64,000 nucleotides of DNA from Zygnema cylindricum (taxonomy: Eukaryota; Streptophyta; Zygnematophyceae; Zygnematales; Zygnemataceae): assembly GCA_037447655.1 (NCBI GenBank), contig JBBHKE010003037.1, forward strand, positions 124,001 through 188,000. Direction: 5' to 3'. Position 1 is the stretch's first letter. Every line of letters starts with the position of its first letter. The translations under genes were made by a program, and so were the position numbers. The notes beneath the pieces were generated by a model, which made no database searches, was not told where the DNA came from, and worked only from the letters and a program-made list of their open reading frames with translations. Of this stretch, positions 1-64,000 are shown piece by piece.

Positions 1-1001
1 AATAACGATTCACGACGTACTGTACAGTACACTGTGGATCGCTTTTAGTGTTAACATTTTTTTTGCCGCTTAAAACATCGTTTCTCCGTACACACTTCTC
101 CAATTTTAGTTAGAGACCACCAATCGGAAGCTGAGAATCTTAACTTTCAATCGCGATCGTCAGATCCACAATCCGACAGTTGTGTACGGAGAAAAGATGT
201 ATTAAGGGCACTTTCCCATGTAACCGAAACTTTAGTCTTGTAACTTTGTTTTTAGGGAAGATTGTTTGTACTACTTTCAGAGCATTCGTATGTAAAAAAA
301 TCAAATCGTTACTTTAGATCGTGACGGATGTAGACGTGGGTGTAATTTGTGACGGTTTGTAGACGACTACAAAACTTGCGACAATTGATGACGTTTACAA
401 AATAGCGACGTTTGTAGACGTCTAGCTACTTGTGACATTGTAGATGTTTAGGGTTTGTGACATTTTGACGTCACGCTCACTTATGATAGCGTCGACGTCA
501 CTGAATCTAAAACATTCCGCCATGGTTTCGCGATTTTGTTTTATCGTCCGTTCTCACTCTACTTGCCATTAAAATAAGCTAAAAAAGAAATATTTTTTAG
601 AGATCTTTCACTCGATACCTTTCTTGCCTTTTTTCATTGTAAGAATTGTGAGATATACGCGTTAGTGGGAGAGGGGGAGAGAGAGAGAGGAGCTTTCACG
701 GACTTCGCTTTTGCGAAATGGCATCTGTTGGTCCAGACCCCCTCCACGGTTACAGTACGGGAAAAAGCGCACGGAAAAAAATCTCGCACAGGTTGGAAAC
801 GTGCAGTAGGTTTTTTTTTTGGTACTCCGGGCACAAAAATTGTAAAAAACCTCCGTCGCGTGCGAAATCATATGCATATTCGCCCACGTCGTGGAAATTT
901 GTGATTTTATATAAAGTTTGAAGATGAGCCGGAAGGACGCGAAAGTGGGTCGAAACGCGCTAGACGACAAACTGCATCGCGCTAAACGACAAAAAGTAAA
1001 G
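1..1001. other. Unassigned AT-rich DNA
   Basis: No gene or recognisable element. Positions 340-480 hold loose, degenerate repeats of a gacg/gtgac-rich motif (several tgtagacg and gtgacat variants), and 665-695 is a short purine run. Short open frames here lack protein-like composition. Confidence 0.5.
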
Positions 1002-1011
1002 NNNNNNNNNN
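1002..1011. other. Assembly gap (10 N)
   Basis: Ten consecutive N bases. Linkage across this point rests on scaffolding, so distance and continuity between the two sides are unknown. Confidence 0.99.
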
Positions 1012-1720
1012 ATCTTCCTATCTCTTTATTTTGTCATCTTGCTCCTACTCCCACTCTTTAACTCCTTCCCTAACTATTTCTCTCCCTCCCTATCCCTCTC
1101 CCTTTACCGCTCCCTCTCTCCCCACCTCTCTCTCCCTTTCCCTTTACCTCTTTCTCTACCACTCTCTCTCCCTATTCATACTCCTCTCCCTCTCTCTTAA
1201 CCTTTTTGGGTCAAGATGTTGATTTCGTACTACAAACTCTCTACCTTCTCATCTCTTTTTTTATCTCTATCTTTCTCCCCCTCCTTCTTTTTTTGCCCCC
1301 CTTTAACTCCACATAATCTCCCTATCCCTCTTCATCTCCTTCCCCTCTCACTTTCCCTCTCCCTCCCATCTCCCCAACTAATACACCTCAATTTCCCCCC
1401 GTTTTTTTCTTCCTCCCCCTCTTTCTATCTCTATTTTTTTCTCTACTCTTCCATCTCTCAAACATCATGCTTTAGTTGTAGAACTGGGTTTTTCCAATTC
1501 TCTCTCCCTCTCCTCATACTTATCCCTCTCTCTCACCATCTCTTTCTCCATTTCCCTTTCCCTCTCTCTCCACCCCTCTCTCCCTCGCCATTTCCCTCTC
1601 CCTATCCCTCCCTCTCTTTATCAATCCCTTCCTCAATTTCTCACCCTCATCCTCGTTCTACTGTTTTATTTCTCTATCCTTCTAACTATCACACACCATA
1701 TTTACGGTTCCCTCTCATAC
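1012..1720. repeat. Pyrimidine-rich tract (CT/CCT simple sequence)
   Basis: About 700 bases in which the + strand is overwhelmingly C and T, with short tctctccctc-type repeats and very few purine interruptions. The open frames through it are compositional artefacts rich in Ser, Leu, Pro and Phe. It abuts the 17-bp minisatellite, so the first 3.9 kb is one block of low-complexity DNA. Confidence 0.9.
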
Positions 1721-1726
1721 GAGCCA

Positions 1727-2291
1727 TTACATTCCCAAAACCCAAAGATTCCAAAAACCCAAAAATACCCAAAACCCAAAAAAAATACCCAAAATACCCA
1801 AAACCCAAAAATACCCAAAACCCAAAAATACCCAAAACCTAAAGATACCCAAAATCCAAAGATACCCAAAACCCAAAAATACCCAAAACCCAAAAATACC
1901 CAAAACCCAAAGATACCAAAAAACCCAAAAATACCCAAAGATACCCAAAACCCAAAGATACCCAAAACCCAAAAATACCGAAAACCCAAAGATACCTAAA
2001 ACCCAAAGATTCCCAAAATACAAAGATTCCCAAAACCCTAATATTACCAAAACCCAAAGATACCCAAAACCCAAAGATTCCCAAAACCCAAAGATACCCA
2101 AAACCCAAAGATTCCCAAAATTCAAAGATACCCAAAACCCAATGATTCCCAAAACCCAAAGTTTCCCAAAACCCAAAAATAACCAAAACCCAAAAATACC
2201 CAAAACCGAAAGATTTCCAAAACCCAAAGATACCCAAAACCCAAATATACCCCAAAATCCAAAATAGCCAAAACCCAAAGATACCCAAAAC
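1727..2291. repeat. 17-bp minisatellite, left part
   Basis: Tandem array with unit CCCAAAACCCAAAAATA and variants (AAAGATA, AAAGATT). The - strand is a regular series of GGG triplets spaced about 4 and 7 bases apart. Because 17 is not a multiple of 3, the - strand stays open over long stretches and reads as repetitive Gly/Phe/Trp/Leu peptide; this is a by-product of the repeat, not a gene. The array resumes at 3126 after an inserted transposable element. Confidence 0.95.
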
Positions 2292-3125
2292 TAGTGTTGG
2301 GTATCGGGTAAATTCATATCGCGATAATTTCGATATTCGATATATCGAATATCGATCGAGGAGAAACCTCGATATATTGTACCGAGACCGACATAAATTA
2401 TCGCGATTTATATCGCGATATATAGTATTTTTTTAAATTTAATATTTTATATTTCTATATAATATGTAATTTTAGCGAAAAAGACAAATTGTATGATACG
2501 CCACGTACGACGTGATTTTCGTTCCGTGACTTAAAGGTAGACGCCGCAAAATGTTACTGACAAAAAAATACTAATTCTGTAATTGATATAATTACTTATT
2601 TGGGGTATGGCTACATCAGGAGGTCTCTGTAATACTACGGACAGCAAAATTTCTGTATTACGGAGGCCTTGGTTACATCGCGTATCGTCTGTAAACAAGT
2701 TTTTACATACGTGTTTTGACTTGAGTGGTTCCTTGTAAGTTGACGATCAAATCTCTAAAATCGTCAAAGATTTGAATACCGACCATTTTCGTATGGAAAT
2801 CCGTACTTGCGTATTATGTACGTGTACTTCGCAAGTGTACCACGTCAATGTACCTCAAAGATCTCTTTCACTCTGTTGACTTTCAGGAAAAAACCGTATT
2901 TCTTTTCGGCAAAGATTTTACGGACACCTTGTCCCGAAGGCACGTGACTTTGGAGACCTGTGAAGTTTTTTTTTTTTTTTTTAATGCCTCGATATATCGG
3001 CGATCTATCGGCAATATATCGCGATATTTTGATTTTTGATATATCGAAGCGATATATCGAATATCAGGTACCTGAAATTCGATATATATCGAATATCGGC
3101 AAAAGGTCCTCGATACCCAACACTA
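2292..3125. mobile_element. Non-autonomous hAT-like DNA transposon inserted in the minisatellite
   Basis: Begins TAGTGTTGGGTATCG and ends with its exact reverse complement CGATACCCAACACTA, so the terminal inverted repeats are 15 bp. Both ends are flanked by cccaaaac (2284-2291 and 3126-3133), an 8-bp duplication as expected for hAT transposases, although this octamer also recurs in the host repeat. Subterminal regions at both ends are dense in ATATCG palindromes (2320-2430 and 2990-3100). There is no transposase frame in the 834 bp, so it would need enzyme from elsewhere. The TAGTG start fits the hAT terminal consensus; family assignment is inference. Confidence 0.8.
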
Positions 3126-3860
3126 CCCAAAACCCAAAAATACCCAAAACCCAAAAATACCCAAAACCCAAAGATACCAAAAAACCCAAAAATACCCAAA
3201 ACCTAAAAATACCCAAAACCCAAATATACCCAAAACCCAAAGATACCCAAAAACCAAAGATTCCCAAAAACCAAAGTTTCCCAAAACCCAAAGATAACCT
3301 AAAAAAAACCAAAAAAACCCCAAACCCCAAAGATAACCAAAACCCAAAGTTTCCCAAAACCCAAAAATACCCAAAACCCAAAACCCAAAAATAACCAAAA
3401 CCCAAAGATACCCAAAACCAAAATACTTCCAAAACCCAAAGATACTCAAAACCCAATTATACCCAAAATCCAAAAATAGACAAAACCCAAAGATACCCAA
3501 AACCCAAAGATACCCAAAACCTAAAAATAACCAAACCCTACTCTATACCCAAAAAATACTCAAAACCCAAAGATACCCAAAACCGTATGATTCCCAAAAG
3601 CGAAAGTTTCAGAAAACCCAAAAATACCAAAAACCCAAAAATACCGAAAACCCTAAGATACCCAAAACCCAAATATTCCCAAAATCCAAAGATTCCCAAA
3701 ACCCAAAAAACCCCAAACCCCAAAGATTACCAAAACCCAAATTTTCCCAAAACCCAAAAATACACAAAACCCAAAAACACCCAAAACCCAAAAATACCTT
3801 AAACCCAAAGATACCCAAAACCCACAAATAGCCAAAATACAAAAATTCCTAAACTATCGG
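3126..3860. repeat. 17-bp minisatellite, right part
   Basis: Continuation of the CCCAAAACCCAAAAATA array with more substituted units toward 3860. Beyond it, 3861-4106 holds degenerate cccaaca/ccaatac derivatives and no gene. Long - strand open frames here are repeat artefacts. Confidence 0.95.
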
Positions 3861-4106
3861 AAACCCAACAAATGGAGAGAAGTTCATACCCAACACTCAA
3901 ACGCCAAACACTCAATGCATTACATCCAATACCCAACATCCAATACCCTACAACGTTAGTTTTGAAGTCCTAAGGTGTCGTACTCTTTAATAGTAAAACA
4001 ATTGGCTAACTTGCCATTAGGCAATGTCCAAGTTCACAATTGGTAACACTTAATATTAGCTGTAACTTCGTTGTTCCGTTAGCTTAAAAATTTGGACTCC
4101 AACCGG

Positions 4107-5205
4107 TGCAACTGTGAGACCTCCATAGGTCCTCAGAGTAGGTTGTTCACACGAAGCCTCTCAGATAGCCTTGCCCCTTGTCACTTTGCACAACTCTGAC
4201 CACCACCCTGGCAGACAACTGACTAACCTGACTTCATTCTTGTGAAGAGAAGACACCCTTGAGTGCCCCGCAAAAAGAATCAGGCAATTTTCTCCCCTGA
4301 GCAATATGTTATGAATGGTCAAATATGACCTTTTGTACTGAAGCACTATGGGAGAGAGGCGGCTACCTAAATTTTCCTCAGTCCTAAACCCCTCTCTAAA
4401 TTCTTTACTACTAGTGTACTCTACCAATCAGATTATTATTGTACAGTACACAAAATTACTAGTGTTGGAGTACTTTCTGTACGATCATCGTACGACATAG
4501 CGTTGAAGTCGACGCTTGTCACATCCGGGTTTGTTTTGATGCCCAAGTCGACGCTTGTCACATCCGGGTTTGTTTTGATGCTCTCCTGAAATTCCGCGAG
4601 CCAATGAGAAAACGCCACGTGTCATATGGTGTGACCGTGACCGCAAACTGCCAAAGTGGCCATTCCGCGATGTCGGCTTGCGCCGTGGCCGTCCGATCCA
4701 AAACCGGCTTTAATACTTGCCGTTGAAATAAATGTTTCTAACATTTATTTCGTACGGTACCTTAGGTCGCACTATAGGTAAAACTATATCTATGCTCTAG
4801 AACTCGTTCGTTCAGTTAAATGAAATTCCATACTTTTACATCTTTAAATAGTTGTAATACCCTATATATCTCAGCACAATTCTTAGACTATAAGACAAAG
4901 CTAACGGCTACGGTCTACTTTGACGGACGACATGCTCCAGGATCAAATTATAGGTCCGTCAAGCCTTTTTGATAACTCTACCAAAATATGTCTTCTTGTC
5001 TTTTTGGACAACTTAGGCAGTCATGGCTCTAACTCCCTCTCCTGTCTTCAGTGACTGCGACAAGTGTGTAGGGACTTGAGGGAGGAGTTGCGACAAGTGT
5101 GAGGACTTGAGAGAGGAGTTAGAGGCAGGCTGTTAGTGTTTCTTTTTTGCCTTTTATTTTACAATCTTTAGACCTAGAAAATTCTAAAAGAAAACCATTA
5201 GTACA
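4107..5205 (-). mobile_element. Solo LTR, Ty1/copia (C/B-type)
   Basis: On the - strand it begins TGTACTAATGG and ends in CAGTTGCA, giving TG...CA ends and about 1.1 kb. It shares the ordered blocks of the copia LTRs at 50186, 56434 and 31068: gagacctcc near the + strand start, the GTAC cluster (4440-4495), a G-box (ccacgtgtc near 4615) and the conserved gacctagaaaa end. No internal coding region follows on either side, and no clear 5-bp target duplication is visible (accgg versus cttgt). A 34-bp segment starting gtcgacgcttgtcacatccg is tandemly duplicated at 4510-4578. Confidence 0.8.
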
Positions 5206-6920
5206 CTTGTTGGCTTGACAATAATTGACCCTCGCCTCTTTGTCGAGGTAACAATTATTTTAGTCAAGGACGGTTGGGTTAACTTTTACGCTGACTTTCG
5301 AAAGGAGACAATAGTTCAAAATTTTAAATGCTTTCCGCCACCATTTCCGTTGATTCAATGTAACAAGTTGGCCCCAATTCGTATTTGCAATATGTGTCGT
5401 TTTTTTTTACTTTTACCGTACAGGGTCATGTTGGGCAGGCTTTGTTGAACTTCAAATTGTTGGTAAGGACAACCACCGCCATATCAATTCGTGTGCAATC
5501 AAGGGGAGCTTTGGTTGTGTAATGCGTCGAATCGCAAGTCGGATGTCGAAATCAGGTACCCGAATCCGTACACGATCCGTACCCGATCCGTACACACCGG
5601 GCAGCGTCGATTCGGAACGGAGCGTCGGATCCGGAACGGAGTCAGGTGCCAAATTTTGGGGGGCGGTCAGATTCAACTGAGTGATACTGAAAAAAAAAAA
5701 AAAAACAAATTAGGGTACAACCGTGTAATTAAAAAACGAAAAAATAAATGTTTCGTTGGTACGTTCCACTACAATACAATACTGTACTGCAGTGTCCATA
5801 CTATCCAACATTATTGTACTTTGTACTCTTGGTATCGTGGATTGTATGAGGGAGATGTACCATTAATTTTGTACATATTCGGGTACGAGAGGGTAATGTT
5901 AGTCGCTAGAAATCGAGTTTCGGTTAACTTTTTGTTTCATAAACACGTATCAGGTACCGGGTAACAATTTAGAAGCGTGACACAACCCGACCAGATTTCG
6001 GGTGTTCGGATATAAAAAAAGAAAAAAATATCGGATTCCGGTATTTGAAATTTTGACTTTTGCGACCTCTCTAGGTGAGGGTCGTCACAAGCTGGGGAAA
6101 GGGGGAGGATCTTTTGGAAAAAAAATGCACAGTCGGTTTTTCACCACATAACGGAATGATTGTGCGGGAAAAATACAAAATAAGTACGGAACCGTCTCAT
6201 CAATTATTGGGCCAAGATTTATGGCTAATGCATCTGAATATATACTCGAAATTGATTGCAACTATTCCGTACTGATATATCGTATGAATAAATTGATTAT
6301 CGTTAAGTCAAATAGAGCAAGATATTGGTTTATCCGTAAAAATGTTACTAATACACAAAATTACAGTAGATTTGCCAAATTTTTCGTATGACAAACGATT
6401 TTCTCGTTGAAGATTAAACTTTGGAAGAAAACAACAAATAAAGGACACAGTACAATACAGTATCTTTAGGGTGTGTGCCCATGTATTCAACTAAGGGTTT
6501 TTTTTCTGTCGTTTTCACAAAAAATGGGACTTGCAACGATAAAATCTTACGCCGTACGAAAATTGGGCAAAAACCAAAGTACATTTTGCGTCAGCTTGAA
6601 ACTTATTATCATTTTGACCCACTTCTACGTCACGCCAGCTCATCTTCACACTTGTACAGGAATGAAATCGCGACCTGATATTAATTAAAATAATACCTTA
6701 TTGACGAATAGCAAAAATGCAATACACGCGTGAAACGTCTTCGAATTTTTTTGAACGAGGGAGAGTTTACGCTATTTTATTCCATGCTCATCACGCACAT
6801 GTACGTATGGAAATGACAAGCATGTATGGAAAAAGATTTGCTAGGGTATAGGACCTCCACTTTCATTCATGGGTCTTTCGCAAAAGTTTACGTTGTCCTC
6901 GTCTCTGTCATGCCGCATCA
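5206..6920. other. Unassigned DNA
   Basis: No gene or element recognised. It contains an A-run (5690-5706) and a cluster of gatccgtac/ggatccgga motifs at 5570-5640. Open frames are short with no familiar motif. Part may belong to the 5' portion of the degenerate G3 gypsy LTR, whose left boundary I cannot place. Confidence 0.4.
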
Positions 6921-6934
6921 TGTCGGTTGCTGGA

Positions 6935-7065
6935 ACGCACGGTATTTTGCATGCACGCGCGGTATTTCGCATGCACGCACGGTTTAAGGCACGCGCGCGC
7001 GATTTTATGCATGCACGCGCGATTTCATGCATGCACTCACGATTTGATGCACGCACGTCTAGCTA
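6935..7065. repeat. Tandem repeat of a ~20-bp catgcacgcgcg unit
   Basis: About six imperfect units of the type CGCGATTTCATGCATGCACG, rich in alternating purine/pyrimidine (gcgcgcgc, tgcatgcatg). It lies at or within the 5' side of the G3 gypsy LTR. Confidence 0.8.
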
Positions 7066-7079
7066 TTTCGTTCGCACGT

Positions 7080-8126
7080 GCGAAATTTCGCGTCGGTTTA
7101 TTTATTTATATGTTTGTTGAACCGTACTAATTCCGTGCGATACTTTTCATTTCGTACGCAGGTATTTCGATTTCAAGTATTTCGTGCGGTATGCTTCGTT
7201 TTGTGCATATGCACGCGATTTCCAAGTATGGACGCGGAGTATCGTTTGGAGGCGAATCGCGATTTTCGGGCGACGCTTCGATACATGTTATATATTTAAG
7301 TCGCGAACCCATGTAGGTTTGCGTGTACATGTAGTTAGGGAGGGTTTTTACCCTCGGACGGTGGATTTTGTCAGGCGTACGGCAGATGATGTTGGCCGCC
7401 TATTGGCCAACATCTTAAGTTGTTTAATGCATGTAAAGTAGGTTAGACGTAGGCTTATTTTGCTTAGGCCTAGCGTAGCTGCTACTTAGGCTAATTCCCA
7501 GACTTAGAGAATTTTAGCCTTTGGACAAGAATTTTCTCTTGGCGGCTGAGCTTCTCTTTTGCTCACTCTCACCGATTGCCCACGTGCTTTCTTCTCCTTG
7601 CTAGCTAGCTGTAGAGGCTAGATAGAGTAAGACTATTCTCCTTGTTTTTCTGCCCACGTTTTTTAATCCACACGGCCGAAGGCCACGTCCGGAAGGTTTC
7701 CCTCCAAACTTGGTCTCTTGGTGGAAGTGTGGAATTGGAGATCGTGGGGGAGCACATCTGGACCTTGCTGGAAGTGTGGAATTGGAGATCGTGGGGGAGC
7801 ACATCTGGACCTTGCTGTGCCTTCCTCGGGCAGCTTGAGGGTTTGGTTTTGTGTGTGTGTCTTGTTTGTATTTTGGTTGGCTTGAAAGGAGTGTATTTTT
7901 GATCAGATTTGGCTGTGCCTTCCTCGGGCAGCTTGACGGTTTGGTTGTGTGTGTGTGTCTTGTTTGTATTTCGGTTGGCTTGAAAGGAGTGTATTTTTGA
8001 TCGGATTTGGATTTTCCCTTGTTCCGGTTGGAATGTTTCTTGCTTTGCTGTCAAAACGGGATAACTCTTGTAGGGAATGTGATAAAGACCAAAGAGCCTA
8101 GTGGCTACCTCTTGGCTTAGCATTCT
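7080..8126 (+). mobile_element. 5' LTR of gypsy copy G3 (left boundary uncertain)
   Basis: Alignable by eye with the G1 and G2 LTRs: the taagtcg(c/t)gaacc block (7289), the cctattgg block (7399) and the terminal ggcttag(c/t)attc end (8116-8126) occur in the same order. It has expanded internally by two direct duplications: a ~48-bp unit beginning gaagtgtggaattggagatc (7722-7818) and a ~94-bp unit beginning gtgccttcctcgggcagctt (7819-8008). The LTR start is not defined. Confidence 0.65.
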
Positions 8127-9691
8127 TGTCCAAAAGCTGAACTTTTCAAAATCACATTTTTTAAAAGTCTATTTTTTTAAAAATGAATTATTAAAAATAT
8201 AAATTTTATTTCATAAAAAATATATTACCTTTCATATGCAGTTTTTATTCTTGTTTTTGTCTTTCCATTTTCCTTCCACTTTATCTTTCATTTTCAGTTT
8301 TGCTTCTCAATTTCGTGTGAGAACAAAAATCTAAAGAAAATAAAAATATAAATCACATTATTTACAATATAAATTCTATCTTTTCATTCCTAGATTTTCT
8401 TCCACCTATTTTTGATCTAGTTTCTTCCTTTTGATCCGGCTTTATCTTTCTACAAGTTACCCTCTTACTTTCTCTCCATTTTTGCTTTCGCTTTCAGTTT
8501 TGCCTTGGAAAAAAATATCATAATTTTTTTTTTAAATTTATAAATTTTATTTTATAAAAAAATAAACACATTTTGTTTTTGTTTTTTTGTTTTATTTTTT
8601 TGTGCTTTCAATCCCCGTCTTCTATCTTGCTGCCACTCTATTTATGGTCTGCATATTTAGGTCTAAATACGTGTCAGATTTTAGGGTTAATCTGCGGAAT
8701 TAGGGTTAATCTGCGAGATTAGGGTTTGGCCGCAGATTTAGGGTTTGGGCTGCAGATTTAGGGTTTGGGCTGCATATTTAGGGTTTGTACGGATTTAAGG
8801 TTTATTTTTTGGAATTGTTAACCCTAGGTCAGCATATTACTGTCCCTTGGTCGCAGATTTCTTGTTTTTGCAGCGTTGAATTAGGGTTTGTGAAACCCTT
8901 TTCCCTAATCCTACCTCCCTTCCAATTTTATTTGCATTTCTTTTCTTTGTTCCCATATATCTTTTCTTCTTACTTTGGGTGTGGACATTCACAAGGTGAG
9001 GGCCCGTGCGGTCCGGAAGACACTGGGAGGAGACCCGTTTTAGAGGAAATTTTGGAAGCGGATTGTGGAGCGGATTCAAACTTTGGCGCTCTGCAAAGCC
9101 CCAGCTGTGACGTTCAGCTGCGGCTCACCATTGATAATCACCATATTATTAAAGGTGTTTGTAAGTATTTCGATGCCCACATTATTAAAGGTGTTTGTAA
9201 GTATTTCGATGTCCTGTGGGTGCAGGAGCGTCATGATATAGTAAGGACACTTGTGTAGGAGATTGGTGTGGATTGGTTCTATTACGAAACTTTCTTTTTG
9301 AGCATTTGCATTTTCCTTGCTTTCGTTGCACGCTATCTGACCGTGAGTGGCCTTGAGTTTCCCGGGGACTATCTGGATTGGATTTTCTTTCATAGAATTT
9401 GCCGTGGGTGGCACTGTTTAGACAATTTTCTGTTTGTGCCGTGGTAAATCTGCACCGAAAGGTGCCTAGATAGTTTTCTGTTTGTTTTTATAGATCTGGC
9501 CCTTTCGCCTTGCCCCATTGTTTACAGGGTGAAGGTTTTGGTATTTCGACTTTTTGCTAGATCTGACCACCGGGTCTTGATAGAGACTTCGTGTGTTAGC
9601 TTGTCTTGTGTGGTTTGGCCTTCTATTTGACGCACCTCGATTAGCCTGCTCCATTCTTTCATAGTTGTAATCGAGGGTTTTCTCTTCATTT
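8127..9691 (+). other. Untranslated leader of gypsy G3
   Basis: Lies between LTR and gag start, corresponding to 23578-24493 of G1. 8150-8640 is AT-rich without features. 8675-8790 has four to five copies of a ~20-bp unit containing agatttagggtttgggctgc, which embeds TTTAGGG. 9145-9210 is a 32-bp direct duplication of a segment containing attaaaggtgtttgtaagta, single in G1 and G2. Blocks shared with G1 include ggcccttcgccttg at 9499. No coding function seen. Confidence 0.6.
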
Positions 9692-11408
9692 ATGCCCACG
9701 GATTGGGATAACTTACGTTATCAATCCGGATCTACCTGCGGCAGGACACTTTTCCGTCCACCGTAGTTAGTTCTTTCTAGTTTTTTCAAGTCTACGAACC
9801 CACCAATTTTGGTTGCGGCCCCTAGATCTCCGTCAGTTCGATGAGTATTGACCACCAGTCTCACCATTATCCTCGGTTTCCTCTAGGTCATACCTAGATA
9901 AAACCGAAGAAGACTTTTCAGAGAAAATCTTTTCTCATCCTCTTACATTTCAATTTCCGGTTAGTCCAAATTTGGAACAACCAGTGCATCCTCCTTTTAA
10001 CGACATGGCTTCCTTCTCAAAGGGATCAATGGGTAGGATGCAATTTTTTTTTTTCGGGATTGAAGGACACCATGTCTTTATCTCATTTCCGCATGCTTTA
10101 TGACAGAGAAATGAGGGACTTAGCCTTCTAATATCAAGACCGGTTCGACCTTAGGGTCGCTTTCTCTCTCCTTGGTGGATACTTTCGCGGTTCGGCTCTC
10201 ACTTTATACACACAGGAGTATGAAAGTATCTGTCAGATGGCAGAGCACTCTCCACCCTTTGCAGGACTACCAGCCGTTCCCGGCCAGGTAGAAATTCCCT
10301 ACCAAGCGGCTGTTCCAGCAGTATTGGATGTTAATGGGGATGAGCTATATCCAACCATCCCCGAGATTCCTCCGCTCTATGCTGTGGCTGCCTGTGCGGC
10401 AGTTCCAGCTAGACTGGGGGGATTAATTCTTTTACGTGACCCGCTATCGATCATGTTCGATCTTCTCCAAGAAGAATACTAGATGCAAAATCCAGATCAA
10501 GTTAAAGAGTTGATGAACTTCAAACGTAGTCCAGGTGAGAATGCCCTTGCTTAAAGAGCTCGAATGTATACCCTTCGACAAGCCTTACCAGACCTTATGT
10601 CAGATGCAAAGGTTGTCCCGAAATTCGTCGGATAGTTTCCTCCTCAATTGAAAATATTCATTAAAACTCATTTCAGTCAAACATACGGGCTGAAATTTAC
10701 CTTTGAGCAAGCGGTTGAATATACGGTTAGGTATGAGATTCAATCATCGTGGTGGAATGCTCAAAAAAATCCCAAGTCTTAAGGAAACCAATTTGACCAA
10801 TCCCTACCACCTCCGAAAGACCCGTGGCCTTCTAAAAGGCCACTAAAAAAGCCGGCCATGGGAAACCCGCCATTTAATTCCGAAGACCGATTGTGTTTCC
10901 GATGGGGAAACACGGGGCACGATGCTCGCATGTTTTCCCAGATAAGTCGGCCACGTGCAACCATTGCCAACAGAAAGGAGATTATGTCCACCGTTGTCAT
11001 GTTAAGGATCCTATTTTTTCGTATTAGAATGGAATTCAGAAAGGTGGAATTCCTGCCCATTCTGCCAAGCCGGTCACTTCTTCTACAAAGACTGAGAGAG
11101 AGGCAACTCTGCCTAAGATCTCTCGACAAGAGAGGGAAAAGGCTGAGTTACAAGTCACGATGACCGCCATGATGAAGGAACAATTTGCTGCCTTTATGGC
11201 CGAAATGAAACCCCAGTTCACGCGGATGGCAAGGACAGTCGTCCACATGCCATCTTTGGCCGGTCGAATCCTCTCGGATTTTACTGCCCAACAACGGGTA
11301 GCTACTTTTGATAAAAGGCTCATTTGATCACAATCGGGACGGTAAATAATAAAATTCCCGTCTTCCACTTTCTTTCGAGAAATAATCTCTCTCACCTCTA
11401 CCAGACAT
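9692..11408 (+). pseudogene. G3 gypsy gag (decayed)
   Basis: Starts at the ATG of MPTDWDN, matching MPSDWDN at 24494 and 33524. Recognisable blocks follow: FDLRVAFSLLGGYFRG near 10150, MAEHSPPFAGLP from 10237, SIMFDLLQEEY ending 10481, QTYGLKFTFEQA near 10680, and MKEQFAAFMAEMKPQF at 11170-11220. The CCHC knuckles (10890-11030) are damaged, with FRWGNTGHDARM in place of FRCGKTGHDARMC. Many stops and shifts make it non-functional. It keeps the intact GGYFRG stretch that G1 and G2 have lost to a stop. The gene is cut at 11408 by copia A1 and resumes at 16983. Confidence 0.8.
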
Positions 11409-12146
11409 TGTTGTTCTGAGACAAGTGCTGGTACTGAAGATGAAGAAGATTCAACAGTAGTCATCGTAGAACAAATCAAGAGAGGAAGCTTCCACAAATA
11501 CCGATGGCTGAAGAGAAACTTTGACAGACTATAACTTTCAGAAAAATGCCCCAAACGTCCTGAAAATTTGCCACAGTGTAGATAACATACAAAGGAACAC
11601 ACACCCTATATTTCAATCAATTCCGCTCACAAATCTGTGAGATATGTAGAAATGAAATTACATAAAACTGAGTGTACAGTTTTCATATCATTTTTTCCTA
11701 AAAATCAAATTCACTAAGTCCTACATTTATACACCGAAACTACACTAAGTTGTACGGAGGCATTCCAGCCGTACATCTAACATTCTATCAAAAATATTTA
11801 CACCGAAGTTCAGACAACATAAAGTGATAATGATCTAGTCACGCCTCGTCACTATTTGTTGGCGGCGGCTGACAACGGTCCAATTAGAGGATTTGGCACC
11901 GTAGAATTGACTTCACGAAGTCCAGTGGTCCTGCCGAATTTCCGTACGTCCACGGAGGACATACTCATGCATTCTCCCAAGTGACGACACGTGTCCCAAG
12001 TGTGAATGAACCGTGAACTCCCAACTTCATTGTCACACTAATTGTGGTAAGTACTGAACCGAACTCAACCAAAAATAGCTTAAGTCCTAAACTGCTCTCT
12101 CTCACAGCTGAGGCATAAAGAGGACTAAAGCTTTTTTAAAACAACA
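11409..12146 (-). repeat. 3' LTR of copia A1
   Basis: 738 bp, the same length as the 5' copy and highly similar by eye. The polypurine tract AGGGGAG (+ strand ctcccct at 12147) precedes it in element sense. Like its partner it contains an ATG frame (MTTVESSSSS...) ending SEQQ at the LTR edge, i.e. the gag N-terminus. Confidence 0.9.
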
Positions 12147-12169
12147 CTCCCCTAAAGCTTTAGACTTTG

Positions 12170-14143
12170 CTAGTCACTCAGTCCACATGCCTCTCTACAT
12201 AACTTTAATTTGGGAGCATGTAAGGGTTTCGTCATCATATCAGCCACCATTTGCTCATCCGGTAAATAACTCAACTTCAAGACTTTTCCCATCACCTTTT
12301 CTCTTACAAAGTGTAGCTTGATATCAATGTGCTTACTCTTAAAGTGATGACTAGGATTAGATGCAATAGCGATTGCTGCCTGATTATCACACCACACTAT
12401 CTGTGGTCTAGATTGCATAAAGAGAAGCTCTTGGAGAAGAGACTTTACCCAAAGTAACTCTTTAACTGCCGAGCTGGCAGCCATGTACTCAGCCTCCATG
12501 GTAGACTGAGCCGTTACCTTCTGAAGTTTGTTGCTCCAGCAGCAACTTCCACTTCCGATTTTCAAAATGTATCCGATGGTGTAGCGTCGGCTCGGCATAT
12601 CTTTGTAGCTCGCATCGCTCCATGTATGAATTTTGACTTCCTCTCCACCGAGAGAACGTCTAAGATTTTGAGTTCCTGCAAGATAACGAAGAACTCTCTT
12701 TGCTACCTCATAGTCTGATTTCCTTGGATTCTGAAGGCTTCGGCTTAAGGCTCCAACCGCTGCTGCGATGTCGGGACGAGTACAATTCATGAAATAAATG
12801 AGGCTTTCGACAATCTTCCTATAAGGAATGGAGGACATAGAATCTGCCTCCCCTGAATCTAAGAAACCATCAACCAAAACACCACCATCCGTTTCCGTGC
12901 CTTCCAATTTCTGCCTGAATTCCATAGGAGTGGCACTCCCCTTTGCGTCCGACATGCCAAACTTTTCTAACATGTTTTTGATTGCTTCCTTTTGAGTTAA
13001 ATAAATAATTTTTTTGTTTCCTGTCTCTTTCTACTTGAATTCCTAGAATATACTTAGCCTCACCCAAGTCTTTCATTTCAAACCGGGAATTCAAAGCTGA
13101 TTTTATTTTATTTATCTTATTGATAGATTTGCTAATCAGTAGCAAATCATCTACATAAACTGCCACATAAATCACTCCATCATCACCTTGCATTACATAG
13201 ACTGAGTGATCTGAACTGATCTTGGTAAAGCCAAGATTGGTTAAAAACTCATCTAATTTTAGGTTCCATTGTCTCGGAGCCTGTTTCAGACCATACAGGG
13301 ACTTCAACAGTTTACAGACCAGATTTTCTTTCCCTTTTTCTGCATACATCTCTGGCTGCTTCATATAAATTACTTCCTCCAAATCACCATGCAAGAAAGC
13401 AGTTTTAACATCCATCTGATGCAATTCCATATCCTCTATTGCAGCTAGAGATAGCCAAACTCTAACAGTAGGAAAGCGAACTACAGGAGAGAAAGTCTCT
13501 TCATAGTCAATTCCCTCCTTTTGGCTAAATCCCTTAGCAACCAGTCTAGCTTTATATCTCTCAATTGTATTATCAAGATTCAATTTTAATTTGAAGACCC
13601 ACTTACAACCGATAGCTTTCTGGTTCGGTGGGAGCTCCACAAGTTCCCAAGTTTGGGCTTCCATAATTGACTTTATCTCCTCTTTTGCAGCCGAGATCCT
13701 GTGATCCTTTTCAAGAACAGAAAAAGCTTCATGAATAGTAAGCGGCTCCCCTGTGCTTGCAGAAAAAGCACTCTCAACTCGGTCGCCTCGAAGGCGGCTA
13801 CTTTGCCTTCTCCCCCCCGGAAAATCTGACGCGGGAACTGTTGGTTCCCTACCTTGCCGCACAGGGCGTGTATTGGGAGGAGCATCAACAGAAGGAGCAG
13901 CTCCACAAGGAGTATTAAACGGCCCAGAGGCATTTGGGAGAGAGTTAGAAGAAGTAGAAGAGGATGGAGTAAAAGGTTCCTGCTTAAGAATGATATATTC
14001 TTGTATTTTCTCATTCCTTTCAGTTGCATCCATGCTAAAAACGTCAACTGATTAACTTTCTTCTTTAATCTGAATATTCCTAGCTGTTTGAAGGCATCCT
14101 CTCTGAGGATTATAGACTCTATAACCTGCATATTCATCATCAT
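12170..14143 (-). pseudogene. Copia A1 reverse transcriptase and RNase H
   Basis: RT-RNase H portion of pol, which copies element RNA into DNA in the virus-like particle. Reading downward from 14143: linker, TWELVELPPNQKAIGCKWVF, KARLVAKGFSQKEGIDYEET, HQMDVKTAFLHGDLEE, YGLKQAPRQWN, and the catalytic YVDD (13150). RNase H follows with WSDASY, STMEAEYMA, WCDNQAAIAI and the copia tail VADMMTKPL, ending at a stop at 12170. A frameshift at about 12960-13020 separates RT from RNase H. The RT motifs themselves look intact. Confidence 0.9.
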
Positions 14144-14183
14144 AGCTTAAAAAGACACCAGGTACAGATTCTCGACTAAGCTT

Positions 14184-15680
14184 TCAATTAGGAAGATTAT
14201 CCAAGATAAAACATTTGCTACCAAAAACTCTAAAATGACTGACATTTGGCTTTCTGCCTGTCCACACTTCATAAGGTGTCTTACCCCTAACAGCTCGGGT
14301 TTCCACTCTATTTCTGATGTAGGAAGCACAATGAAAAGCTTCCCCCCAAAACTTTGGATCCACACCTTTATCGGCCATCATAGATCGAGCACATTCAGTC
14401 AAATTCCGATTAAGTCTCTTGGCAACACCATTTTGTTCCGGTGTGTGCGGAGCAGTAAATTCACGAGAGATGCCATTTTCTTTCAAAAAATCAGCAAATG
14501 CATGAGATACATACTCTCCACCATTATCCGTTCGCAAAGCAAGAATAGATTTGCCGTGAAGTTTCTCCGCCCAGATTTTGTAGTGCTTAAAGTGAGTGAA
14601 GACTTCTCCCTTCTCCTTCATGAAGTATAGGCGACTATATCGGGAGTAATCGTCTCTAAAGGTGACAAAGAAGCGGCTGCCACCAAGAGAGGGAACTTTG
14701 GAAGGGCCGAAGACATCAGAGTGAATAATACCAAGGAGATTTGTGGCTCGATGATCAGAAACTTGTGGTAGAGAAAGCTTGTGAAGCTTTCCGAGAGCAC
14801 AACCATCACAAACATGGGACTCTTTTTGACCAAGCTTGACTCCCTCTATCATATTATGGTTTATCATCTTAGTAAGTCTCTCATAATGCACATGACCAAG
14901 CCTTTTATGCCACAAAACATTATCACATACGACACTGGAGTACGCAAAATCAATTTTATTAGCCAGGTCCATGTGGTACAAAATGTTTGGGCCTCTAGTT
15001 CCTACTAGAGCTACTCTTCCATTCTTGCTCACTATTTTCTTGCCATTTTTCTGGAAAACCTCAAAGCCTTTGCTTTCAGCTACAGACGTAGAAAACAGAT
15101 TTTTCTTGAACTTTGGAACATACAAAACATCATACAAAGTTCTCTTAACAACCTTTCCATCTATCACACAATCGAGATCTATGTTTCCTTTGGCATTTGA
15201 TTCAACAGCATAGCCACAAGCATAAAAGATCTGACGTAAAGGAATAAAAGACAACTCCTTAAACCAAGACCTGTTCCAGCTTATGTGTGAAGAGTTACCG
15301 GAATCCATTATCCATCCGAGGTCCTTTTCTCCTTCCATCATGTCGAGTTTGGCGAGAGCAAAGAACTCTTTGTCATCAGTTTTTGGAAAACTGATCACAT
15401 CAGGTGTCGTTTCCTTGGTCTTTTTCTTCTCCAATTCCGTATCCTCCGCTGAAAATGCAACAATTTTATTTGGAGGTTTTTGGGAGATGGGAGGTCCGCG
15501 GTGTCTCCATCCTTTCCGAAAGGTACCTGTTTCAAAAGCTTTTATATACAAAGGACAAGCTCTGAAGGAGTGACCATCAGTATAGCAATAAACACATTTC
15601 TCAAACTGAGGATTAAACTGATTCCCTTGATATCTATTTTCCCTCTGAAACTGAGCCGTAAATGCTACAACTGGTTTTCC
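14184..15680 (-). pseudogene. Copia A1 protease and integrase
   Basis: Begins with the gag zinc knuckle CVYCYTDGHSFRAC near 15600, then the aspartic protease site WIMDSGNSSHI (15305), and integrase with HHCC zinc site (WHKRLGH... CDGCALGK) and core blocks IHSDVFGP and LRTDNGGEYVSHAF. The third catalytic residue is lost: the usual NGVAERLNR reads NGVAKRLNR, so strand transfer should be dead. The YEVWTGRKPNVSHFRVFG C-terminal block is present. The frame breaks near 14190. Confidence 0.9.
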
Positions 15681-15689
15681 AAATCCTAA

Positions 15690-16295
15690 AACTGTCTAAG
15701 TAGCCTATTCTGCCAAGATAAACTCTATAGCTGTTTGCAAATTCCAAAGAGGTTTAGACAATTTTTTCATTTCATTTGAGGCTTCTTTATATTCATTAGG
15801 AAGCCCCTTTAGGAGAATCATGGCCTGATGATAAGGGGAGAAAGTCCCCCCAAAACATGCATTTTTTGACAGTAACATTCGAAACCGATTAGTGTATTCC
15901 ACCATGCTACCACCTGTGTACTTATACTCATAGATTTGACCAACAGTTATAATCTCATGCTGGTCACTAGCTTTAACATAAGAAGATTTCAATGCATCCC
16001 ACAAATTTGATGCCTTTGCAACATTAATATATGTCATATGCAATTCTTTTGATATCATAAGCTTTAATAAATGCAAAGCCTAGTCATTTTTCTGATCAAA
16101 ACTGGCATCATATTCTGCCAATGATCCATTTAACACATCAATAAGTTTCACTTGCTTGAAGTAAGACTTAACCAAATCTGCCCAATACAGATATTCACGT
16201 CCATTAAATACTGGAATTCGTGAAGGCGGGCCCGTGACCTGTTGTTCTGAGACAAGTGCTGGTACTGAAGATGAAGAAGATGTAGCAGTAGTCAT
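15690..16295 (-). pseudogene. Copia A1 gag
   Basis: The likely start is the ATG at 16295, inside the 5' LTR (LTR edge 16240), giving MTTATSSSSSVPALVSEQ before the frame crosses the primer-binding site as VTGPPSR and continues IPVFNGREYLYWADL. The frame also extends farther upstream in the LTR to 16433. A nonsense codon at 16077-16079 splits gag into 16080-16295 and 15705-16076 (MTYINVAKASNLWDALKSSY region). Further stops at 15700 separate the zinc knuckle. Confidence 0.85.
16225..16239 (-). other. Primer-binding site of copia A1
   Basis: Directly internal to the 5' LTR. The - strand sequence GGTCACGGGCCCGCC differs by three transitions from GGTTATGGGCCCACC, the complement of the initiator tRNA-Met anticodon arm. 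It is translated in frame as part of gag. Confidence 0.7.
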
Positions 16296-16977
16296 CGTAG
16301 AACAAATCAAGAGAGGAAGCTTCCACAAATACCGATGGCTGAACAGAAACTTTGACAGACTATAACTTTCAGAAAAATGCCCCAAACGTCTTGAAAATTT
16401 GCCACAATGTAGATAACATACAAAGGAACACACACATTATATTTCAATTAATTCCGCTCACAAATCTGTGAGATATGTAGAAATGAAATTACATAAAACT
16501 GAGTGTACAGTTTTCATATCATTTGTTCCCAAAAATCAAATTCACTAAGTCTTACTTTTATAAACCGAAACTACACTAAGCTGTACGAAGGCATTCCAGC
16601 CGTACATCTAACATTCTATCACAAATATTTACACCGAAGTTCAGACAACGTAAAGTGATAATGATATAGTCACGCCTCGTCACTATTTGTTGGCGGCGTT
16701 TGTCAGCGGTCCGATTAGAGGATTTGGCAGCGTAGAATTGACTTCACGAAGTCCAGTGGTCCTGTCGAATTTCCGTACGTCCACGGAGGACATACTCACG
16801 CATTCTCCCAAGTGACGACACGTGTCCCAAGTGTGAATGAACCGTGAACTCCCAACTTCACTGTCGCACTAATTGCGGTAAGTACTGAACCGAACTCAAC
16901 CAAAAATAGCTTAAGTCCTAAACAGCTCTCTCTCACAGCTGAGGCATAAAGAGGACAAAAGCTTTCTAAAAACAACA
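16240..16977 (-). repeat. 5' LTR of copia A1
   Basis: 738 bp, begins TGTTGTTTTTAG and ends CAGAACAACA on the - strand. It contains the gag start codon 56 bases before its end. Confidence 0.9.
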
Positions 16978-16982
16978 GAAAT

Positions 16983-17410
16983 TGCTTCCTCCATTGTGGT
17001 TGAAGCTCTCACCATTCTGGATTGTACCATACATGATGCATATCGAGTCAAATAACGGCTAAACATTGTTTCTACCATGAGTGATGAATCCCCCAGGGCC
17101 TCTCCTTTTCCTAATCAGGTTCGTATAGCCTCTCCCCTTGTTGATGAGTTCATTGCAACCGCCGCTTTGAGGGCGTTGCAGCTGAACCGTAGTCTTTCAA
17201 TTATTCAGCCGGTTACAGCGGATGGATGTGCGGCGTGACCTTGACCCTCATATCAGTTTCTTGGACAATTCCCAGAAGTCTTTCTCCGTTAATGGTGTTG
17301 CTCCCTCTCTCCCTCTCATGGACACCGGAGCCAAACCCGTGATCCTCCGATCCGGATTTGCGCTCAAGCTTGGTCTAACACAGGACAAGCTTCAAGCAAC
17401 GGCTACTTGG
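16983..17410 (+). pseudogene. G3 gypsy gag end and aspartic protease
   Basis: Continuation of G3 beyond A1: SSIVVEALTILDCTIHDAYR, then DLDPHISFLDNS, and the retropepsin motif SLPLMDTGAKPVIL (17310-17345), matching LPLMDTGAKPSIL in G1. The active-site DTG is intact, but the upstream frame is broken. It is cut at 17410 by the LTR of copia A2; the remainder of G3 is not found in the window. Confidence 0.85.
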
Positions 17411-18185
17411 TGTTGTCTTAAGGCAACTGGTGCACCGGAAGAAGAAGAAGAAGCACTTGCAGTTGCCATATTAATCAATACACAAAGAGGAAACTCTCAC
17501 GAAAAACCCACAAAAGACCAACTTCAAAATGAAGCCCCAAAAAAACCAAAAATACCCTAAGTCTCCAAATTTTTTTAAATGTAAATTATACAACAAAGAA
17601 ACCATATGCAGAATTTCAAAAGTTTCTGCCGAAAGATCACAATGATATTGTAATTCAAAGACACCCAAAAAACTGCTTTGCAGTTTTGCATACAAAGAAT
17701 TCCTAAATCCAAAATATTCTAAGTCCTATATATACAAGGGAACCTGTAGCTGATCTACACCGTTGGTTGAGCCTTCAATCGTACACAATATTTATAACAA
17801 ACTTAAAACTAATAGCCGCTAAATTGAAATAGTACGCGGTCAAAGTTCGCACGCTGAAATGACGGGCAATCAATATTCTTCTTTAAAAAAATGACGGCGA
17901 ACGCCGTCAGCCGTCCGCGCAATTTCATCGGCGAAGATAAACCTTCACGTGTAAACCCGGTCCCCAAACGAAACTTTACTTTCCATCATCCGAAACACAC
18001 AATCTTGACTTCCCCACGGACCGACACGTGTGCCTGGAGTGTACTCAGCCTGTGTTCTCCTTTCGGACTTACATACCATATTAAAACCTTTCTACGATAA
18101 ATCAGCCTGCACACAAAATGATTAAGTCCGAAATCTCTTTCTCACACACTAGATATAGAGAGGACTAAAGGTTTCCAAAACAACA
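17411..18185 (-). repeat. 3' LTR of copia A2
   Basis: Begins TGTTGTTTTGG and ends AGACAACA (- strand). It carries an LTR-internal gag start, MATASASSSSSGAPVALR followed by Q-Q at the LTR edge, parallel to A1. The polypurine tract AGGGGGG (+ strand ccccccct, 18186) precedes it. Confidence 0.88.
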
Positions 18186-18189
18186 CCCC

Positions 18190-20200
18190 CCTAAACCTTT
18201 AAACTCTCTCAACCACTAAGTCCACACTCCTTTCTACAAAACTTCAATTTAGGTGCTGGTAAAGCCTTAGTCATCATATCGGCTACCATCATCTCATCCG
18301 GCATGTAACTGAGTTTCAAAATTCTGTTCATCACCTTCTCTCACACAAAATGCTACTTGATATCAATGTGTTTGCTTTTGAAGTGATGACTTCGGTTAGA
18401 TGCAATCGCAATAGCTGCCTGGTTATCACACCACACTATTTGAGGTCCGGATTGCATAAAATGAAGTTCTTGAAGGAGTGACTTTACCCACAATAACTCC
18501 TTGACAGCTGAGCTTGCCGCCATATATTTAGCCTCCATTGTAGAGTGAGTCGTTACCTTTTGAAACTTGCTGCTCCAGCAACATGTTCCACTTCAAATCT
18601 TCAATATAAATCCGGTGGTGGAACGGCGGCTTGGCATGTCTTTGTAACTAGCATCGCTCCAAGTCTGAATTTTTACTTCCTCTCCACTGAGAGCAAGTCG
18701 AAGATTTCGTGTTCTTGCAAGGTACCGAAGAACCCTCTTTGTTGCCTCCCAATCCGTTTTCCTAGGATTTTGCAAACTCCGGCTCAAGGCACCAACAGCT
18801 ACCGAAAAACCCTCTTTGCTGCCTCCCAATCCGTTTTCCTAAGATTTTGCAAACTCCCGCTCAAGGCACCAACTGCTGCCGTAATGTCCAGCCTCGTGCA
18901 ATTCATGAAGTAGATTAGGCTGCCGACAATCTGCCGGTATGGAATGGTGGCCATAAAATCTGCCTCCTCTGACTCCAAAGTGTCGTCAAAAATGACTCCT
19001 CCATTGGTCTCCATGCCTTCCACTTTCTGCTTAAATTCCATGGGAGTGGCACTTCCCTTTGCCTTTGCCATGCCGAATCTTTCAAGCACATTCCCTATCG
19101 CTTCCCGCTGCGTTAGATATATTGATCTCCTATCTCTATCCCTTTCTACTTGAATTCCAAGAATATACTTTGCCTCACCTAAATCTTTCATCTCAAATCT
19201 TGAATTCAAGGCTGCTTTAATTTTATTAATCTCATTAATGACTAACTTAGCAACAGCAAATCATCTACATATACTGCAATGTAAATAATCCCATCTTCCC
19301 CTTCCATAACATACAGTGAGTGATCTGAACTAATCCTTACAAAGCCAAGACCGGTTAGAAACTCATCTAGTTTTAGATTCAACTGACGAGGAGCCTGCTT
19401 CAGGCCGTACAAGGATTTCAACAACTTACAGAACGGATTTTCTTTTCTAGTCTCTGCATACATTTCAGGTTGCTTCATATAAATCACTTCTTTTAAGTCT
19501 CCATGCAAGAAAGCGGTTTTAACATCCATTTGATGTAATTCCATGTCTTCAATGGCCGCTAGAGACAACAAAATTCTATCAGTTGGAAACCGGACTGTCG
19601 GAGAGAAGGTCTCTTCATATTCAATTCCCTCCTTCTGACTATTACCCTTTGCAACAAGCCTAGACTTGTATCTTTCAATGGAATTATCCGGATTTAACTT
19701 AATTTTGAAGACCCACTTACAACCGATTGCTTTTCGGTCCGGCGGAAGTTCCAAAAGCTCCCAAGTGTGAGCCTCCATTATCGATCGCATTTAATCGTTC
19801 GTCGCGGAGATCTATTGATCTTTTTCCGGAGCTGAAAAATCCTCCTGTATGGTAGCCGGTTCCATTGTGCTGGCAAAAAATAGAGCATGCTCCACCGGTT
19901 CACCTCGCAGCTTGCTGCTTTGCCTTCCCCCCCCCCGGAAAAACTGAGGCTGAAACTGTCGGATCCGTACGTGGCCGCCGAGGAGGAGGAGGAGGCGGAA
20001 GAGGAGGAGGTGGAGGAGGTCAAGTTTTCTCGACAAGTGAAGCAACCGGAGTGTTCGGAGTAGGAATAGAAGATGTTCCACCACTGATAGATGAGGAAGA
20101 GGTGGTGGAAGATGTAAAAGGAACACTCTCAAAAATAACATTTCTTGAATTTTGGCATTTTTCTCTAAATCTCTCATGCCAAACACATCAACTGATTGAC
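18190..20200 (-). pseudogene. Copia A2 reverse transcriptase and RNase H
   Basis: RT block 19242-19790 with TWELLELPPDRKAIGCKWVF, HQMDVKTAFLHGDL, YGLKQAPRQLN and catalytic YVDDLLL. It is followed by LGEAKYILGIQVERD (19150), DITAAVGALS, WSDASYKDMPSRRS and WCDNQAAIAI. Stops and shifts break it at 19240, 18800 and 18540. RNase H contains a ~75-bp tandem duplication (18736-18873) that repeats GALSRSLQNPRKTDWEA. Not functional. Confidence 0.88.
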
Positions 20201-20269
20201 TTTCTTCCTTAACCTGAATATTCCTAGCAACTTGAAGAGTTTTTCTATACGTATTGTATGCTTTATAGC

Positions 20270-21690
20270 CTACGGACTCATCATCATATTCATAAAAATC
20301 CTGGGAACCGATTTCAGAGTAATCTTAGAAATAGGGATATTATCCAAAATAAAACATTTGCTCCCAAAAACCCAAAAGTGACTAAAATTAGGCTTTCTTC
20401 CAGTCCACACTTCATATGGTGTTTTTCCTTTCATAACTTTAGTTGCTATTCTATTTCTTATATACGAAGCAGAAGAGAAAGCATCACCCCAAAACTTGAA
20501 ATCTATCCCTTTATCTAACATCATAGATTTTGCACTTTCTGTTAAAGTTTGGTTGAGTCTTTCCAATACTCTGTTTTGCCGTGGAGTATAGGGAATTGTA
20601 TATTGCCGTGAAATGCCGTTTTCTTTTAAATAGTCCAAGAATGCATGAGAAATATATTCACCTCCGTTGTTGAACCGAAGGGTGAGGATAGGCTTCCCAT
20701 GAAGCTTTTCCGCCCAAACTTGAAAGTGCTTGAAGTGATTGAACACTTCACTCTTCTCCTTCATAAAGTAAACCTTGCTGTACTGGGAGAAATCATCGAT
20801 AAAAGTGACCAAAAACCGGCTGCTAGTTTGGGAAGGGACTTTTGACGGTCCCCACACATCCGAATGAATAATTTGCAGCAAATCCGTAGCCCCGTTATCC
20901 GCGGCCTGAGGTAGGGGTAACTTATGAAGCTTTCCTAGAGCACACCCATCACATACATAAGAGTCTTTTTGGCCTTAATTTACACCATCTATCATTTTTT
21001 GTTTTACCATTTTATCAAGTCTCTCATGATGAACATGACTGAGCCTCTTATGCCACAAAATAATTTCCGGAAAGACACTAGAGTATGCAAAGTCAATTTC
21101 ATTAGCCAAGTCCATCTGGTACAACAAGTTTGGGCCTCTTGTTCCTAGCAAGGCTACTCTTCCATCTTTGCTTACAACCTGTTTCCCATTCTTTGGCAAA
21201 ATTTCAAATCCTTTCATTTCAACCACCGAAGTGGAAAACAAATTTTTCTTAAACTTTGGAACATAGAGAACATCGTGCAAGGTCCTTTTTACAACCTGAC
21301 CATTGATGTCACAAGCTAACTCCACGCTTCCATTTGCCGTAGCCTCCACGCTGCTGTCATCCGCATAATAAATCCGGCGAGTGGGAATAGGAGTGAGGGT
21401 TTTGAAATAAGCCCAGTTGCCGCACATGTGGGAAGAGCATCCGAAGTCCATAATCCACCCGTTTTCTTGGGGTCCCTCCATGAGATCCTTTGCGAGAGCA
21501 AAGAACTCATCGTCATCCGATTGCGGAAATCTGACCACGTCGTCTTTTTACTCCACCAGTTCGTCTTGTGGTGTCTCATCGGTTGGAAAGAAAGCCGCAT
21601 TTTTAACTGGCAGTTTTGATGCCGCCACTTTGGATGGTGAATCCTCCGACCGCACCTTCCACCCCGCACGATAAATTCATGTTTCACACG
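20270..21690 (-). pseudogene. Copia A2 protease and integrase
   Basis: The protease site reads WIMDFGCSSHM, so the DSG triad is altered to DFG (21455). Integrase has the HHCC region (WHKRLSHVHHERL) and IHSDVWGP. The second catalytic Asp block reads LRFNNGGEYIS instead of LRTDNGGEY, a D-to-N change. The third catalytic Glu is present (LERLNQTL). A stop at 20970 splits the frame. Two catalytic lesions make the enzymes dead as encoded. Confidence 0.88.
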
Positions 21691-22240
21691 TTTTTATAAA
21701 TGCTGGACACAGCCGAAAAACATGACTTTGACCAAAGCAATAGACACACCTATCATATTGCCTATAATTCGGATTAGGGGTAAAGTTCATATTTCCGAAA
21801 AATCCAGCCGGCTTATATGTCTGAGCATTTTAAGCTACCGCTGAGTGTCCACCATTTAATGCTATCTGAGTGGCCTCTTCCTCTAAGATATAAGCTTCAG
21901 CTACATTCATATTCCATTTACTCTTCTCTAACCTCTTTAACCGTTCCGCGGCTTCTTTATATTCAGTAAGAAGCCCTCTCGTTACATTCATAGCTTGATG
22001 ATAGGGAGGAAAATTCCCCCCAGAACATGCATTTTCCGACAAAAGAAGTTTCAAGCCGTTACAATATGAGTTCATATCCCCCCCAGTATACTTATAATCC
22101 CAAATCTTTCTAGCAGTTATAACCTCATTCTGCTCACTAGCTAGGACATAAGATTCTTTCAAAACCTTCCATATGTCAGATGCCGTAGAGATATTGATAT
22201 ATGTCATGTTCAAATTGTCATGCCGCATCTCGTCGGTCAT
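21690..22240 (-). pseudogene. Copia A2 gag, C-terminal part
   Basis: Contains MTYINISTASDIWKVLKESY and NACSGGNFPPYHQAM (matching A1 NACFGGTFSPYHQAM) and a zinc knuckle CVYCFGQSHVFRLC near 21730. The N-terminal half is absent because of the junction with gypsy G1 at about 22218-22240. Confidence 0.8.
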
Positions 22241-23577
22241 TTTAATTGTTTATATTTAGGTGTTAAGACGGGCAGCCGCCACACTAATTTATATTTGGGT
22301 GTATTTGGGTTTTGCAGGGCCGTACATATTTACGTTGGCCGTAATTTCCGCCGACGACGAGTTCGACCGTATGACATACATCTCCCGTGATTTCTGTCGA
22401 CGGTGGATTTCGTCATTTCACGTCGTCCGTACAATATATATTCTACGAGATTTCCGCCAACGGTGGATTCGATTTTTCACGTAAACCGTACGACTAACAT
22501 TTGCCGCATTTTGCGCGACAACAAAGTGGACCGTACATATTCTCATTTCCCGGAATATCCACCGAAGACTCATTTTCGAATTTGCGCTCGTACAAATAAT
22601 CGTACCGTACCAACTTTCATTCCCGTGAATTCCGGGCGACAACATATTTTAATCATTTCGCGTGGAGTAGCATCTCGGCCGTCGACGCAAAGTATGCAAT
22701 TTTTCGTAACATCACATCTAGACCGTTACGCATGTGATCGACAAAGCGACTGTTTGTTCTGACGAAGCGACGTGATTGGACTATTTTAAGTCGTGAACCA
22801 TTTGGAGGTTCACGCATTCACATGTAGATATGAGGGGTTTTAATCCGTAGGTTATAGATTTTGTAACGTAGGGCAGAGGATTTTGGCCTCCTATTGGCTG
22901 AATCCAAACTAGACGCAAATACTTACATAGCACGCTGTACTCTCATTGGTCTATTTTCACTAGGCGTAGTTTTTGTTACTTAGTTCATTTCGGATCATTT
23001 CCTGCACACAATTTTCAACTGCTGGAATTATTTATTTTCAGTATTGAGGATTTTCTGCAGCCATCTTTTATTTGTAAAATTGTTCGGACAGCTTAGAGGC
23101 AATTTTCTGCCTTTGCGTGAAGCGTCTAGTTTTCTATTACATTATCAATATCTTGTAAAGCCTTACAAATTAATCTATACTGCTTTGGCCAAGACCTACA
23201 CGGTTTCCCTTCACTTTTCTCGTCCTTTTGAGTGGATTTCGACCGCGTTCTCAAGACACAAACTTCTTTTCCCGGCTGTGGCTGAGCTTTAATTAGTGTG
23301 GAAGTTGCATGTTGGGATTATTGATTTGTTGTTTTTATTTCTTGTGATTGTGTATTTATTTCTATTTGCTTATGCGCATCTTTTGAGTTTGGCTATCTTA
23401 AACATCATAAGTGGCGAGCATATTGTCATTTTCTGCTTGTTGTTTGTCTTTCTCGGTTGTGTATGCTTTGATTTGTTTTATTTAAGTATAAATTCAGATT
23501 ATCCTTGATAAGATAACTCCTGCAAGGAATATAAATAGACCGTGGGGCCTAGTGGTCATCCATCGGCTTAGTATTCA
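22218..23577 (+). repeat. 5' LTR of gypsy G1 (first ~200 bp missing)
   Basis: Aligns with the G2 3' LTR from tgcc...tcgtcggtcatt (40556) to the end. The terminus ggcttagTATTCA (23567-23577) is the inverse of TGAATA, which starts the intact LTR, so the family has TGAATA...TATTCA ends. The missing 200 bp at the left edge coincides with the junction to copia A2 gag. No coding content. Confidence 0.85.
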
Positions 23578-24493
23578 TGCACGTGAAAATTGTCGTATTT
23601 TCTTTTCTCGCTTGTTTGTTTTTATTTAGGTTTTCTTTTTATCTAAAGAAAAAAAAAACAAAAACATTTAAAAAAATCAAAAATATATATTTATAGATAC
23701 ATTTCTACAAAAATCTATAACTAGCTTTACATACATAATTACCATTTGCTTGTTAGTTGACGTTTTATCTTATTGGCCATTTTTTGGCCAACAATATACT
23801 ACACTAATTTAAGAATTTGGTTTTTGTTTTCCCCATTTTCTTTACTATATATAAGGGGCATCGTTTGCTCACATTGAGACATACTTCACTAAGGAGTGGA
23901 GTTAGTGGAGCGGATACGTTCTTGGGAGCTCTGTAAAACTTCGGTTGTAAGGAACAACCCAGTTCACCCTTGACAATCACCGGATTGCTAAGAGTGTTAT
24001 GTAAGTATCACGATGCCTTCCGGGTACAAGCGCGTGCTAAGATAGTCGGTTGATCGTATAGAGGGATCGTGTTTGGAGTGGATTAGTGTTAATCCAGTTG
24101 TATTGAGCATTGCATTTGTCCAACTTTCTTTGCTTGATATGTGGCCCTGAGTGGCCTTGGCTGAGTTTGCTTTGCGCGGAGTGGGATTTTTTCCATAGAT
24201 CTTGCTGTTGGAGGCATTGGTTAGCTCTCTTGTGGATTGTGCCGCTTTAGATCTGCACTTGGGAGTTCTTTGATACGAAGTTATTTGCCTTTATAGGTCT
24301 GGCCCTTCGGCCTTGTCCCCTTGTTTGCAGGGTAAAAGGTTTTGGTAATACGGCTTCCTGAAAGATCTGGCCATCGAGGCCCTGTTAGAGATTGATTGGA
24401 TGATTGGACAAGAGAGTGGTGTGGCTTCGCATTTGAAGCATATCAGATAGATCGGTTTTGTTATCTGGTCATCATTTGGTGTTATCATTTTTT
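23578..24493 (+). other. Leader of gypsy G1
   Basis: About 0.9 kb between LTR end and gag start, with an A-rich stretch at 23645-23690. It is identical by eye to 32608-33523 of G2. I could not assign a tRNA primer site with confidence. Confidence 0.7.
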
Positions 24494-25936
24494 ATGCCCA
24501 GCGATTGGGATAATCTTGATTATCTTGTCGGAACCACTCGATCGTGGGCCTTGTTTAGGCTCACGGAATCCGGACCATCAGATTTATCTAGTCTTTTGGA
24601 CCATCTTTTCCACAATATCTCGGGTCAAATTTCCCCTTCGGTTTAATCTACTCTCACCTCGGTATCTTCTTTATCATCTGTGTCTTCCACATTTTTCGAA
24701 GAGGAATTTGACCACGATTCCCTTGACGGGTCGGATTCCAATTCATTATCTTTTTGGTTTCCACAAATTACAAATTCATTATTATCCCCAAGCATTCCAT
24801 TATTGGATATTGCTTCCACATCCGAGGGAGGGGGTCGCCTTCATTTCTGATTTTCAAGAATGAAAGACACCATGACTTTATCGCATTTTTGAATGCTATT
24901 CGATACCGAAATGCGTGATCTTGCATTTCGGTACCAAGATCGGTTTGACCTACGGGTCGCTTTCTCTCTTTTAGGCCGTTAGCTTTGCGGTTCATCCCTT
25001 ATTCTTTATTCCCGCAAGTATGATTCCGTACTTGCGATGACGGAGTTTTTTCCAGCGTTCGCTGGGAGTCCTACTATTATAGGACAACCAGATATGTCTT
25101 ATCAACCGGCTATCTCGGAAGTCCTTGATCTCAACGGCACTATTATTACAACAACGGTTGCGGAATTACCGCAACACTTTGCTATAGCCGCACGTGTTGG
25201 AATCCCAGCACGACCAGCGATAACGATCCCTATACTGGATCAGCTCTCTGTCATGTTTGAAATGTTGCAAGTGGAATACCGTATGCAAAACCCTGACCAA
25301 GTTCGTGAGTTAATGAACTTCGAACGGAAGTCAGGGGAGACCACCCTTGCCATGCGTGCTCGTATGGAAGCTCTTCGTGAAGCATTGCCAGACTTAATGT
25401 CGAATGCTCAAGCTGTCCACAAATTTGTAGGACAGTTTTCGAGTCAGTCTAAGAAATATATTCAGAGTCACCTGACTCAAACGTACGGCTTGAAGTTCAC
25501 ATTCGACCAAGCCGCCCAGCATGCCGTGGAATACGAAATGCCAAATTGTTGGTGGGAAGCCCATGACCATTCTAAAGCAGTCCCAAAAGAACCGATTGTT
25601 CCACCATGGAACAATCCTCGTCCTAACAACCGGCCTTCTAAAGTCTCGGCCATGGGAACCCCACCTGTTGCTCCCGGAAACCGATTATGTTTTCGATGTG
25701 GGAAGACGGGGCATGATGCCCGAATGTGTCCAGACAAAACTGTTACCTGTACACATTGCAAGAAAATCGGACACTATGTCCAACGTTGTCATATAAAGAA
25801 CCCGTAATTTTCTTATCAAAACCAAATTAAAAATGGTGGCATTCTTGCTCGATCCGCAAAACCGGTTCAACTGGTTAAAGAACCGGAGAAAAACACCACT
25901 CCATTAGGGTATCTCAAAGAGAGAGAGAGCGTTTAG
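24494..25936 (+). pseudogene. G1 gypsy gag
   Basis: The ancestral start is the ATG of MPSDWDNLDY; it is in frame with the longest open segment (25037-25807) and matches the G3 start. The frame is broken at 24644 (TAA), 24850, 24880 and near 25000. The open part has TEFFPAFAGSP, LDQLSVMFEMLQVEYRMQN, and two zinc knuckles CFRCGKTGHDARMC and CTHCKKIGHYVQRC (25690-25795), which bind RNA in packaging. GAA in G2 is TAA at 25805 in G1, ending the frame right after the second knuckle. Confidence 0.9.
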
Positions 25937-25938
25937 AA

Positions 25939-26580
25939 ATGCAAGAGCAAATGGCGGCTATGATGAAGGAACAATTTGCAGCCTTCATGACTCAAATGAA
26001 GCCAGAATTTACAGGGATGGCTCGCATTGTTGTACACATGCCCACTTTGGCAGGTCAAATCTTACGAGATTCCACCATCCAACAACGAGAGGCTATGTTC
26101 GACAAAGGTTCGACCGATCACAATCGTGACGGTAAAATACCTAACACACGCATGTCATTCACTAAGGAACTTTCTTCTCCCTTACCCGAAACTGTTTCAG
26201 CCATCGCGGCTGAAGCTCTCAACATACTGGATCCAACTATACACGAGGCACACCGCGTGAAGGAACGCTTGTGCATTCTATCCACTATGATTTACAACTC
26301 ACCAAAAATCTCCCCTATCTCCTTTACCTCCGATAGCTGCGCTACAGCTGCCACGTTACAAGCACTTGAGCTGCACGGAAATCTTGCCGCTATTCAGCCT
26401 ATTTCCATAAACGAGCAAAATTCTCTCGATCCTCACATCAGTTTTTTGGATAACGCGAAGGGTGCATTGTTGATCAATGGTATAGCCCTTTCCCTGCCTC
26501 TCATGGATACGGGTGCAAAGCCGAGTATATTGGGCTCTAGCTTTGCACTCAAGCTTGGTCTAACTCCGGACAAGCTTTAG
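25939..26580 (+). pseudogene. G1 gypsy gag-protease segment
   Basis: A 213-residue open stretch. It starts MQEQMAAMMKEQFAAFM, a coiled-coil-like segment, and ends in the retropepsin motif INGIALSLPLMDTGAKPSIL with DTG intact (26508). The protease would mature the polyprotein. A TAG at 26578 ends the frame where G2 carries a deletion. The following 26580-27160 has shifted, stop-rich frames matching the linker better preserved in G2 (35520-35960). Confidence 0.88.
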
Positions 26581-27160
26581 TCCACTTCTACTCGTTTGTT
26601 AACATCAGCGGGTACAACCGAGCCAGTCCTAGGAATCACTAAGGAACCGCTCGTTAACAGGTTCTAGAACGGAACAGCCACATACTTTGCTAAGATCTCG
26701 GTTCACGCTCTGGTCACTAAATGTAGTGACTATGAATGCCTACTGGGATAAGAGGTTATATTTCGTGTAGGGGGTGAAGTTGACATGCATGATCAGACAT
26801 TTTCTTATAGGCCCACTAACTTTCCAGAACGCAAAATCTGCATTCCGCTAATTTCCGCTAGGAAGCCCATGCCTATTATGGTAAATTCGGCCACATCCAT
26901 ACCTGCATTTTAAGGGAATTCGGTAGGGGCCGAAATATTTCATTCATTGTCAGCAGAAGAAATTCTGCCCGATAGTTGTTACTAACCAGAAATTTTCAAT
27001 GACCTTGGTTTTCTTATAGATACGAGGGAATTTGACTGAATCTATAACGAAACTTTGTCAATTCCACTTTCTCCAGTCTCTCTTACAATCACAGTCCCTA
27101 CAGACTCTTCTGGGTTTCGTCCCATAAATTGGAATCCGGTCGAATTGAAACCTCATCCAA
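26581..27160 (+). pseudogene. G1 protease-methyltransferase linker
   Basis: Decayed copy of the region that in G2 reads IFRVGGGVDMHDETFSYRPT, KICIPLISARKPMPIM and FLPINWNPVELKPHPNGL. Stops at several positions (for example tag after FDYECLLG and in VPAF). No domain recognised; it may be the protease C-terminal part plus a spacer. Confidence 0.7.
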
Positions 27161-28275
27161 ATGGATTGGTGATTTGGACCTCTTCGATGGAATAGGCACT
27201 TCCCTTCTTGCATGTTTGTGGAATGGATTATTAATCCGATTTTATTATTCGGTTGAGATTGAACCATTAGCACGGAAAGCACAATTAAATCATTGTAATC
27301 TGTTGCATTCCCAATACCCGCATTTGTTACCAAAATCCGCATACGAGCATATGCATACTGCTCTCCCACAAGACATACGGATTGTGGGCAACCATTAGTT
27401 ACAGGATATTGGTCCAATCGTTCTAGTTTTTGGCGGATGGGAGTGCCAGGGAATGTCTCGGGCCGGGAAAGGTCTCAAATTAGCCGATCCCCGCACCAAA
27501 TTATATTTTAAATTGGTTCGCATTTTGCATTTTCTACAAGCTTTAGATCATCCTATGGGGTATATCTTGGAAAATGTGGCAGTCTATAATGATCCAAGAC
27601 CTAAAGTCTTGGCTGATTATCAATGGATTGAACAATTAATTGGTCCGCCTCTTATTATCGCCATGGTTCACTAGCACACCGGGTTCGCTCCAAATGGACG
27701 AACGTGATCGATATTGGTAGACTCCGTGAGGCCAACTTGTTAGTTTGTCCTCCTACAAACATTCAGGCTGCCTTTCTTCCTTTCCATAAGGTGCAGCCTT
27801 GCATTAAAAAAGACTGTCCCCCTAATTTCAGTGTCAATGTCCTGGGTCAACCTCTCAAGGTGCTTCCTACCTTAGTTTCGTACCCACATTCACATGCATT
27901 CTCTAATGACGGTCTTGGCATGCTCCGAAACATTCATATCGGTGAGCTCAAAGAGCCTACCTCTACGGAACGAGAACTCCTCATGCATTTCATTTCTGGC
28001 ACTACAGCCGCTTCTGGTCTTACAGAACGTCAAAGATGCGTGTTGTTAGGTCGTGTCATGGACCCTGAGGCTTTGTCTTTTGTTTTAGGTCTCGGGTTTG
28101 CAGCTAGTCGCCACTCTCAAACACATCCGTCTCAACCAGCTGGGGGGGGGGAATGCATCACTAAGAAAATCTTTCCTTCCCACTCTCCAAGGGACCACAT
28201 TTCAATTTTTCCTTTTTCCTTCTCCAATTGCACCAAATCCGGAAATCTCTATCTACGATTTCCTCAAACCTAGCC
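27160..28275 (+). pseudogene. G1 C5 cytosine DNA methyltransferase domain
   Basis: Same domain as in G2. A 1-base loss near 27172 shifts the frame at motif I (DLFDGIGTSLLACLWNG). Motif IV with the catalytic Cys reads FGGWECQGMSRAGKGL (Cys codon 27444-27446), followed by LADPRTKLYFKLVRIL and the ENV of motif VI (27568). A 10-base deletion near 27660 removes the residues before motif VIII. The C-terminal motif IX/X-like block TERQRCVLLGRVMDPEALSF is intact near 28030. Lying between protease and RT on the same strand shows it is part of the retrotransposon. Confidence 0.85.
28142..28151 (+). other. Internal G10 tract after the methyltransferase (G1)
   Basis: The context AGCTG(9-10)AAT is the same as at 36948 in G2 and as the 3' polypurine tract at 40347. 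It is a candidate second plus-strand primer or a slippage site; unproven. Confidence 0.5.
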
Positions 28276-28399
28276 ATATGTCCTAGTCTATCCTTGCATA
28301 CACGGCTGTCTTGTCTACAAGTCCCATGCATATTTCACCCACTCCTCATTAGAGTGTTGCTTTTCCAACACGCAGTTGGAATCATTCGGTTAATTGCCT

Positions 28400-29949
28400 T
28401 AAACAGACACCTGTAGTTTACGAGTTAGGTCAAACGCTTATCGCAGATGAGCAGTTAGACTTTGCACAAGCCATGGAAGCTATGACAACCGAAAATTTTG
28501 ATGCTCCTACATGGAAATTTGGCACCAATCTAACAAAGGCCGAACAAGAGTTGTTGAATGACGTAGTTTCGCGAAATGTCGATGCCTTTGCCTTTTCTAT
28601 GAACGATTTGGGTCGTCACACTGCTTATAAGATGTCGATAGATCTCGAAGATGACTGCCCGATATTTAAACGGAAACATTATTTGTAAGAAACTGAATGG
28701 GAAATGGTAGACAAGCGATGTGCTGAACTAGAGCAAGTTGGCCTAATCTATCGGTCAAACTCCACATTTGCAGCTCCCACTGTCATGCCTCGGAAAAAAG
28801 ATTTTGAGGGTAATTTTATTGAACGTCGAATGTGTGGTGACTATCGTGAACTAAATGCTAGAACGGTCCAAGATCCTCATCCCATGCGTCTTGCCAAAGA
28901 AATATTTGATCACGTAGGCGGAGCAAAGTATTTTATTATCCTTGACCTCCGTCAAGGATTTCATCAAATTGAGATAGAGGAAAAAGACCGGCATAAAACT
29001 GCCTTTTAGGGTAGCGAGAGCCGATGGGAATGGGTCGTAATGCCATTTGGGCTGAAAAATGCTCCGGCAGTATTTCAAAAAGTGAAGGATTCCGTTCTTG
29101 GAGGTTGTAAGTTTGCTAGATGCTACATCGATTACCTCATCATTGCCTCGGCTACTATCGAAGAGCACGCTGCTCACATCGAATGGGTATTGACTGAATT
29201 AAAAAAGGTCGAATAAAATATCATCCAGCGAAATGCACCTTTGGGGCCGAGCGAGTGCCTTACCTCGGCCATTTTATCTCGGCTGAGGGGATCACTCCTC
29301 TCGAAGCAAAGGTAGAGGCAATCAGTATATTGCCTGCTCCCACGGACCTCACAAGTCTGCTAGCCTTTCTCAGACTTGCTAATTATTATCGCAGGTTTGT
29401 ATCTAATTTTAGCACCATCGCATCTCCGCTAAACGACCTTCTGAAGAAGGAAGTGGCGTTTATATGGGGTCCCGATCAGATTTCCGCATTTCAAAAATCA
29501 AAAACCGCTTTATCAAGTGCTCCAATTCTTCGTCCTCCCAATCACAAACTCCCTTTTTGTCTCCAAACAGATTTTGGGAAACCTAGAATCGCTGCCATCT
29601 TGACGCAAAGAAAGTTAAGTGGAGAGGAATACGTAGTTGCTTAGGCGAGCAAAGCAATAACCGGGGTGAATCAAATTATAGTAGCTACGAAGGAGAGTGT
29701 TTAGCCGCGGTTTGGGGAGTTGTTCACTTCCGCCATTATTTGTACGGAAAACCTTTCACACTCCTAACTGACCATCAGCCCTTACATTGGCTGATGACGA
29801 ACGATAAGCTTTCCGGGAAGCTAGCCCGATGGGCTTTAATCTTGCAAGAATATGACGTTGAAATAATTCACCGACACGGTCTGCTTAGTCTAAAAACAGA
29901 CAAAATTTCCGGAAATCCTTTGCCGCGAAACACGGATAACGAAGTTTGA
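28400..29949 (+). pseudogene. G1 gypsy reverse transcriptase and RNase H
   Basis: Blocks in order: WKFGTNLTKAEQELLNDVV, NDLGRHTAYKM, the RT fingers RRMCGDYRELNART, ILDLRQGFHQIEIEE with first catalytic Asp intact, and CYIDYLIIA where the YIDD box is altered to YIDY (29132). RNase H shows LQTDFG, CLAAVWGVVHFRHYLYG and LLTDHQPLHWLM. Stops at 28686, 29008 and 29642 and a frameshift near 29210. Some stops correspond to G-to-A change of TGG (29006). Confidence 0.9.
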
Positions 29950-29979
29950 CAGGATTTCGATGACGACGATGTTCCCGTC

Positions 29980-31067
29980 ATGTCAATGGGTTCATATCTT
30001 ACTTACTGCTTAGCCTCCATTCCGCACCCCCGTCACGCCACAGATCCTTGGCGTGATGGGCCTCTCATTATTTTCTTATCCTCCCAGACCTTCAGGTCCC
30101 GCACTACCTCTAGCGAAGAGGACAGATTGAAAAAGAGGGCCAAAAGTTACCTTTGGCTCGGGGGATCTTTAGTTCGATTGTTAGCAGACGGAAGCCATAG
30201 GCACGTTCCACGGCCTACCGAGCGTCTTTCTCTCATTGAGCAAATTCACACCTAGCTTGGTCACTACGGTACCAAGCGAACGTTACGTCTAGTTTAGGCA
30301 CAATATTGGTGGTCAGGAAAGCAAGCTGATGTCGCTGCTATTATACACAAGTGTGCAACCTGTGACTGTCTCCGAACTTATTTCTCTAATCGGTAGACTA
30401 CACTCGAACCTCTACCCATTAGGGGTTTATTCTATCGATGGTCTGTCGATCTGGGAGGACCTTTCCCCATCTCACGTAGAGGGAAACAATACATAATGAT
30501 TATGATCGAAAATTTCAGTAAGTGGGTAGAAGTCGTAGCCCTGCCTCACAAGACAGCTAAGTTAACCACCGCAACTTTTAAGGAACATGTCCTTATGATA
30601 TACGGTGCCCTAGCCGAGGTCCTTACGGATAAAGGTACGAAATTTCGAGGGGAATTTGAAGAGATGCTTGATGAGGCTGTCATCGATAATTGCCGTACTA
30701 GTCAGGATCACCCCTACGCTCATGGCCTGGCTGAATGGCCAGTCCATACATTTAAGCGTGCTTTGCGTAAGCATTGCTTACAAAAACACATTTCGGTTTG
30801 GGACGAGTCCCTCGGTTACATTACCATGGGATATTGCATGTCGGTTTAGGCTATTCTGGCTAATTTCAGCCCGTATTATGTTTTATTTGGGCGACAACCG
30901 TTGCTCGATCGCAATATTCAGAACGCTGCAAGCTTTCCACTTCCGCTGATGTCTAAGACTATTTTTTTGGAAGAACTCACTCGTCGTGCTTTGCTTTTTT
31001 CCAGTGAAATGCCCATGGATTTTGATAACCTTGTCATTCCCCAGCATTGGGACACACTTCGGTTTGC
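29980..31067 (+). pseudogene. G1 gypsy integrase, truncated
   Basis: Spacer, then the zinc-binding region with CATCD and the core with SVDLGGPFP, LTDKGTKFRG and HGLAEWPVHTFKR (the three acidic residues retained). In-frame TAG codons at 30295, 30394 and 30847 each correspond to CAG in G2, and 30252 to GAG. The copy ends at 31067, joined to the LTR of a copia (E); the GPY/F region and PHD finger seen in G2 are missing. Confidence 0.9.
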
Positions 31068-32124
31068 TAAAACTCTGAGACCTCCATAAGTCCTCAGAGT
31101 AGACAGCTTCCAAGAAGCCTCTAGGATAACCTTGACCCCTTTGTGTTTCAGCAAAAATAACTGCCACCTTGGCAGACAAAAACTCTGACCAACTTCACCC
31201 CTTTGAAGAGAAGACTCCCCTGAGTCGATAGCAAAAAGAATCTCTGAATTTGCTCCCCTGAGCAGTAAGTTATGGAGGGTCAAAGTTGACCTTTTGTACA
31301 GAAGCTCTTTGGGAGAGAGGGTCCTATCTTCTTATTTTTCTAAGTCCTATCTCTCTCACAGACTCTATCTACTGATGTACGGAGCCAATCAGATTTCAAT
31401 TTTGTACACAAAAGTACAGCTGTCGGTGTACTTTATGTACGGCCATTGTACGACATGGGCGAAATGTCGACACGTGGTATCTCCGGATTCGCTCCCTTAA
31501 TCCTCGGAGTTGCCGCGATCCAATGTCTATCGGCCACGTGTCATCCGATGTGGCGATGACCACAAACCACCGAAATCCTCTTCCGCGATCTCGGCATTAA
31601 TTCCGGTCGTCTGATTAAATTCACATTTAATCATAGCCGTAATAAATACATGCGCGGTATTCGTTTCACTAAAGAATTAAATGCGCGGTATTGTTTTCTT
31701 ATCCGTACCGGAATCCGTACTTTTACATTTACTGGATATATGTCTCCCGTAATTAGTTATTGTTAAATGAAATTTTCTACGTATAAATGTTTAAATAATT
31801 ATCAAACATCATAATACGTAACACTACTTCTAGATTTAACGGCTAAGGCTACCGGCTACCGGCTGTCTGCCGGCTGGTAGGTACCAGGATCAAATCCTGC
31901 AGCCGGCATGTATCTTTTAGTAAATTAAACCCCTAACTAAAATATATTTTCGCGTAAACCTCTGGATAGCCTAGGTAGCCATGGCTCTAGCTCCTTCTCC
32001 AATTTCTCAGTGACTGCGACAAGTTTGAGAAGTTGGAGAGAGAAGTTAGAGGTAGACTGCCTCGGCTTCTTTCTTATTTCTATTCAGACCTAGAAAATAC
32101 TTTAAAAGACCATTAATTTCTACA
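31068..32124 (-). repeat. 3' LTR of copia E (C family)
   Basis: About 1,057 bp, beginning TGTAGAAATTAATGG and ending CAGAGTTTTA on the - strand. Closely similar to the 1,050-bp LTRs of copia C and to the LTR starting at 63208. Contains the GTAC cluster (31400-31455) and G-box (ccacgtgtc at 31534). It interrupts gypsy G1 integrase. Confidence 0.9.
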
Positions 32125-32328
32125 CTCCCCTTATTTTCTAGTCAATCTTTAATTTCAGACCACACTTTTCCCTGCAGAAAATTAGCTTAGGGGAAGGCAC
32201 AGGTTTGGTCATCATATCTGCTACCATCTCACTATCTGGTCGGTACTCTAAGCTGATTATTTTGTTTTCTACTTTCTCTCTAACAAAGCTGAGTCTAATG
32301 TCCATGTGTTTAGCTTTAAAATGATGTT
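32125..32328 (-). pseudogene. Copia E, last part of RNase H
   Basis: Preceded by a polypurine tract (+ strand ctcccctt) and closely similar to 51236-51425 of copia C: the C-terminal pol segment KHHFKAKHMDIRLSFVREK to the MVADMMTKP tail. It is abruptly joined at 32329 to gypsy LTR sequence. The matching upstream pol part may be the fragment beginning at 42127, but that is more diverged, so common origin is uncertain. Confidence 0.8.
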
Positions 32329-32607
32329 TGGAAGTTGCATGTTGGGATTATTGATTTGTTGTTTTTATTTCTTGTGATTGTGTATTTATTTCTATTTGCT
32401 TATGCGCATCTTTTGAGTTTGGCTATCTTAAACATCATAAGTGGCGAGCATATTGTCATTTTCTGCTTGTTGTTTGTCTTTCTCGGTTGTGTATGCTTTG
32501 ATTTGTTTTATTTAAGTATAAATTCAGATTATCCTTGATAAGATAACTCCTGCAAGGAATATAAATAGACCGTGGGGCCTAGTGGTCATCCATCGGCTTA
32601 GTATTCA
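32329..32607 (+). repeat. Truncated left LTR of gypsy G2
   Basis: Only the last ~279 bp of the ~1.58-kb LTR, ending TATTCA. Identical by eye to the corresponding part of the G1 LTR (23299-23577), not to G2's own right LTR. It begins inside the copia E remnant without a visible target duplication. Confidence 0.85.
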
Positions 32608-33523
32608 TGCACGTGAAAATTGTCGTATTTTCTTTTCTCGCTTGTTTGTTTTTATTTAGGTTTTCTTTTTATCTAAAGAAAAAAAAAACAAAAACATTTA
32701 AAAAAATCAAAAATATATATTTATAGATACATTTCTACAAAAATCTATAACTAGCTTTACATACATAATTACCATTTGCTTGTTAGTTGACGTTTTATCT
32801 TATTGGCCATTTTTTGGCCAACAATATACTACACTAATTTAAGAATTTGGTTTTTGTTTTCCCCATTTTCTTTACTATATATAAGGGGCATCGTTTGCTC
32901 ACATTGAGACATACTTCACTAAGGAGTGGAGTTAGTGGAGCGGATACGTTCTTGGGAGCTCTGTAAAACTTCGGTTGTAAGGAACAACCCAGTTCACCCT
33001 TGACAATCACCGGATTGCTAAGAGTGTTATGTAAGTATCACGATGCCTTCCGGGTACAAGCGCGTGCTAAGATAGTCGGTTGATCGTATAGAGGGATCGT
33101 GTTTGGAGTGGATTAGTGTTAATCCAGTTGTATTGAGCATTGCATTTGTCCAACTTTCTTTGCTTGATATGTGGCCCTGAGTGGCCTTGGCTGAGTTTGC
33201 TTTGCGCGGAGTGGGATTTTTTCCATAGATCTTGCTGTTGGAGGCATTGGTTAGCTCTCTTGTGGATTGTGCCGCTTTAGATCTGCACTTGGGAGTTCTT
33301 TGATACGAAGTTATTTGCCTTTATAGGTCTGGCCCTTCGGCCTTGTCCCCTTGTTTGCAGGGTAAAAGGTTTTGGTAATACGGCTTCCTGAAAGATCTGG
33401 CCATCGAGGCCCTGTTAGAGATTGATTGGATGATTGGACAAGAGAGTGGTGTGGCTTCGCATTTGAAGCATATCAGATAGATCGGTTTTGTTATCTGGTC
33501 ATCATTTGGTGTTATCATTTTTT
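32608..33523 (+). other. Leader of gypsy G2
   Basis: Identical by eye to 23578-24493 of G1. No coding function seen; the repeated short frames are shared only because the DNA is duplicated. Confidence 0.7.
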
Positions 33524-34966
33524 ATGCCCAGCGATTGGGATAATCTTGATTATCTTGTCGGAACCACTCGATCGTGGGCCTTGTTTAGGCTCACGGAATC
33601 CGGACCATCAGATTTATCTAGTCTTTTGGACCATCTTTTCCACAATATCTCGGGTCAAATTTCCCCTTCGGTTTAATCTACTCTCACCTCGGTATCTTCT
33701 TTATCATCTGTGTCTTCCACATTTTTCGAAGAGGAATTTGACCACGATTCCCTTGACGGGTCGGATTCCAATTCATTATCTTTTTGGTTTCCACAAATTA
33801 CAAATTCATTATTATCCCCAAGCATTCCATTATTGGATATTGCTTCCACATCCGAGGGAGGGGGTCGCCTTCATTTCTGATTTTCAAGAATGAAAGACAC
33901 CATGACTTTATCGCATTTTTGAATGCTATTCGATACCGAAATGCGTGATCTTGCATTTCGGTACCAAGATCGGTTTGACCTACGGGTCGCTTTCTCTCTT
34001 TTAGGCCGTTAGCTTTGCGGTTCATCCCTTATTCTTTATTCCCGCAAGTATGATTCCGTACTTGCGATGACGGAGTTTTTTCCAGCGTTCGCTGGGAGTC
34101 CTACTATTATAGGACAACCAGATATGTCTTATCAACCGGCTATCTCGGAAGTCCTTGATCTCAACGGCACTATTATTACAACAACGGTTGCGGAATTACC
34201 GCAACACTTTGCTATAGCCGCACGTGTTGGAATCCCAGCACGACCAGCGATAACGATCCCTATACTGGATCAGCTCTCTGTCATGTTTGAAATGTTGCAA
34301 GTGGAATACCGTATGCAAAACCCTGACCAAGTTCGTGAGTTAATGAACTTCGAACGGAAGTCAGGGGAGACCACCCTTGCCATGCGTGCTCGTATGGAAG
34401 CTCTTCGTGAAGCATTGCCAGACTTAATGTCGAATGCTCAAGCTGTCCAGAAATTTGTAGGACAGTTTTCGAGTCAGTCTAAGAAATATATTCAGAGTCA
34501 CCTGACTCAAACGTACGGCTTGAAGTTCACATTCGACCAAGCCGCCCAGCATGCCGTGGAATACGAAATGCCAAATTGTTGGTGGGAAGCCCATGACCAT
34601 TCTAAAGCAGTCCCAAAAGAACCGATTGTTACACCATGGAACATTCCTCGTCCTAACAACCGGCCTTCTAAAGTCTCGGCCATGGGAACCCCACCTGTTG
34701 CTCCCGGAAACCGATCATGTTTTCGATGTGGGAAGACGGGGCATGATGCCCGAATGTGTCCAGACAAAACCGCTACCTGTACACATTGCAAGCAAACCGG
34801 ACACTATGTCCAACGTTGTCATATTAAAAACCCGGAATTTTCCTATCAAAACCAAATAAAAATTGGTGGCATTCCCGCTCGATCCGCAAATCGGTTCAAC
34901 CGGTTAAAGAACCGGAGAAAGACACCACTCCACCTAGGGTATCTCGAAGAGAGAGAGAGCGTTTAG
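33524..34966 (+). pseudogene. G2 gypsy gag
   Basis: Same structure as G1: ancestral start MPSDWDNLDY with the same in-frame stops as G1 (33674, 33880, 33910), then a 299-residue open part from 34067. It has LDQLSVMFEMLQVEYRMQN, FVGQFSSQSKKYIQSHLTQT and two CCHC knuckles CFRCGKTGHDARMC and CTHCKQTGHYVQRC (34720-34825). Downstream of the knuckles a small frameshift gives RFNRLKNRRKTPLH, and the frame ends at 34966 just before MQEQMVALIKEQF. Confidence 0.9.
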
Positions 34967-34968
34967 AA

Positions 34969-35510
34969 ATGCAAGAGCAAATGGTGGCTTTGATAAAGGA
35001 ACAATTCGCAGCCTTCATGATTCAAATGAAGCCACAATTTACAGAGATGGCTCGCTGTGTTGTACACATGCCCATGTTGGCAGGTCGAATCTTACGAGAT
35101 TCCACCATCCAACAACGAGAGGCTATGTTCGACAAAGGTTCGACCGATCACAGCCGTGACGGTAAAACTCCTAACACACGCATTCCTATGTCATTTAGTA
35201 AGGAACTTTCTTCTCCCTTGCCCGAAAGCGCTTCATCCATCGTGGCTGAAGCTCTCAACATAGTGGATCGAACTATACATGAGGCATATCGCGTGAAGGA
35301 ACGCTTGTGCATTCTATCCACTATGATTTCCAACTCACCAAAAATCTCCCCTATCTCCTTTACCTCCGATAGCACAACTGTAGCTGCCGCGTTACAAGCA
35401 CTTCAGCTGCACAAAAATCTTGCTGCTATTCAGCCTATTTCTATATCGGAGCGAAATTCTCTCGATCCTCACATCAGTTTTTTGGATAACGTGAAGGGTG
35501 CATATTTTTG
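34969..35510 (+). pseudogene. G2 gag end with protease deleted
   Basis: Open segment MQEQMVALIKEQFAAFM...SLDPHISFLDNVKGA that in G1 continues into the DTG protease. In G2 the sequence jumps at about 35502 to the region equivalent to G1 26720, deleting roughly 240 bp with the protease active site. Confidence 0.88.
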
Positions 35511-35965
35511 GATAACTATGAATGTAGTGACTATGAATGCCTAGTGGGACAGGACGTTATATTTCGTGTAGGGGGTGGAGTTGACATGCATGATGAGACA
35601 TTTTCTTATAGGCCCACTAACTTCTCGGAACGCAAAATCTGCATTCCGCTAATTTCCGCTAGGAAGCCCATGCCTATTATGGCAAATTCGGCCACATCCA
35701 TACCTGCATTGTCAGGGAATTCGGTGGGGGCCGAAAAAATTTATTCATTGCCAGCAGAAGAAATTGTGCCAGATATTTCTTACTTACCAGAAATTTTCAG
35801 TGACCCAAGTTTTCTTATAGATACGAGGGAATTTGACCGAATCTATAACCAAACCTTGTCAATTCCACTTTCTCCGGCCTTTCCTACAATCTCAGTCCCT
35901 ACAGACTCTTCTGGGTTTCTTCCCATTAATTGGAATCCGGTCGAATTGAAACCTCATCCAAATGG
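35511..35965 (+). pseudogene. G2 linker upstream of the methyltransferase
   Basis: Open in the same frame as the methyltransferase. Segments include YECLVGQDVIFRVGGGVDMH, FSERKICIPLISARKPMPIM and SGFLPINWNPVELKPHPNG. No recognised domain; the first part resembles the C-terminal side of retropepsins (GQDVIFR), the rest is a spacer. Confidence 0.7.
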
Positions 35966-36960
35966 ATTGGTGATTTTGGACCTTTTCGATGGAATAGGCA
36001 CTTCCCTCCGTGCATGTTTGCGGAATGGATTATTAATCTGATTTTATTATTTGGTTGAGATTGATCCGTTAGCACGGAAAGCACAATTACATCATTGTAA
36101 TCTGTTGCATTCCCAATACCCGCATTTGTTATCGAAATCCGCATACGAGCATATGCATACCGCCCTCCCACAAGACATCTGGATTGTGGGCAACCATCAC
36201 TTACAGGATATTGGTCCTATTGATCTAGTTTTTGGCGGATGGGAGTGCAAGGGAATGTCTCGGGCCGGAAAAGGTCTTGGATTAGCCGATCCCCGCACCA
36301 AATTATTTTTTGAATTGATCCGCATCCTGCATTTTCTACAAACTTTAGATCATCGTATGGGGTATATCTTGGAAAATGTCGCAGCCTATAATGATCCAAG
36401 ACCTATAGTCTTGGTTGATTATCAACGGATTGAACAAATAATTGGTCCGCCTCTAATTATTGACCTGGCTCGCCATGGTTCACTAGCACACCGGGTTCGC
36501 TCCAAATGGACGAACCTCATCGATATTGGTAGACTCCGTGAGGCCAACTTGTTAGTTCGTCCTCCTCCTACAGACATTCAAGTTGCCCTTTTTCCTTTCT
36601 ATAAGGTGCAGCCTTGCATTCAAAAGGAATGTCCCCCTAATTTTAGTGTCAATGTCCTGGTTCAACCTCTCAAGGTGCTTCCTACCTTAGTTTCGTACCC
36701 ACATTCACATGCATTCTCTAATGACCGTCCTGCATGCTCCGAAACATTCATACCGGTGAGCTCGAAGAGCCTACCTCTACAAAACAAGAACTCCTCATGC
36801 ATTTCATTCCTAGCACTACAGCCGCTTACAGAACGTCAAAGATGCGCTTTATTTGGTTGTGTCATGGACCCTCATGCTTTGTCTTTTGTTTTAGGTGTCG
36901 GGTTTGCACTAGGTTGCCACTCTCAGGCATATCTGTCTCAACCAGCTGGGGGGGGGAATG
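35966..36960 (+). pseudogene. G2 C5 cytosine DNA methyltransferase domain
   Basis: About 330 codons between protease and RT, same strand. C5-MTase signatures in order: motif I LDLFDGIGTSLRACLRNG (SAM binding), motif II-like VEIDPLARKA, motif IV FGGWECKGMSRAGKGL with the catalytic Cys codon at 36246-36248, then LADPRTKLFFELIRILHFL, motif VI ENV (36378), motif VIII-like HRVRSKWTNL, and motif IX/X-like ERQRCALFGCVMDPHALSFV. Motif IV has Glu-Cys where most C5-MTases have Pro-Cys. One TGA (36039, CGA in G1) and two compensating deletions (1 and 8 bases, 36727-36830) damage it. The expected role is SAM-dependent methylation of DNA, perhaps element cDNA. Subfamily (DNMT3/DRM, DNMT1 or prokaryote-type) cannot be settled by eye. 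Confidence 0.88.
36948..36956 (+). other. Internal G9 tract after the methyltransferase (G2)
   Basis: AGCTG(9)AAT, the same core as the 3' polypurine tract at 40347-40355. Candidate internal plus-strand primer or slippage site; inference. Confidence 0.5.
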
Positions 36961-37199
36961 CATCACTAAGAAAATCTTTCCGTCCCACTCTCCAAGGGAC
37001 CACATTTCAATTTTTCCTCTTTCCTTCTCCAATTATATCAGTTCCGGAAATCTCTATCTACTATTTCCTCAATCCTAGCCATATGTCCTAGTCCATTCCC
37101 GCATACACGGCTGTCCAGTCTACAAGTCCTTTTCATATTCCACCCACTCCTCATTGGAGTGCTGATTTTCCAACATGCAGTTAGAATCATTCGGTTAAT

Positions 37200-38720
37200 T
37201 GCCTTAAACAGACACCTGTTGCTTACGAGTTAGGTCAAACGCTTATCGTAGATGAGCAATTGGCCTTTGCACAAGCCATGGAAGCTATGACAACCGAAAA
37301 ATTTGATGCTCCTAAATGGAAATTCGACACCAATGTAACAAAGGCCAAACAAGAGTTACTAAATGATGTAGTTTTACGAAATATCGATGCCTTTACCTTT
37401 TCCATGAACGATTTAGGTCGTCACACCGCTTATAAGATGACGATAGATCTCGAGATGATCGGCCTATATTTAAACCGAAACATCGTTTGTCAGAAATAGA
37501 ATGGGAAATGGTAGACAAACGATGTGCTGAACTAGAGGAAGTTGGCCTAATCTATCGATCAGACTCCACATTTGCAGCTCCCACTGTCATGCCCCGGAAA
37601 AAGGATTTTGATGGTAATTTTACTGAACGTCGAATGTGTGGTGACTATCGTGAACTAAATGCTAGAATAGTTCAAGATCATCATCCCATGCCTCTTGCAG
37701 AAGAAATATCTGATCACGTAGGCGGAGCAAAGTATTTTAGTATCCTTGGCCTCCGTCAGGGATTCAATCAAATTGAGATAGAGGAAAAAGACCGGCATAA
37801 AAGTGCCTTTTGGGGTAGCGACGACCGATAGGAATGGGCCGTAATGCCATTCGGACTGAAAAATGCTCTGGCATCTTTCAAAAAGTCATGGATTCCATTC
37901 TAGGAGGTTGTAAATTTGCTAGATGCTACATCGATGACCTCATCATTGCCTCGAATACTATCGAAGAGCACGCTGCTCACATCGAATGGGTATTGACTGA
38001 ATTGAAAAAGGTCGGTTTAAAATGTCATCCAGCGAAATGCACCTTTGGAGCCAAGGGAGTGCCTTACCTCGGCCATTTTATCTCGGCTGAGGGGATCACT
38101 CGTCTCGAAGCAAAGGCAGAGGCAATCAGTAAATTGCTTGCTCCTAGAGACCTCACAAGTCTGCGAGCGTTTCTCGAACTTGCTAATTATTATCGCAGGT
38201 TTGTATCTAATTTTAGCACCATCGCATCTCCGTTAAACGACCTTCTCAAGAAAGAAGTGGCGTTTATATGGGGTCCCGATCAGATTTATGCATTTCAAAA
38301 ATTAAAAACTGCCTTATCGAGTGCTCCAATTCTTCGTCCTCCCAATCACAAACTCCCTTTTTGTCTCCAAACAGATTTTGGGAAACCCGGAATCGATGCC
38401 ATCTTAACGCAAAGAGAGTTGAGTGGAGAGGAATACGTAGTTTCTTACGCGAGCAGAAGCAATAACCGGGCTGAATCAAATTATAGTAGCTACGAAGGAG
38501 AGTGTCTAGCCGCGGTTTGGGGAGTCGTTCACTTCCGCCATTATTTGTACGGAAAACCTTTCACACTCCTAACTGACCATCAGCCCTTACATTGGCTGAT
38601 GACGAACGATAAGCTTTCCGGGAAGCTAGTCCGATGGGCTTTAATCTTACAAAAATATAACGTTGAAATAATTCACTGACCCGGTCTGCTAAGTCTAAAC
38701 GCAGACGGAATTTCCCGAAA
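37200..38720 (+). pseudogene. G2 gypsy reverse transcriptase and RNase H
   Basis: RT begins with FAQAMEAMTTEKFDAPKWKF, then a 1-base shift near 37455, RRMCGDYRELNAR, and ILGLRQGFNQIEI where the first catalytic Asp is changed to Gly (37747). After a shift and stop near 37830 the second half is open: GCKFARCYIDDLIIA with YIDD intact, VPYLGHFISAEGI, ANYYRRFVSNFS. RNase H follows with QTDFGKPGIDAIL, SSYEGECLAAVWGVV and LLTDHQPLHWLM, ending at TGA 38677. Gypsy type from gene order and motif style. Confidence 0.92.
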
Positions 38721-38724
38721 TCCT

Positions 38725-40340
38725 TTGCCTCGAACGAGAGATAACGGAGTTCGACATGATTTTGATGACAACAATGTTCCCGTCATGTCAATGGGTTCTT
38801 ATCATATTTATTGCTTGGCCTCTATTACGAACCCCCGTCCCGCCACAAATCGTTGGCGTGATGGGCCTCTCATTATTTTCCTATCCTCCAAGACCTTCAC
38901 GTTCGGCACTACCTCTGACGAAGAAGACAGAGTGAAAAAGAGGGCCAAAGGTTACCTTTGGCTCAGGGGATCTTTAGTTCGGTTGTTGGCAGACGGAAGC
39001 CATAGGCACGTTCCACGGCCTACCGAGCGTCTTTCTCTCATTGGGCAGATTCACACCGAGCTTGGTCACTACGGTACCAAGCGAACGTTAAGTCTAGTTC
39101 AGGCACGGTATTGGTGGTCAGGAATGCAAGCTGATGTCGCTGCTATTCTACACAAGTGTGCCACCTGCGACCGTCTCCGAACTTCTTTCTCTAACCGGCA
39201 GACTACGCTCCAACCTCTACCTATTAGAGGTTTATTCTATCGATGGTCGGTCGATCTGGCCGGACCTTTTCCTATCTCGCGTAGGGGTAAACAATATATC
39301 ATGATTATGATTGAAAATTTCAGTAAGTGGGTAGAAGTCGTAGCCCTGCCTCACAAGACCGCTAAGTTAACCACCACAGCTTTTAAGGAACATGTCCTTA
39401 TGAGATACGGTGCCCCAGCCGAGGTCCTTACGGATCAAGGTACGGAATTTCGGGGAGAATTTCAAGAGATGCTTGATGAGGCTCTCATCGATCATCGTCG
39501 TACTAGCCAGGATCACCCCCAGGCCGATGGCCTAGCTGAACGAGCAGTCCAGACATTTAAGCGTGCCTTGCGTAAGCATTGCTTAGAAAAACACATTTCG
39601 GTTTGGGACGAGTCCCTCGGTTACATTACCATAGGATATCGCATGTCGGTTCAGGCTAGTCTGGCTAATTTCAGCCCGTATTATGTTTTATTTGGGCGAC
39701 AACCGTTGCTCGGTCGCAATATTCAGAAGGCTGCAAGCTTTCCACTTCTGGTGATGTCTGACACTATTTTTTTGGAACAACTCACTCGTCGTGCTTTGCT
39801 TTTTGCCCGTGAAATGCCCATGGCTTTTGATAACCTGCAGATTGCCCAGCATCGGGACACGCCCAGCATCGGGACACACTTCGGTTTGCCACCACTCAAA
39901 GCGGCCGTTACAGGCCTTTATAGAAGCCCTATCGGGTGGGAGACTATGTTTATCTTCGCACGCAATCTTTTGACACTTTTGACACTGATGTTTCTGCACA
40001 AATCCTACGGATCATCGAGGTGGATCGAAACAGAATGTTGGGATTACAAGGAGCAGACACATAGACTTTTCGAGAGCACTCCAAGAAATGTGCTCCATGT
40101 TACTTACCAGATTTGTCGCATGATATGGATCCTATGCGGATGCCGATTATGGAGGCGACGGCATGTACCTTCTGTCATCGACTGGACAGGGAAACTACCA
40201 TGTTACTTTGTGATCATTGCAATCAGGGGTTTCACATGGAGTGTTTGGTGCCACAATTGTTTGCAGTTCCGGATGGTCACTGATTGTGCCACGGATGTCG
40301 CAAGCTACTGGCCGTGTTGGCCAGCTCTTCTGCCACCTAA
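38725..40340 (+). pseudogene. G2 gypsy integrase with GPY/F-like region and C-terminal PHD finger
   Basis: Open from 38725. H2C2 zinc region (HTELGHYGTKRT ... CATCDRL, 39050-39175); catalytic core with SVDLAGPFP, LTDQGTEFRGEF and ADGLAERAVQTFKR, all three acidic residues present. A 17-bp tandem duplication (39845-39861 copied at 39862-39878) shifts the frame. In the shifted frame the true tail continues as KPYRVGDYVYLRTQSFDTF, a GPY/F-type integrase segment, then ILRIIEVDRNRMLGLQGAD, and a PHD finger at 40164-40300. Stops (TAG 39921, TAG ~40060, TGA 40281) show decay. The ancestral protein ends at TAA about 40338, immediately before the polypurine tract. Confidence 0.9.
40149..40310 (+). other. 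PHD zinc finger at the integrase C-terminus
   Basis: In frame with the GPY/F-like region. Ligands: CTFC, 11 residues, CDHC, 4 residues, H, 2 residues, C, 14 residues, CHGC, i.e. the C4-H-C3 order and spacing of a PHD finger. The residue two before the seventh Cys, nearly always Trp in PHD fingers, is here TGA (40281-40283), one base from TGG. PHD fingers commonly read the histone H3 tail; in integrases this position is usually taken by a chromodomain, so a targeting role is inferred. RING is less likely given the CDxC...GFHxxC...(W)xCxxC pattern. Confidence 0.85.
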
Positions 40341-40355
40341 AGAGCTGGGGGGGGG
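40341..40355 (+). other. Polypurine tract of gypsy G2
   Basis: AGAGCTGGGGGGGGG directly between the end of the integrase-PHD frame and the LTR start (GGAATAAACC). It is the expected plus-strand primer. Confidence 0.75.
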
Positions 40356-41930
40356 AATAAACCGACCTAACCATAACCAGCTAAGTCGTTGACCTTTCTT
40401 TTTCTTTCACCATGCCTGTTGTTATATTTATTCATTTTTCTCTTTCATGTCTTATTTCATTTACAACATATTTTCATCATTTCCATTTAAGTGGAGCACA
40501 ACTGATGATATTGCATGCATCTTCACGCTATTGACACATGCACGACAACTATCATGCCATATGTCGTCGGTCATTTCAATTGTTTATATTTAGGTGTTAG
40601 GACAGGCAGCCGCCACAGTAATTTATATTTGGGTGTATATGGGTTTTGGAAAGCCGTACATACTTACGTTGGCTGTAATTTTCGCCGACGGCGAGTTCAA
40701 CCGTACGACATACATCTCCCGTGATTTCTGTTGACGTTGGATTTTGTCATTTCACGTCGTCCATACAATATATATTCTGCGCGATTTGCGCCGACGGTGG
40801 ATTCGATTTTTCACGTAAACCGTAGGACTAACATTTGTCGGAATTTGCGCGACAACAAAGTGGACCGTACCTACGGTCCTACCGTACCTATTCTCATTTC
40901 TTCGAATATCCGCCGAAGACTCATTTTCGAATTTGCCCTCGTACAAATAATCGTACCGTACCAACTTTCATTCCCGTGAATTCCGGGCGACAACATATTT
41001 TAATCATTTCGCGTGGAGTAGCATCTCGGCCGTCGACGCTGATTATGTAATTTTCGTAACTTCGCATCTGGACCGTCGACGCAAATGACAGACGAATTCG
41101 CTGTAAGTTCTGACGAAGCTACGCTATTGGACTATTTTAAGTCGTGAACCATTTGGAGGTTCACGCATTCACATGTAGATAGGAAGGGTTTTAATCCGTA
41201 GGTTATAGATTTTGTAACGTAGGGCATAGGATTTCGGCCTCCTATTGGTCGAATCCAAACTTGACGCAAATATTTACATAGCACGCTGTACTCTGATTGG
41301 CTTGTTTTCGCTAGGCGTAGTTTTGGTTACTTAGTTCATTTCGCATCATTTTCTGCACACAATTTTCAAGTGCAGGAATTATTCATTTGATTTATTTTCA
41401 GTATTGAGGATTCTCTGCAGCCATCTTTTTATTTGTGAAATTGTCCGGACAGCTTAGAGGCGATTTTCTGCCTTTGCGTGAAGCGTCTAGTTTTCTATTA
41501 TATTATCATATCTTGTAAAGCCTTACAAATTAATCTATACGGCTTCGGCTAAGACCTACACGGTTTCCCTTCATTTTTCTCATCTTTTTGAGTGGATTTC
41601 GACCGCGATCTCACAACACAAACTTCTTTCCCGATTGTGGCTGAACTTTAATTAGTGTGGAAGTTGCATGTTGGAATTATTGTTGTGTTGTTTTTATTTC
41701 TTGAGATTGTGTATTTATTTCTATTTGGCTTTTGCGCATCTTTTGAGTTTGGTTATCTCAAACCTCATAAGTGTCGGGCATATTGTCATTTTCGGTTTTT
41801 ATTTATCTTTCTCGGTTGTTTATGCTTTGATTTATTATATTTAAGTATAAATTCAGATTATCCTTGATAAGATAACTCCTGCAAGGAATATAAATAGACC
41901 GTGGGGCCTAGTGGTCATCCATCGGCTTAG
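40354..41930 (+). repeat. 3' LTR of gypsy G2
   Basis: About 1,577 bp. It starts at (T)GAATAAACCG after the polypurine tract and runs to ggcttag (41924-41930), lacking the final TATTCA seen in G1. Diverged from the G1 LTR by scattered substitutions. Contains the AATATAAATAGACC TATA-like block near 41886. Immediately followed by the start of a second LTR. Confidence 0.85.
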
Positions 41931-42126
41931 TGAATAAACCGACCTAACCATAACCAGCTAAGTCGTTGACCTTTCTTTTTCTTCCACCTTGCCTGTTGTT
42001 GTATTTACCCATTTTTACTTTTATGATTTATTTCATTTCCGATATCTCGCTATCATTTGAGTTTAAGTTGAGCACAGCTGATGATATTGCATGCACCTTC
42101 ATATTATTGGACACATGCACGACAAC
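41931..42126 (+). repeat. First 196 bp of a second, tandem gypsy LTR
   Basis: TGAATAAACCGACC... repeats 40356-40550 with substitutions and ends at cgacaac, where copia pol sequence resumes. It forms a direct LTR-LTR junction with the preceding LTR. Confidence 0.85.
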
Positions 42127-43410
42127 AGCAGAACAAGAGGCCATGTACTCAGCCTCCATTGTAGATTAAGCAGCCACCTTTTGTTGCTTACTGTTCCAAC
42201 AGAAAGCTCCTTCCCCTACCTACAAAACATACCCAGAAGTGCATCTTCTCATAGGTGCATCCCTATAACTAGCATCACTCCAAGTAGTGATATCAGTGTG
42301 CTACCTTCCCAAATGGAACCATAACTCCCTTGTTCCCACCAGATATCTCATGACTCTCTTTGCTACCTCCCAAACTCTCTTCCTAGGATAATTAAGACTC
42401 CTACTGAGGACTCCAACCGCTGCCGCTATGTCCGGCCTGGTACAGTTCATAAAGTATATTAGACTTCCTACAACCTGCCTGTAAGGGAGAGACTTCATAA
42501 ACTCTCTCTTCTAAACTAATTTGATCATTAAAGATTATCAATCCTCTTCTACACTTCCATCACTTATTTTCTTCAAGTCCATGGGAGTGGTACAACTGTT
42601 TGCCTTTTCCATCTGGAATTTCTCAAGCATATTACCTATTGCTTCTTCCTGAGTAAGTCTGATGATCCTTTTCCCCCTTATCTCTCTCCATTTAGATTCC
42701 CAAAATATATCTTGCCTCCTCTAAATCCTTCATGTCAAATCTGCTTCTAAGATCTTTCTTTAACTTATTGATCTTTTGCAAACACTCACTTAACACTAAC
42801 AGATCATCCACATAAATTGCAATAAAAATCACACCATTCTCATCTTCAAACATATAGATAGAATGGTCAGAGCTGATCCGGATATATCCTAGACCAGTGA
42901 GAAACTCATCTAGTTTCATATTCCACTGTCGCGGAGACTGCTTCAGTCTATATAACGACTTTATAAGCTTGCAAACTTTGCTCTCTTCTCTTTCCTCTAC
43001 GAACTACTCTGGTTGTCGTATGATGATTTCTTCCTCTAACTCACCATTGAGGAAGGCGGTCTTAATATCCATCTGGTGTATTTCCATGTCTTCCAATGCC
43101 GCTAGACTGAGGAGAATCCTTACTGATGGGAACCGAACAACTAGAGCAAAAGTCTCCTCATAGTCAATCCCCTCTTTTTGGGTGAACCCATTTGCTACCA
43201 ACCGAGCCTTATATCTTTCAATGGTATTATTTGGGTTCAGTTTCAGTTTAAACACCTATTTACAACCATTGGTTTCTGTTTGGAGGACGCGTCTCTAGTT
43301 CCTATATATTTGCTTCCATGATGGAGCCATCTCATCATTATGGTGTCATCCATCGTCTTTCTTGATTCCTTTGCCTCTAAGTATGGTGACGCCAGGGGTG
43401 AGATAGTTTA
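42127..43410 (-). pseudogene. Copia pol fragment (RT-RNase H)
   Basis: Reading down from 43410: linker, FKLKLNPNNTIERYKARLVA, GIDYEETFALVVRFPSVRIL, HQMDIKTAFLNGELEEE, and IYVDDLLVLS with YVDD intact (42810). Then YFMNCTRPDIAAAVGVLSRS and the beginning of YMASCSA at 42127-42160. Multiple stops and shifts. The left edge is replaced by gypsy G2; about 45 codons are missing relative to the remnant at 32125-32328, if both belong to one element. The right edge is cut by the LTR of copia H. Confidence 0.85.
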
Positions 43411-44477
43411 GTAATTCTATGGGTTCGATTTCCTCACAGAAATCGTGAACCTAAAGAAGCTTATCTAGATAGTGTCGAATTCAAGTTGATACAAACCCAA
43501 ATGACTGACACCTTCACAGTCAAAACTCGTATATAGCTTCACCCTTGTGAAAGAAGACTTTATGTGTGCTCAGTTTCACCACGGAATGCAAAGCTTGAAC
43601 ATGTGTTTTGGACAGTATTCCCCACTTTGACTTTCCCTTAGAAATGCCGCCACCTTGGCAAGCAAAAACTTTAACCAAATACACCCATGTGTAGCGTGGA
43701 CTCCCTTGAGTCCGCAACAAAAAGAATCATTGAATTTGCTCCTTTGAGCAGTTAGTTATGGCTGGCCAAAGATGGCCTATAAATACAAAAGGTCACTTGG
43801 ACAGAGGCGCCTCAAACACGCTAAGTCCCTTAACTCCTACTCACAACTACCTACTACTCTACCCTAGGCTAATGAAAAAAAATGTATAGTACAAGAAGGT
43901 ACAGTGGCCGATTGTAATTCTTGTACGGCTATTGTACAACATGGCTTTCTAGTTCACACTTGTCAACTTGGGAGCCATCGTTCCTCCTCCCATCTTTTTC
44001 GACGTCATGTGATGTGGCGCCACGTGGCACAGCGCGCCGCTATGTTCGAAAGCCGCCAAATTTTCATTCGGGTTTGGCTGGGGCGACGTCGTCTGTCCGA
44101 TCATTTATTTTACACCGTTAGATTGTCGTCCGCGAGGGCCGTTTGACTATAAATGGCGTTTCGTCAATTTTGGTATGTTTTAGTGAAAGTGACGTTTGAG
44201 TGACACTTTAATTAATCACCGATCCCGAAACGTGTATCGTTTCGTTAATGCGTTAATGTATAAGGCGTATGTTTATCAAGGACTTTGTAGACTTATGTTC
44301 ATATCCTGTTTAGGCCAAAATATGTATCAATATGTCTGCCTGTTTCTTTCTGACTATGGCGGCAGCCATGGTGACTCTCTCTCTTTCTTCACTCTACAGT
44401 CTAAATTAAGAAGTGAATATTAATTACTTCTTTTCAACATAGACAAATACATACTAAAAAATACCCACATTTTAACA
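43411..44477 (-). repeat. 3' LTR of copia H
   Basis: About 1,067 bp, beginning TGTTAAAATGTGG on the - strand; matches 46384-47120 (attctatgggttc start, agaagcttatctagatagtg, the GTAC cluster at 43888-43936). It cuts a copia pol fragment at 43410. Confidence 0.85.
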
Positions 44478-46383
44478 CTACCTTTATTTTTTTGTCTACT
44501 TTTCTTTCAACTCACACTTAATAACAAAACACAATTTTTTTTTCTTTTTCCTTTTTCTTTTCCCCTCATAAAACTTTAAGTGAATACCCTCGTATTTGAA
44601 AATGTGTATTACATGAACTGAAATAATAATTGCATCACACATTCTATTTTGCATGCCATTTTTCATAAATCCGGGCTTTTGGAGCAAGGATTTTATCCAC
44701 CTCATTCCTTTTTCATCCGAGCAAAATCCAGATTCCCACTTGCATTTCAAACAGCTAGCCCCATCCCCAATGTGCAACATATACCTAGATACTAACCCTT
44801 TTACATGCACACCTTCGTAAATGGCATCACTCCCATTAGTGATGTCAAATCCATTACCCCCCAAATTTATCTTTAAATCACGAGTCCCCACTAAGTTTCT
44901 CATAAAATCTACATCTTCCCTACTCATATATTTGTACATGATAATTACCCCATTTTTTGAACTTCCCTCACTCTCTCCCATGGAATCCTTCCACTATCAT
45001 TTTCTATTTTGATTCCCAAAAAATATTTCCCCTCCCCTAAACCTTTCATTAAATATTCCTTTTCTCCCCTATCCTTTGGAGCCCCCTCTAGATTTACTTC
45101 TCCCCTGTCCATGGAATCCGTTGAAGTCTCCTCTTTCGACCAGTTTTCTGTCACCAAAATATCTATGAAAATATCCTCATTATTTTTACCTTTTTCAAGT
45201 ACCTCATTTCTCTTTACTTCCCTTATACCTCCAAAAGCACACAGTTGCTTTCGTGGAATTTCTGTGTGCTTAACTCTCTTCCCCATTCTAACGATGTGGA
45301 GATGCTCCGGAATATCTTCATCATGTTTCTCCTCATCCCTCTTTCCTCCTCATTCACATTCCAACTTCTAATTTCTTCCAAACAAGGACATTCCGCCATA
45401 TAGTTACCTGGTTCCCTACAAAAGAAGCAAACCCATCCTTTCAAAGATCCCCTTCTTTTTCCTCTTCCTCTATTTCCACCAAAATTCCAATAAGGCTTAT
45501 CTTTTCTTTCTTCCTCTCATCACGCTTTCGCATGTCACCATCATTCTTCTCATCACGCTTCCGTCGGTCACCACCTCCTGTCAGTGCATTCACCCTGTCA
45601 CTTCCCGTGCAAAGCTCCAAAGTGCTTTTCCTCACAAGAATCATCCCTATGGTAATGCCCCAAGTCCATGAGGATAAATTCATTTCGTGCATATGGTTAA
45701 TGATGTTTCCTTACTCATTCAAAAGTTTCATCATTAGTGTGTCAATTTTTCTCTCCCAGATTCTACATATCTCGCACTACCAAGCTCAACATATAACGCA
45801 GCAATATCATTACAAAACTCTATCTCGCACTACCAAGCTCAACAAATAACGCAGCAATATCATTACAAAACTCTATCATGCTACCGCCTTTATAAACATA
45901 GGCCTTTATTTCGCGTTTTACTAATTGCTGCCTCTATATAGTCTCACTCTTATACATCTCAATTTGTGTATCCCAAATATATGAAGACTTGGTTAGGTTT
46001 GTAAGAGTGATAGCTGGATTTAGACATGTTTCTAAGTATGAGATGTTTTGCTAAAGTGTTTTTATACTCCCAAATTTTACTGTTATTTTCTTCAGTTTTT
46101 GATTTAGCTATAACCCCTATAAGTGGAGCATGGCAGGAAACTGGCCCCTCTGGTGTTTCTTTTTTTTCCCTTTTTTTCTTCCATTACAACTAAACTTTTT
46201 TGCTTCAAAGCCCTAGTTAATCTCCATAGTGAATTCCACAGAAGCCCGACAGCAGACACCTGACTTGTCCCAAAATAGTTCCCCATAAGTGCTTTTAGAA
46301 AAGCAGTCCCTCCATGGTAAACTCCCAATAAGTATAGTCTGTTCCATCAAACATTGGCACCCTAGATGGTGGGCTTATAACCT
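44478..46383 (-). pseudogene. Internal region of copia H, heavily deleted gag-pol
   Basis: Gag start region at 46383-46320 (SPPSRVP motif next to the primer site). A zinc knuckle at 45430-45385 reads CFFCREPGNYMAEC, with Asn for the usual His. EIPRKQLCAFGGI (45250) corresponds to the EIPRR.KCA block before the protease in copia C. RNase H remnants at 44980-44500 are NLVGTRDLKINLGGN and SRYMLHIGDGASC. Protease, integrase and nearly all RT are missing, so the element is only about 1.9 kb internally. Confidence 0.8.
46368..46383 (-). other. Primer-binding site of copia H
   Basis: AGGTTATAAGCCCACC on the - strand, complementary to the initiator tRNA-Met anticodon arm apart from two G-to-A changes. 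Next to the LTR end. Confidence 0.75.
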
Positions 46384-47120
46384 TGAATTCTATGGGTTCT
46401 ATTTCCCCATAGAAATCGCAAACCTAAAGAAGCTTATCTAGATAGTGTCAACTCCAAGTTGTTACAAACTCAAATCACTCACACCTTCACAGTCAGAACT
46501 CGTATACAACTTCACCCCTGTGAAAGAAGACTTTCTGTGTGCTCAGTTTTGCCTCATAATGCAAAGCTTGAACATGTGTTTTGGACAGTATTCCCCACTT
46601 TGACTTTCCCTTAGAAATGTCGCCACCCTGGCAAGCAAAAACTCTAACCAACTACAACCCCGTGTAGCATGGACTCCTTTAAGTCCGCAGCAAAAAGAAT
46701 CACTGAATTTTCTCCCCGAAGCAGTTAGTTATGGCTGGCCAAAGATGGCCTATAAATACAAAAGGTCACCTGGAGAGAGGCGCCTCAAACACGCTAAGTC
46801 CTTTAACTCCTACTCATAACTACCTACTACTCTACCCTAGGCCAATCAAAAAAAGTGTATATTACAAGAAGGTACAGTGGCCGATTGTACTTCTTGTACG
46901 GCCATTGTACAACATAGCCTTCTGGTTGACACTTGTTAACTTGGGAGCCATTGTTCCTCCTCCCATCTTTTTCGGCGTCAAGTGATGTGGCGCCACATGG
47001 CACAGCGCGTCGCTATGTCTGAAAGCAACCAAAGATTCATTCGGGTTTGTCTGGGGTGACGTCGTCCAACCGATCATTTATTTTACACGGTTAGATTCTC
47101 GTCCGCGAGCGCCGTTTGAC
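46384..47120 (-). repeat. 5' LTR of copia H, cut by the assembly gap
   Basis: Matches the 3' LTR from tgaattctatggg through cgccgtttgac, then runs into N bases. The remaining ~330 bp of the LTR and its flank are not present beyond the gap. Confidence 0.85.
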
Positions 47121-47130
47121 NNNNNNNNNN
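47121..47130. other. Assembly gap (10 N)
   Basis: The sequence beyond does not continue the H LTR, so the join may be wrong or may hide an insertion or deletion. Confidence 0.99.
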
Positions 47131-48086
47131 AAACCTTCGCCCTTAAGGCCCCTAATGTTCTCGCTTAGGCCTATTTTGTACACAACTGAAAAATCGGCAC
47201 AGCATGCTACTGGCATCGCATTACTGTATAGTACATAAAGGTACAAATGCCGGTGTACCTTCTGTACGGTCATCGTACGACACGGCTAAAAAGTCAACAC
47301 ATGTTTTATCCGGATTCGCTCTTGTAATCCCCGGAATTCCCGCTTCCAAATCTTATCTCTCCACGTGGCGCCAGGTCATGCCACGTCAGTAAACGGTACC
47401 GTAGAAGAAAGTACAGGTGTCGGAGTACTTTCTGTACGGAGTGTACGATATTGCCACAATGTGACATTTGTCACATCCGAATTTGTTGTGTTCCGTTCCG
47501 GAGATTCCGCATCCTCTACGATGTCACCACGTGTCATCCGGAGTGGTGACGTCCGCAAACCGCCAAATCATCCTTTCGCGTAGCCGGCGCTAATCACGAC
47601 CGTCCGATTTATTTCGGCATTGAATTGTAGCCGTTGAAAGTTGGTGCGCGGTATTTGTTTCGCAATCGAAACAAATGCGCGGTATCCGTTCCGTCCCTCT
47701 AACGTACTCCGTACTAAATAAACTGTATCTATGCACTAAGAATCAATTTCTCGTTTAACGAATTACTCTACGTATCACTATATATATTGTTTTCAAACCC
47801 TATGTCATGTAACACTAGTACTAAAATTAACAGTTAAAGCTAACGGCTATACATTGCTTGACGGACGGCAGGTACTAAGATCACTTCCTGGGTCCGTCTA
47901 CATTCCTTTTAGTAAATCTATATTTATCTACACCTGTCTCTCCGGAGAGCGCAGCCATGGCTTTAGCTCCCTTTCCAGCCTTCAGTGACTACAACAAGTG
48001 TGGGGGCTTGGAGAAAGGAGTCACAGGCACACTGCCTCTAATCTTTTCTATCTAATAAAGACCTAGAAAATACCCAAATATCAACA
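47131..48086 (-). repeat. Composite of two copia LTR fragments
   Basis: 47200-47398 resembles the central part of LTR B (GTAC cluster, then ccacgtggcgcc). 47399-48086 starts a second GTAC cluster (47412-47450), with a G-box caccacgtgtc at 47526, and runs to a canonical LTR end tatcaaca (- strand TGTTGATATTTGG). Two partial LTRs of different subfamilies are therefore fused in tandem. Confidence 0.7.
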
Positions 48087-48549
48087 AAGCCACGTGGAGA
48101 GATGACATTCGGTCATGGGAATTCCGAGGATTGTATGGACGAGTGAAATGCAGACACGCGTCCGTTTAATAGTCTTGTCATACATAGGCCGTACAAAAGG
48201 TACATCGGCAGTAGTACTTTTTGGTACGGTACAGTAATTTGATTGGTCCGTACGTCAATAGATAGAAGTTATTAGAGGGAATCAGGACTTATAAAATTTT
48301 GGTAGGTAGTCACCTCTCCCTTTGAGAGTTTGTACAAATTGGCATTTTTTACTGCATCATAACTTATCGGCTGGTTGGCCGTTTTCAGTGATTCTTTTAA
48401 CTACGCACTCAAGGGTGTCCAAACTGCATAGGGGTGCAGTCAAACTATCATTTTGCCTTCTTAGACAGCAGTGGGTGTGGCTTGAAGTGGGTTAGTTAAA
48501 TACTATCTAGAGGCTTCTTGTATTCTGTGGTCCAATGGAGGACACAAAA
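48087..48549 (+). repeat. Inverted fragment of LTR B
   Basis: Reverse complement, with divergence, of roughly 58938-59395 (shared blocks: tctagaggcttc, gttagttaa, gcattttt, ggtacagtaat). It ends at ggaggacacaaaa, about ten bases short of the LTR terminus, and is joined head-to-head to copia pol of the opposite orientation at 48550. Confidence 0.75.
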
Positions 48550-50185
48550 TGGTATCCATCTGATGTATTTCCATGTCTTCCGCTGTTGCCAGCCTGAGGA
48601 GAATCCTTACTGATGGGAACCGAACAACTGGAGCAAACCTCTCCTCATAGTTAATCCCCTATTTTTGTGTGAACCCTTTTGCTACCAAACGATCCTTATA
48701 TCTTTCAATGGTGTTATATGGGTTTAGTTTTAGTTTAAATACCCATTTACAGCCAATAGGTTTTCTATCTTGAGGACAATTTGCTAGCTCCGAAGTATTT
48801 GCTTCCTTGATGGAAGCCATCTTATCATTTATGGCTCTAATCCATCTGTCCTTTTTTGGGCTGTTCACTGCCTCTAAGTATGACTGACGCTCATCGGGAT
48901 GAGATAGCTTAGTAACCTTACGAGCACCTTGTTTCTCCTGTATCCTTTTGTTGCTGCTTCTTCCTCCCTCAAACTCTAAGGCTGGGATAGAGGGAAGTCT
49001 TGGGTTTCTCCTTACTGTCTCTTCGTCTCCCCTATCCATGGAAGTCGGGTCCGGTTCCTCCACTTCTGTCTCCTCGAAGTCCATAGGAATATATGAGGTA
49101 TCCGGTAACTCTCCTGTTTCTTGGATCTCCCCAGAATTTGCAATCACTGTCTCACTAATGTCCTTTTCAAGAAAAAACAGAGTTCTCCTCACTTTCAGAC
49201 TCAAACCTGATTCTTATCTTTTTAGTATATTTGAAGGGGTCAATCGACTTTCCTTCATCCATGACAACTAGGTGTTTGACCACAATGATATCTCTCTTTG
49301 CTAAGTCATAAACTCTATATCCCTTGACATCCTCATCATATCCTACAAAATATCCGGGTTTTCCCTTAGTATCAAGTTTCCAATTTTTCTTATCCGTATC
49401 TAGACTGTAAACTTGGCTACCAAATACTTTAAGGTGAGAGATATCACGTTTCTTTCCAACCCATCTCTCATAAGGTGTCATACCTTTGACTGCTGAGGTA
49501 AGGACTCTATTCTTAATATAGTTGGCATAGTTCATGGCTTCTTCCCATAATCTCTTTCCTATTTTCTTGTCAGCCAACATACTGCTTACACTATCTCTTA
49601 GTGTTCGAGTTAACCTCTAAGCTACTCGATTTTGCTCTGGATTATGTGGTAGAGATTTCTGGTGCTGAACTCCATCATCTCTCAAGTATTCCTCAAACTG
49701 GTTAGAGGTATATTCTCCCCCGTTATCACTCTTTATTCTTTTAATGGGGATTCCATGCAACTTCTCACTCCAGGCTTTATATTCTTTAAAGTAAGTTGGT
49801 GTTACAAACTTGGTTTTTAGGAAGGAGACTCTAGAATATCAAGACCAATCATCAATAATTGTCAACATATACCTCTTCCCTCCAACTGAGGGTACCCTTG
49901 CTGGTCCTTGATATATGTGTGGAACAAATCTAGTACATTTTCTCCCCTATATGTGGCGGCTTTAGGGAAAAGAAGTGTGTGAGCTTTACCTTGGGCACAA
50001 CCACTACAATCATTCACCATTTCATTATCACTGAACTGAATGCCTACTACTACACCAATTTTTTTTCATTTCCCTCAACCTATCAAAATGCACATGCCCC
50101 TATCGCTTATGCCAAATCATCAATTTTGGTACACCAACATAGTAAGCATTCTTCTTTTCATTACTCAGGTTAAGCCTAAATATTC
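48550..50185 (-). pseudogene. Copia B, integrase to RT (3' part of the interrupted element)
   Basis: Continues copia B on the far side of the nested element C. At the junction the integrase frame resumes as FRLNLSNEKKNAYYVGVPK and LMIWHKR. Then the integrase tail (GMTPYERWVGKKRDISHLKV, 49500), linker, and RT start (KPIGCKWVFKLKLNPYNTIE, HQMD at the left edge). The integrase core is decayed with stops. Sequence is lost beyond 48550, where an inverted LTR fragment lies. Confidence 0.88.
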
Positions 50186-51235
50186 TGAAACTCTGAGACC
50201 TCCATAAGTCCTCAGAGTGGACAGCTTCCAAGAAGCCTCTAGGATAATCCTGACCCCTTTGTGTTTAAGCAAAAATAACTGCCACCCTGGCAGACAAAAA
50301 CTCTGACATCCTTCACCCCTGTGAAGACAAGACTCCCCTGAGTCGATAGCAAAAAGAATCTCTGAAGATTCTCCCCTGAGCAGTAAGTTATGGAGGGTCA
50401 AAGTTGACCTTTTGTATAGAAGCTCTCTGGGAGAGAGGGTCCTATCTCCTAATTTTTCTAAGTCCTATCTCTCTCACAGACTCTATCTATTGATGTACGG
50501 AACCAATCAGAATTGAGTTCCGTACGCAAAAGTACAGCTGCCGGTGTACTTTAGGTACGGACATTGTACGACAAGGCCTAAATGTCGACACATGTCATAT
50601 CCGGATTCGATGCCATAATCTTCGGGGATTCCACGATCCAACGAAATTTCGCCACGCGTCATCCGATGTGGCGATGGCCACAAACCGCCGAAAACTTCCT
50701 CCGCGATCTCGGCGCTAATTGCGGCCGTCCGATTTAGAATCTAATTTAATCGTAGCCGTAATAAATACATGTGCGGTATTTGTTTCATTTACGAAACAAA
50801 TGCGCGGTATTGATTTATAGTCCGTACCGTAATCCGTACTTTATATATTACCGGATCTATGTATCTCGTAATCTATTATAGTTAAATGAATAATCGTACG
50901 TATACATATTTAAATAACTATCAAACTATATACTACGTATCATGACTCCTAGACTTAACGGCTAAGGCTACCGGCTATTTCCTATCTGCCGGCCGGTAGG
51001 TACAAGGATCAATTCTTGCCGCCGGCACATACCTTTTAAATAAATAAACCCGAACTAATATAAATTTCCCGTAAACCTCAGGATAGCCTAGGTAGCCATG
51101 GCTCTAGCTTCCTCTCCAATTTCTCAGTGACTGCGACAAGTTTGAGAGTTGGAGAGAGAAGTTAGAGATAGACTGCCTCGGCTTCTATATTTCTTTTCAG
51201 ACCCAGAAAATACTTAAAAACCATTAGTTTCTACA
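50186..51235 (-). repeat. 3' LTR of copia C
   Basis: 1,050 bp, preceded in element sense by a polypurine tract (+ strand ctcccctt, 51236). GTAC cluster at 50528-50572 and G-box-like gccacgcgtc at 50651. Confidence 0.92.
50528..50665 (-). promoter_or_regulatory. Shared GTAC-box and G-box module in copia LTRs (example)
   Basis: In element sense each C/B/H-type LTR carries a G-box-like CACGTG or CGCGTG motif followed by a cluster of GTAC cores (GTCGTACAATGTCCGTACC... then GTACACC/GTACTTT). Equivalent modules: 4440-4620, 31400-31545, 43888-43940, 46862-46915, 47227-47390, 47412-47535, 56776-56910, 59255-59400, 63790-63935. Conservation in otherwise diverged LTRs suggests a transcription-control role; binding factors are not known from sequence alone. 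Confidence 0.5.
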
Positions 51236-51248
51236 CTCCCCTTATTTT

Positions 51249-51501
51249 CTAGTCAATCTTTAATTTCAGACCACACTTCTCCCTGCAAAAACTTAACTTA
51301 GGGGAAGGCACAGGTTTGGTCATCATATCTGCTACCATCTCACTATCTGGTCTATACTCTAAACTGATTATTTTGTTTTCTACTTTTTCTCTAACAAAGC
51401 TGAGTCTGATGTCCATGTGTTTGGCTTTAAAATGATGTTTAGGATTGGCAGAAATAGCGATTGCTGCCTGATTATCACAAAATATTTTCTGCACACCACT
51501 C
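51249..51501 (-). pseudogene. Copia C RNase H, C-terminal part
   Basis: SGVQKIFCDNQAAIAISANP, KHHFKAKHMDIRLSFVREK and VADMMTKPVPSPKLSFCREK, ending with a stop at 51249. It is separated from the rest of pol (52359 upward) by a solo LTR. Without that insert and one TTAAG copy the frame reads GELGHLKSGVQKIFCDNQ without a break. Confidence 0.92.
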
Positions 51502-51506
51502 TTAAG

Positions 51507-52353
51507 TGTTGTCTTTTTGGAAAGCTTTCAGTCTCAGAGCAGCGCAGCAACTATACAGACAGCAGCGCAGCTGCTATACGGAAGAGCAGCGCAGCTGCTA
51601 TACAGTAGAGCTACGCAGCAGCGCAGCAGCAGAGCAGCGCAGCAGCAAAGCTGCGCAGCAGCGAAGCTGCGACAAAGACAGGACAAACGCAGTTGCGGTT
51701 ACTTTGGATAAGATCCGTACGGACAACGCAGCTGCTACTATCTTGGATATGATTCGGTGCAGGACACCGCAGCCGCGGGTGATGTAAATGCGATCGGGTA
51801 CGGGACAACGCAGCTGCAATTGATATGAATCTAGTCAACGGACGAGATTCATAAGAGTATCACAAGTGACTTAGCCGACAAGTATTTGTACAAACACTTA
51901 ATCTAGATTCTGAGTAATATTGACTGTACAATGATAGATTGGGTTGGCACGATCAAGGACACGTAGATCTCAGTAGGTGGATTGATTTTGGACGTACCTC
52001 TCAGGTACACTGTTATCGGCGTTAGAACACCGAAAGTATAAGACTTAGGACTTAGAGCATTTTTATGTATCCAGACTTCCAAGTAGTAAAACTGCAGACA
52101 GTTTTTGGGAAACTTCTGAGTATTATATCTTGAGTGTTGTTTGGTCAATTGTGCTGAAACTTTGGGAGTTGTCAGTGTTTATGCTACTCTATATTCTGAT
52201 AAAGTTTTGTGAGGTTTGGATGTTTGTATAAGAATTGGTGAGCACTTAAGAACAGCTGGTTGGTAGGATTTTTGATAGCTTTTGAGAGTGTATCATGTCT
52301 ACTTCTACTACTACTGCTGCTCCTCCACCTGCACCGGTGGTTGTAGAATAACA
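51507..52353 (+). mobile_element. Solo LTR (A-type copia) inserted in copia C RNase H
   Basis: 847 bp, opposite strand to C. Starts TGTTGTCTTTTTGGAAAGC (A1 LTR: TGTTGTTTTTAGAAAGC) and ends TAGAATAACA. Exact 5-bp duplication TTAAG at 51502-51506 and 52354-52358. It carries the family's LTR-internal gag start, MSTSTTTAAPPPAPVVVE (ATG 52295), where the expected Gln codon CAA is TAA (52349). The first 180 bases are rich in gcagcgcagc/gcagcagc repeats. Confidence 0.93.
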
Positions 52354-52358
52354 TTAAG

Positions 52359-54430
52359 GTGACCAAGCTCACCAAGCAAAGACTTCACCCACATCAATTC
52401 TTTTACAGCAGAGCAAGAGGCCATATACTCAGCCTCCATGGTGGACTGAGCAATAACCTTTTGCTGTTTGCTACTCCAACAGCAAGCCCCATCACCCACA
52501 TATAATACATATCCAGAAGTGCATCTCCTCATCGGAGCATCACCATAACTGGCATCACTCCAAGTAGTGATGTCAGTATTCTCCCCACCCAAATGCAACC
52601 ATAGATCCCTAGTTCCTACCAAATATCTAAGGACTCTCTTAGCTGCCTCCCAATCCTTCTTAGTGGGAGCATTTAGACTTCTACTCAGCACTCCTACAGC
52701 TGCAGCTAGATCCGGCTGGGTACAATTCATAAAATAGATTAGACTTCCCACTACTTGTTTGTAAGGAATAGTCTGCATGAACTTCTGTTCTTCAGGAGAT
52801 AATTCCTCATCTAAGACTATGACTCCTCCTTCCTCACTCCCCTCACTTCCCTTCTTCAACTCCATTGGAGTTGTACAACTATTAGCTTTATCCATTTGAA
52901 ATTTTTCAAGCATGTTCCCTATTGCTTCCTTTTGAGTCAATCTTATAATATTTCTTTTTCGGTCTCTCTCTACTTGAATTCCCAAAATATATTTTGCTTC
53001 CCCCATATTCTTCATTTCAAATCTCCCCTTAAGATCGGTTTTCAGTTTATTAATTTTTTCCATTGATTTACTTAAACAAGCAAATCATCAACATAAATTG
53101 CAATAAATATAAAACCTTCCTCATCTTCGAAAACATAGATTGAGTGATCTGAGCTGATCCGAATATATCCTACACCGGTAAGAAACTCATCAAGCTTCTT
53201 ATTCCACTGTGGAGGCGCCTGTTTCAAACCATAAAGAGATTTAATCAGCCGGCATACCTTACTCTCCTCTCCTTCTTCCACAAACCCTTCGGGTTGTCGC
53301 ATGAAGATCTCCTCTTCCAATTCTCCATGCAAAAAGGTTGTTTTGATGTCCATCTGGTGCACTTCGATGTCTTCCGCTGCTGCCAGGCTGAGAAGTATGC
53401 GGACAGAGGAAATCTGACCAACGGGGCAAATGTTTCCTCGTAGTCAATTCCTTCCTTTTGTGTAAATCCCTTTGCCACTAATCTGGCCTTGTAGCGCTCG
53501 ATTCTGTTATCTGGGTTCAGTTTTAATTTAAAGACCCACTTACAACCGATTGGTTTTCGGTTAGGTGGACAGTCCACCAGCTCCCAAGTATCGGCTGCCA
53601 TGATTGAAGCCATCTCCTCATTGATGGCTGTCTTCCACCGGTTTCTTTCTGGACAAGTCATTGCCTCTCCATAAGTTTGAGGTTCATCTTGATGAGATAG
53701 TTTAGTTACCTTGTTATTAACCTGTTTTTCTTGCACTCTTTTGCTACTTCTCCTCCCCCCCTCAAAATCTGAGGCTGGAATAGATGGTTCTCGAGGATTC
53801 TTTCGAACAAACTCGGCTTCTCCCCTATCCCTTGATTCCGAATCAATTTCCACCACGTCTTCCGCTTCGAGTAGAGTTGTCAATGGAGTTTCCACAGCCG
53901 AGTCCTTTTCGGTCTGATTTGTTCCTGCAAGAGTGTCATCTTCTCTAAAACCTGGATAGTTAGGAAGCTCAAAGTCATCGGAATTTTCTGACTCAAATCT
54001 GATTTTTACTGACTTCGTATATTTGAAGGGATCCACAGACTTTCCTTCATCCATAACTACTAGATGCTTTACTAAGATTATATCTTCTCTTTTTAGATCA
54101 TAAACTCTATATCCTTTAACATCTTCATCATATCCTAATAAGTATCCCGGTTTTCCTTTAGGATCTAGCTTCCAATTGGACCGATCAGTATCTAGACTGA
54201 ACACTTGACTGCCGAAAACCTTTAAATGAGATAAGTCTGGTTTCCGGCCTGTCCATCTCTCATAAGGTGTTTCATCTTTTATAGCTGAAGTAAGAACTCT
54301 ATATTTGAGGTAATTAGCACAGTTCATTGCTTCTGCCCAAAACCTTTTTCCTATCTTCTTATCCGACAACATACTTCTAGCACTATCACTTAGTGTTCTA
54401 TTTAACCTAGCTACCGCATTCTGTTCCGGA
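52359..54430 (-). pseudogene. Copia C reverse transcriptase and RNase H
   Basis: From 54372 down: integrase tail (TPYERWTGRKPDLSHLKVFG), linker, TWELVDCPPNRKPIGCKWVF, KGFTQKEGIDYEETFAPLV, then a 1-base shift near 53400, HQMDIKTTFLHGELEEEIFM, YGLKQAPPQWN, IAIYVDDLLV with YVDD intact (53075), a shift near 53070, and MGEAKYILGIQVERD through STMEAEYMASCSAVKELMW. Only two small frameshifts separate it from a full pol, so C is comparatively young. Confidence 0.92.
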
Positions 54431-55175
54431 TTTTTGGAACTGCCTTTTGGTGTTGAACCCCATCTTCCCTCAAAAAATCCTCAAACTGGTTAGAAGTATA
54501 CTCTCCACCATTGTCACTCCTTACTCTCTTGATTGTAGTTTCATGGAATTTTTCGCTCCATGCTTTATATTGTCTAAAACAGTCCTCAGCTTCTGACTTG
54601 TTTTTCAAAAAATACACCCGGGAATACCGAGACCAATCATCAGTTATAGTCATCATAAAAATCTTCCCCCCCGGTGAGGGCACTCTAGCCGGACCCCAAA
54701 TATCTGTGTGTACTAGATCTAGAAGTTTTTCTCCCTTGTAGGTGGTTGTTTTAGGAAAGGGTAATCTGTGTGATTTACCTAGAGCACACCCACTACAATC
54801 ACTTATATCATCACTCTCACAGAACTGAATCCCTTCCACCACTCTCATCTTTTTCATCTCTCTTAACTTATCTAGATTCACATGCCCAAGCCTCTTATGC
54901 CACATCATAATATCATGAACACCAGCATAATAAAGTTTCTTCGTTTCATTACTTAAGATCAGCCTAAACATCCCATGGCTACCTTTCTCAGCAATGAAAT
55001 AGACATCCTCCTCAAAACTAGCAGTAAAGACTCCTTCCCTAGTGCTAGTAAAAAAACCCTTATCATCTAATACAGATGTAGAGATAAGGTTTTTGTTCAG
55101 CTCCGGGATAAACAATACATCGGAGAATGTTAATATGGATTTCTTTCCTTCTACTAACACTTTCAGATCTACCGA
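54411..55175 (-). pseudogene. Copia C integrase
   Basis: GAG-pre-integrase region (LFIPELNKNLISTSVLDDKG), HHCC zinc site (MWHKRLGHVNLDKL ... CSGCALGKSH), then core blocks LVHTDIWGPARV and VRSDNGGEYTSNQF with two catalytic Asp residues. The third motif is lost to a frameshift at about 54440, where the frame ends as VPKIRNRMR. A stop at 55173 separates it from the protease. Confidence 0.9.
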
Positions 55176-56430
55176 TCATACAAGAGTAGTGGTGACTATC
55201 CTCCCATCCCCGTACTCTATCTCTACGGTGGGAATCTTTCTTATCTTAGTGAACAAGTGCCTATCCTTACACATGTGCATTGTGGCACCTGAATCTATAA
55301 TCCAGCCTGCTTCACCTTTCAATCCACCGTAAGCACATTTGTGCCTTCGTGGAATTTCAACCTCAGTTTTCGCCTCCAACTCCTCATCCAAAAAAAGCTC
55401 ATCGTCCTTGTCCTCGGATTCCGCCTCAAGTACCTGTGTGACAAGGGCCTTTTTCTTTCCTCTCGGGGTACCACCGGTCTGCCCCTCCTTTAACCGAAGC
55501 TCGGTTAGCTTAGTGCACTCTGCCATATAGTGCCCCGGTTTCTTACAAAAATGACATAAACCTTTGGGAGCCCTTGGTTCGAACTCGTCAACCTGTTTTT
55601 TCTGCTCCCTACCCCCATAGTTTCCGACTGGTTTCCGGGAATCCTTGTTCCTCCAATCGGTCGTTGTTGCCAAGGCTTGGCCACTCTTTCCTCCCCTTCG
55701 GATCTCAATCGTATTCTCTCGAACGAGAATCATCCCTACCACTGAGTTCGATATCCACCTTGAGTCCGGCAAGTCCTGCACACGGTTGACTATGTTCTCG
55801 AACTCATCAGGTAACTTCATTAGTAAACAGTTAACCTGTTCTTTTTCACTAAAAACTTTTCCCGCACTCTCTAGCTCCATGAAGAGTGTAGCAAGCTCAT
55901 TGGAAAAATCCAACATCTTCCCACCTTTGTATATATACTTCTTAACTTTCTGATCAGCCAACTGTTGTTGCTGAATCGTACCACTTCGGTACATCTCTAT
56001 GAGAGCCATCCAAAGATCGAATGCCCTTTCTACCTACAAATGAGGACATGCAAGTCCTTGAGTGAGATTGCGTAGGATGAAGTGCTTTGCCGCAATATCG
56101 TTGAAGTCCCAGGTTTCAGTATCATTCTCCTCGTCCCTCGGAATAGGTGACATGAATGCCGAACCAATTGCTATTGGTGTGGTCGCCTCCTTCTCCTTTC
56201 CTTTGTCCACCACCTCTCCTTCCTTTGTTTCCTTCGTTGAAGGTGAATCCTCTTTCTTGGTGAATCTGCTTCCTTTAAACCCTGGAGGAATTCCAAGACT
56301 TGATGGATGCCCCAATCATCCACTCACTATCCCCCAAAACCTTTTTTCGCATAGAGCTCCTATCATCATACTTTCCCAGTATATGAAGCCAGTTCCATTA
56401 AAGATTGGTACCCTAGAGGGTGGGCCCATA
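55176..56430 (-). pseudogene. Copia C gag and protease
   Basis: The proposed start is the ATG at 56430-56428, inside the primer-binding site: MGPPSRVPIFNGTGFIYWES. Stops at about 56316 and 56034 split gag; the rest runs MALIEMYRSGTIQQQQLADQ, YKGGKMLDFSNELATLFMEL, zinc knuckle CHFCKKPGHYMAEC (55555), EIPRRHKCAYGGL, and the protease site GWIIDSGATMHMC (55290). An acidic stretch (ESEDKDDELFLDEELEAK) lies between knuckle and protease. Confidence 0.9.
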
Positions 56431-56433
56431 ACC
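56419..56433 (-). other. Primer-binding site of copia C
   Basis: GGTTATGGGCCCACC, a perfect complement of initiator tRNA-Met from the 5' strand of the anticodon stem through the anticodon loop. It abuts the LTR end. The ATG in it pairs with the CAU anticodon and is also the likely gag start. Confidence 0.88.
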
Positions 56434-57483
56434 TAAAACTCTGAGACCTCCATAAGTCCTCAGAGTGGACAGCTTCTAAGAAGCCTCTAGGATAATCCTG
56501 ACCCCTTTGTGTTTAAGCAAAAATAAATGCCACCCTGGCAGACAAAAACTCTGTCCACCTTCACCCTTGTGAAGACAAGACTCCCCTGAGTCGATAGCAA
56601 AAAGAATCTCTGAATTTGCTCCCCTGAGCAGTAAGTTATGGAGGGTCAAAGTTGACCTTTTGTACAGAAGCTCTCTGGGAGAGAGGGTCCTATCTCCTAA
56701 TTTTTCTAAGTCCTATCTCTCTCACAGACTCTATCTACTGATGTACGGAACCAATCAGAATTGAGTTCCGTACGCAAAAGTACAGCTGCCGGTGTACTTT
56801 AGGTACGGACATTGTACGACAAGGCCTAAATGTCGACACATGTCATATCCGGATTCGATGCCATAATCTCCGGGGATTCCACGATCCAACGAAATTTCGC
56901 CACGCGTCATCCGATGTGGCGATGGCCACAAATCGCCGAAAACTTCCTCCGCGATCTCGGCGCTAATTGCGGCCGTCCGATTTAGAATCTAATTTAATCG
57001 TAGCCATAATAAATACATGTGCGGTATTTGTTTCATTTACGAAACAAATGCGCGGTATTGATTTATAGTCCGTACTGTAATCCGTACTTTATATATTACA
57101 GGATCTATGTATCCCGTAATCTATTATAGTTAAATGAATAATCGTACGTATACATATTTAAATAACTATCAAACTATATACTACGTATCATGACTCTTAG
57201 ACTTAACGGCTAAGGCTACCGGCTATTTCCTGTCTGCCGGCCGGTAGGTACAAGGATCAATTCCTGCCGCCGGCACATACCTTTTAAATAAATAAACCCG
57301 AACTAATATAAATTTCCCGTAAACCTCAGGATAGCCTAGGTAGCCATGGCTCTAGCTTCCTCTCGAATTTCTTAATGACTGCGAAAAGTTTGAGAGTTGG
57401 AGAGAGAAGTTAGAGATAGACTGCCTCGGCTTCTATATTTCTTTTCAGACCTAGAAAATACTTAAAAACCATTAGTTTCTACA
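56434..57483 (-). repeat. 5' LTR of copia C
   Basis: 1,050 bp, equal in length to the 3' LTR and nearly identical by eye. GTAC cluster 56776-56820. Confidence 0.92.
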
Positions 57484-58930
57484 CATTCTTTGGATTCCCT
57501 TATTTGCAGTGAAGTAAACTTCATCCCCATACTTAGCTATAAAGACTCCCTTTGTAGTGAAGGTATCAAACTCTTTGTCATCTAAAACAGATGTAGAGAC
57601 AAGATTTTTACTCAGCTGATGAATATAGAGAACATTTGAGAAAGTGAGTATAGAAGTCTTACCCTCACCTAAAACTTTCAGATCTACCGATCCCAATAGA
57701 TCTGTAGTAACCACTCTCCCATCCCCATACTCTATTTCTACAGTAGGCATTTTCCTTAGCTTAGTGAAGAGGTCTTTATCACGACACATATGCATGGATG
57801 CACCTGAGTCGATGATCCATCCTTCCTGTGGAGCTTCTCGAATTGCTTCAAGGGCACACTTTTGTCTCCGAGGGATCTCCTTCTCCTCTAGACTCTCGTC
57901 AAGAAGAAGCTCCTCATCATTGTTAGAGGACTCGTCTTCAATCTCTCCTATCACCTTTGTGACCAAAAGTGCCTTTTTCTTCCCCTCCAAAAGAACCCCC
58001 TCCATGGTTCTCTTAGAGCCTCAGCTGCGATAGCGTGACAAAATCTGCGATAAAGTGTCCCGACTTTTTGCAAAAATGACATAGGCCCTTTGGGGGCCTC
58101 GGTCCTCCAGGCTGAACTCTTTCTCCTTTGTATGGTTTTTTTCTGGTCCAGTTTCCACCTGTCCCCTCTGGCGGGTAGAGGTTGAACGCTCTTTCCTCCT
58201 CTCTTGATTTCAATCATGTTCTCCTGCACAAGTATCATGCGGACCACATGAACTATCAGTCATTTCCTGTACTCTGTACAGTATATTCTCATACACGTCG
58301 TGTAACTTCATGATGAGAGTGTTAACCTTTATCTTCATTGTACCTATCCATTTGACACTCTCCAGCTCCATATACTAACAAGAAAGATCATTACAGTAGT
58401 CTAACATCTTTCACTTTTTGTAAGTATAATTTCCTAACTTTTGCTCTGCCAACTGAAGCCCCGGAATTGTACCAGCTCTATATATCTCTATCAAACTCAC
58501 CCACATTTCCTCGGCCTTGTAAACGTGAAGGTGGGGAGTTACCAAAGCTTGTGTGAGGTGTCCCAGAATGTAGTCCTTGGCAGTCATGTTGGTGTCTTCC
58601 CACATTTGAGTATCGGTCTCCACGGTCTTCACGATCGCCGCTCCGGGTGTCATGGGAATAGAAGCAATAAGAGTAAAACGAGTCTCCTTTTCTTTCACCT
58701 TTTCGGATACACTGCTGTCCCCATCATCTGCCTCCTCTGTTGCAGTAGATGGTGCTACAGAAAACCTTATTTCACCAAATCCCGGTGGTGTTCCCTGAGG
58801 TGGACGTTTCACTTGTCCACTAACAATACCTCAGTATCGTTTTTCACACAAAGCCCCTGTCATCATGGCTTCCCAATAGATAAATCATGATCGATTGAAG
58901 TTGGGCACCCTAGAGGGTGGGCTCATAACT
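57484..58930 (-). pseudogene. Copia B gag, protease and start of integrase (5' part)
   Basis: Gag start region next to the primer site reads MSPPSRVPNFN (58922 downward) but meets a stop shortly after. Then NMTAKDYILGHLTQAL, IEIYRAGTIPGLQLAEQK, a damaged knuckle CHFCKKSGHFIADF (last Cys lost), an acidic segment, EIPRRQKCA, and the protease site GWIIDSGASMHMC (57815). The frame runs on to FTANKGIQRM at 57484, where element C is inserted. Confidence 0.9.
58916..58930 (-). other. Primer-binding site of copia B
   Basis: AGTTATGAGCCCACC on the - strand: two G-to-A changes from the tRNA-iMet complement. It abuts the LTR end TTGCA and contains the likely gag ATG. Confidence 0.8.
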
Positions 58931-59916
58931 TGCAATTCTGTGTCCTCCATTTGACTACAGAATTTAGGAAGCCTCTAGATAGTTATTAACTAACCCACTT
59001 TCAATGGCAACCACTGCTACCAAAGCAAAGAAGCAGACAATGTGACTACACTTGTGTGCAGCGTGAACTCCCTTGAGTCAGTAGGAAAAAGAATCTCTGA
59101 AAACGCCCAACCAAGCGATAAGTTATGAGGCAGTAAAAATGCCAATTTGTAAAAACTCTCAAAGGGAGAGGTGAGTGCCTACCAAAATTTACTAAATCCT
59201 GATTCCCTCTAATAACTCCTATCTACTGAAGTACACACCAATCAGAATACTCTACCGTACCAATAAGTACTACTGCCGGTGTACCTTTTGTACGGCTTAT
59301 GTACGTCAAGGCTATTAAGCGGACGCGTGTCCACTTTTCACTCGTCCATACGTTCCTCAAATTCCCGCGACCGAATGATATCTCTCCACGTGGCGCCAGG
59401 TCATGCCACGTCACTAAATGCCAAAGTGACCATTGCGCGATCCCGACGATGATGTGCGCCGTCGGATAGAATTTCGTATTTGATCTCAACTGTTAAAACA
59501 AATGTCTGATTCATTTGTTTTGGCGGAATCATATTCGTACTGTAATTAATCCGCTCCATGTACTTATGTCTGTATTTTCTTTAATCAAAATAACTACCGT
59601 AACAATGTTTAAGTATTTATCAAACCCTTTATACTCTAACGAACTTCTACGACAAAACGGTTAGAGCTAACGGCTACTCCCTGCTTTGGCAGTCGGGGGT
59701 TTGAGTTCTGTTGGACTCAACCTTTTGTTGAGAGTGACTTAGGTCACTCTTTAGTCCTGCACAAGTGAAGCTGAGGCATCCATGGCTCCATTACTCTCTC
59801 TCTCTCCTTTAGTGACTACAACAAGTATGGGGGAGGGAGAGAGAGGTGGAGACAGACTGCTTGCACTCTCTTCACTATTTATCTAATTTAGACCTAAAAT
59901 ATACTTATTTTCAACA
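58931..59916 (-). repeat. 5' LTR of copia B
   Basis: 986 bp, TGTTGAAAATAAG start and GAATTGCA end on the - strand. GTAC cluster 59255-59305 and ccacgtggcgcc at 59388. The 3' LTR of B is not found intact; only an inverted fragment at 48087-48549 lies beside the 3' part. Confidence 0.9.
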
Positions 59917-60623
59917 GTACCTTCTCACCGCGTATGGAATTTTATGCGTACAAAGGACCTGGGGAACAATCATAATTGTTACGTCAAGCTGCATCCTCAC
60001 GTCTTGCCATTTGTGGAGGTGGTTGAGGACCACTACCGATACCGGGTGGACGTCCCCGGGTTGCTTCAAAAATATCACCTATGGGATGTTCGCCTCCATG
60101 ATATCATTTCACAGGCTGAAGTCACGCCCGAGGTGCGAGCACTTAAATTGGTTGAAAGAACGCATTGCAGCGGGCCCGAGCTGCGAAGGAGCACGTTTCC
60201 TTCAAATTGAGGAACAAACCGCGGTGGGATGCCGAAGCGGAGGAAGAAGAGGAGGTACCAACGGAAGCGACTCCGGCTTCCCCGAGTCAAATACAGGTCG
60301 CAGCTGTACCGCAACTATATTGGCCAAAAACAGTAGCACCGCAGAGCGACCCCAAGGAAAGAGACGAACAACTGAGGTGGCGATCACCCGCCGGCGGCTG
60401 CCAGAAGTCGATCATCACACTAGCCTCCTGGAAAAGAGATGTAAAGAAATGCAAAGCTACATCGATGACCTGCCTGATAACCACCAACCATTCTTTCGGA
60501 GGTTCAATGCGCTCCATCAAGAGTTCCAGGATTAGTGCAGCGAGATGGATCAAATACTTCGACAAATGTAATTTCCCTAAAAAGCAACATTCATCGGGAC
60601 GCTGAATTCTTAGTGGGAGGCAC
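59917..60623 (+). pseudogene. Unidentified retroelement coding remnant before an LTR
   Basis: Three overlapping frames have protein-like texture. One reads CYVKLHPHVLPFVEVVEDHY and RYRVDVPGLLQKYHLWDVRL to a stop at 60210. Another, from 60165, reads KEHVSFKLRNKPRWDAEAEE with an acidic run. A third runs to 60535 with LEKRCKEMQSYIDDLPDNHQ. It ends at a purine tract (agtgggagg, 60612-60620) next to an LTR, so it is probably the last coding part of an LTR element. No domain recognised; frameshifts are likely. Confidence 0.5.
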
Positions 60624-61074
60624 TGTAATAGGGTTACGGAATGGAAGCAGAGTTGAGAAGCTGCTGTAATTGCGATGCTAGAGCAGCGCAACTGCGATAT
60701 CAGACTAGCGCAGCATAGCAACGCAACTTAACAGTATAGTAACGTAGCAAAATGTAGATTGTATTGTATAGTTCTAGAACCTAGTGTGGATAGGATGCAA
60801 TTAATGAAGAGTGTCCACGTGCACATAGTTGACCAACTGTAGCATCGGATTGACTAGTAAGAAACTAGTTTAAATAGTGGGTGGATTTAGTGAAGAAAGA
60901 CTCTTTTGATAGTAGACTTCTGACAGTGAGGAATCAATCGTGTAATCTCTTCTTGAGTAATAAAGTTCTAGATTTTCCTTGTGTGCACTGTGTGACCCTA
61001 CTGTTGCTACTAGTGAATTTTTGGGAACATTCCGTTGTGCATTGTGGACGTGGTGTCTGGGTTACTGTTTTACA
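60624..61074 (+). repeat. 451-bp LTR of an unclassified element
   Basis: TGTAATAG...TGTTTTACA, with inverted TGTAA/TTACA ends, a preceding purine tract, gcagcgcaac-type repeats near its start (60660-60730), a TATA-like tttaaata (60869) and aataaa (60958). It joins copia D pol at 61075. Confidence 0.75.
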
Positions 61075-61919
61075 CATGTCAGTATTGTTCCCACCCAAAT
61101 GCAACCATATATCTCTAGTCTCTATGAGATATCTAAGTACTCTCCTAGTTGTCTCCCAATCTTTCTTATTGGGAGCATTCAAACTCCTACTTAGTACTCC
61201 TATAGCTGCGGCTATGTCCGGACGGGTACAATTCATAAAATATATTAGGCTGCCCACTACTTGTCTATAAGGGATGGTCTACAAAAATCTTTTCTCTTCC
61301 GGGCCTACCTCATCATCCAAGATTATAACTCCCTCTTCCACACTCCCCTCACTTCCCTTCTTTAGTTACAAAGGAGTGGTACAACTATTAGCCTCCATTT
61401 GGAATATTTCTAACATGTTTCCAATGGCCTCTTTTTGAGTTAATCTTATTATCTTTCTATCTTTGTCTCTCTCTACCTGAATTCTCAAAATATACCCTCC
61501 TTCTCCCATATCGTTCATCTCAAATCTTCCCTTTAGATCATTTTTCAACTTGTTTATTTTATCGATAGATTTACTTAAAACAAGGAAATCATCAACATAA
61601 ATTGCAAAAAAAATAATTCTTTTCTCATCTTCAAACAAATAAATTGAGTGATCTGAGCTGATCATATCCCAAACCTGTAATAAATTTATCGAGCTTCTTG
61701 TTCCATACTCGGGGCACCTGTTTCAGCCTATACAAAGATTTGAACAATCAGCATACCTTGCTCTCCTCCCCTTGCTCCACAAATCCTTCGGATATCGCAT
61801 AAAAATCTTTTGTTTCAACTCTCCATGTAGGAAGGCCTTCTTGATGTCCATCTCATGCACTTCCATATCTTCTGCTTCCGCCATACTGAGAAGTTTCCGA
61901 ACAGAGGGAAACTTGACGA
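61075..61919 (-). pseudogene. Copia D RT-RNase H fragment (left part)
   Basis: From 61919 down: KFPSVRKLLSMAEAEDMEVH, EMDIKKAFLHGELKQKIFM, FAIYVDDFLVLS with YVDD intact, DMGEGGYILRIQVERD, and YFMNCTRPDIAAAIGVLSRS to LHLGGNNTD at the left edge. Stops and small deletions throughout. The left edge is joined to the 451-bp LTR. Confidence 0.85.
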
Positions 61920-62925
61920 TGTTGTCCATAGCCTATTTCAGCCATGGATTACCCTCGGAAGCACCACAGACTACCCCTCAAACAGTTGTGTTTCAGACAG
62001 CACAAATTACTCCACAATAAACAAAATATCCTCAAACTACACCAATAGGCATTATACTATAGACACTTTAAGCTCCCAAACTTACAGCCAAATCCACAAA
62101 GAAATCTAGAAGATGTAAGCTCCAGAGTTTCACAAAAACAGCTGACAACTTCACAAACAAACCACTTAGACCTCACACAGAATCTTACAGAGATAACATT
62201 ATAGAATGAAACTGCACACACATATAGATTCTATATTATATAATAACTTCACAAAGTGTCACATGAAAGCACCAAAGGGGGTGATCACACCAACAGGTCA
62301 AAGATGCAGAAAACAGTTTGCCATTGCTTTGATAAACTTGACTGTGATGATGAGAATAAACTAAGTCCTATAATTTATACACTTAGGCTCACTACTGATT
62401 GTACGGAGGCATACCAGTCGTACACTAACTACCAGCTACCTTTATTAATGTTAGTATACTAGAATTCTCCTATATATTGTCAGAATGAGTAAATCTACAC
62501 TAATAACTAATACACATAAAGACAAACCATTGTTGTTTCAAATATTTACAAGTACACGCAATCTAACAAAATTGTATACTGAGTCACTCAGTGAAACGAT
62601 GTCATGTCATCCAAATAAACCGTACCGTAATCGCGTCTTTTGAAATAAATCCAGCGTGTCACATATAAGGTACACGTCATTTGCGATAAATGTCATCTGT
62701 CGAATTTGATTCCGTACGGTCGACGTATTATTTTAAAACATTTCGAATACTAATCGTCGGATCTCTTTGCGATCCGCCGTCCATTTCCTAGCGCATTCCG
62801 CGCCACTCAATTAATCCATTAATTTTACTGGTACATTTAATTCCCCCAAATAACGTACGCCTCATACCGTATTATCAAGGCAATATTAAAATGGGTGTGT
62901 ACGAAATTAAGTTTTTAAAACAAAA
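61920..62925 (-). mobile_element. Solo LTR (A-type copia) inserted in copia D RT
   Basis: 1,006 bp, flanked by an exact 5-bp duplication gacga (61915-61919, 62926-62930). On the - strand it begins TTTTGTTTTAAAAA (A1 3' LTR: TGTTGTTTTAAAAA) and ends GGACAACA. Its terminal ATG frame is short, MAEIGYGQ followed by the split Gln codon, matching the LTR-internal gag start of A1. Removing the insert restores FASVVKFPSVRKLLS. The block tgtacggaggcataccagtcg (62399) matches tgtacggaggcattcc in A1. Confidence 0.9.
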
Positions 62926-63207
62926 GACGACCGAAGCAAAAGTCTCCTCGTAGTCAATTCCCTCTTTCTGGGTAAATCGTATCGCCGCTAACTGAGCCTT
63001 GTAGCGCTGAATGGTGTTATCCGCGTTGAGTTTCAATTTGAATACACACTTACACCTAATAAGCTTCTTATCAAGGGGACAGTCCACCAATTCTCATGTA
63101 TTGGCTGCCACAATCGAAGCCATCTCCTTATTAATGGTTGTCTTCCACCGTTTCCTCTCAAGACATTTCATCGCCTCACCATAAGTCTAGGGTTCATCAG
63201 GATGAGA
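62926..63207 (-). pseudogene. Copia D RT fragment (right part)
   Basis: RT N-terminal side: SHPDEP near 63190, WKTTINKEMASIVAAN, CKCVFKLKLNADNTIQRY, QKEGIDYEETFASVV. It continues across the solo LTR into 61919. The right edge is interrupted at 63208 by a C-type LTR. Contains stops. Confidence 0.85.
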
Positions 63208-64000
63208 TGTAGAAATTAATGGTCCATTTAAAGTTTTTTCTAGGTCGAAATAGAAATATAAAAAGAAGCCGAGGCACTCTACCTCTAACTTCTCTCTTCA
63301 AACTCTCAAACTTGTCGTAGTCACTAAGAAATTGGAGAGGGAACTAGAGCCATGGCTACCTAGGCTATCCAGAGGTTTACGCGAAAAAAATATTGATTAG
63401 GGGTTTATTAACTAAAAGGTATGTGCCGGCCACAGGATTTGATCCTGGTACCTACCGGACGGCAAACAACCGGTAGGCGGTAGCCTTGAAGTTAAGTCTT
63501 TAACTAGTGTTACATACTATATGGTTTGATATTTAATTAAACATTGCCAGGTAGGATAATTCATTTAATTGTAACTGTTTACGGGAGACATAGATCCATT
63601 AATGTAAAAGTACGGATTACGGTACGGATAAGAAACCAATACCGCGCATATATTTCTTTAATGAAACGAATACCGCTCATGTATTTATTACGGATACGAT
63701 TAAATGTGAATTTAATCTGACGGCCAGAATTAACGCCGATATCGCGGAAGAGGATTTCGGCGGTTTGTGATCATCGCCACATAAGATGACACGTGGCGAA
63801 ATTACATTAGATCGCGGCATCTCCGAGGATTACGGGAGCGAATCCGGACATACCACGTGTCGACATTTAGGCCATGTCGTACAGTGTCCGTACAAAAAAT
63901 ACACCGGCAGCTGTACTTTTGTGTACGGAACAGTAATCTGATTAGCTCCGTACATCAATAGATAGAGTCTGTGAGAGAGATAGGACTTAGAAAAATTAGG
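63208..64000 (+). repeat. Copia LTR (C/E type), running off the window
   Basis: Begins TGTAGAAATTAATGG, identical to the start of LTR E, but on the + strand; it contains the inverted GTAC cluster (63880-63935) and cacgtggcg (63791). The window ends before the LTR does, so whether it is solo or part of a + strand element cannot be told. Confidence 0.88.

What the first reader, a model, noticed from the sequence alone, without database searches (positions are those of the whole stretch)
35966..40340. A gypsy retrotransposon that encodes both a DNA methyltransferase and a PHD finger
Seen: on one strand and in one element, protease remnant, C5-MTase motifs I-X, RT/RNase H, integrase, GPY/F-like segment, C4HC3 PHD finger, polypurine tract, LTR. 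Known: C5-MTases have been reported inside retrotransposons of charophytes and dinoflagellates, and integrase tails often carry chromodomains. A chromatin reader of PHD type together with a DNA-methylation writer would give an element control over where it lands and how its DNA is marked, loosely like the ADD (PHD-like) plus catalytic domain pairing in DNMT3. The combination is, to my knowledge, undescribed.
Basis: partly seen in the sequence, partly recalled or inferred. Interest (0 to 1): 0.93.

Follow-up and report, generated by a model that had tools for sequence, protein, structure and literature searches.

The report
Jumping gene with methyltransferase and PHD
A copy-and-paste genetic parasite, present here as broken copies but nearly intact in a relative from environmental DNA, carries both an enzyme of the kind that chemically marks DNA and a domain of the kind that reads histone proteins, so it may steer where it inserts and how its DNA is marked.

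Summary
Window 32312-42126 is a decayed Ty3/gypsy LTR element (gag, DNMT3-type C5 methyltransferase, RT, RNase H, integrase, GPY/F, PHD finger, 3' LTR). Pfam gives PF00145 (5.9e-7) and PF00628 (1.1e-8). The copy is broken by frameshifts, stops and a lost protease; a second copy (22218-31066) keeps the methyltransferase but is cut off before the PHD. The combination is no accident of decay or nesting. Of 39 proteins found with a relative's integrase-tail/PHD region, 35 match methyltransferase and PHD in one ORF. A separate 9.3-kb contig (L028) holds an element with the window's order in one frame, gag-PR-MTase-[TAG]-RT-RH-INT-GPY/F-PHD, interrupted only by that TAG. Catalytic residues are nearly invariant. 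The MTase sits in two alternative places, matching the phylogeny. The DNMT half is known (KnitGypsy-Dnmt3, 2018); I found the PHD partner in none of the papers searched. Some relatives add an adenine-MTase-like domain behind the PHD. Function (methylated cDNA, H3K4me0-guided integration) is inference. New variant of a known kind; interest 0.72.

The parts
32312..32602 (+). remnant of the 5' LTR of copy B (last ~290 nt)
   Evidence: direct repeat of 41655-41931, 92.8%
34013..34966 (+). gag ORF with CCHC zinc knuckle (copy B)
   Evidence: Pfam PF00098 E 3.6e-5; GAG HMM 34196-34768
35490..36038 (+). C-terminal protease remnant and linker, running into MTase motif I
   Evidence: ORF; tblastn to P0002 687-1221 over 35520-37004; protease core missing relative to copy A
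35961..36920 (+). DNMT3-type C5 cytosine methyltransferase domain (one in-frame stop at 36039)
   Evidence: PF00145 E 5.9e-7; family HMM; 47% to P0002; catalytic Cys kept
37089..37091 (+). TAG stop between MTase and RT, also present in copy A
   Evidence: L028 has a single TAG in the corresponding interval between MTase and RT
37478..38136 (+). reverse transcriptase (in two frames)
   Evidence: PF00078 in two pieces; HMM
38269..38685 (+). RNase H
   Evidence: PF17917 E 7.4e-34; HMM
38953..39579 (+). integrase: H2C2 zinc-binding and rve core
   Evidence: PF17921 E 2.8e-14, PF00665 E 1.3e-12; HMM
39864..40133 (+). GPY/F-like integrase C-terminal segment (shifted frame, stops at 39921 and 40062)
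   Evidence: HMM; alignment with relatives; stops
40158..40301 (+). C4HC3 PHD finger (in-frame stop at 40281)
   Evidence: PF00628 E 1.1e-8; HMM; alignment with 44 relatives' PHD stretches
40337..40354 (+). G-rich polypurine tract
   Evidence: sequence, by eye, directly before the LTR
40355..41931 (+). 3' LTR of copy B (borders approximate)
   Evidence: 40552-41931 matches copy A LTR 22218-23572 at 89.9%, its end matches the 5' LTR remnant
41932..42126 (+). start of a further LTR copy directly behind the 3' LTR
   Evidence: 86% to 40355-40549
22218..31066 (+). copy A of the same family: 5' LTR, gag, PR (26428-26784), MTase (27174-28132), RT, RH, INT; cut off before GPY/F-PHD
9481..17428 (+). 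third, older relative: gag piece (10384-10773) and protease piece (17243-17428) split by a nested element bounded by 11409-12146 / 16240-16977

Best explanation
This is a decayed member of an old lineage of Ty3/gypsy LTR retrotransposons whose working members encode a DNMT3-type cytosine-5 DNA methyltransferase and, at the end of the integrase behind GPY/F, a PHD finger (architecture shown). In the window's branch the methyltransferase lies on the gag side, after the protease; in the L028 relative a UAG in a TMV-like readthrough context separates gag-PR-MTase from RT-RH-INT-PHD (sequence shown, readthrough inferred). Most likely working: the methyltransferase, made in excess with Gag, methylates the new cDNA or the fresh insertion (inferred), while the PHD finger, which by profile resembles fingers of CHD4, KDM5, BAZ2, PHF21A and AIRE (several of which read histone H3 unmodified at lysine 4, recalled), tethers the integration complex to H3K4me0 nucleosomes, doing for these elements what a chromodomain does for chromoviruses (inferred). 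The writer would thus act where the same particle's reader has landed, a split version of DNMT3's ADD plus catalytic domain.
Against: No binding, activity, integration-site or methylation data. P0055, in the window's branch, ends after GPY/F without a PHD, so the PHD is dispensable or replaceable at least once. The window's two copies are both broken and copy A never shows the PHD. The readthrough context is seen in one DNA sequence only; the window's TAG has no such context, and P0044/P0046 run from MTase to RT without a stop. P0044, the closest PHD-bearing relative, begins inside the MTase. DNMTs in retrotransposons may have other substrates (the 2018 authors consider RNA for a LINE element whose DNMT did not methylate DNA in yeast). 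The search for PHD relatives started from an MTase-bearing element, so co-occurrence is measured only within that neighbourhood. A/B dN/dS of about 0.5 mixes selection and decay and is weak evidence by itself.
Confidence: 0.58

Rival explanations
1. The methyltransferase mainly restrains the element: self-methylation marks new copies for host maintenance and lowers harm to the host, while the PHD merely supports integrase or complex stability and is no targeting reader.
For: The 2018 authors offer slower retrotransposition to the host's benefit as one option (PMC5890265 discussion). A PHD-less relative (P0055) exists in the same branch. No histone binding has been tested.
Against: PHD Zn ligands and the LLCDxC...CLxPxL core are kept across widely diverged elements, and the closest solved fingers include histone readers (binding recalled); a mere structural role would not need that.
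Confidence: 0.2
2. The methyltransferase protects or marks cDNA against host sensing or editing in the particle and has nothing to do with the PHD, which targets integration independently: two unrelated add-ons.
For: In the window's branch the MTase sits with Gag-PR and the PHD with INT, separable by stop codon and protease; MTase position has moved (two orders) while the PHD stays at the integrase end.
Against: Near-constant co-occurrence in the set seen (35 of 39), and in the other branch the MTase lies directly before the integrase, in the same stretch as the PHD.
Confidence: 0.2
3. The combination is an accident: a host DNMT fragment or a nested element and a host PHD exon placed side by side by insertion or misassembly.
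For: The window is dense with nested repeats, and copies A and B are identical for 2.1 kb (32329-34449) and then only about 91% alike, which could be an assembly patch.
Against: Same order in P0044 (MTase part to PHD in one ORF) and, in one frame with a single TAG, in L028; collinear alignment of the tail; dozens of single ORFs with both domains.
Confidence: 0.02

Closest known systems
KnitGypsy-Dnmt3 of Klebsormidium nitens (de Mendoza et al. 2018, PMC5890265; abstract, passages and sections 9 and 11 seen)
   Same: Dnmt3-related MTase in the Pol ORF of a Gypsy element, intronless, conserved key residues, purifying selection reported there
   Different: No PHD is named in the main text (0 occurrences of 'PHD'); its repeats are described as DIRS-like, here ordinary direct LTRs; figure 4c and its sequence could not be compared
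SymbioDIRS-Dnmt3 and SymbioLINE-Dnmt of Symbiodinium (same paper, passages)
   Same: retrotransposon-borne cytosine MTases; SymbioDIRS has two structures with different domain orders in Pol, as with types I and II here
   Different: DIRS/LINE classes; DIRS uses a tyrosine recombinase, so no DDE integrase with PHD tail
Chromoviruses (Ty3/gypsy with integrase chromodomain; recalled; chromodomains named as accessory domains in PMC6338049, passages)
   Same: a chromatin-reader domain at the integrase C-terminus behind GPY/F
   Different: PHD finger instead of chromodomain, plus a DNA methyltransferase
Ginger1-9_HM DNA transposon (PMC2836005, passages) and CR1/L2 LINEs with PHD in ORF1 (PMC4120745, abstract and passages)
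   Same: mobile elements with a PHD finger; in Ginger1 behind a gypsy-like integrase with GPY/F, in LINEs proposed to aid targeting
   Different: not LTR retrotransposons, no C5-MTase named in the passages seen; Ginger1-9's PHD comes with a Ulp1 protease domain
DNMT1-like proteins with a plant homeodomain in Heterosigma and Chattonella transcriptomes (PMC9998398, passages)
   Same: a DNMT domain and a PHD in one protein
   Different: given there as DNMT1-like enzymes, not as parts of a retrotransposon; not DNMT3 class
Host DNMT3A/3B
   Same: catalytic domain class, partnered with a histone-H3 reader (ADD, PHD-like; recalled)
   Different: in type II reader and writer lie on opposite sides of RT-INT; a canonical PHD, not an ADD; in a mobile element

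Membership tests
Ty3/gypsy LTR retrotransposons | RT - RNase H - integrase order with gag upstream | tested here: met
Ty3/gypsy LTR retrotransposons | direct LTRs and polypurine tract | tested here: met
   LTR repeats; G-rich tract before 40355. Terminal bases are not TG..CA as read and no usual tRNA primer site was seen behind the 5' LTR (by eye only)
Ty3/gypsy LTR retrotransposons | aspartic protease | tested here: inconclusive
   core missing in copy B, kept in copy A (PR HMM 26428-26784) and in L028
Ty3/gypsy LTR retrotransposons | GPY/F module behind the integrase core | tested here: met
   HMM built from relatives, alignment; the name GPY/F is recalled, no Pfam model hit
C5 cytosine MTase, DNMT3 class | PF00145 above curated cut-off | tested here: met
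   29.7 bits against 22; L028 45.9 bits
C5 cytosine MTase, DNMT3 class | catalytic Cys (motif IV), ENV (VI), Arg motif (VIII), motifs IX-X | tested here: met
   Cys 57/57, Glu 57/57, Arg 56/57 rows; copy B keeps these but has an in-frame stop and differs at several otherwise conserved residues towards motif X; motif names recalled
C5 cytosine MTase, DNMT3 class | closer to DNMT3 than to bacterial or other eukaryotic MTases | tested here: met
   profile ranks DNMT3A/B first; fold ranks DNMT3 first among MTases; tree with 10 prokaryotic/phage rows separates these at 100/99. Limits: one DNMT3A row, no DNMT1/2/5/6 or DRM rows in the tree
PHD finger (PF00628) | profile above cut-off and C4HC3 ligands | tested here: met
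   35.4 bits against 24 on a piece that ends at the internal stop; all eight ligands in the read-through alignment
PHD finger (PF00628) | binds histone H3 tail | not testable with these tools
   only similarity to known readers
KnitGypsy-Dnmt3 | Dnmt3-class MTase inside Pol of a Gypsy element | tested here: met
KnitGypsy-Dnmt3 | sequence descent from the same element family | not tested
   no K. nitens sequence was identified among the hits
Chromoviruses | chromodomain at the integrase C-terminus | tested here: not met
   PHD there; no chromodomain match in the Pfam scans of the window pieces, P0044 or P0066

The most novel reading that the evidence does not exclude
A widespread lineage of gypsy retrotransposons are self-contained epigenetic read-write devices: a DNMT3-class cytosine writer, an H3K4me0-reading PHD on the integrase and, in part of the type I branch, a Tudor-like segment plus a second, adenine-type methyltransferase behind the PHD. 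They choose unmodified-H3K4 chromatin for insertion and mark their own DNA there, with the writer dose set by stop-codon readthrough in type II.
Probability: 0.3. Interest if true: 0.92.

Novelty: new variant of a known kind. Interest (0 to 1): 0.72.

Why it matters
DNMT-carrying retrotransposons are a puzzle, because methylation normally silences such elements. A histone-reader-type finger that travels with the MTase in nearly all the relatives seen suggests the two work together and gives a testable idea: read chromatin, insert, write. The relatives (L028 and single-ORF proteins) supply expressible proteins for both halves, two natural domain arrangements and one PHD-less sister, enough to test whether reader and writer are coupled.

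Tried and rejected

Viral contigs: two scans with single proteins and one with A3 found no relative; one with A1 found 27 loci with 25-42% matches (best segment) in the MTase part, of which 9 were used as outgroup rows, with one Streptomyces locus.

Accidental composite: rejected (L028 and the ORF set). Chromodomain tail: no match. Bacterial or phage origin of the MTase: not favoured. One capture against two captures of the MTase: undecided. In the outgroup tree (188 columns) type I rows other than P0063 form a clade (99/99), P0063 pairs with DNMT3A (86/87, both long branches) and type II is unresolved; holding all TE MTases together costs 0.57-1.33 log-likelihood units (p-AU 0.46 and 0.44), and with DNMT3A as the only host row two captures are not excluded. 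P0039's MTase is too diverged to place.

Adenine-type domain: the sequence searches against solved structures gave nothing convincing; only Pfam matches below cut-off and the predicted fold support it. The 'Tudor-like' label is by eye, without a profile match.

Literature: no paper naming a PHD with a DNMT in a gypsy element in 10 searches of an open-access library; subscription papers and figures were not seen, so the absence is weak. PMC3286476 and PMC9915684 were opened for passages and are irrelevant. The MBD-carrying arthropod retrotransposon (de Mendoza 2019) was seen only as a reference entry.
Full report
What is in the window. The + strand around 32312-42126 holds a Ty3/gypsy LTR element (copy B). 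Stop-to-stop frames scanned with Pfam gave CCHC, PF00145 (5.9e-7), RVT_1, RT_RNaseH, Integrase_H2C2, rve and PF00628 (1.1e-8), in that order. A self-comparison of the window found copy A at 22218-31066 with the same layout and about 91% identity over the pol part, its 5' LTR at 22218-23572, and a cut just past the integrase, where another repeat (31067-32332) begins. So only copy B shows the PHD. An older third relative leaves a gag and a protease piece at 10384-10773 and 17243-17428.

State of the copies. Copy B has in-frame stops at 36039, 37089, 37182, 39921, 40062 and 40281, and the GPY/F-PHD part lies in another frame than the integrase. The protease core that copy A keeps is missing in B. 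A/B divergence by region gives dN/dS of 0.51-0.61 for the MTase, 0.53-0.58 for RT pieces, 0.31 for RNase H, 0.26-0.49 for INT and 0.36 for gag: a mixture of old selection and decay, with the MTase about like the core.

Relatives. A search with the window's MTase frame found three long proteins. P0003, a 1834-aa protein from EukProt, joins RNase H, MTase, integrase and PHD in one ORF, and its tail aligns with the window's GPY/F-PHD. A search with P0003's integrase-tail/PHD region (residues 1180-1360) returned 39 proteins, P0003 included: 37 have an MTase match, 37 a PHD match by the family HMM (P0038 and P0041 partial) and 35 both; of the four exceptions P0012 starts inside INT, P0034 starts 135 aa before it, P0040 ends inside the start of the PHD and P0042 in GPY/F. 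A search with P0002's MTase returned 26 proteins: all 26 match the MTase HMM; 11 run more than 50 aa past GPY/F and 10 of these have the PHD; the exception is P0055. Over the 63 different proteins have both. Only two bear an organism name, P0036 and P0061, both Haematococcus lacustris (a green alga, recalled). Because the PHD search began with an MTase-bearing element, PHD-only gypsy lineages further away are not excluded.

Two arrangements. In type I (29 proteins with RNase H, MTase and INT in that order in one ORF) the MTase lies between RNase H and integrase. In type II it lies between protease and RT: 7 proteins show MTase before RT in one ORF (P0039, P0044, P0046, P0051, P0054, P0055, P0060), and 14 proteins show protease then MTase in one ORF with no RT between. 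The window is type II. An MTase tree (56 rows: 55 proteins with domain score over 300, so without P0039 and P0044, plus copy B) and an RNase H + integrase tree (32 rows) both split I from II (97/87 and 98/96). The window groups with P0002 in the first (99/94) and with P0044, a PHD-bearing ORF, in the second (100/97, 66% identity). PHD tails in both types follow a similar linker, so the simplest history is PHD and MTase in a common ancestor, later movement of the MTase (or a second capture), and PHD loss near P0055. The shorter outgroup tree does not resolve this: type I rows other than P0063 form a clade (99/99), P0063 pairs with DNMT3A (86/87, long branches), type II is unresolved.

A complete element. 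A scan of genome contigs with the type II alignment found L028, a 9285-nt contig titled as a cyanobacterial MAG (CADCWO010000201.1); by content it is very likely eukaryotic contamination. Its ends share 127 identical bases, as when an assembler closes an LTR element into a circle (inference). One frame runs from 3 to 6633 with a single stop, TAG at 3489, between MTase (2235-3224) and RT (3729-4400); INT is 5265-5888, GPY/F 6162-6437, PHD 6456-6596. Pfam: PF00145 6.8e-12, PF00628 4.3e-10. The TAG is followed by CAATCA, which fits the CARYYA readthrough context known from tobacco mosaic virus (recalled; 1 in 512 by chance under equal bases). ORFs of four relatives (P0045, P0047, P0048, P0049) end in the same region by eye. 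The window's own TAG at 37089, shared by copies A and B, lacks that context. L028 matches the window at 50% over 679 aa of pol and 43% over 148 aa of tail.

Mechanism. Shown: architecture, conservation, order, class of each domain, one nearly intact DNA element. Inferred: readthrough giving excess gag-PR-MTase; methylation of cDNA or new insertions (the 2018 abstract reports that retrotransposon DNMTs can methylate CGs de novo); PHD-guided integration into H3K4me0 chromatin. Against: P0055 has no PHD; no biochemical data; P0044/P0046 show no stop between MTase and RT.

Novelty. DNMTs in retrotransposons, including a Gypsy element of a charophyte, are published (PMC5890265: abstract, passages, sections 9 and 11; 'PHD' absent from its main text). 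PHD fingers are known in LINE ORF1s (PMC4120745, abstract and passages) and in one Ginger transposon (PMC2836005, passages). DNMT1-like proteins with a PHD are reported from two raphidophyte transcriptomes, not as transposons (PMC9998398, passages). PMC6338049 (passages) has no 'PHD'. A 2025 DNMT survey mentions retrotransposon DNMT3s and no PHD domain in its main text (PMC12344493, passages). Ten searches listed no paper that by title and abstract joins PHD and DNMT in an LTR element; most listed papers were not opened. Hence 'new variant of a known kind', with the caution that figures and subscription papers were not seen.

Noticed in passing
P0034, P0026, P0029, P0033, P0030 tails (type I relatives, not in the window): Behind the PHD a segment like WGxxxxRG...YFxVxYEDGD (Tudor-like by eye) and a second methyltransferase-like domain with DPFAGSG and SPPF motifs (both kept in P0034 and P0026); fold closest to adenine methyltransferases.
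   Followed up: partly
L028:3489-3497: TAG CAATCA between MTase and RT fits the TMV-type CARYYA readthrough context (recalled), suggesting stop-codon readthrough between gag-PR-MTase and RT-INT-PHD.
   Followed up: partly
window 32329-34449 and the matching part of copy A: Copies A and B are identical for 2.1 kb, then about 91% alike: recent gene conversion or an assembly patch.
   Followed up: partly
P0039 (2877 aa, environmental protein): Three 2A-like motifs (GDVESNPGP, GDIESNPGP and the variant EGIEPNPGP) before the MTase, a strongly diverged C5-MTase before RT, and a PHD at the end.
   Followed up: no
window 41932-42126: Start of another LTR directly behind the 3' LTR of copy B, an LTR-LTR junction.
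   Followed up: no
window 1728-3873: Two blocks of a diverged tandem repeat with a unit near 17 nt (offsets of 17 and multiples).
   Followed up: no
window 31067-32332, 50185-51444, 56433-57484, 63204-64000: An unrelated ~1.26-kb repeat family with four copies in the window (one on the - strand), one of which separates copies A and B.
   Followed up: no
P0029 residues 1166-1198: A G-patch domain (PF01585, E 1.6e-4) between MTase and integrase of a type I element.
   Followed up: no
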